Of a DNA stretch of 28,245 nt, positions 1 through 28,245 are shown in pieces (the stretch's first letter is position 1; every line of letters starts with the position of its first letter). Origin of the DNA: a virus; the IMG/VR virus record IMGVR_UViG_3300043409_000630, positions 1 to 28,245 of that record. One strand, 5' to 3'. Made by a program: the position numbers and the translations under genes. A model generated the notes under the pieces. It made no database searches, was not told where the DNA came from, and saw only the letters and a list, made by a program, of their open reading frames with translations.

Positions 1-1344
1 AAATGCGCCTGATAGAGTATCTTGACGATACGCATTAGCACGATAAGGCTCAATACTAGGAGAAGTATTTCCCATAATGATAGAGCTAGAAGCATTTGGA
101 GCGATAGCCATGAGATGACTAAAACGCAAACCAGTGCCAGTGGCATCAGGAGCTTCGCCCCGCTCGGTACCCAATCTAACATTCGCCACATTTAAGCTCT
201 CCTTTATATGTTTGAAGATTTGTTTGTTTCGTCCAACTGCTTGTGCTGATTCCCATGGTATGTTATTTCGTTGTAGATAAGCATGAAACCCAAGAGCACC
301 GATACCAATACTGCGCTCACGACTGGCACTATACCTTGCACGTTCAACGGCGGAAGGAGCATTATCAATAAAATACTGAAGAACATTGTCGAGCATTTCA
401 GCAATATCAGAAAGAAATAAAGTATCATTTTTCCATTCATCATAGTATTCCAAGTTAACAGAAGATAAACAACAGACAGCCGTGCGGTCTTTGTCTGTTG
501 GTAAAATAATTTCACTACACAAGTTTGATTGTTTGATTGATAGACCTAGTTTCTTTTGAAACTCTGGCATCATACGATTACTTGTATCAATGAAATGTAG
601 ATATGGTTCACCTGTTTGCATACGCATTTCTAAAATACGTTGCCACAATTCTCTTGCAGGTATTGTGTCTCTTACTTCGCCATTATGTGGGTCTTTTAGT
701 TCCCATGTATCATCAAACTCAGGGTCAAGCATACACTTCTCAATGATATGCATGAAGTCATCTGTGATATTGATGCCATGATGTAAATTCAAACAACGCA
801 TATTCTGGTCGCCTGTTGGTTTACGCATCTCTAAAAATATGAGAATATCTGGATGACTGATATCCAGATAAGCAGCATAAGAACCACGGCGAGTCCGACC
901 TTGACGATAAGCCAAACTACTCGCATCATAAGTCCTAAGATGAGGCATAACGCCAACAGACTTATCATCAGCACTACGAATTCCAATACCAATACCAACA
1001 CCGCCTCCTAACATTGACAACCAATTTACTTCCGCCAAACAATCAACCAAGCCCTCTGCACTATCATGTAGATAAGGGAGAAAGCAAGAAATAGGTAACC
1101 CACGGGTACTACGACCAAATGAAAGAATAGGCGTAGAATAAGATAACCAATGTTTACTACTATACTCGTAGAGTCTTTGTGCATGAACCTCGTTAGTTCC
1201 GAACGCCTTTGATACATATGCGAATCTTTCTTGTGGTGAAATCTCACCATCTTTCATGTAACTTTCTTTTAATCTCTTTAATCCCAACTCATCAAACAAA
1301 CTATCTCTTGTATAATCTACATTAATACCATGAACAATATCCAT
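1..1344 (-). CDS. nrdA: Ribonucleotide reductase class I large (alpha) subunit, 3' end outside window
   Basis: Reduces ribonucleoside diphosphates to deoxy forms for phage DNA synthesis, with an NrdB partner that is not in this window. I translated 448 codons from ATG 1344, preceded by GGAG. Visible are C87 in ISCFLPYLHD (first active-site cysteine), the GGGVGIGIG loop at 113-121, the NLCSEI motif at 274-279 (N274, C276 and E278 matching the E. coli N437/C439/E441 triad) and C291/C292 in AVCCLSSVNL (partner cysteine). C87 corresponds to E. coli C225, so about 140 residues are missing at the N-terminus, including the ATP-cone that mediates dATP inhibition. The C-terminal tyrosines and the CxxC-type tail lie beyond base 1. 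It follows the primase by 16 nt and is probably co-transcribed with it. The family call is very secure; the lack of feedback control is inferred. Confidence 0.96.
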   Translation of the reverse strand, partial: MDIVHGINVDYTRDSLFDELGLKRLKESYMKDGEISPQERFAYVSKAFGTNEVHAQRLYEYSSKHWLSYSTPILSFGRSTRGLPISCFLPYLHDSAEGLVDCLAEVNWLSMLGGGVGIGIGIRSADDKSVGVMPHLRTYDASSLAYRQGRTRRGSYAAYLDISHPDILIFLEMRKPTGDQNMRCLNLHHGINITDDFMHIIEKCMLDPEFDDTWELKDPHNGEVRDTIPARELWQRILEMRMQTGEPYLHFIDTSNRMMPEFQKKLGLSIKQSNLCSEIILPTDKDRTAVCCLSSVNLEYYDEWKNDTLFLSDIAEMLDNVLQYFIDNAPSAVERARYSASRERSIGIGALGFHAYLQRNNIPWESAQAVGRNKQIFKHIKESLNVANVRLGTERGEAPDATGTGLRFSHLMAIAPNASSSIIMGNTSPSIEPYRANAYRQDTLSGAF

Positions 1345-1360
1345 CTTTACTCCAACTTTA

Positions 1361-2392
1361 TTATATTTTTTTCCAACTAACAAATTTCATCTGTGCTCTA
1401 AGACCGGTGAAGGTGTTACTACTTATGATTCTCTCAATTTCGTCCGGTGATATGCCTGACATTACCATCTCATTAATATCTTTCTGTTCAATCGTATCAG
1501 GCCAAATGACGATATCATAACCTAACTTGATTGCATCCTCCATTAACTTCACGATTTCTTTATTGCGAGGTTCATTGTCAAATATCAAAACTTTATTTTC
1601 TGCATCAATTAATTTTGCAGTTTGTATGAGAGCACTATCACCAGATGCAACACAATTAGAGAGGAACATCGAATCAATAGGACCTTCTACAATCTTAACA
1701 AGTTCGTTAGTGTTTACTTTGTCCATGCCATAAATTAACTTGTCTTGCGACTCATTAGTTCTTAGTGTGACATAACGTAATTTATAATCACTATTCTCCA
1801 ATGCACGACCAGACACACCAATGAGTGTATTATACTTGTCATAGAAAGGGATTACAAGCCTTGCATCAGCAGTAATTTCCTTACCATGATTAGGCATAAG
1901 AGCATCACAGAACTTTTTGTAGTTCGGTGTGAACATCAAAGTGTTTCTCATTGTAGACAAAAACCGTCTATTTGTGCAATATAGTGAACAAAAATGTTCA
2001 TCAGAAAGATTGTTCACCCACTCTGCGTGTTCGAAGTTTTTTTCTTTTGCTACTTTATCAAATCGAGGAGAAGGGATATCAAATACAGGTGCCTTGAAGT
2101 TCGAATGGCCAGATTCACCTGATTTGTATCTCTCAAGTACAAACTCTTTATGTAAAGAGGGGTCAACCTGTTTAATCAAGTTGCCTAGATTTGTACCGAC
2201 ACCACAGTTGTGGCAGTTGAAAAAGAGGTTAGTGCCCTTTTGAAACACATAACCTCTTGCTTTGCTTAGATTCTTCTTACTGTCACCGCAAATGGGGCAG
2301 GAGAAGTTCCAAAGGTAATCTTTCTTCTGCTTGAAGTTACGCAAGCGAGAAGAAATTAATTTAATATACTTAGATTCGACAGAAAGTGACAT
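1361..2392 (-). CDS. DNA primase, T4 gp61-like
   Basis: Makes RNA primers for lagging-strand synthesis with the gp41 helicase, which is also encoded here. From ATG 2392 the protein is 343 aa, a normal gp61 length. An N-terminal zinc ribbon is formed by CPIC (C32, C35) and CHNC (C60, C63). A TOPRIM core follows, with VKIVEGPIDS (acidic EGxxD) and VLIFDNEPRN (DxE-type metal ligands), as in DnaG-family primases. An in-frame GTG at 2410 would add six residues, but it lies upstream of the -10 element at 2401-2406 and has no Shine-Dalgarno, so I prefer ATG 2392. That start also lacks a ribosome-binding site, and the predicted transcript begins almost at the ATG. Family assignment is strong; the start is an inference. 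Confidence 0.93.
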   Translation of the reverse strand: MSLSVESKYIKLISSRLRNFKQKKDYLWNFSCPICGDSKKNLSKARGYVFQKGTNLFFNCHNCGVGTNLGNLIKQVDPSLHKEFVLERYKSGESGHSNFKAPVFDIPSPRFDKVAKEKNFEHAEWVNNLSDEHFCSLYCTNRRFLSTMRNTLMFTPNYKKFCDALMPNHGKEITADARLVIPFYDKYNTLIGVSGRALENSDYKLRYVTLRTNESQDKLIYGMDKVNTNELVKIVEGPIDSMFLSNCVASGDSALIQTAKLIDAENKVLIFDNEPRNKEIVKLMEDAIKLGYDIVIWPDTIEQKDINEMVMSGISPDEIERIISSNTFTGLRAQMKFVSWKKI

Positions 2393-2400
2393 AGAATCAT

Positions 2401-2429
2401 AATATAACACATCCGAAGATGCTTGTCAA
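2401..2429 (-). promoter_or_regulatory. sigma70-type promoter of the primase gene
   Basis: On the minus strand TTGACA (2429-2424) is followed by a 17-nt spacer and TATATT (2406-2401), with a TGT triplet making an extended -10. This is one base from the bacterial consensus. It lies in the gap after the upstream gene's stop (2433). The predicted start site, about 2393-2395, is only 1-3 nt before the primase ATG. It fits an early host-polymerase promoter for primase and nrdA. Confidence 0.75.
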
Positions 2430-2432
2430 GTT

Positions 2433-2738
2433 TTATTTCACAAGTTTCAATAAAATATCCGCATGACCAGTTGCCCAGCCAAATGTTGCCACGGCACCGG
2501 CAGCCCACCATATCCACTTATCTCTTTGAGTTTTAAGTTCGGCAATTTCTTTTGCCAATGCTGAATGTTGTGAACATGATGCATCATACATCTCATTGAG
2601 CTTGTCTGTCAAGCCGCTCCTTGTTTTATCAAGGCAATCATGCATTTCTTTTACATCAATTTTAAGGTCATCTAGCTTTTCGTCTAGATTCTGTACCTTA
2701 GTTTCAACAACACCAATTCGTTCTGCCGTAGTAGCCAT
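2433..2738 (-). CDS. Small coiled-coil protein with C-terminal membrane helix (XhlA/holin-like)
   Basis: Function not established. The 101-aa protein has a heptad-rich, charged N-terminal two thirds (about residues 5-70), then a hydrophobic segment WIWWAAGAVATFGWATG at about 74-90. A soluble coiled coil followed by one C-terminal membrane helix is the layout of XhlA-type lysis-associated proteins, and the gene is the last of the lysis cassette. ATG 2738 follows directly on the TAA of the preceding gene and has only a weak ribosome-binding site, so translational coupling is likely. The start of a new transcription unit (TTGACA) lies just past its stop. A holin or holin-accessory role is inferred from context and topology only. 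Confidence 0.6.
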   Translation of the reverse strand: MATTAERIGVVETKVQNLDEKLDDLKIDVKEMHDCLDKTRSGLTDKLNEMYDASCSQHSALAKEIAELKTQRDKWIWWAAGAVATFGWATGHADILLKLVK

Positions 2739-2945
2739 TTATTTTTTCACAGGAACTTCTGTGCCTTCTAGTTTTTTGTGGACTTTGATTTTTTTACAAT
2801 CTTGTACTACTTTACCGTCTTTACCAGTTACTGGTTTTCCGGCTTTATCAACCTTATCATGACATACTTCTTTTACTTGTGCTTCTGCGTAAGCAGGAGA
2901 CATTACAGATAAACATAGACCTGCTACAAATATATAATTTCTCAT
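2739..2945 (-). CDS. Small secreted basic protein with signal peptide
   Basis: A 68-aa protein with a clear Sec signal peptide (hydrophobic core about residues 5-18, predicted cleavage after AYA at 18-20). The mature part of about 48 residues is lysine-rich and has two cysteines (in VCHDK and QDCKK) that could form a disulfide in the periplasm. The start overlaps the stop of the preceding gene by 4 nt (ATGA), so the two are coupled. I do not recognise a named family. Location inside the lysis cassette suggests an envelope role, but nothing in the sequence shows which. Confidence 0.6.
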   Translation of the reverse strand: MRNYIFVAGLCLSVMSPAYAEAQVKEVCHDKVDKAGKPVTGKDGKVVQDCKKIKVHKKLEGTEVPVKK

Positions 2946-3163
2946 TTTTGATCCTTGTTAGTAAATTTTTCACTTGCCGTAAACCCCAAGCCAGCAATAA
3001 CAATATACATCATTGATTCAAATAATTTAGAATCTACAGTATAACCACAAATACTTGCTACAAACCCACCTGAACACATTAAAAATGCCAGTATTGTAAC
3101 AGTTCTTTTGCTTGAGACAGTACCATTGGCACTATCAGATAACATGCTGCTGATAAAGTTCAT
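2942..3163 (-). CDS. Small two-helix membrane protein, holin candidate
   Basis: 73 aa, with hydrophobic segments at about 22-41 (TVTILAFLMCSGGFVASICG) and 49-65, a short loop between them, and a charged tail FTNKDQK. Size, two helices, charged C-terminus and position two genes past the endolysin all fit a class II-type phage holin that would open the inner membrane to the GH19 enzyme. Its ATG 3163 follows immediately on the TAA of the 3164-3652 gene. Three neighbouring genes also encode membrane-anchored small proteins, so which is the holin and which an antiholin or accessory cannot be settled by reading. Confidence 0.6.
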   Translation of the reverse strand: MNFISSMLSDSANGTVSSKRTVTILAFLMCSGGFVASICGYTVDSKLFESMMYIVIAGLGFTASEKFTNKDQK

Positions 3164-3652
3164 TTATAACTCTGGTTGTGCTGTTGGTGCAGGACCTGGT
3201 TTTCCACCGAATCCTGTAACAACTTGAGGTTGAGATACGACTCCAAAGCTATTTCCGCTTCCCAAGGGTTGTGAGTCAAAACTGTTTGTTGTCGTTGGAG
3301 AGCTAAATGTTGAAGGGAAACTAGGTGTAGTTGTTGGTTCATTTTTCGGTGCCGGTGAAACTGGTGTTGGTTTATTGGCTGCATCTAGTGCCTTTCCTCT
3401 TAGGTCTTTATCGTTACCAGCTAACATAATGCCTGATAGTGTACCAGTCAAGAATGTTGCAATAGGAATAATCAACTCAAAGAATTTTTGGTCAATTGGA
3501 GAAATTGCATTTAGCGGCTGAGTAACAAAGATAATTGAATACAATACAACAAAGACAATGCCTGTCAATGTACATGCTAGACAAATACCAATGAAAAACT
3601 TCAGGCGAGCCATCAATTGTTCTTCAGTATACATTACGTTATTATTTTCCAC
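3164..3652 (-). CDS. Membrane protein with two helices and Pro/Ser/Thr-rich tail
   Basis: 162 aa. Two strong membrane helices lie at about 17-42 (FIGICLACTLTGIVFVVLYS) and 62-82 (LIIPIATFLTGTLSGIMLAG). A long low-complexity tail from residue 92 onward is rich in proline, serine and threonine. Tails like this are usually disordered and may reach through the periplasm. The gene overlaps its upstream neighbour by 11 nt. I do not recognise a named family. A role in lysis (holin or pinholin-like helper) is plausible from the context but not proven. Confidence 0.6.
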   Translation of the reverse strand: MENNNVMYTEEQLMARLKFFIGICLACTLTGIVFVVLYSIIFVTQPLNAISPIDQKFFELIIPIATFLTGTLSGIMLAGNDKDLRGKALDAANKPTPVSPAPKNEPTTTPSFPSTFSSPTTTNSFDSQPLGSGNSFGVVSQPQVVTGFGGKPGPAPTAQPEL

Positions 3653-3932
3653 AATTTGCTCCTTTTGGTTGTGTACATTGTGCTGTTGGTGCAGGCGTTA
3701 CTGCTGTTGGTGATTCAGATTTTGGCGGACCTAATCGTGGATCTCTTTGACCCTTAAAGATATGTTCTGGACAAGTTCTTGTTACATCACATTTTGGTGG
3801 TTTGCAAAAATCTTTTTCCCAATTATCGGGGTCTTGACATGGGTAACGAAATTTATCACCACCAAAAAATGCGAGTGACAACGGCAAAATAATTATGCCG
3901 ATTGCTATGCATAATAGTTTTTTATCATTCAC
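3642..3932 (-). CDS. Cys-rich periplasmic protein with N-terminal membrane anchor
   Basis: 96 aa starting at GTG 3932, chosen because AGGAG lies 6 nt upstream and no in-frame ATG is better placed. Residues 5-24 form a signal anchor (LLCIAIGIIILPLSLAFFGG). The exported part holds six cysteines, several next to proline (RYPCQDP, DFCKPPKC, RTCPEH), which suggests a small disulfide-bonded domain. A Pro/Ala/Thr linker and a final NCGK follow. From memory, similar YPCQDPxxW proteins recur in aquatic T4-like phages, but I cannot name a characterised family. It follows the endolysin gene by one base. Confidence 0.6.
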   Translation of the reverse strand: MNDKKLLCIAIGIIILPLSLAFFGGDKFRYPCQDPDNWEKDFCKPPKCDVTRTCPEHIFKGQRDPRLGPPKSESPTAVTPAPTAQCTQPKGANCGK

Positions 3933-3933
3933 A

Positions 3934-4557
3934 TCACGCTCCTAAAACATGGAGTGCATGTTCATAATGTTTGATACGGTCTTCAAGTCCGATAGTACCG
4001 CCATTGATTCGTTTAGTAAGTGTAAGAATATCACCCTTATCAGCCCATTGATTTAAATTGTTTGATTCCCAGAACCAACATGCAGATTGTGCGGCACCTT
4101 CAAATGTTGCAAGGTACTCAGATGCTTCTTCTGGTGATATTTCTAGTGAATCAGCAAATGAAACATAGTTTGATTTACCAGTTAATTGAATTAGACCACG
4201 ACCACAATACTTGTAACCATCACCAGAGGCCTCATCACCATTACCCATGCGTGATGCATAGACTCTGTTTGCAATTGCTTCTTGTTTGTTTGGTTTGGCA
4301 CAATACTCTTCGGCAAGTGCATCAGTTGGAAAATACTTTGCAAACAACTTACGGAGAGTTGCAGGCTTATAATTTAGATTCTCTTTGAGTGCGGTGAATC
4401 CACCAGACTCATGTGAACATTGTGCAATGAAAGCTGCAATACGCTTTGGTGTATTGATTTCGTAGTCGGGTAGCAGTTTAGACAATGCACCGAACCAATG
4501 GTCAATGTATGGGTTCTTTGGAAGCAATTGTTTTAGTTGTTCTTTTGTTAATTCCAT
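3934..4557 (-). CDS. Endolysin, glycoside hydrolase family 19 (chitinase-like lysozyme)
   Basis: Degrades peptidoglycan at the end of infection by cutting the sugar backbone. The 207-aa single-domain protein carries the GH19 signature: QCSHESGG with the catalytic acid E50, RVYASRMGNGD at 98-108, then YCGRGLIQLTGKSNY at 117-131, which lines the substrate groove. No signal peptide is seen, so it needs a holin to reach the wall. T4 itself uses a different lysozyme (gp e, GH24), so this is a non-orthologous replacement, common in marine T4-like phages. The ATG overlaps the preceding TAA (TAATG), directly after the spanin pair. Confidence 0.93.
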   Translation of the reverse strand: MELTKEQLKQLLPKNPYIDHWFGALSKLLPDYEINTPKRIAAFIAQCSHESGGFTALKENLNYKPATLRKLFAKYFPTDALAEEYCAKPNKQEAIANRVYASRMGNGDEASGDGYKYCGRGLIQLTGKSNYVSFADSLEISPEEASEYLATFEGAAQSACWFWESNNLNQWADKGDILTLTKRINGGTIGLEDRIKHYEHALHVLGA

Positions 4558-4820
4558 TACTTTACACTTTCAAAAATGTTTTTTTGTACATTATACCATT
4601 CAATAAATGCATCATGTTTTACGGCACATTCATAGTATGTAGTATAGTTATTTGTTATGGTTTTAGCAACATCACTTAATGTTGGTGTCTCTGACACCTT
4701 TTCTAACTGAGGACACTTAACCATTAATCTTTCTGGCACATCAGGAAATTTAGATTTGACTGGAACTACAGTAGAACAACCAGTCATCAATATAAGAAAG
4801 AAACATACGAGATATTTCAT
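4557..4820 (-). CDS. Outer-membrane spanin candidate (Rz1-like lipoprotein)
   Basis: 87 aa with a lipoprotein signal peptide: hydrophobic core at 3-12, then the lipobox MTGC with C15 as the lipidated residue. The mature part of about 72 aa contains CPQLEKV and a conserved-looking C-terminal Tyr-Tyr-Glu-Cys segment. A small lipoprotein placed directly after a membrane-anchored coiled-coil gene and before the endolysin is the classical o-spanin arrangement; spanins fuse inner and outer membranes in the last step of lysis. Mature o-spanins are often proline-rich and this one is not strongly so, which lowers confidence slightly. GGAGG lies upstream, and the ATG overlaps the upstream stop by 4 nt. 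Confidence 0.72.
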   Translation of the reverse strand: MKYLVCFFLILMTGCSTVVPVKSKFPDVPERLMVKCPQLEKVSETPTLSDVAKTITNNYTTYYECAVKHDAFIEWYNVQKNIFESVK

Positions 4821-5263
4821 TTCGGTGCCTCCGATGCATTATTTATTGCCTTAATAAACTCTTTAGGCAACTCACATTGACCACCTGGTCTAAATCTATC
4901 ATCATATTTGGCCACTTCTTTATCAACATATTGAATGATATCTTGGCCTCTGCGAGTGATGTATTCAGTTTTCGTTACAAGTTTTTCAACAACCTTAATG
5001 TTTTCTTTAGCTGATTTTACTTCTGCTGCAGCGACTTTTGCTTCCATCTCTTTGACTTTTGCTTGCCATGATTCTTCATTGGATATTGCACCAGACATAT
5101 AAGTTCCGATTGCAATAGCCAATATAGAAATCGATTGTATTGGTGTGCGATACACATATACAAACGGAATGAATTTCATCACATATGTTGCAAGCAATCC
5201 TAGTAAACCTGCAAAGAATATTGCATAGAATATCCAATCAGGTAACCATTGCAATATCCACAT
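4817..5263 (-). CDS. Inner-membrane spanin candidate (Rz-like)
   Basis: 148 aa. Membrane segments lie at about 8-32 and 41-60, then an alanine/lysine/glutamate-rich coiled coil at about 64-115, ending in GGQCELPKEFIKAINNAS. The motif CELPxxFIxxxN near the C-terminus is typical of Rz-like i-spanins. The protein would sit in the inner membrane with the coiled coil in the periplasm and contact the lipoprotein encoded by the next gene. Two N-terminal helices instead of one are slightly unusual. The ATG overlaps the preceding TAA (TAATG). Confidence 0.72.
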   Translation of the reverse strand: MWILQWLPDWIFYAIFFAGLLGLLATYVMKFIPFVYVYRTPIQSISILAIAIGTYMSGAISNEESWQAKVKEMEAKVAAAEVKSAKENIKVVEKLVTKTEYITRRGQDIIQYVDKEVAKYDDRFRPGGQCELPKEFIKAINNASEAPK

Positions 5264-5481
5264 TATACTGGTGCCTTTCTACGCATGAATGAAATGAATG
5301 ATGCGACTTTCTTTTTTCTTTTAATACCAGGTTCACCTTGTGGACCAACACCAAGACCTGCTATAGCAGTTCCATCACCAACTGCATTTGTTGGTGCATC
5401 TTCTTGTATAGGTTTACATTTGTTATCGGTGTTACACCAATACATTCCTAATCCACATTCTTTTTTAAATTCGTTTGCCAT
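5263..5481 (-). CDS. Small Cys-containing protein with collagen-like Gly-rich stretch
   Basis: 72 aa. The N-terminal half has the pattern ECGLGMYWCNTDNKCKP (three cysteines). The middle has GLGVGPQGEPGIKRKKK, which includes a short collagen-like GxxGxPG run, and the end is basic. No signal peptide or membrane segment. A CGxGxYWCxxxxKCKP pattern recurs, from memory, in small proteins of T4-like marine phages, but I cannot assign a function. It lies between the LamG adhesin relic and the spanin genes and may be a virion-associated accessory. ATG 5481 follows directly on the TAA of the short ORF upstream. Confidence 0.6.
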   Translation of the reverse strand: MANEFKKECGLGMYWCNTDNKCKPIQEDAPTNAVGDGTAIAGLGVGPQGEPGIKRKKKVASFISFMRRKAPV

Positions 5482-5607
5482 TTATACTCCAAACCTTGCT
5501 CTGTCTGCTTGAAAATTTGTTGAAACTTGTCCTGCTGATAAAGCTATATTATAAAGTTGAGCTATTGCTATATTACTATTAATTCGTGGTGAATGACTTA
5601 AACTCAT
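5482..5607 (-). pseudogene. 41-aa relic of a LamG-type C-terminus
   Basis: A short frame from ATG 5607 to TAA 5482-5484, coupled to the preceding gene by an ATGA overlap. The 41-aa product contains QLYNIALSAGQVSTNF and ends DRARFGV. This lines up with the C-terminal end of the preceding LamG protein (MLYNRGLSDAEVLQNF, ending LRGRYGI): both have LYN, LS, V, NF, A, and RxR(F/Y)G(V/I). It is too short to fold as a lectin domain alone. It may be the leftover 3' end of an older adhesin gene replaced by recombination, or a small expressed peptide. The frame is open and has no internal defect. Confidence 0.6.
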
Positions 5608-6317
5608 ATGCCATACCTTCCACGAAGAGCATTAAAATTTTGTAAAACTTCTGCATCAGATAGTCCTCTATTGTATAACATCATAAATGACAATCTAGCA
5701 TTCCAAACTGCACCAACATTAATTATTACTAAATTGGCATTTAATGCTGGATCGGCTGCTGTTGTTGTATTAGTTGTTAAAATTGTTCCGTTTTTATAGA
5801 TAGAACGATTAGTTGATGACTTCCTGTTAAAAGTCCAAATATTCCAAGTAGTTGCACCTCCACTAGCAACAGATGTGCGAGTATCAGCATTACAACATCC
5901 GCCTTGGTCCCAATAAATGTTATTATCACTATAAGGTATATGAGAGTATATACCTCGGCCTCCACCTCCATTCCAATTAAAAGCAACATTATTTGTTAAT
6001 GTTATATTTAAACAAGCAAGCATTACACAGTAACCAGTTGCATTAGTTACACCAAATGAGTTTGATGCCGGTCCTGAAGCATAATTATTTAAAGTATTAA
6101 AATATGATGATGCTCCATCGGATACAAAAGAAGGAGATGCATTCCAAGTAAAATTTTTATTTTGTCCACTCAAATCATTCCATGCGGTTCCTGAACCTGA
6201 ATAACTAGAAGCATTACCTGCATCTAAGTATAATTGTAATCCAGTTGTCACCACCGGATTCAATTCTTCAATTGTTCTGACACCACTAGAAATAGTTGAA
6301 CCGCTAAAGGTAATCAT
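5604..6317 (-). CDS. LamG/concanavalin A-like virion protein, probable adhesin
   Basis: 237 aa. After about 25 residues comes a sequence typical of phage LamG/ConA-like domains: GLQLYLDAGNASSYSGSG then WNDLSGQNKNFTW, a Gly/Asn-rich middle, SIYKNGTIL, and the closing helix-like MLYNRGLSDAEVLQNF ending in YGI. This jelly-roll fold binds sugars and is common in phage tail fibres and capsid decoration. No signal peptide. It is translated from an ATGA overlap with the upstream gene, inside a late structural operon. Which virion part carries it cannot be seen. The next short ORF repeats its last 30 or so residues in diverged form, a sign of recombination at this locus. Confidence 0.75.
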   Translation of the reverse strand: MITFSGSTISSGVRTIEELNPVVTTGLQLYLDAGNASSYSGSGTAWNDLSGQNKNFTWNASPSFVSDGASSYFNTLNNYASGPASNSFGVTNATGYCVMLACLNITLTNNVAFNWNGGGGRGIYSHIPYSDNNIYWDQGGCCNADTRTSVASGGATTWNIWTFNRKSSTNRSIYKNGTILTTNTTTAADPALNANLVIINVGAVWNARLSFMMLYNRGLSDAEVLQNFNALRGRYGI

Positions 6318-6703
6318 TTTGTTCTTAATATATCTGCAATAGTCATATCGACAGGAATCTCAGAAGAAATTAAATCTTGTCCTTTTATACCTCTTACTTT
6401 TTCAGGCATACAACTTAAAAACAACAAATAAGTTTTTAGTGCAGAGTAATCATCTTTCGACATTTTGAAAAATAATATTCTTGTTGCAACTTCAGGACCG
6501 AACACATTGCATATCACCACTAAATGGTTCAATACTAGCTGTTCTCTCAATTCACCTACTTTACGATATCTTTTGAATAATCGTTTTAGATAGTTGAATC
6601 GTTTCATGTCCTCTTTAAACTCACTCATTATGCAATTAGGTTTATCGTATGCCTTAACTGCGTAAATTAGTATGTTGTCATTAGTCAAATCGTCAAAGGA
6701 CAT
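6314..6703 (-). CDS. Conserved hypothetical protein of T4-like phages
   Basis: 129 aa, mostly helical by composition, with no signal or membrane segment. The middle is basic (MKRFNYLKRLFKRYRKVGE at 33-51), followed by a hydrophobic part (NHLVVICNVFGPEVATRILFF). Proteins with the pattern RxxYIKRLxxKY...LNHxIxLxNVFG are, from memory, widespread in aquatic T4-like phages and probably match Pfam DUF7207, but I cannot confirm the accession. Function unknown. It is part of the late operon, starting two bases after the preceding stop and overlapping the next gene by 4 nt. Confidence 0.7.
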   Translation of the reverse strand: MSFDDLTNDNILIYAVKAYDKPNCIMSEFKEDMKRFNYLKRLFKRYRKVGELREQLVLNHLVVICNVFGPEVATRILFFKMSKDDYSALKTYLLFLSCMPEKVRGIKGQDLISSEIPVDMTIADILRTK

Positions 6704-6705
6704 TA

Positions 6706-7107
6706 TTATTCTTCTTCGTCTTCCTCCTCGTCAGACATAATTTCGTTTAGACCTTCATCATCTGTCAATTCAGCATAGAAATCATAACGACCATCATCAG
6801 CGAGGTAATATATTAAATAAAGATAAAACTGTTCATCTCCAGACATTGATTCTATATCTAGAACCAACTCATCACCTTCTGGTTCAGCATCATAAAGTGC
6901 AGGCATGTCTAAACCAAAAGACATTAACACTTTACGAATCTTCTGAACACCAGATTCGGGAGATAGAATCAAATCAGTTAACTCATGGTTAAGGTTCTGA
7001 TTAATCTTCTCACGGACTTGTGGGTCCGTAATACTGATTGAATCAGTTACCTTAATCGTTTGACCCATCTCAGTATTGAGTTCGGCCAAATATTGCTTGA
7101 AATTCAT
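6706..7107 (-). CDS. Acidic protein with capsid-targeting-like N-terminus
   Basis: 133 aa, strongly acidic, ending in a run of about ten Asp/Glu residues. The N-terminus MNFKQYLAE resembles the T4 internal-protein capsid-targeting peptide MKTYQEFIAE (Met, aromatic at 3, Q/E at 5, aromatic-aliphatic pair, then AE), including the final [I/L]xE that fits a gp21-type protease site. An acidic protein that enters the prohead core would suit a scaffold or core component, but no named family is recognised. Start ATG 7107 overlaps the preceding TAA. Internal head location is an inference from the N-terminus and late-operon position. Confidence 0.65.
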   Translation of the reverse strand: MNFKQYLAELNTEMGQTIKVTDSISITDPQVREKINQNLNHELTDLILSPESGVQKIRKVLMSFGLDMPALYDAEPEGDELVLDIESMSGDEQFYLYLIYYLADDGRYDFYAELTDDEGLNEIMSDEEEDEEE

Positions 7108-7691
7108 TACTCTGCTGTATCTTGGAAGATTACATCATCGTTTGCAACTCCGCCAGCATCAGCACCCATTGTACCCATTGCGACTAAAACTTCTGATGTT
7201 ACACGACCAACACGACCACCCATTGTGATTGTGATTGACACGTTTGCATTACCAGAAACAGTTCCTGTAGGTGCAGATTCATATAAACCAGGACTATTCA
7301 AAACGATGCTTGTGACCACATTAGAAACTGCATTTACAAAAATTTGAGCATTTGCAGATGTGTTTCCTGTGCCGCCACCAGTAAATGTAATGAAAGCATT
7401 ACCTGCATTACTCTTATTAGTAGCACCAGCAGAGATAGTGGCAACGCCACCCATACCAACTTCACGCAACACCCAACCTCCGTGTGCTGGACGATTTGCG
7501 ATTGAAGCTGTGTTTGCCATCTCGCTTGTATCTACACCAAACACACCTACTGCTTGTCCAGTAATAAATGCGCCTGTAGTTGTATTACCATAAGCTAAAT
7601 TGACGTTGTTTTGGGATTGTGACACATTTAAGTAGTTTGTTACATATTTTGGAGCGCTTGTGTTAGCGTCCGTATTTGACCATAAAGCCAT
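7107..7691 (-). CDS. Virion structural protein, Gly/Ala/Thr-rich beta protein
   Basis: 194 aa, rich in Gly, Ala, Thr, Val and Asn, with almost no lysine, cysteine or membrane segment, and alternating patterns expected of beta structure. It opens with MALWSNTDANTSAPKYV. Short proteins opening with MALWxxxD and containing AHxGWVxRxxGxGGR-like segments are, from memory, annotated as virion structural proteins in marine T4-like phages. Here the matching part is RPAHGGWVLREVGMGG at 67-82. It is the first gene after a late promoter, with a good GGAGA ribosome-binding site, which fits high late expression. Confidence 0.7.
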   Translation of the reverse strand: MALWSNTDANTSAPKYVTNYLNVSQSQNNVNLAYGNTTTGAFITGQAVGVFGVDTSEMANTASIANRPAHGGWVLREVGMGGVATISAGATNKSNAGNAFITFTGGGTGNTSANAQIFVNAVSNVVTSIVLNSPGLYESAPTGTVSGNANVSITITMGGRVGRVTSEVLVAMGTMGADAGGVANDDVIFQDTAE

Positions 7692-7721
7692 TTTTATTCT
7701 CCAGAAAGTTAATTAGTTATC

Positions 7722-7729
7722 TATTTATG
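7722..7729 (-). promoter_or_regulatory. T4-type late promoter (CATAAATA)
   Basis: On the minus strand CATAAATA lies 31 nt before ATG 7691, one base from the T4 late consensus TATAAATA. The predicted start near 7716 gives a 25-nt leader with GGAGA in front of the ATG. It sits right after the TAA of the upstream gene and would drive the operon from the structural protein through the lysis cassette. Confidence 0.65.
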
Positions 7730-9388
7730 TTAATTGTCTGCCTTGACAACAGTACTACCAATGACAGGTTCGGCTTGAAAAGAATTATCTTCTTTTTTCT
7801 TACCCTTTTTCATAATCTCTTTAACAATCTCGGCTTTACGAGATTCTTCAAGGCCTTCTTTAACAGGCATTTTTTGTGCTTGTCTCTTGGCCGCAGCACG
7901 AGCAAGGTCCCTAACACGGGACATTGGACCATGTTTTGCACCTGATTTGTCTGTTACTGTAGATGGTCCAGTTGTGTACGGTCCATCAAATGGTGGTTTG
8001 TCATCTTTATTATCTGTTGCTTCATTGACATGGCCATATTTCTTTTTATACCAGTCAGGCATTCCACTTGTTTTACGGAAATGTCTTACTGTTGCAGAAT
8101 CATTTGCTTGGTCACGATACTTATTTTCAGCAGTAGTATTGTGTGACTTCATTGCTTCAGCAGCTGCATGAGCATCTTTAGCAATATGAACTAATGCCTC
8201 ATCAGACTTTTTGTGATACTCATGTCCTTCTAAAGGATGACGTTGTGATGCACGACCTTCTTGAACAGTTTCTTCATTTTTTTGTAAAAGCATGCCGTGT
8301 TGTTTGTATGCAGTTCTTGCTATTTTTTTCATAACACTTCTACCTTTTACTGAAGGATAATCTTTTTTAGATTCATCATCATATTTCTTTTCAACATTAC
8401 TGTATCTTTGTTGTAGCGTTTTATATGAAGCAACTTCATCCAGACCATTCTCATCAATCTGTTCAACTTCTTCATTCTTTGGTTTTGGTTTCAACAAGGC
8501 TGCACCAGCACGTTCTTCACGTTCACGTTGTTCTTTTGCTCTCTGTAAGGCTTTTGCCATACGAACCGCAGCAGAAGTTGATTCATCAAGTTCACTCATC
8601 ATATAATTAGCAACTGTTGAAATGTAATCTTCTGCAAGAGTAATTTTAGATTGTACCCATTCAGCAATATTAGTATCATCTTTCAACATGTCATGCACTC
8701 GTTGAGCATTACTAATGATACTTTGCAATTGACCACGGGCCATATCACCTTCATAATCATATTCTGTTTTTTCTTTTGCTTCTGTTGTTAATTTTTGTCT
8801 AGCAACAGATTTAGTCAGACCATGTTTCTTAACAAAAGATGTTTTATCAAGTGAGTTCAAATCATTTTTAACATCAGGTTTGACAAGTTCAGATATCTGT
8901 TTGAATGTTTTCAAATTACTTTTTACTTCAGAATCTTCTGATACTGTTTTCCACCCACCGCCTTTTCCTTTGTACCACTTTGCTGCCCAACCATTTGCAT
9001 ATGCGGATGGATAAACATCAAATTTAGAACGGGCTAGTGATTTTGCTCTTGACCACAACTCAGGGTTTGTTGGTTCATTTTTTTCGTTTAGATTTTCCAT
9101 ATTTTCACTTATCTTTCCTTTTCCAAAATTGGAAACATTAATGGGTTCGCCTTTTCTTTCAGGATTCGGATCATGTTTTCTTTTAGCACGAACTGCGGAA
9201 GCTCTTTCTTTTTTAGTGAGAGAGGCTCTTTTCTCAGCCGACATACATTTGGGTTTAGGTTCGCCAGGTTCTCTTGCACAAGGACCAATTGCTTCACCCT
9301 TACTATTAATTCTTTTCCAATCTCCAGATGGGTCAGTTTTACTAAACCATTTACGCAAGTCTTCTTGTAGATTAGAAAACGGCTTCAT
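7730..9388 (-). CDS. Large composite internal-protein candidate (552 aa)
   Basis: Highly charged mosaic protein with no membrane segment. Segments visible: 1-80, with DPSGDWKRI and GPCAREPGEPKPKCMSAEKR, a Cys-containing module common in phage proteins; 107-147, with NPELWSRAKSLARSKF and NGWAAKWYKGKGG, matching the phage domain I know as DUF5872; 218-268, a helical module with QSIISNAQRVHDML and WVQSKITLAEDYI, which recurs in marine phage proteins; 436-455, with RKTSGMPDWYKKKYG. Between modules are [VI]xE[GA] sites (VQEG, VNEA, VKEG) resembling gp21-type prohead protease cuts. The N-terminus MKPFSNLQED is only a weak capsid-targeting match. A packaged, processed head protein is inferred. It starts one base after the preceding stop. 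Confidence 0.65.
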   Translation of the reverse strand: MKPFSNLQEDLRKWFSKTDPSGDWKRINSKGEAIGPCAREPGEPKPKCMSAEKRASLTKKERASAVRAKRKHDPNPERKGEPINVSNFGKGKISENMENLNEKNEPTNPELWSRAKSLARSKFDVYPSAYANGWAAKWYKGKGGGWKTVSEDSEVKSNLKTFKQISELVKPDVKNDLNSLDKTSFVKKHGLTKSVARQKLTTEAKEKTEYDYEGDMARGQLQSIISNAQRVHDMLKDDTNIAEWVQSKITLAEDYISTVANYMMSELDESTSAAVRMAKALQRAKEQREREERAGAALLKPKPKNEEVEQIDENGLDEVASYKTLQQRYSNVEKKYDDESKKDYPSVKGRSVMKKIARTAYKQHGMLLQKNEETVQEGRASQRHPLEGHEYHKKSDEALVHIAKDAHAAAEAMKSHNTTAENKYRDQANDSATVRHFRKTSGMPDWYKKKYGHVNEATDNKDDKPPFDGPYTTGPSTVTDKSGAKHGPMSRVRDLARAAAKRQAQKMPVKEGLEESRKAEIVKEIMKKGKKKEDNSFQAEPVIGSTVVKADN

Positions 9389-9389
9389 C

Positions 9390-10430
9390 TTAGTCTTTCA
9401 TCGCCTGTTTTGTTGCAGCTGCATACATTACATTTTTAGCACGGTCACCGTAACGGTCTTTGAAACCCGCCATACCTTTTTTCATCGATTTAACAATTTC
9501 TTCTTTTTTTGCTTTTTCAGCATCATTCATACGGTCTTCTTCAATAGTAGAAATTTGAACACCGTTAATAGCGTTGATATCAAGTTCTTCTTGTTTCACT
9601 GCTTGAACTGCACCTTTTGCAATTTCAGTATTTCTTTTTTTGCCTTCAGACTTTGCCTTGGCATCTTCTAATTCTTTTGTGAATTGTTCATTGTCTGGTT
9701 CTTCTTTAACTAACATTTCAGATAAAGACTTCAAACCCTTTTCTTGATATAGATTTACCATCTCAGAGAATTTCTTTTTCTTTTTCTCTGCTTCAATCTT
9801 TTTCAATTCAGCATCAGATGGTCCCTTTACATAGTCACTCTCTGGTTTAGAAGCACCATATGAACGACCTTGAACTTTAGTTGAAGGCAAATCAGCCATC
9901 TTAACTTCATCAATTGATTCAATATCTTCTTTCTTCAATTTGTCCTGTTCTCTTTTCTTACGCATTGCACTATACAGTTTGTCCATTTTTTCGGCTTCTT
10001 TTTCATTCTTTCTCATGTCTTTTAGTCTTTCGGCTGCACCTCGCTCATGGCTATTAAATTTGAAACCTTCTGCAACTTCTTCAGTCTTTGGTTTATTCAT
10101 AGCGGCATGTTTACGAACAGCGTGTTCTGGACTATCTGCCCACACATGATGTGGTTCATCATGTTCACCTTTTTCTGGATTATGTTTAACTGCCTTACCA
10201 TTCTTAACAGCAAAACGGTCTTGATAACCAGTATCGTCTTCTTTAACAACTCCACCTTTTTTACCACGAAGCTTCTTAAAGTCATCAGATGTTAGTTCAT
10301 CTTTCTCTGGCTCATGCACATCCAACTGTTGTTGGTTTGGATGAAGTTTTTCGGTAACTGGTTGTTGACCATACATGATTTTTGCCGCAATATCGGCTAC
10401 ATCACGGATTTGTTTATTATCTGAGTACAT
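9390..10430 (-). CDS. Charged, helical internal-protein candidate (346 aa)
   Basis: Rich in Lys, Glu and Asp, mostly helical or disordered, no cysteine and no membrane segment. The C-terminal end has KKGMAGFKDRYGDRAKNVM then YAAATKQAMK, a short module that recurs in phage head-associated proteins. A TEEVAEGFKFNSHERG segment near 115-130 includes a [VI]xE|G site like a prohead protease cut. There is no catalytic motif. AGGAG lies before ATG 10430. Its place between genes with capsid-targeting-like N-termini suggests an internal head protein as well, though its own N-terminus (MYSDNKQIRD) does not match the targeting pattern. Confidence 0.6.
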   Translation of the reverse strand: MYSDNKQIRDVADIAAKIMYGQQPVTEKLHPNQQQLDVHEPEKDELTSDDFKKLRGKKGGVVKEDDTGYQDRFAVKNGKAVKHNPEKGEHDEPHHVWADSPEHAVRKHAAMNKPKTEEVAEGFKFNSHERGAAERLKDMRKNEKEAEKMDKLYSAMRKKREQDKLKKEDIESIDEVKMADLPSTKVQGRSYGASKPESDYVKGPSDAELKKIEAEKKKKKFSEMVNLYQEKGLKSLSEMLVKEEPDNEQFTKELEDAKAKSEGKKRNTEIAKGAVQAVKQEELDINAINGVQISTIEEDRMNDAEKAKKEEIVKSMKKGMAGFKDRYGDRAKNVMYAAATKQAMKD

Positions 10431-10456
10431 TAGTTTTCTCCTAGTTTAATTAATTT

Positions 10457-10942
10457 TTAGCAATTCCAACGGCGTAATGCTTTATTGATTGGTGAATCAG
10501 GGTCTCTTGCATTTTCAGGATTAGTCAATCTCTTTTTCATGCCACCCATTCTACTGCAAAAAGATTTTCTTCTGTTTGCATCTTTTGAACCTGCTTTTAG
10601 TTTAGATGGGTCTTTTGTTACCGCAGTCTTTAACTTTGAACCTGGATTTTCTCTACGATAAACATCAACTGCCTTCTGTGAAAGACCATCTGTTTTATCG
10701 GCTTTGTTGACTTTACTCCAGTCTTCATTCACATCTTCATTTTTCTTTTTACCGGCACAATGCGCCTTTTGGCTAAATCCTTTTGGATTATTGCAGTCAA
10801 TACTACTTTTATATTTTTGACTCCAACCTTCTTTCATTTCTTCTTCTTTGACACAAGAACCTGGAGAATATGCTTTTTTACCTGGTACAGATTTGTAGCC
10901 AGGCCAACATCTTTCTGCGATAAATGACTTAAATGATTTCAT
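10457..10942 (-). CDS. Cys-containing basic protein with capsid-targeting-like N-terminus
   Basis: 161 aa. The N-terminus MKSFKSFIAE agrees with the T4 capsid-targeting peptide MKTYQEFIAE at six of ten positions, including the final FIAE. Two modules follow: WSQKYKSSIDCNNPKGFSQ then HCAGKKKN (52-68), and GLSQKAVDVYRRENPGSKL then CSRMGGMKKRL with a final RRWNC (about 90-161). Both recur, from memory, in many phage proteins, and the second resembles the family I know as DUF6321. Conserved cysteines suggest metal binding or disulfides. The start overlaps the stop of the 904-aa gene by 4 nt (ATGA). Packaging into the head is inferred. Confidence 0.65.
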   Translation of the reverse strand: MKSFKSFIAERCWPGYKSVPGKKAYSPGSCVKEEEMKEGWSQKYKSSIDCNNPKGFSQKAHCAGKKKNEDVNEDWSKVNKADKTDGLSQKAVDVYRRENPGSKLKTAVTKDPSKLKAGSKDANRRKSFCSRMGGMKKRLTNPENARDPDSPINKALRRWNC

Positions 10943-13653
10943 GAACTTATAGACCTATTTGCTTTGAATGTTTTAAGGTTTATACCTTGTTTTTTCAATT
11001 CTAATTCATTATTATCAGAATTAGATGTTGCATCTTCACCACCAGCACCAATTGTTTCAATGATGCCGGCACGACCACGTTTCTTCAAACTAATCTTTTC
11101 ACCAGATGGTCGACCTAAATTTTCACCCGAAGCCGCCATTGATAAACCAGGCTCAATGCCCTTATCTATGCTTTCCTGTTGTTTCTCACGGGACTCTTTT
11201 TGCTTGGCACGGATTTGACTGATGGTGATTTTGGTTTTGCTGGGACTTTCTTCACCGTTGCCTTGCTCTGTACTGGCAATTCCGATTGTTTGGGCAGCTG
11301 GGGTGAAGTTATAGTTTCCACTTTCGGCTCCAACATTATTGATTCTTCCTTCGGTACAGAAACTGGTTCTTGCCTCTTTGAATTCGTTAAAAAACTTTTG
11401 ATTAGTCTCAACATCTTCGTTCTCCTTTATTTTTATTACATAACCTTTTGGGTGTTTCATTACTTCACCACCGTGCAAATGAGATTCTTTTGCGGCAGAA
11501 CGGCGAAGTAAGAATATCTTAGCTGATCCATCTTTTTTACGCAACAACTTGATTTTCTTTTCTTCAAAAATTATTTCTTCTTCAGAAAATAAAGATTCAA
11601 ATTCTTCATTGACTTTCTTCATTTTTTTCCTTGGAACATCACGAATCAGACTATGTTTACCATCATGATGCCATCCTGGAAAATATTTAGAAGCTGATTT
11701 GAAGAAACGCTGATACATTGCTTCTTGTCGTTCGCCTGCACCTTCCATGATAATTTCATCAATCTCTGTGTTGTATTCAGTAATGAATTTACGAACGGTA
11801 TTGATTACTGTAGAATAAATTAGAAATTGATTTTTATTTTTAGCAGTTAAGTCGGTGTCCATTTCATCACCAAAACTATAATCATCTTGTTCTTCTTTTA
11901 CACCAAAGGCCACATTTACTGCGTTCCAGTTTTGTTTCTTACCAAAAGAAGGAGGACCTTTCACGGTGAATTTTATTATAAATGTATCTTTACCAGACTT
12001 AAACTTGAAAAGTTTATAGGTAGTTTGTTTGCGGTCATTGACATTATACATGCCTCTCGGTTCTGTAGTCTTGAGGCTTGTATTTGCTAATTCTTCCAAA
12101 GACTCAAATTCTTCATTAACCTTCTTCATTGAACTTCCTGAGGTTGGAACATTAGGTTCTTTCTGTGGTTCTTTTTCAACCTCAACTAGTTTATCGTGTA
12201 CAGAACGATGCGTTACTGTACCATTTTGACCATATCTACCAAAACCATAATACTTCAGACCCATCTTACGAGCTTCTTCTGCGGCACCTGAATCTGGATG
12301 TGGTGTTTGTTCTGCGCCATCTTTTGGTATCGGTGATGTATCTTTCTTTTGTAACTCCATTGCAACCCATGCATCAGCAACTGAATTTTTAGGTGGTGTA
12401 GATACAAATTCTTTTATTCTTGTGAACATCTGAAGCATTTCGTCTTTTTTAGCCTTGACTACTTCAGGTGGTGCATTTCTTAAATCTTCAGAGTTATCAA
12501 ACTCCATGTAATTATCACCAAACATCTTTGCAAATTCTGGTCTACCTGCTTGTACACCATCCCATTTTTCTTTGCGAATGTTTTCTGGTACTGTACGACC
12601 GCCACGTTGGCCACGGTCTATATTTCTTTGTTTAGAAACTTCATCGGCAGTATTAACTAGAACCATTGAAGATTCATAACCAACACTCTCTAATTCTTTT
12701 TTAATCTTTGCAATCTTTTCAACATCATCACCAGTGCCATTGATAATCAAACCATTACGACCTAGAATTGCAAGTCGTTGACGTAACTCTGTAATATTTT
12801 TTGCTTTGCCACGGACAATGTTACGCACTTCTTCTTCTGATGCAGGCATAGTCTTATCAAGACCTTTTTTATCCATCAAAAACTCAAGTGCCTTATCTGA
12901 ATTCATTTCGGTCATTCCATGACCTGCAAGTGTATTGTCAAGCACATAGTCTTTACCAGAACCAGGACCACCTGCTAGAAATACTGCTTTGAAAATAGCC
13001 TTGTCGTGTACACCTTCGAACAAAAGAGATTCAAATTCTTCATTGATACTCTCTTTGATTTGCATACCTTTACGAACATCATTATACATTTCTTTTGCAT
13101 GATGTTCTGGTACATGTTTAGGAATACCTTTTTTGAATTCTTTGAAATTACCAGAAGATGCATGGCCACGCATTTTAGATGCAGACATACCGGCAGTACC
13201 TTCAGCATCAGGATCTCTTTGACCTGCACTATGTACTGTTATCTTTTTGAAATTGAATAATGCACCCTCATGTGTACCATTATACTGTGCAAGTTTCTTT
13301 TTGTATTCTGCAACACGGTCAGAACCTGCAACCATGTGTAAATGTGTTACACCTTTTTTGTGTAACTCAGCTGCATGAGAAAGAAATGTGGGTGACTCTT
13401 TACTGGATGTAGAGAGATTTGTATCTGGAAAGAATCGTTTTGCGTGTTTAAGTTTATCAGCAGAAGATAATGGATTTTTGTCTTTATCTTGTGTATGTGA
13501 TAGAACTACGCTGTGAGTGCCACCAACAGATTTGGCAACATCTTTGACTTTGTTTACGAGAACTTCATGACCTGTAGTTGGAGGTGACATGCGGCCAAAC
13601 GCCATGACATGGTGAACCTCTTTATTTTCGCTAATAAATTCTCTAAATTTCAT
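10939..13653 (-). CDS. 904-aa polyprotein: nucleotidyltransferase + P-loop kinase + conserved domains
   Basis: N-terminal MKFREFISE resembles the T4 capsid-targeting peptide and ends in ISE, a gp21-type site. Domain 1 (12-200) is a cytidylyl/NMN-adenylyltransferase fold: MAFGRMSPPTTGHEVL with TTGH in place of HxGH, and GMSASKMR as the ISxxxxR-type loop. Domain 2 (220-420) has Walker A AGGPGSGKD and resembles zeta-toxin or polynucleotide-kinase P-loop proteins. Domain 3 (525-675) is a conserved phage domain of unknown role. The tail (690-904) is charged. Domains are separated by NEEFESL at 204-210, 513-519 and 682-688; the first continues LLFEG, again a cleavage-type site. SD GGCGGAG precedes ATG 13653. 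Substrates are unknown; the NadR-like pairing is suggestive only. Confidence 0.78.
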   Translation of the reverse strand: MKFREFISENKEVHHVMAFGRMSPPTTGHEVLVNKVKDVAKSVGGTHSVVLSHTQDKDKNPLSSADKLKHAKRFFPDTNLSTSSKESPTFLSHAAELHKKGVTHLHMVAGSDRVAEYKKKLAQYNGTHEGALFNFKKITVHSAGQRDPDAEGTAGMSASKMRGHASSGNFKEFKKGIPKHVPEHHAKEMYNDVRKGMQIKESINEEFESLLFEGVHDKAIFKAVFLAGGPGSGKDYVLDNTLAGHGMTEMNSDKALEFLMDKKGLDKTMPASEEEVRNIVRGKAKNITELRQRLAILGRNGLIINGTGDDVEKIAKIKKELESVGYESSMVLVNTADEVSKQRNIDRGQRGGRTVPENIRKEKWDGVQAGRPEFAKMFGDNYMEFDNSEDLRNAPPEVVKAKKDEMLQMFTRIKEFVSTPPKNSVADAWVAMELQKKDTSPIPKDGAEQTPHPDSGAAEEARKMGLKYYGFGRYGQNGTVTHRSVHDKLVEVEKEPQKEPNVPTSGSSMKKVNEEFESLEELANTSLKTTEPRGMYNVNDRKQTTYKLFKFKSGKDTFIIKFTVKGPPSFGKKQNWNAVNVAFGVKEEQDDYSFGDEMDTDLTAKNKNQFLIYSTVINTVRKFITEYNTEIDEIIMEGAGERQEAMYQRFFKSASKYFPGWHHDGKHSLIRDVPRKKMKKVNEEFESLFSEEEIIFEEKKIKLLRKKDGSAKIFLLRRSAAKESHLHGGEVMKHPKGYVIKIKENEDVETNQKFFNEFKEARTSFCTEGRINNVGAESGNYNFTPAAQTIGIASTEQGNGEESPSKTKITISQIRAKQKESREKQQESIDKGIEPGLSMAASGENLGRPSGEKISLKKRGRAGIIETIGAGGEDATSNSDNNELELKKQGINLKTFKANRSISS
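11166..11414 (-). CDS. Possible overlapping ORF, Lys/Pro/Ser-rich 82-aa protein
   Basis: A second minus-strand frame inside the tail of the 904-aa gene. It starts at ATG 11414 with a perfect AAAGGAG seven nt upstream. The product is very basic and Pro/Ser-rich, with KSPSVKSVPSKKSPV near its end, like SPxKK-type DNA-binding tails. The main frame is also intact here, and such composition can arise by chance in a shadow frame, so this is kept only because of the strong ribosome-binding site. No homology can be claimed. Confidence 0.22.
   Translation of the reverse strand: MLRLIKSFLTNSKRQEPVSVPKEESIMLEPKVETITSPQLPKQSELPVQSKATVKKVPAKPKSPSVKSVPSKKSPVRNNRKA
11591..11623 (-). repeat. NEEFESL linker repeat, copy 3
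   Basis: Encodes the KVNEEFESLF linker at residues 680-689 of the 904-aa protein. It matches the copy at 12098-12130 at 30 of 33 bases. The copies are in frame and lie at domain borders. Confidence 0.75.
12098..12130 (-). repeat. NEEFESL linker repeat, copy 2
   Basis: Encodes KKVNEEFESLE at residues 510-520, between the kinase-like domain and the third domain. The three differences from copy 3 are all transitions. Confidence 0.75.
13025..13046 (-). repeat. NEEFESL linker repeat, copy 1
   Basis: Encodes INEEFESL at residues 203-210, between the nucleotidyltransferase and kinase-like domains. It shares a 17-nt core exactly with copy 3. It is followed by LLFEG, which fits an LxE|G prohead-protease site. 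Confidence 0.7.
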
Positions 13654-13684
13654 TCTCCGCCTCTACAGCAGTTGATTAATGCTC

Positions 13685-13692
13685 TATTTAGT
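13685..13692 (-). promoter_or_regulatory. Weak late-promoter-like motif (ACTAAATA)
   Basis: On the minus strand ACTAAATA lies 32 nt before ATG 13653, two bases from TATAAATA and at the same distance as the better motif before 7691. It directly follows the stop of the methyltransferase gene. It could start the internal-protein operon, but the match is weak. Confidence 0.3.
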
Positions 13693-13697
13693 AATTA

Positions 13698-14333
13698 TTA
13701 GGCTTTATGGTGCATCCATGAGACATGATCCACTTCATAATCATCACCAAATATCTCTTTTACCGCAGTATCTACACCATTTGTTGGTGGATCATTTGGT
13801 GTAAAATCATGGCCACCAATCCAACCACCTTTTTTGACCTTTGGTAGCCAAGTAAGAATGTCAGCCTTGACAAATTCATATTCATGTGACGCATCAATAA
13901 AAACAAAATCTAATGATTCATCTTCATATTGTTTTGATGCTTCAATACTATCCATTTTGACAGGATTATAATAACCAGCTGCAGGTTTCATATTTTCTTG
14001 GAACACATTAAATAATGTATCATTGATTGCATTTTCATCCTCATATTCTCCACCTTTTTGGTGTTCTGGACTTCCACGCCATGTATCAACAGCATCAAAC
14101 TTAATATTCTTTTTACTGTTTGCAATCTCAACGGCCATGTAAGCTGTTGATTTACCATACCAAGAACCGACTTCAACAAAATGTGAACCATCACCAAACG
14201 TATTAACCATATTGTTATAAGGACTTTCAAAATCAAAATGGCCACTAATGTTGGTATAGAAATGTTCCAAAACCAAATCTGGATCGTTTATTAGATTAAG
14301 TGTATTAGTTCTTGTATCAATTGAGACTAACAT
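13698..14333 (-). CDS. SAM-dependent methyltransferase (Methyltransf_24 type)
   Basis: 211 aa, full length for the family. Motif I is FVEVGSWYGKS (52-62) for SAM binding. FDAVDTWRGSPEHQ carries the acidic motif II and the W/G segment typical of Methyltransf_24 proteins, which are often found in glycan gene clusters. LDFVFIDASHEYEFVKADI and KKGGWIGGHDF are the matching motif IV and V regions. It is the last gene of the eight-gene glycan block, starting 3 nt after the stop of another methyltransferase gene with GGAG in front. The likely role is O-methylation of a sugar or glycan; the substrate is unknown. Confidence 0.88.
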   Translation of the reverse strand: MLVSIDTRTNTLNLINDPDLVLEHFYTNISGHFDFESPYNNMVNTFGDGSHFVEVGSWYGKSTAYMAVEIANSKKNIKFDAVDTWRGSPEHQKGGEYEDENAINDTLFNVFQENMKPAAGYYNPVKMDSIEASKQYEDESLDFVFIDASHEYEFVKADILTWLPKVKKGGWIGGHDFTPNDPPTNGVDTAVKEIFGDDYEVDHVSWMHHKA

Positions 14334-14336
14334 ATT

Positions 14337-14966
14337 TTACTCCGCTACTATAAATGCGTTGCCATAAGGATGCGGTACTGTCCAGTTTTCTTTTAGATGA
14401 CCAAATTCGTAATCAAAGTATTTGATTTTGAAACCAGCCTCAACTAAAGTTGTCAACCACCATTCTTCCGGTTCCTTTGTCACATGGGTAATATCCATCT
14501 CATATTCACGGATACGATAACGTGTGCCGTCACCCAATGGAACAGCAACAAAAATTGTTTTGCATCGTCTACGCAATGCGGTCAGTACTGAAGGAATTTC
14601 TTCTTTCGGTATATGCTCCAGTACATCCTTTGCAATAATTAAGTCCCAGCCACCTTTGATATCTTCAGCAGTATCAACAACAGTTAGGTACTCTTTAACC
14701 TTCGGGTGGCAATTAGTCACGGCATATTCCGACACATCAACGCCATGTGCTTCTTTACCTAAAAGTCTCAAGGCATGTACCATGAAACCCTTGGCACATC
14801 CAAAATCTAATACTGTAGTAAATGGAATATTGTTGATGATTGAAGAAGCCTCACGAATACTTCTTTCAGGCATCCAACGATAGTTTTCGTAAGCACTTAC
14901 ACGATGGCGAACACCATCTTCAAAATACTTCTCATCAAATACTTTTTTAATATCATGCGAATTCAT
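14337..14966 (-). CDS. SAM-dependent methyltransferase (class I, UbiE/Methyltransf_23 type)
   Basis: 209 aa. Motif I VLDFGCAKGFMVHAL binds SAM, GVDVSEYAV provides the acidic residue that holds the ribose, and LIIAKDVLEHIPKEE is the typical post-motif II DxLEH segment. The C-terminal part (GDGTRYRIREYEMDITHVTK) is characteristic of sugar or small-molecule methyltransferases in polysaccharide clusters. The ATG lies 14 nt inside the end of the radical SAM gene, so expression is coupled. Substrate not determinable. Confidence 0.88.
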   Translation of the reverse strand: MNSHDIKKVFDEKYFEDGVRHRVSAYENYRWMPERSIREASSIINNIPFTTVLDFGCAKGFMVHALRLLGKEAHGVDVSEYAVTNCHPKVKEYLTVVDTAEDIKGGWDLIIAKDVLEHIPKEEIPSVLTALRRRCKTIFVAVPLGDGTRYRIREYEMDITHVTKEPEEWWLTTLVEAGFKIKYFDYEFGHLKENWTVPHPYGNAFIVAE

Positions 14967-16068
14967 TATGTCTTGTCTCCGTTACTACATCGTCAATTAA
15001 TTCATTTTGATATGCATATTTGCAGAATGAACAAGCATGATGACGGCGACTTACGCCTGCACCACCAACTTGTGAATCATAAAATGCGGTGATACCTTCA
15101 ATATCACAAATCTTAAATTCATCATTTACTGCATAGTTATTCTCAGGTGCCAATTCAGCAGATGGGCACACATACACATTACCATCTGTAAACACACAAG
15201 GTTTAACCATGTGCATATAACAGTTATCATTTCTTCGTACACCTTTGAAATTGAAGTCTGACAAGAAAGCATATTTTAACTTGCCATTCTTTTCTTCGTG
15301 TATGGCAATCAACTCACCAATTTTAAGAATGTCTTTCTGTACTTCATCTACAGATTTAATTGCATTGAAGGCGATACGACATGGGATTTTCTTTTCTTCA
15401 ACCCATGCCAACATCTTCATAAAGTTTTCTTCTTTGTATGAATTTGATGCAAGTTTCTTGGCCTTTGTATCAGTCCATTCACCTGTAATATTTGGATTAG
15501 TAGAAGTCTCTGTTGCACCATCCCAAACATATGCGGCTGAGATTTCAATATCTAAACCTTCAAACACTTCAAGATGATACTCATATGGTTTTTTTTCATC
15601 CCACGAATACATGCCAAGGCGAACCCATGACAACATGTGCCAGTTTTTAATTTTCTTTAGGCGAGAACCATTCGTACAAATACCAATTTTTAGTCCACGA
15701 TTGTATGCGTGTTCAATCGCCTTGTCTAACTGTGGGTGCAATGTTGGTTCGCCACCGCCTGTAAACTCCATACCTAGAACACCAAGGTCTGCGAATTGGT
15801 CAATTGCAGATTTCATTTGGTCTAGTGTCAACATATCTTTCATTGCACGATTGGCAAAACAACAGAAAGAACAGGTTAGATTACACGGGTTTGCAGGTGA
15901 CATGTGAAACATTACAGGTTTTGGCCTTTCACCTTTTTGAATCAACTGTAGTCTATCCATGTGTTTCAATAACTTTACATGGTTACTGGTGTAACTACGG
16001 CCTTGTACCTTATCTTCAGGTATTGTTTGTTTCTTTTTCATTATCGCATTAGCATTAATTATTTCCAT
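14953..16068 (-). CDS. Radical SAM enzyme with SPASM-like C-terminal cluster site
   Basis: 371 aa. NPCNLTCSFCCF supplies the CX3CX2C motif (C62, C66, C69) for the [4Fe-4S] cluster that cleaves SAM. FTGGGEPTLHP at 102-112 is the GGE motif binding the SAM amino group, and ICTNGSRL follows. The C-terminal half has further cysteines (C283, C291, C301, C321, C346, C349) arranged as in SPASM/twitch auxiliary cluster domains. In glycan clusters such enzymes do epimerisation, dehydration or C-methylation of sugars, or modify a peptide; which applies here is open. AAAGGA lies 6 nt before the ATG, which overlaps the preceding TAA. Confidence 0.9.
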   Translation of the reverse strand: MEIINANAIMKKKQTIPEDKVQGRSYTSNHVKLLKHMDRLQLIQKGERPKPVMFHMSPANPCNLTCSFCCFANRAMKDMLTLDQMKSAIDQFADLGVLGMEFTGGGEPTLHPQLDKAIEHAYNRGLKIGICTNGSRLKKIKNWHMLSWVRLGMYSWDEKKPYEYHLEVFEGLDIEISAAYVWDGATETSTNPNITGEWTDTKAKKLASNSYKEENFMKMLAWVEEKKIPCRIAFNAIKSVDEVQKDILKIGELIAIHEEKNGKLKYAFLSDFNFKGVRRNDNCYMHMVKPCVFTDGNVYVCPSAELAPENNYAVNDEFKICDIEGITAFYDSQVGGAGVSRRHHACSFCKYAYQNELIDDVVTETRHNEFA

Positions 16069-16853
16069 TATATTCCTTTAATTATATTATCAAATATAGC
16101 CTTCATATGAGTTCTATCGTACATATGAATAAACGGGATGTAATCATTCAACAACTTCCCATTGTGTGTTTGTAACTTTGAAGGTAAAGTCATATTTGGA
16201 GTATAGTTGAATGTCATTATAGATTTATCATCAAATTCAATTGGGTCTATTCCAAATTGAGCATGAGACAATGCAAAGATAATTTCATCACACATACCAC
16301 CACGATACCAACGCTTACAATTCAACTCATCATATCTATATGCAACAGAATCACAGAAATTGAAAAACTCTGTTGCAGTCTTCCTAAAATATAAAAATCC
16401 ACCATGTGTATGTGGCACTTGTTTACCAAAGGCCGCAGACACTTCATGTATAGTAGCCCAATGCCATTGTGGATCAATTTTGTGTCCCATCATAGCAACA
16501 GGTTCTTCTCTTTTACTTAGGAATTCCCATAAATCATTAGCATTATACTGACATAATACGTCCGTGTCAAGAAAAATATTCTCATCATATTTAGCATAAT
16601 GAATCAAATTGATTTTGGGATATGTTCCGAACTTCTCAAATGCTTGTACACACAAGTTGAAGAAGTGGCTTACTGGTTGAAATTCTATTATATCGGTAAA
16701 TAAGTTTAATGATTTGGCGTACTCAATATCTTGTGCAAACACTAATACAGATATTGGTTTATCATCACCCTGTTTTCTAATAGTAGCAGCCAATAAGGCC
16801 GCTTCATTAATGTAATTTTGCCCTAAAGCAATTAGTATATAACCTTTACTCAT
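16068..16853 (-). CDS. Glycosyltransferase, GT-A fold (GT8-like)
   Basis: 261 aa. The start GYILIALGQNYINEAALL resembles the nucleotide-sugar binding N-terminus of GT-A enzymes. NIFLDTDVLCQYN carries the DxD metal/nucleotide motif (D96, D98) in the hydrophobic strand context seen in family GT8. HTHGGFLYF and KRWYRGGMCDEIIFALSH look like the acceptor loop. No membrane segment, so a cytoplasmic enzyme. Its start overlaps the upstream gene by 4 nt. Donor and acceptor are unknown. The DNA encoding the DTD motif also forms a perfect consensus sigma70 promoter (separate entry). Confidence 0.8.
   Translation of the reverse strand: MSKGYILIALGQNYINEAALLAATIRKQGDDKPISVLVFAQDIEYAKSLNLFTDIIEFQPVSHFFNLCVQAFEKFGTYPKINLIHYAKYDENIFLDTDVLCQYNANDLWEFLSKREEPVAMMGHKIDPQWHWATIHEVSAAFGKQVPHTHGGFLYFRKTATEFFNFCDSVAYRYDELNCKRWYRGGMCDEIIFALSHAQFGIDPIEFDDKSIMTFNYTPNMTLPSKLQTHNGKLLNDYIPFIHMYDRTHMKAIFDNIIKGI
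16542..16570 (-). promoter_or_regulatory. Perfect consensus sigma70 promoter sequence inside a coding region
   Basis: On the minus strand TTGACA (16570-16565), a 17-nt spacer and TATAAT (16547-16542), all twelve bases matching consensus. It lies within the glycosyltransferase gene over the codons for LDTDVLCQYN. A start near 16535 would give a transcript covering the radical SAM and two methyltransferase genes. Use in vivo is unknown, and partial coding constraint may explain the match. Confidence 0.5.
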
Positions 16854-17584
16854 ACTGTATTGAAAGAAAACCCAAGTACTTTTTGGTCTTCTTTATGTGC
16901 CTCAACTTCTTCATTATAATATCCTTTCATAAATTTAGGATAAACATTGTTCATGATATCATACATTTCTGCAAATGCAGCTGACTTATCATAATATGGA
17001 TTGTGTTTTGGTACATGATGCATACTTACCTCATGCATTACTGCTGTCTTAGCTTTCAATATAGAAGACATAACGATATCAAATCCCCAACCACTCTTTA
17101 CTTCATGGTACTTCCAAAACTCAACAAGAGCAGGCATCAATGAAGCATGAACAAATGGTCCCATACCTTCGACAAAATTGGTTAATGCAAATTTCATACT
17201 CTGGTCTTGAAATGTAACTGCATGTTGTTTTTCAGAATCATCATTCAATGATAGTTGAAATAATTTAATATCTTTTTCTTTAGCAATATTTATTGCACGA
17301 TTAATACTTTGAATATCGGTCACCAAATCATCATCCAAGAATCCAATATATTCATAACCACTATAATCAAACGTATCAAGGAACTGTTTGGCTATTTCCC
17401 ATTTCCAACCAGTACCTTTGAATAGATGGTCATATGAATTCGATTCCATATCAAAATCTTTATATTGATACACAACAGTTTCATACATTCTTGTATCTTT
17501 AGTATATCTCCAATGATTTTCTGGATCATAATCTCTATGAAAACTCATTGGTACTCCGGCTGCACAAAATATTAAACTTTTCAT
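16850..17584 (-). CDS. DUF707-like putative glycosyltransferase
   Basis: 244 aa. The core YEYIGFLDDDLVTDIQSINR (79-98) contains D84-D86, a DDD variant of the GT-A DxD motif, in the context I associate with DUF707 proteins. FVEGMGPFVHASLMPALVE and SGWGFDIVMSS resemble the acceptor-side segments of that family, and HHVPKHNPYY supplies a late His. No signal peptide. The ribosome-binding site before ATG 17584 is weak. The gene follows the cytidylyltransferase gene by 9 nt. A sugar-transfer role fits the neighbours; linkage and substrate are unknown. Confidence 0.72.
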   Translation of the reverse strand: MKSLIFCAAGVPMSFHRDYDPENHWRYTKDTRMYETVVYQYKDFDMESNSYDHLFKGTGWKWEIAKQFLDTFDYSGYEYIGFLDDDLVTDIQSINRAINIAKEKDIKLFQLSLNDDSEKQHAVTFQDQSMKFALTNFVEGMGPFVHASLMPALVEFWKYHEVKSGWGFDIVMSSILKAKTAVMHEVSMHHVPKHNPYYDKSAAFAEMYDIMNNVYPKFMKGYYNEEVEAHKEDQKVLGFSFNTV

Positions 17585-17593
17585 TTTATAATC

Positions 17594-18106
17594 TCATTTA
17601 TAAGGAGGAACAAAATTCATATCACCATATTTTTTAAGTAATTCTGGTGAGTGTGGTAAATCAGTTTGTATTGGTTTTTCTTCCAATCGTTCTTTCTCTA
17701 AAAGATAAACACGATTCCTTAATTCAGTTGAACTAAATGTGTGCTGTCTTTTATGATAGTGTAATTCAATACCATTCTCTAAACAGTACTGTTTGCCAGT
17801 AAAATCTCTACTCAAATATTCTTCACTAAGGAATCGAATATGCATTGTTTGTGTTTTGATTAAATTCAACAAACTCGCTTCTGTATCATATAGAAGAATT
17901 TCATCGACATACTTACAGGCTTGCAATTGAACATATCGTTCATATACTGATTGACTTGGTTTGTTTTTAATACCTGGTCTATCAATAGATGGGTCAACTT
18001 GTAATGCGACTTTCATATAATCACACAATTCTTTTTCCATCTTCAGCATTGTTACATGACCAGCATGAAACAAATCAAATGAAGAGCAATTAAATCCTAT
18101 TTTCAT
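17594..18106 (-). CDS. Cytidylyltransferase-family nucleotidyltransferase
   Basis: From ATG 18106 the protein is 170 aa. An upstream in-frame start at 18190 would add 28 residues overlapping the previous gene, and the fold begins right at the later Met, so I use 18106. SSFDLFHAGHVTML holds the HxGH nucleotide-binding motif (H14, H17). HTFSSTELRNR is the [IF]SSTxxR loop, and DEILLYD lies between. These are hallmarks of the TagD/RfaE-C type enzymes that activate glycerol phosphate, ethanolamine phosphate or heptose with CTP/ATP. In this cluster it probably makes an activated building block for the glycosyltransferases. It follows the preceding stop by one base. Confidence 0.85.
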   Translation of the reverse strand: MKIGFNCSSFDLFHAGHVTMLKMEKELCDYMKVALQVDPSIDRPGIKNKPSQSVYERYVQLQACKYVDEILLYDTEASLLNLIKTQTMHIRFLSEEYLSRDFTGKQYCLENGIELHYHKRQHTFSSTELRNRVYLLEKERLEEKPIQTDLPHSPELLKKYGDMNFVPPYK

Positions 18107-18107
18107 A

Positions 18108-18965
18108 TTATTTTGTACCGTATTTTTTATCAATGATTTCTTTCCACTTCGGAACTCTATTGTATTGATGTAACAAAACATATCGTTCACCCTTACTATT
18201 TACCGCATATTCACCATCAAATTGTGGCTCAGGACACAATAAGTTTGGTCTAAAAGAATCTATTTTATTAGGGTCAACTGTTGTTCCGCATTGGCAAGCC
18301 CAATTCGAATCGTGGTCATTAAACTTAGTAATGGATTTATATGGTTCTAATGACAACATCAAATTAACACCTGCTTGGTCTGGCATAGGTTCTTTTGAAT
18401 ATTGTATTGCAAGAAATACTGCCATTGAGAAGTCAATAAAAGTTGTGTAATCTCCTGCCATTGTTCCTGCATTGAATATTGGCATATCTTGCATATATGA
18501 ATGAATTACAGGACCAAATGTACTGTTCATATTCTCATTACCCCAAGCCTCATCTTTATATTTGAGACCTTCACCACCACAATTTAGTTTCTTATCGCCT
18601 AGATTTTTCTCTAACCAATCTGAAGGATTTGATTGAAAAACTACATCAACACAATCGGTTGAAATTATATATCGTATATCAGTAAACTTTTTAAGGAAAT
18701 ACCAATTAACGAAATGTCTAGCCATAGGAACTTGATGACCAAAATTCTCCATGTATAAGAATCCATCATCATTTGCGTTTCTTTTGTTACTTGCAAGAAT
18801 AACTTCAACACCATTATCTGTCAAATTTTTAATTGTGTAGTCTGATACATTAAAACATATCATAACTTTTCGGCCAGTAAACCCACAAGAATTTAGAGAG
18901 TTTACCCAATTCTCTAATCTGTGATATTCATAAGACGAGACTGCACTAATAACTAAATCTTGCAT
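18108..18965 (-). CDS. Putative glycosyltransferase (GT-A-like, phage type)
   Basis: 285 aa. ISAVSSYEYHRLENWVNSL at the N-terminus looks like a nucleotide-sugar site, and IISTDCVDVVFQSNP at 100-114 has a D104xxD107 pair in the place of a DxD motif. PIFNAGTMAGDYTTFIDF and MPDQAGVNLMLS (DQ motif) match the acceptor and catalytic segments seen in GT8- and DUF-type sugar transferases. RYVLLHQYNR near the end is a typical closing His segment. It overlaps the epimerase gene by 13 nt. The glycosyltransferase call rests on these motifs and on context; the sugar is unknown. Confidence 0.7.
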   Translation of the reverse strand: MQDLVISAVSSYEYHRLENWVNSLNSCGFTGRKVMICFNVSDYTIKNLTDNGVEVILASNKRNANDDGFLYMENFGHQVPMARHFVNWYFLKKFTDIRYIISTDCVDVVFQSNPSDWLEKNLGDKKLNCGGEGLKYKDEAWGNENMNSTFGPVIHSYMQDMPIFNAGTMAGDYTTFIDFSMAVFLAIQYSKEPMPDQAGVNLMLSLEPYKSITKFNDHDSNWACQCGTTVDPNKIDSFRPNLLCPEPQFDGEYAVNSKGERYVLLHQYNRVPKWKEIIDKKYGTK

Positions 18966-19747
18966 AAATTTTCTCCAATCATTTTCAATTCATTCATATA
19001 ATTTTTTTTAATTTCTATCTGAAATTCGGACTGTAATTTGTTATTATCTAACATGAATTGGTCTGTTATTTTATCACCATATTCAAAACTACCAGAACCA
19101 TAACCTTCAATCAAATTTTTAGCCACATTACCTATTTTTAAACCATAATTACTACTTAAATTATATGTGCCTGTTTTCTTCGAATCACATATAATTTTCA
19201 ACACCCTAGAAACTTCATCCACAAGAATAAAATCTCTTTTGATTTGTTCACTCAATTCAAACACTATTTTATCATTTTCCTTTAATTGTGTCAAGCAAAA
19301 TCCTAAAAAAGAATTTCTTCCATGTTCATTGCCGAAAACATTTGAAGCTCTCAGAATGGTATAGTTGCCAAAATTACTTTGTATTTTATTTTCGGTAATA
19401 TATTTGTTTTCTGAGTAGTTATCAATAGGTTTAATTTCAGATGTTTCGGTATAGGTAATCAAATCATCCGATTGGCCATAAACCTTACGAGTACTTAACA
19501 TAACAAAATGACATGCATTTTCATGTGACTTTTTGGCAACAATAAAATCTATATTGTTTTGTTCTTCGTATTTTTTTGTTCTAAAATCTGGTGATATGGA
19601 ACAATTAAAAACTGTACCATAGGATGAAAAATCAGTTGTGCTGATTTCTTTGTGAGAGATTAAATCTATGTTGCTTGACTGGTTAGAAAAGTTTTGGCCA
19701 ATAAAACTATTCTTACCTACTACAAGTATTTTATTCACATTATTCAT
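18953..19747 (-). CDS. NAD(P)-dependent sugar epimerase/reductase (extended SDR)
   Basis: 264 aa, slightly short for the family. The Rossmann start ILVVGKNSFIGQN (7-19) is a variant of GxxGxxG. LSTRKVYGQSDD (84-95) gives the catalytic Ser/Thr, and YSENK (111-115) is the YxxxK catalytic pair. ILRASNVFGNEHGR is the SDR segment following the active site. The length and the late part resemble RmlD-like dTDP-4-dehydrorhamnose reductases and related epimerases. It would supply a nucleotide sugar to the transferases downstream. First gene of the glycan block; no clear promoter in front. Confidence 0.85.
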   Translation of the reverse strand: MNNVNKILVVGKNSFIGQNFSNQSSNIDLISHKEISTTDFSSYGTVFNCSISPDFRTKKYEEQNNIDFIVAKKSHENACHFVMLSTRKVYGQSDDLITYTETSEIKPIDNYSENKYITENKIQSNFGNYTILRASNVFGNEHGRNSFLGFCLTQLKENDKIVFELSEQIKRDFILVDEVSRVLKIICDSKKTGTYNLSSNYGLKIGNVAKNLIEGYGSGSFEYGDKITDQFMLDNNKLQSEFQIEIKKNYMNELKMIGENLCKI

Positions 19748-19760
19748 AACAAAAAATTAT

Positions 19761-20048
19761 TTATTTCGTGTGTTGTTTAAAACTCTTTAACTTACCTTGA
19801 CCTGGTGTATCACTCTTATATGTATTCACCAATGTATTCGTACCATCTTGACCAGCACCTGATTTAGGTAAAATATCTGGACTAACACTCTCTCTTTTAG
19901 TAATATCTCTATACTTTAATTGCTCTTCTCGTTCTCTATCACGCTTAGACCGATGTTGCATAATCTTTGGAGGATTTTGTATACTCTTAACTGTATGAGC
20001 AATCACATCACCTTTTGATTTTGTTATACGTTTAATTGCACCTAACAT
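19761..20048 (-). CDS. Small basic protein of unknown function
   Basis: 95 aa, strongly basic (SKRDREREEQLKYRDITKR in the middle), with no hydrophobic segment or recognised motif. The second half is Ser/Gly/Thr-rich and probably disordered. The gene begins one base after the stop of the 20050-20328 gene and ends 13 nt before the epimerase start, so it shares their transcript. I do not recognise the family; nucleic-acid binding is possible from charge alone. Confidence 0.5.
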   Translation of the reverse strand: MLGAIKRITKSKGDVIAHTVKSIQNPPKIMQHRSKRDREREEQLKYRDITKRESVSPDILPKSGAGQDGTNTLVNTYKSDTPGQGKLKSFKQHTK

Positions 20049-20049
20049 A

Positions 20050-20328
20050 TTACCCTCTTGTCAATGTAAGAATCTTTTGAACCTGTGCTTCAAGAATTGG
20101 TTTACGATTAGGCCAATTGATGTATGGTTTGTCTGCCGTCTTTAAAAGATTGGATAAAAAAGGCATAATAAGTTTTTCCACTTGTATCAATCTTGCTTTG
20201 TATTCTTCAACTGTTTCATCTTTTTCAGCAATGACTGCATTATATTCTTCTTCTGATACCGCAGAGAATCCGAAATCTTCTGATGCAGCATAAGAATCTA
20301 TTATACTTTGTATATTATAACCAGCCAT
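20050..20328 (-). CDS. Conserved small phage protein
   Basis: 92 aa from ATG 20328, chosen over the TTG one codon earlier because AAGGAT is well spaced for the ATG. The helical N-terminus contains DFGFSAVSEEEYNAVI. The C-terminal VEKLIMPFLSNLLKTADKP then YINWPNRKPILEAQVQKIL is, from memory, nearly invariant in a small conserved protein of T4-like marine phages, but no function is known to me. No cysteine and no membrane segment. It starts the gene string leading into the glycan block; no sigma70 or late consensus is visible before it. Confidence 0.7.
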   Translation of the reverse strand: MAGYNIQSIIDSYAASEDFGFSAVSEEEYNAVIAEKDETVEEYKARLIQVEKLIMPFLSNLLKTADKPYINWPNRKPILEAQVQKILTLTRG

Positions 20329-20342
20329 CAATTATCCTTTTT

Positions 20343-20350
20343 TATAAATA
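20343..20350 (+). promoter_or_regulatory. T4 late promoter (TATAAATA) for the plus-strand homing endonuclease
   Basis: An exact TATAAATA on the plus strand, 62 nt before ATG 20412, the only plus-strand gene. The predicted start near 20356 gives a leader of about 56 nt with AAGGA (20398-20402) before the start codon. T4 homing endonuclease genes such as I-TevI are likewise late-expressed. Confidence 0.75.
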
Positions 20351-20353
20351 GGT

Positions 20354-20384
20354 GTGGGTCGCCAACCACCACAGTCGCACCCAC
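20354..20384 (+). other. GC-rich stem-loop in the leader of the plus-strand homing endonuclease
   Basis: GTGGGT (20354-20359) pairs with ACCCAC (20379-20384); a bulged C then allows two more CG pairs inside. The stretch 20351-20386 is about 69% GC in otherwise AT-rich DNA. There is no U-run after it on either strand, so it does not look like a terminator. Role unknown. Confidence 0.4.
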
Positions 20385-20411
20385 CCTAACAGTTTATAAG
20401 GAACTATCAGC

Positions 20412-20984
20412 ATGAATATTTATACAATATATAAAGCCATAAACAAAATTAACGGTAAAGTATACATTGGTTTTGATTCTAATTGGCCACACAGAAAAAA
20501 TTCTCATAAATCATATCACAAAAAACAAGACACAAAATTTTATAGAGCCATAAAAAAATATGGTTGGGACAATTTTGAATGGAATGTAATATATCAATCT
20601 ACCGATAGAGATTACACTAAAGATATTATGGAAAATTATTTTATTTTAGAACATAATTCTTTTAATGATGGTTATAATTCAACTTTAGGTGGTGATGGAA
20701 CTTTTGGCATTTCTAAAAAAGGATCAAAAGTTCCATATAATCATAATGGGTGGATTGGTAAAAAACATACAGAAGAAACCAGAAAAAAAATGTCTGAAAG
20801 TATGAAAGGTAAAAAACATCCTAATTTGAAACAAAGTGGATCAAAAAATCCTTATGCTAAAAAAATAAAAACTCCTTTTGGTATCTTTAGTAGTATTAAG
20901 GAAGCATCAGAAGAAACAAAAATAGCATATCATAAAATTTGCAAATTGCTTAAAACAAATCCAAATTGGTCATATTTATTTTGA
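20412..20984 (+). CDS. GIY-YIG homing endonuclease with NUMOD domains
   Basis: 190 aa. The GIY-YIG nuclease core spans 1-92: IYTIYKA and KVYIGF form the two tyrosine strands, HRKNSH has the conserved Arg (R28) and His, and E74 in ENYFI is the metal-binding glutamate. GKKHTEETRKKMSESMKGKK (116-135) is a NUMOD3 helical DNA-binding repeat, and FGIFSSIKEASEETKIAYHK (156-175) a NUMOD1-like helix-turn-helix. It is a free-standing mobile gene with its own late promoter, on the strand opposite its neighbours. Its last 9 bases overlap the 3' end of the convergent DUF6267 gene. The sequence is more AT-rich than its neighbours. It probably cuts intronless relatives near this site. Confidence 0.93.
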   Translation: MNIYTIYKAINKINGKVYIGFDSNWPHRKNSHKSYHKKQDTKFYRAIKKYGWDNFEWNVIYQSTDRDYTKDIMENYFILEHNSFNDGYNSTLGGDGTFGISKKGSKVPYNHNGWIGKKHTEETRKKMSESMKGKKHPNLKQSGSKNPYAKKIKTPFGIFSSIKEASEETKIAYHKICKLLKTNPNWSYLF

Positions 20985-22160
20985 CCAATTTTTCTGAGCG
21001 GTAAAATTCAGGTGAGAAAACTCGAGCCGGTCTACCAACTTTACAGCTCCTCCAGTAGTTTTGGATACGGCTACGAATCCTTCAGGATTCGTCACTTTGA
21101 AACCGTCTTCTGTTTGTACGAATGTACTTGTAACTTGTTTCATCTGTTGTAACTTCTTAATAATCATATTCTTGGCATCAACCATGCCATTTTGTATATC
21201 GAATATATTTTTCAAATCGTTTGCAGCACCACGGAGAGTACGCATGATTTCATTCTTAATCATGGTCTTATCTCTCTTTGTCTTCTCCATCTTTGCAGAA
21301 ACAATATCTTTGTTTAGTTTTTCTTCGACCCACTTTAGCAATTCTCTTGTGTGTGCGGCAGTATTAGTAATCTTTTGGCCTTCACGCACTTTGGTGTTGT
21401 TGAATGTTTTAATGTATTCTCTAACTGTATCATTACCAGAAATTCTACCAATAGACATTGCACTTGTTTGTTTGAATAATGAACCAACAAAGGAAAGAAT
21501 AGAAGTTATTTGTTTTGTTTCTTCTTCTGTGAATGATGCAGTACCAGATGCATCGGTAAAATATGCATCACGAAACCAAACATCTTTAGTTGGTGTAAGA
21601 TTTCTGATATCAATGTTAAATGATGCCTTCATATCAGCAAATGTTCTACCTGTATATGAAGTATGAAACACAACGCCCATCTGTGCAGCTTGCATTGTCT
21701 TTGCCAACTTAGAATCAGAAGGCACAGCATATATCAATGTGTTTGGTTGAAATGTGATATAACTTTCACCATCAAGTGTTTTCTCAGAGAGGTCACCTTT
21801 TGCAAACATCATATCACCTTGCAATACACCTTTGATACCAAGTTTTGGAAGATATCGTAGAGCAACTTTAAGTTTTGCATTAAGACCTTCACCTGGATGA
21901 TTCTTATCAATGTCTGCATCGGCATAATTCAACTTTGCATTTGCATTAAAGACACCTTTTGTACCAACAAAGAATTTACCATTGTCTGGATTAATACCAC
22001 AAAAGATTGCGGGTGAACCATCCCACTTTGTTGTGGTGTTTACTTTTGACGATGAATGGCCCGCAAGCATATCTCTCAATGCCTGTAAAAAATTAATTGC
22101 ATCACGACCACCTTGCACACCACGATTTAGAATTTCATCTTCAAGGTGTTCATTACTCAA
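20976..22160 (-). CDS. DUF6267-like protein with ligase-type KxDG motif
   Basis: 394 aa in frame. TTKWDGSPAIFCG has K45-x-D-G, like motif I (nucleotidyl-lysine) of DNA/RNA ligases. FFVGTKG may be motif Ia, GVLQGDMMF (111-119) resembles motif III, and PEGFVAV (359-365) with AVKLVDR (372-378) resembles motifs IV and V. I know this family as DUF6267, phage proteins without assigned function; a covalent nucleotidyltransferase or polynucleotide ligase is my inference. The only start in frame before residue 31 is TTG 22160, with no Shine-Dalgarno. An upstream ORF (22242) runs into it one frame off and stops at 22153, so the original N-terminus is probably detached. Homing endonuclease genes lie at both ends. 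Confidence 0.75.
   Translation of the reverse strand: MSNEHLEDEILNRGVQGGRDAINFLQALRDMLAGHSSSKVNTTTKWDGSPAIFCGINPDNGKFFVGTKGVFNANAKLNYADADIDKNHPGEGLNAKLKVALRYLPKLGIKGVLQGDMMFAKGDLSEKTLDGESYITFQPNTLIYAVPSDSKLAKTMQAAQMGVVFHTSYTGRTFADMKASFNIDIRNLTPTKDVWFRDAYFTDASGTASFTEEETKQITSILSFVGSLFKQTSAMSIGRISGNDTVREYIKTFNNTKVREGQKITNTAAHTRELLKWVEEKLNKDIVSAKMEKTKRDKTMIKNEIMRTLRGAANDLKNIFDIQNGMVDAKNMIIKKLQQMKQVTSTFVQTEDGFKVTNPEGFVAVSKTTGGAVKLVDRLEFSHLNFTAQKNWSK
22134..22152 (-). repeat. Direct repeat, downstream copy (start of the DUF6267 gene)
   Basis: 19 nt matching 22909-22927 at 18 positions. It encodes EHLEDE in the DUF6267 frame. The homing endonuclease gene lies between the copies, and similarity continues loosely for about ten bases beyond. 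Confidence 0.65.
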
Positions 22161-22242
22161 GATGTAAATTTTTGCCGCTTTTTTCTTCAGCTAAAATTAC
22201 ATCTTGAGAGCCCTCCATGGTAAAGTTTTTAAAATTAAACAT
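22153..22242 (-). pseudogene. 29-aa leader ORF, frame-shifted 5' end of the DUF6267 gene
   Basis: ATG 22242 to TAA 22155-22153. The peptide begins MFNFKNFTME and ends KSGKNLHLE. Reading on after a +1 shift at the TAA gives NEHLEDEILN, the start of the DUF6267 protein, so the two frames look like one broken gene. GKNxHLEHxED is what I would expect at this point in intact relatives (from memory). It overlaps the last bases of the homing endonuclease gene. It may still be translated and help re-initiation at TTG 22160. Confidence 0.5.
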
Positions 22243-22876
22243 ATGTTATTTTTATCTCGTACTTTTTAGAAAATCTGCCATTTTTAGCAATAGTTTTCAA
22301 TGTTGAATATGGTGCTATCTTACTTTCATTATAATAATCTTTCAAACAATCATAATACTTTTTTTCTGAAACACTTTCAATCAGAACCTTTTTTGCATTA
22401 GGATTATTTACTCCAAAATGATTTGGTTTATTCCAACTTCTATTAACACTCTTAGAGCCTATAAGTGATTTGGTTTCTTCTGTGTGTTTTTTTCCATACA
22501 TTGGATTATTAGAACCAACCATATTTTTTTTCGACCAATTTCTACAAACTTTTCTTTCTTGCTTATTTAGATGTGACCAATATTCTTTTAAATAATCACT
22601 ATTACCACCAAAACCACCAGAAGTTAAGTTATAAAAACTTGAATCTTCTACCGCATTATAGAATTCAATCCAATAAATTTCAGATTGACTAAGTTCTTCT
22701 AAAGTTTCACATTCTTGTAAAATAATTCTATCAAAGTTTTCTTTTCCATATTTTTTTATGGCTTGTTTTAATAATTTACCAGAACCAATATATTTTTCAC
22801 GGTGTGTATTTTTACACATTCCGATATATTTTTTACCATTAATTTTATTTGATGTTAGATATATGAATCCATACAT
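22235..22876 (-). CDS. GIY-YIG homing endonuclease with NUMOD3 motif
   Basis: 213 aa from ATG 22876, preferred over ATG 22894 because AGGAG lies between them with correct spacing and the predicted late start site falls after 22894. GFIYLTSNKINGKKYIGM (3-20) holds the GIY and YIG tyrosines. HREKYIGSG supplies the conserved Arg (R26), and E66 in SEIYWIE is the metal ligand. NPMYGKKHTEETKS (124-137) is a NUMOD3 repeat, followed by a NUMOD1-like C-terminus. Its own late promoter and a start-codon hairpin lie in front. It differs from the plus-strand endonuclease except for the shared GKKHTEET motif, so the two are not recent copies. Confidence 0.92.
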   Translation of the reverse strand: MYGFIYLTSNKINGKKYIGMCKNTHREKYIGSGKLLKQAIKKYGKENFDRIILQECETLEELSQSEIYWIEFYNAVEDSSFYNLTSGGFGGNSDYLKEYWSHLNKQERKVCRNWSKKNMVGSNNPMYGKKHTEETKSLIGSKSVNRSWNKPNHFGVNNPNAKKVLIESVSEKKYYDCLKDYYNESKIAPYSTLKTIAKNGRFSKKYEIKITYV

Positions 22877-22898
22877 GATTTCTTCTCCTATCATGTAT
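22871..22898 (-). promoter_or_regulatory. Hairpin hiding the ribosome-binding site and start codon of the homing endonuclease
   Basis: Perfect 9-bp arms ATACATGAT (22898-22890) and ATCATGTAT (22879-22871) enclose a 10-nt loop AGGAGAAGAA with the Shine-Dalgarno. The start ATG 22876 is inside the 3' arm. The 5' arm overlaps the end of the late promoter, so a late transcript starting near 22890 lacks it. Confidence 0.7.
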
Positions 22899-22903
22899 TT
22901 ATA
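22896..22903 (-). promoter_or_regulatory. T4 late promoter (TATAAATA) for the minus-strand homing endonuclease
   Basis: An exact TATAAATA on the minus strand. The predicted start near 22890 leaves a leader of about 14 nt that begins at the AGGAG site before ATG 22876. The element lies inside the relic of the interrupted gene. Confidence 0.75.
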
Positions 22904-22976
22904 ATAAATTCATCTTCAATGTGTTCAGATTTGCACCTTCTTTTTTTGATTCTGTTAAGTATTGTGTGAAGTTCAT
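22899..22976 (-). pseudogene. 25-aa orphan leader with capsid-targeting-like sequence
   Basis: ATG 22976 (ATGA overlap with the preceding gene) to TAA 22901-22899. The peptide starts MNFTQYLTESKK, close to the T4 capsid-targeting peptide MKTYQEFIAE and to MNFKQYLAE of the gene at 7107. A one-base shift further on gives SEHIEDEFIIN, which matches NEHLEDEILN at the start of the DUF6267 protein. I read this as the original 5' end of a DUF6267-type gene, cut off by the homing endonuclease gene. It could still be translated as a short peptide. Confidence 0.55.
22909..22927 (-). repeat. Direct repeat, upstream copy (relic of DUF6267 5' end)
   Basis: 19 nt matching 22134-22152 at 18 positions, encoding EHIEDE in the shifted frame. 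It directly precedes the late promoter of the homing endonuclease gene. Confidence 0.65.
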
Positions 22977-24067
22977 TTTTTTATTCCACGGTAAAGCAAT
23001 TTAAGTCCAACAAATGAACCTAACTTACCTTTTGGTTTTGCTCTTCTAAATTCCGAATCACTACGAATTGTCATTAATAAAGTTAAAGTTTTTTTACCAT
23101 CAGAAACATCAATAAACCATTCTTGAACCGAATTCTTATTCAAATATGCTTTAATAGTTTTAATAACAGGAAGCATGTCTGCTAAAGGGTCACCCGCCAT
23201 ATCAAATTTAGTTTTAATAGCTTTTACTAAAACTAAAGGAATTTCTTCACCTTTAGTTTCAAGTCTAAATTCTTCTGCAATCCATTGCTTTGCAGCCTTA
23301 ATATCTTTATTAATAACTTCGCATAATTTTTCACGACACACTTTATTCATAACACCATATAACTCATCAAATCCTTTAGGATCAGCTTCAAAAAAATCAA
23401 TCATTTTTTCTATCAATATAGGATTGGCTTTTGTTGCTTCTTTAGAACCAACTGATTGAAAATAATTATCAGCAGTTATTGATTTTGATAAAGAAGGTAT
23501 TTTTGAATATACTTTATCCCATAATTCTTTCTTCAATTGTGGCACCGCTCTAGGTGCAGATTTTAACCACATACTTTTAGTTAATGTCGTTTTAACATAA
23601 CTGTTTAATTTTGGTTCAGAAGACTTTTCACTACCGGCTTTCAATGAAATACCAGCAATTGCGGGATATGTTTTTTCCTTAAAGAAAATAAAAACATCTC
23701 CAGCATGATTACTTGGAATACCTTGAGGTTTCTCTCTATAACCCCATACAACTTTATCAATTGCTTTATTTTTATGTGTTTCAAATATAAATTTTGTAAT
23801 AGCATAGGCGTTTTGAATTTTTTCAAACCTCATATCAGGTCTTATCTTATCTTTTAAAGCTACAAATTCTTTTCCTGCTTTTAAGTTACTTGATGTTACA
23901 AAAGTCTTCTTTGATTTAGGAGATTCTAAATTTAATCCATTGATAAAATTTTCCAAATCTTCTGGTGATTTAGGATTATATCCATTATTAAAACACAAAG
24001 CAGGAAACAATTCTGTAATTGTTGAGTTTACAGTTGTCTGTTGTCCGCCAGAAAGATATGTTGCCAT
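22973..24067 (-). CDS. Possible PD-(D/E)xK-type nuclease
   Basis: 364 aa. HAGDVFIFF (121-129) followed by AIAGISLKAGSEKSSEPKL (136-154) gives D124 and the S141-L-K143 strand. This is the pattern of PD-(D/E)xK nucleases in which the acidic residue of the (D/E)xK half is replaced by Ser. An early glutamate (E19 in ITELFPAL) could be the helix residue of that fold. The rest is helical and charged, with a basic C-terminus (RRAKPKGKLG). No named family is recognised, and the missing acidic residue leaves activity uncertain. Start ATG 24067 has GGAG inside a hairpin. The gene carries both a sigma70-type and a late promoter, unlike its neighbours. Confidence 0.55.
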   Translation of the reverse strand: MATYLSGGQQTTVNSTITELFPALCFNNGYNPKSPEDLENFINGLNLESPKSKKTFVTSSNLKAGKEFVALKDKIRPDMRFEKIQNAYAITKFIFETHKNKAIDKVVWGYREKPQGIPSNHAGDVFIFFKEKTYPAIAGISLKAGSEKSSEPKLNSYVKTTLTKSMWLKSAPRAVPQLKKELWDKVYSKIPSLSKSITADNYFQSVGSKEATKANPILIEKMIDFFEADPKGFDELYGVMNKVCREKLCEVINKDIKAAKQWIAEEFRLETKGEEIPLVLVKAIKTKFDMAGDPLADMLPVIKTIKAYLNKNSVQEWFIDVSDGKKTLTLLMTIRSDSEFRRAKPKGKLGSFVGLKLLYRGIKK

Positions 24068-24069
24068 TC

Positions 24070-24095
24070 AATACTCCGTTGTTTATTGGAGTATT
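24070..24095 (-). promoter_or_regulatory. Hairpin sequestering the Shine-Dalgarno of the 24067 gene
   Basis: Perfect 8-bp arms AATACTCC (24095-24088) and GGAGTATT (24077-24070) with a 10-nt loop. The 3' arm contains the GGAG Shine-Dalgarno of ATG 24067. The 5' arm overlaps the late promoter, so it is present only in read-through mRNA. Confidence 0.7.
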
Positions 24096-24099
24096 TATG
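24092..24099 (-). promoter_or_regulatory. T4-type late promoter (CATAAATA)
   Basis: CATAAATA on the minus strand, one base from the late consensus and identical to the motif at 7722-7729. The predicted start near 24086 yields a leader of 19 nt without the 5' arm of the hairpin, so GGAG is exposed. Confidence 0.65.
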
Positions 24100-24125
24100 C
24101 TATCACAACTACCGTATTATGTCAA
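24097..24125 (-). promoter_or_regulatory. sigma70-type promoter overlapping the late promoter
   Basis: TTGACA (24125-24120), a 17-nt spacer and TAGCAT (24102-24097) with TGA making an extended -10. The -35 is exact and the -10 matches four of six. It lies over the end of the upstream gene. A start near 24090 would also shorten the hairpin's 5' arm. Confidence 0.45.
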
Positions 24126-25224
24126 GCACAGTTCCATTTGTCCAGACTTCTTGTTCATTCCTAATGCGTTTTTCTGTTGTTAATGTGTCAAAACGATTCA
24201 TTGCTTTCTTTCGCCACCACTCAATGATATTGGCCAAATGATGTTTCTCATAGTTTTCACCAGGTAATAACTTCTCTGTATCACCATTGACAAACTCTAT
24301 CATATTCTTAAATCCATAGTCTGAAATGAAGTATCGCTTCTGTTCATTCAGATTCTTGGCGTTCTCAATAGTCAACTTAAACTTATCACCTTCTGGTGTG
24401 CCTTTAAGTGCAACCTTAATAAGATTGACCATTGTATTAGATATCTTCAGTTTACGACTTGATGCATCTTGTGGTGCCAAATCTTCACCTATGATATCTT
24501 CAATGTAATCTTTCAGGTCACTATAGATTTTGCCATGTAACATAGGCATAAAATCACTATCAGTTAGGCCTTTGAAACGAATCAGAGGTTTCATACCATC
24601 ATATTGTGATACTGCCTTAGAACTACCATACAAACTGGTAGTCTCAAACAAACAAGTGGTCATTTTATACTTGTCATCAAGCATCTTACGGACTTCATGT
24701 GAACAACATATCGCAGCCAGTAATTTACCACCAAGATAATTGAAACCAAATGGTTGTGCAGGTACGATAACAAATCCCATCGCAGCACAAGCATTGAATC
24801 GTTGTGCGCCATTTTCATGTTGTGTGAATACACGACCTAACATATCATTACGAGGTTTGCAATTGATAACAGGAGAACCAAGACGAATGAAACCAACCCA
24901 CTTCTGAGTTTTCTTTTCAATTATTGCCAAACGCAAACAACGACCAGGTATACTTGTCATGTTTGAATGTGAAGAAATCATATTCAAATAAGTGTCCCAT
25001 CGGTCTTGTGGCAATTCAATGAGTTCAAACTCCATGTCAGCAGGTGACATTGTGAAATCAGAGAACAAGTCTTCTTCAGGTCCCATACCAAAAAGTACAG
25101 GTGACCTTTCTGACATTGATGCCACTTTTTGTTCACGCATGTATTCATCAATACGACCAAACTTATCAAAGTAGTCTGAGAATACATTTGCACAATGAAC
25201 GGCTTGTTCTTGTGTTAACTTCAT
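24109..25224 (-). CDS. DUF4338/DruA-like protein
   Basis: 371 aa. Residues 96-225 resemble the DUF4338 domain: CLRLAIIEKKTQKWVGFIRL (a strand pair ending in xxGxIxL), a conserved RND segment (PRNDMLG), the AMGFVIVPAQPF strand, YLGGKLLAAICCSHEVRKML, then FETTSLYG and the closing KGLTDSDF. DUF4338 is the core of DruA in the Druantia anti-phage system. In a phage core region it is more likely a conserved DNA-transaction protein than a defence gene, and its activity is unknown. It sits directly after the helicase gene (ATGA overlap). The family match is from pattern memory, so treat it as probable. Confidence 0.6.
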   Translation of the reverse strand: MKLTQEQAVHCANVFSDYFDKFGRIDEYMREQKVASMSERSPVLFGMGPEEDLFSDFTMSPADMEFELIELPQDRWDTYLNMISSHSNMTSIPGRCLRLAIIEKKTQKWVGFIRLGSPVINCKPRNDMLGRVFTQHENGAQRFNACAAMGFVIVPAQPFGFNYLGGKLLAAICCSHEVRKMLDDKYKMTTCLFETTSLYGSSKAVSQYDGMKPLIRFKGLTDSDFMPMLHGKIYSDLKDYIEDIIGEDLAPQDASSRKLKISNTMVNLIKVALKGTPEGDKFKLTIENAKNLNEQKRYFISDYGFKNMIEFVNGDTEKLLPGENYEKHHLANIIEWWRKKAMNRFDTLTTEKRIRNEQEVWTNGTVLDIIR

Positions 25225-26612
25225 ACCTTCAAACCACCAAAGTCTTTTCTTCTTTCACGATTGCCAAATGTGTTTATTGGTTTATCAGGAATGCCTGCAT
25301 CAACAATATCTTGTTGTGCGGAATCTTCTACATCATACAGTCTCATCTTTGCACGGTCAATGCCAAGAACAAATCTCTTATGTAAGTTTGGATCACCATA
25401 ACGATTCTTCAATTGTTTAACAAGAATCTGACCCAAGGCCTCAAGTTCTTCATTACTCACTAACGCAAACATAAAGTCAGCAGTTGCAGGCAGACCAAAA
25501 GATTCAGAAGTATCTTCAAGACCAGGATCAGAATTACTGAAACCACTACGAGTTGTTTGTGTAGCAGAGACAACTGGCAGTCCAAACTCAACGGCAAGAC
25601 CACGAAGTTCTTCTGCAATCGCCTTGATGTATGAGTAACTGTTTACATTTGCACCAGGTTTAATTCTCGCAGAGCAACAAATGTTTAGATAATCAATAAA
25701 GATAATATCTGGTCTGAAATTCTTCTTCAGAGCCAAATCATTTAACAATGCACGAAAATGCAATACAGATGCACCAGCAGTTGGATATTCTTTGATGATT
25801 AACTTACCTTGTGTCTTTGCTTTCAATGCAGAGAATTTTCTTGTGTAGTCTTCTTTACTGATTGTTCTTAATTCATCTAAATCAATATTCAATAAGTTGG
25901 CATCGATTCTCTCTGCAATCTTTTCTTCTGCCATTTCCATTGTGATATAGAGAACATTTTGACCTTGTGATAGATTACCTGCGGCCACATGGCACATAAA
26001 CAAAGACTTACCAACACCAGTGCCAGCAAGTGCAATGTTTAATGTCTTAATTGGAAGACCGCCTTTTGTAATCTTGTTAAAGAGGTCGAGGTCGAAACGA
26101 ATACGAGATTCTACTCTGTGATAAGAATCATAACGAGAATCAAAGTCTTGTGTGTAATCGTGACCAATGTTATTGTCAAATGAAACACCAAGAGCATCAC
26201 TTAGAAGTTGAGGTATTTCACCTTTAGTTCTTTTCTCATTCTTACTATCCAGAATAGAAACAGATTCCATAATGGCATTGTAGATGGCCTTATCTTGGCA
26301 AAACTTTTCAGTTTGTTCAATCAACCATTGTGTTTCGGTTGGTTCGTTTTTATCTAGGTGTACTTTGTTTAGTAGTGCAATTGCCTCTTGAACTTGAGGC
26401 TCAGTAAGATTCTTCTTCTCTGTGAAGTTGATTACAAGTGCCTCATGTGTAGGAGGATTCTTGTATTGATTTATGAATTCAAATATTTCTTTGAATACAA
26501 TCTTTTCTGCATTGTCTGAGAAATAATCTGGTCGAATAAATGGTAATACCTTACGGACATATTCCTCATTGTATATTAAATTCTTGATTATTGTCTGTTC
26601 TAGTCTGTTCAT
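25221..26612 (-). CDS. Replicative DNA helicase, T4 gp41 (DnaB family)
   Basis: 463 aa, the usual gp41 length. A helical N-terminal domain (1-170) is followed by a RecA-like motor: Walker A AGTGVGKS (196-203), YITMEMAEEKIAERID (catalytic Glu), and Walker B DIIFIDYLN (302-310). Further motifs are VVSATQTTRSG (the Q/T sensor), SFGLPATADF and the C-terminal KQLKNRYGD. It unwinds the phage fork as a hexamer and recruits the primase encoded at 1361-2392. Its start lies 47 nt inside the preceding gene. The order uvsX, small gene, helicase matches the T4 order uvsX-40-41. Confidence 0.95.
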   Translation of the reverse strand: MNRLEQTIIKNLIYNEEYVRKVLPFIRPDYFSDNAEKIVFKEIFEFINQYKNPPTHEALVINFTEKKNLTEPQVQEAIALLNKVHLDKNEPTETQWLIEQTEKFCQDKAIYNAIMESVSILDSKNEKRTKGEIPQLLSDALGVSFDNNIGHDYTQDFDSRYDSYHRVESRIRFDLDLFNKITKGGLPIKTLNIALAGTGVGKSLFMCHVAAGNLSQGQNVLYITMEMAEEKIAERIDANLLNIDLDELRTISKEDYTRKFSALKAKTQGKLIIKEYPTAGASVLHFRALLNDLALKKNFRPDIIFIDYLNICCSARIKPGANVNSYSYIKAIAEELRGLAVEFGLPVVSATQTTRSGFSNSDPGLEDTSESFGLPATADFMFALVSNEELEALGQILVKQLKNRYGDPNLHKRFVLGIDRAKMRLYDVEDSAQQDIVDAGIPDKPINTFGNRERRKDFGGLKV

Positions 26613-26877
26613 TTGCCTGTGTTTCTAATAGTGTAGTAAGTATATCACCCATGATTGTATGCAAATTATCATCTTTTGTCAAGTCATCAATGTCATGTTC
26701 ACCAGGATGAACAATCGTATATCCGAATTGCAATCTTGCAAATTCACCTTCTTCAAGTACTCTTGCCTTCTGATAGTGGTATATCACTCCTTTATATTCT
26801 TTCATTAGAAGTTCTATACCAGTTATATCAGAATCTTTGAAGTCGAAGAAATGATAATCAACGTCTTCTTTAAGCAT
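26566..26877 (-). CDS. Conserved small protein between uvsX and the helicase
   Basis: 103 aa from ATG 26877, which overlaps the uvsX stop codon region; an in-frame start 93 nt further up would lie well inside uvsX. It opens MLKEDVDYHFFDFKDSDITG. The middle (YKGVIYHYQKARVLEEGEFA then LQFGYTIVHPGEHDI) looks like a small beta-rich domain, followed by an acidic, disordered-looking tail. It has the map position of T4 gene 40, but I see no similarity to the gp40 head-vertex factor. From memory it is conserved here in marine T4-like phages. Function unknown. Confidence 0.65.
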   Translation of the reverse strand: MLKEDVDYHFFDFKDSDITGIELLMKEYKGVIYHYQKARVLEEGEFARLQFGYTIVHPGEHDIDDLTKDDNLHTIMGDILTTLLETQANEQTRTDNNQEFNIQ

Positions 26878-27925
26878 CTTCTGTTTCTTCCAAAACAGGA
26901 GTTTCTCCCATAATGTTTCCATATGCAATTTCATATTTGTGTTTAACAAACTCTTTAAACTTATCATCATTTAAAATTGACTCCATAAATTCAGGTGTTG
27001 ATGTATCTGCAATTCGTTTCTTGTCACCAATCTCACCAGTTGATTGGTCTACCTTTGAATACCAACCATTGGTTGGTTTGACCACATGGCCGGACTCAAG
27101 TGCAAGGTCAAGTAGACCAGAATACTTACTAATACCACCATCAAAAGATACAGAAATAGGTATTTTAGATTTTTCTTTAACATAACGGGACTTTTCTACG
27201 TTGATAATAAAATTGTAACCGACAATCTCGGTGCCATCTTTTTCTTGCTGACGGCCAATAATATAAATGTTGTCAGCAGAATAATACGAACCTGTACCAC
27301 CACCAACGATATCTTTCGGGAACATACCAATCTCTTTGTATGTGTGATTAACAACAACCATTGAGATATCTTTAATGTTCAAGTGTGGTGTGACCATTCT
27401 AAACAAACTCTTAACTTGTTTTGCACGACTCATATCTGCAACAGATTTACCTTCAAGTGCATCTTCAACTTCTTTCTTTGATGCCAAGTTACCAATCGAA
27501 TCAAGTATGATGATTAGTTTATCACCACGATTCACATCGGCCAATTGTTGCATAATATCAAACTTCAACTGTTCAATATCAGTTAGTGGTGTGTGCAATA
27601 CTCTGTCCATGTCAATCTGAAATGTTTCAAAGTATTTGACTGGTGTGCCAAACTCTGAATCATAGAATAAAAGGACTGCCTCAGGGTATTTGTCCATATA
27701 CGATTTCGCCATTAGCAAACTGAAGGCAGTTTTAAAGTGTTTAGATGGACCTGCCCACATTGTAAGACCAGGTATAAGACCACCATCAAGTCTGCCAGAT
27801 AGTGCCACATTAATCATTGGCACACCTGTAGTGACCATATCTTTTTCAGTAAAGAATTTTGACTTAGATAGAATCGCACTATCTTTAATCGTTGAATTCT
27901 TTTTAATTTTTTCAAGTAAGCTCAT
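26870..27925 (-). CDS. uvsX: UvsX RecA-like recombinase
   Basis: 351 aa. The Walker A loop AGPSKHFKT (58-66) is the T4 UvsX form of the RecA P-loop. YDSEFG (88-93) holds the catalytic glutamate, LIIILDSIG (137-145) is Walker B, and VVVNHTYKEIG followed by GGGTGSYYSADNI is the L2-type DNA-binding region. It forms filaments on single-stranded DNA and drives recombination-dependent replication and repair, feeding forks to gp41. The C-terminus is acidic, as in RecA proteins. The start overlaps the stop of the upstream gene (TAATG). Confidence 0.95.
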   Translation of the reverse strand: MSLLEKIKKNSTIKDSAILSKSKFFTEKDMVTTGVPMINVALSGRLDGGLIPGLTMWAGPSKHFKTAFSLLMAKSYMDKYPEAVLLFYDSEFGTPVKYFETFQIDMDRVLHTPLTDIEQLKFDIMQQLADVNRGDKLIIILDSIGNLASKKEVEDALEGKSVADMSRAKQVKSLFRMVTPHLNIKDISMVVVNHTYKEIGMFPKDIVGGGTGSYYSADNIYIIGRQQEKDGTEIVGYNFIINVEKSRYVKEKSKIPISVSFDGGISKYSGLLDLALESGHVVKPTNGWYSKVDQSTGEIGDKKRIADTSTPEFMESILNDDKFKEFVKHKYEIAYGNIMGETPVLEETEDA

Positions 27926-28245
27926 TAGAAGGATCCTCCATCCATTTTGGTAATTTGTGTTTTCGGTATAATTTCGTTAGTATTATTTTTTTCTTCAAAG
28001 AATGATTCTAAACTAGGGCTGGCTGCTTTGTCAAGCTCTTTTTTCTTCTTTGCCTTTTTTGTAGGTTCTATTTCTACAGGTTCTTTTAATCTCTTATAGG
28101 TTTGATTTGATGCAATTAATAGTAAAACGGCAAGTGGGTCGAATACGAATATGATAATTAGAATTACGCTTCGTACTGCTTTATCTATGAAGTTTGGATC
28201 ATCTTTACTATAGAATAACTCGGCTATGTACTTGATAGGACCAAT
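27925..28245 (-). CDS. C-terminal part of a membrane protein, start outside window
   Basis: 106 codons are visible, ending at TAA 27927-27925, which overlaps the uvsX ATG. A membrane helix VILIIIFVFDPLAVLLLIA lies about 25 residues into the visible part. It is followed by a basic, Lys-rich stretch (KKAKKKKELDKAA) and a short tail. An aspartate and proline inside the hydrophobic run (FDPLAV) are, from memory, a hallmark of a large conserved membrane protein upstream of uvsX in marine T4-like phages, but I cannot name it. The size and the N-terminal domains are unknown. Confidence 0.6.
   Translation of the reverse strand: MGPIKYIAELFYSKDDPNFIDKAVRSVILIIIFVFDPLAVLLLIASNQTYKRLKEPVEIEPTKKAKKKKELDKAASPSLESFFEEKNNTNEIIPKTQITKMDGGSF

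Follow-up and report, generated by a model that had tools for sequence, protein, structure and literature searches.

In bacteriophage T4 a short N-terminal targeting peptide suffices to package a foreign protein into the head, a property demonstrated for T4 only; residues 4 and 7 of this peptide control targeting and residues 8 and 10 control processing (PMC9026906). The ADP-ribosyltransferase Alt is itself packaged in the T4 head, injected, and cut at its ends by the prohead protease gp21, and it is already in print that T4-like phages can vary their cargo through the targeting sequence (PMC9026906). The head ejection proteins of the phages SPN3US and phiKZ, which include injected enzymes (vRNAP), are likewise processed by a prohead protease, with several sites per propeptide; their propeptides are mostly longer than 100 residues and follow a different site logo, and the available text of the report describes no domain-by-domain polyprotein (PMC5694885). 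Enzymes have also been reported in the virions of cyanophages (PMC3037559, PMC9602691, PMC10665884). The available text of these three papers names no targeting peptide, and the authors of the S-CREM2 study regard co-purification of the enzymes as possible. With the choice between cargo and contaminant unsettled in several papers, a tag that predicts particle content would supply a mechanism and a fast way of testing genomes.

Gene cluster between gp41 and gp61

The window, the whole stretch of 28,245 nucleotides that was analysed, is a fragment of a T4-like phage akin to the Kyanoviridae. Between the genes for the helicase gp41 (25221-26612, minus strand) and the primase gp61 (1361-2410, minus strand) it contains a cluster of mostly unnamed genes, an order that is common to the Methylophilales phage Melnitz, the Pelagibacter phage HTVC008M, Syn9 and S-SM1. 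The part of the cluster considered here comprises the following features:

10939..13653, minus strand: 904-residue protein with an N-terminal tag, an HxGH nucleotidyltransferase domain (residues ~11-198), a P-loop kinase domain (~219-434), a mini-domain (455-492) and variable C-terminal units
13627..13653, minus strand: capsid-targeting-like peptide MKFREFISE of the 904-residue protein, assigned from the specificity of the motif; modelled as a short helix at residues 2-8
10457..10942, minus strand: 161-residue protein with the tag MKSFKSFIAE, an RCWPGY unit and DUF6321 (Pfam, 5.9e-13)
9390..10430, minus strand: 346-residue cluster protein with no clear tag and a weak PHROG match only
7730..9388, minus strand: 552-residue protein starting MKPFSNLQE/DLRKWFSKTDP, a mobile mini-domain behind a degenerate tag
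7107..7691, minus strand: 194-residue protein with the N-terminus MALW..., resembling an S-SCSM1 virion protein annotated as tail fiber (N-termini compared by eye)
6706..7107, minus strand: 133-residue protein with the tag MNFKQYLAE; its orthologues retain M[KNR]F..[FY][LI].E

The cluster proteins are rich in lysine and glutamate, and some families have mini-domains in common. T4-type late promoters (ATAAATA) show no excess, with 9 matches against 12 expected. The gp21 gene was not found in the window, which is only a fragment; Peptidase_S77 (gp21) is encoded in 10 of the 11 related records. Since the major capsid protein of related phages retains [LI]xE at the T4 gp23 cleavage position, the specificity of gp21 is probably conserved across these phages.

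Occurrence and specificity of the N-terminal tag

The original prediction singled out four N-termini, MKFREFISE, MKSFKSFIAE, MNFKQYLAE and MNFTQYLTE, as T4-like. All four are present on the minus strand, starting at positions 13653, 10942, 7107 and 22976, and all end in [I/L]xE as claimed. Each is short, lies at the very N-terminus and has an aromatic residue at both targeting positions. MKSFKSFIAE is in register with the T4 peptide MKTYQEFIAE (F4, F7, I8 and E10), whereas the other three are shorter by one residue (F3, F/Y6, I/L7 and E9). The conserved positions correspond to T4 residues 4 and 7, important for targeting, and 8 and 10, important for cleavage. The T4 internal proteins IPI, IPII and IPIII also combine aromatic residues at positions 4 and 7 with a terminal [I/L]xE, and the gp21 gene is present in relatives of the phage studied here.

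The motif M[KNRQS].{0,2}[FYL]..[FYL][ILVMF].E was defined after the four peptides were known, tuned by eye, and widened once after a first look at S-CREM2. Among 1876 distinct ORFs of related loci it matches at the first methionine of 200, a count that is inflated by the selection of the loci via two tagged families, and at only 6 of 11642 internal methionines, a count that is not inflated in this way. Because of this difference, chance is an unlikely source of the motif. Seven whole T4-like genomes contain it at 16 N-termini among 1434 ORFs and at 3 of 6511 internal methionines, and the N-terminal matches are confined to IPII and IPIII of T4, to S-CREM2 proteins that were detected in virions, and to members of this gene cluster. 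In T4 no other ORF matches genome-wide (2/253). IPI begins with MKTFKEF and reaches ITE only at residue 19, so that the expression does not catch it, and the start of Alt, MELITELFDE, differs from the cluster tags in lying outside the motif (compared at the N-terminus only). At the DNA level, tag patterns give 28 matches in eleven records versus 1 with the patterns reversed.

Genome-wide, the near-complete relatives G002 and G004 have four matching cluster genes apiece, and Syn9 and Melnitz one apiece; the whole genome of HTVC008M has no strict match. In S-CRM01 most of g126-g131 have tag-like N-termini. The tagged families include unrelated proteins, namely DUF6267, the nucleotidyltransferase, a HAD-like phosphatase, DUF6321, the 133-residue family and a SAM lyase. 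The DUF6267 proteins of Syn9 and S-SM1 have no tag at the N-terminus.

Virion proteins of related phages

Six annotated proteins of S-CREM2 match the motif: gp6 (SAM lyase; Pfam, 2.3e-19), gp13, gp14 (protein-kinase-like), gp136, gp154 (cytidylyltransferase) and gp175 (55 residues). All except gp175 are in the published list of 52 virion proteins (hypergeometric p=0.003, or 1e-4 when only non-structural ORFs with 60 or more residues serve as the background). An earlier, narrower expression matched gp6, gp14 and gp154, each of them virion-detected. The virion-detected gp12, annotated as Cas9, was left uncounted; Pfam gives no match for it, and LRFASFMAE, the stretch that resembles the tag, begins at residue 17. 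The predicted role of the N-termini in capsid targeting is thus well supported, since the motif selects IPII and IPIII and nothing else in T4 and, in S-CREM2, selects proteins detected in virions.

The tag is also found in S-SM1 gp190 (MKKFSAFLNEAER), which is virion-reported, and in the NMNAT of S-SCSM1 (MKSFLQFLKEAAES), an annotated virion protein; a tagged cytidyltransferase/NMNAT is present in the published proteomes of S-CREM2, S-SM1 and S-SCSM1. The virion NMNAT/cytidylyltransferases of S-SM1, S-SCSM1, S-CBWM1 and S-CREM2 are homologous to the nucleotidyltransferase of the 904-residue protein and carry the tag in S-SM1, S-SCSM1 and S-CREM2, and the cluster is syntenic in S-SM1 and S-SCSM1. 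In these cyanophages the enzyme is encoded by a separate gene (~290-410 residues), whereas here it shares one polypeptide with a kinase and additional units. The S-SCSM1 record marks 7 of the 9 genes 89-97 as virion proteins. Since the virion-marked cluster proteins 89, 90, 92 and 93 are without a strict tag, a protein need not carry the tag to be detected in virions.

Internal tag-like sites of the 904-residue protein

Sequences similar to the tag recur inside the 904-residue protein:

13015..13044, minus strand: internal tag-like site 1, NEEFESLLFE/G, at the nucleotidyltransferase-kinase junction
12091..12117, minus strand: internal tag-like repeat 2, NEEFESLEE/L, within the low-confidence stretch 494-552
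11581..11610, minus strand: internal tag-like site 3, NEEFESLFSE/E, assigned from the internal repeat signature

These repeats, and the start MKPFSNLQE of the 552-residue ORF (9388), had escaped the original prediction. In the protein and 35 distinct orthologues, xNEEFExFLxE-like repeats are located at residue ~207, before the kinase, and at ~520, before exchangeable C-terminal units. The 55 observed matches compare with 4.4 in shuffled and 6 in reversed sequences, counts that are not independent, the orthologues being related. The expression used for internal sites also matches unrelated proteins, e.g., the helicase, and repeat 2 of the window (FESLEE/L) deviates from the F..[FLMIY][LIFM].E form. 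AlphaFold models the nucleotidyltransferase and the kinase confidently and places the repeats within or next to linkers of low confidence that contain short helices; in the region of site 1 the pLDDT is below 50 at residues 200-214.

The kinase unit is immediately preceded by [LIVFM]xE in 55/55 contexts. Where the upstream sequence is unrelated, the same holds for the kinase unit in 11/11 contexts and for the DLRKWF mini-domain in 13/15, against a background of 0.023 per position. The RCWPGY unit follows [LIVFM]xE in 6 of 10 contexts, the remaining ones having E and then G, GG or AG. In the window this unit comes after the N-terminal tag of the 161-residue protein; in the related locus L102 it comes after an internal copy, SFKSFINE, within a longer ORF. 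In HTVC008M the kinase, which is one of the 11 contexts, is a separate gene that starts with MIPFILKE/G, at the same point as the fused unit. The placement of [LIVFM]xE before mobile mini-domains in most unrelated contexts is as expected of gp21 sites.

Proposed packaging mechanism and alternative explanations

Together with the virion data of relatives, the tags point to T4-type, tag-driven packaging of enzyme cargo by this cluster, with a probability of roughly 0.78. The gp41-gp61 interval would then be a capsid cargo island, in which short N-terminal peptides following the pattern M[KN](x)F-x-x-[FY]-[IL]-x-E act like the T4 capsid-targeting sequence and bind the prohead core. Prohead protease gp21 would subsequently cut behind the glutamate, leaving the mature enzymes in the head to be ejected along with the DNA. 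Targeting by the tag would in this way lead to injection of the cargo, and an enzyme set is probably injected together with the phage DNA. The T4 internal proteins are small basic cargo, unlike the enzymes and the long multi-domain protein with internal tag-like repeats that are tagged here; Alt, like the putative cargo, is an enzyme.

The 904-residue protein may be a cargo polyprotein, its xNEEFExFLxE repeats parting the nucleotidyltransferase, the kinase, the mini-domain and the exchangeable C-terminal domains. Gp21 probably also cuts at the internal repeats, so that a single tag would load several enzymes; such internal cleavage at the tag-like repeats is rated slightly better than even. 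The fuller proposal, in which a polyprotein loaded by one tag is cut internally by gp21, its domains are co-injected, and the signature doubles as a joint for the shuffling of mini-domains between phages, is favoured with similarly modest confidence. Processing as in SPN3US and phiKZ is here predicted from sequence. That a packaged multi-enzyme cargo would be new, as first suggested, holds in part: packaged enzymes had already been reported in cyanophage virions, whereas the interdomain repeats of the 904-residue protein take the multi-enzyme aspect further than had been envisaged. A search of the open-access literature found no report of a targeting sequence on these enzymes, nor of the internal sites.

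Alternatively, the N-terminal tags might be true targeting peptides with the internal repeats serving as uncut linkers or core-binding helices, the 904-residue protein being packaged and injected whole. T4 packages and delivers Alt and tag-fused foreign enzymes (PMC9026906), the internal repeats appear as short helices within low-confidence linkers, and window repeat 2 falls outside the F..[FLMIY][LIFM].E form, all of which agree with an uncut protein. Against it, the repeats have as their conserved end exactly [LIVFM]xE, adjoining the next domain across unrelated contexts, and the kinase unit begins at the identical point in its stand-alone gene in HTVC008M; this explanation is rather unlikely.

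The two explanations that deny a targeting function fare worse. One holds that the N-termini are amphipathic starts with another use, such as membrane contact or contact with the scaffold by proteins that do not remain in the mature head, and that the virion detection in relatives reflects co-purified abundant late proteins; co-purification was raised by the S-CREM2 authors. It is improbable, because detection recurs in the independent proteomes of S-SM1, S-SCSM1 and S-CREM2, favours tagged proteins in S-CREM2, and involves a motif that coincides with experimentally tested T4 residues. The other attributes the likeness not to a signal but to K/E-rich composition and to the descent of a few related genes from a common ancestor, a view to which the composition of the cluster proteins and the mini-domains common to some families lend some substance. 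Yet matches are far rarer in shuffled and reversed sequences, unrelated protein families are tagged, internal methionines match in only 6/11642 cases, and the motif is absent from the rest of the T4 proteome; this explanation is very improbable.

If the internal sites are cut as proposed, freshwater and marine T4-like phages would bring in several enzymes from a single gene at infection, before phage gene expression and at the time of host defence through NAD depletion or RNA cleavage. They would also offer models from nature for the engineering of T4 as a protein-delivery vehicle.

The split DUF6267 gene

The fourth N-terminus, MNFTQYLTE at 22976, had been taken for a separate orphan cargo protein and begins an ORF of 25 codons. 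In most of 80 relatives a similar peptide begins an intact DUF6267 gene, with orthologue starts like MNFTQFLTEAKKEGANLHLEHLEDE. The window contains, in this region:

22899..22976, minus strand: detached tag exon of the DUF6267 gene, MNFTQYLTESKKEGANLNTLKMNLL and stop, from comparison with intact orthologues
22235..22894, minus strand: GIY-YIG homing endonuclease splitting the DUF6267 gene (Pfam GIY-YIG 2.5e-6, NUMOD3 1.5e-6)
22153..22242, minus strand: alternative 5' ORF, MFNFKNFTMEGSQDVILAEEKSGKNLHLE and stop, in a different reading frame from the DUF6267 body and found intact in 11 distinct copies
20976..22160, minus strand: DUF6267 body with ligase-type nucleotidyltransferase motifs KWDG, EG and K (Pfam DUF6267, 3.7e-107)

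Because the tag opens intact DUF6267 in relatives and the GIY-YIG element separates the two here, the supposed orphan is the broken, detached 5' end of this gene and not a fourth cargo protein. Tag and body are parted by a homing-endonuclease element or its remnant in the window and in at least 10 other contigs; the element leaves behind the alternative 5' ORF, still intact, and, ahead of the DUF6267 body, an insertion of 7 nt that is conserved. A self-splicing intron was considered and rejected, because Rfam gave no match at the gathering threshold and the matches ranked by E-value were at chance level.

Foldseek with DUF6267 gave no match at E <1, and a sequence search of solved structures gave chance-level matches only. 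The ligase reading therefore rests on the motifs and on the VIA-align fold comparison, in which RNA ligases rank at the top with Z of 5-7, below the level clear of chance. Motifs I (KxDG), IV (EG) and V (K) of the DNA/RNA ligase superfamily are present, and K45, D47, G48, E360, G361 and K374 are invariant in 43 sequences.

Predicted functions of the enzymes

The nucleotidyltransferase and P-loop kinase domains originally claimed for the 904-residue protein are real, as judged from Pfam (Zeta_toxin, 6.4e-12), PHROG (cytidyltransferase, 7e-65) and fold matches to NadR/NadD/PPAT for the former and to adenylate and polynucleotide kinase for the latter. The nucleotidyltransferase has a Rossmann-like fold, with Z up to 14.6 to PPAT and ~12.5 to NadD/NMNAT, and contains TxGH and SASKMR for the family motifs [H/T]xGH and SxxxxR; residues G27, H28, S156 and R161 are invariant among 33 orthologues. 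The kinase, of the Zeta-toxin/AAA_33 type, has the Walker A sequence GGPGSGKD and scores 45.8 bits for Zeta_toxin against a cut-off of 22.3. Its Walker A ends in D, not S/T. A sequence search of solved structures with the 904-residue profile gave no match up to E 0.1.

The best Foldseek match of the 904-residue protein is NadR (6gyf, E 2e-7), an NMN adenylyltransferase and ribosylnicotinamide kinase with the same domain order, nucleotidyltransferase followed by P-loop kinase. The TM-score across both domains is low, however, and the kinase resembles adenylate kinase, polynucleotide kinase and zeta toxin just as closely. From these similarities, the enzymes most likely function in NAD or nucleotide salvage, or in nucleic-acid end repair, early in infection, and would perhaps act against host defence; a salvage role for NAD and an end-repair role would both fit. 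Relatives encode an additional tagged protein with a HAD-type phosphatase start (FDIDETLF).

Split DUF6267 genes

22153-22976, minus strand: DUF6267 gene split by a GIY-YIG element, in the window
20412-20984, plus strand: second GIY-YIG-like ORF, assigned by eye

The same split of DUF6267 by a GIY-YIG element is observed in nine related loci (L009, L029, L037, L052, L060, L104, L261, L267 and L268), and in all these genes, including that of the window, an alternative 5′ ORF stays intact. This ORF has a format like that of T4 IPI, e.g. MYKFKDFTMEGQQDVILSE|SKEGKNLHLE, with an invariant CTTGAGTAATGAACAC coming after it. Relative to it, the open frame of the DUF6267 body is +1. Possible explanations for this arrangement are re-initiation at TTG, a programmed frameshift and a site that resists the endonuclease. 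The second GIY-YIG-like ORF overlaps the 3′ end of the window's DUF6267 gene from the opposite strand.

A recurring mini-domain

904-aa protein residues 455-492; gp12 and gp14 of cyanophage S-CREM2 (L005); gp184 of L004: mini-domain of the form GLxYxGFGxYxxxxGxVTHRS
L005:7704-10313: gp12 of S-CREM2, a virion protein with a Cas9 annotation

Different phages share this type of mini-domain, which is present in several of their proteins that bear the tag or were detected in virions. S-CREM2 gp12 yields no match in a Pfam search, carries a tag-like stretch, LRFASFMAE, close to its start and has one mini-domain in common with gp14; its Cas9 name is therefore doubtful.

Neighbouring genes

13698-19747, minus strand: island of sugar or small-molecule enzyme-like genes, read by eye
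24109-25224, minus strand: 371-aa protein, Pfam DruA match (7.6e-10)

The island lies between DUF6267 and the 904-aa gene, a position where the T4-like relatives Melnitz and HTVC008M have little. By eye, it appears to comprise methyltransferase, radical-SAM-like, glycosyltransferase and epimerase-like genes, and a second HxGH cytidylyltransferase. The gene for the 371-aa protein, which also matches a PHROG of unknown function, adjoins the helicase gene.
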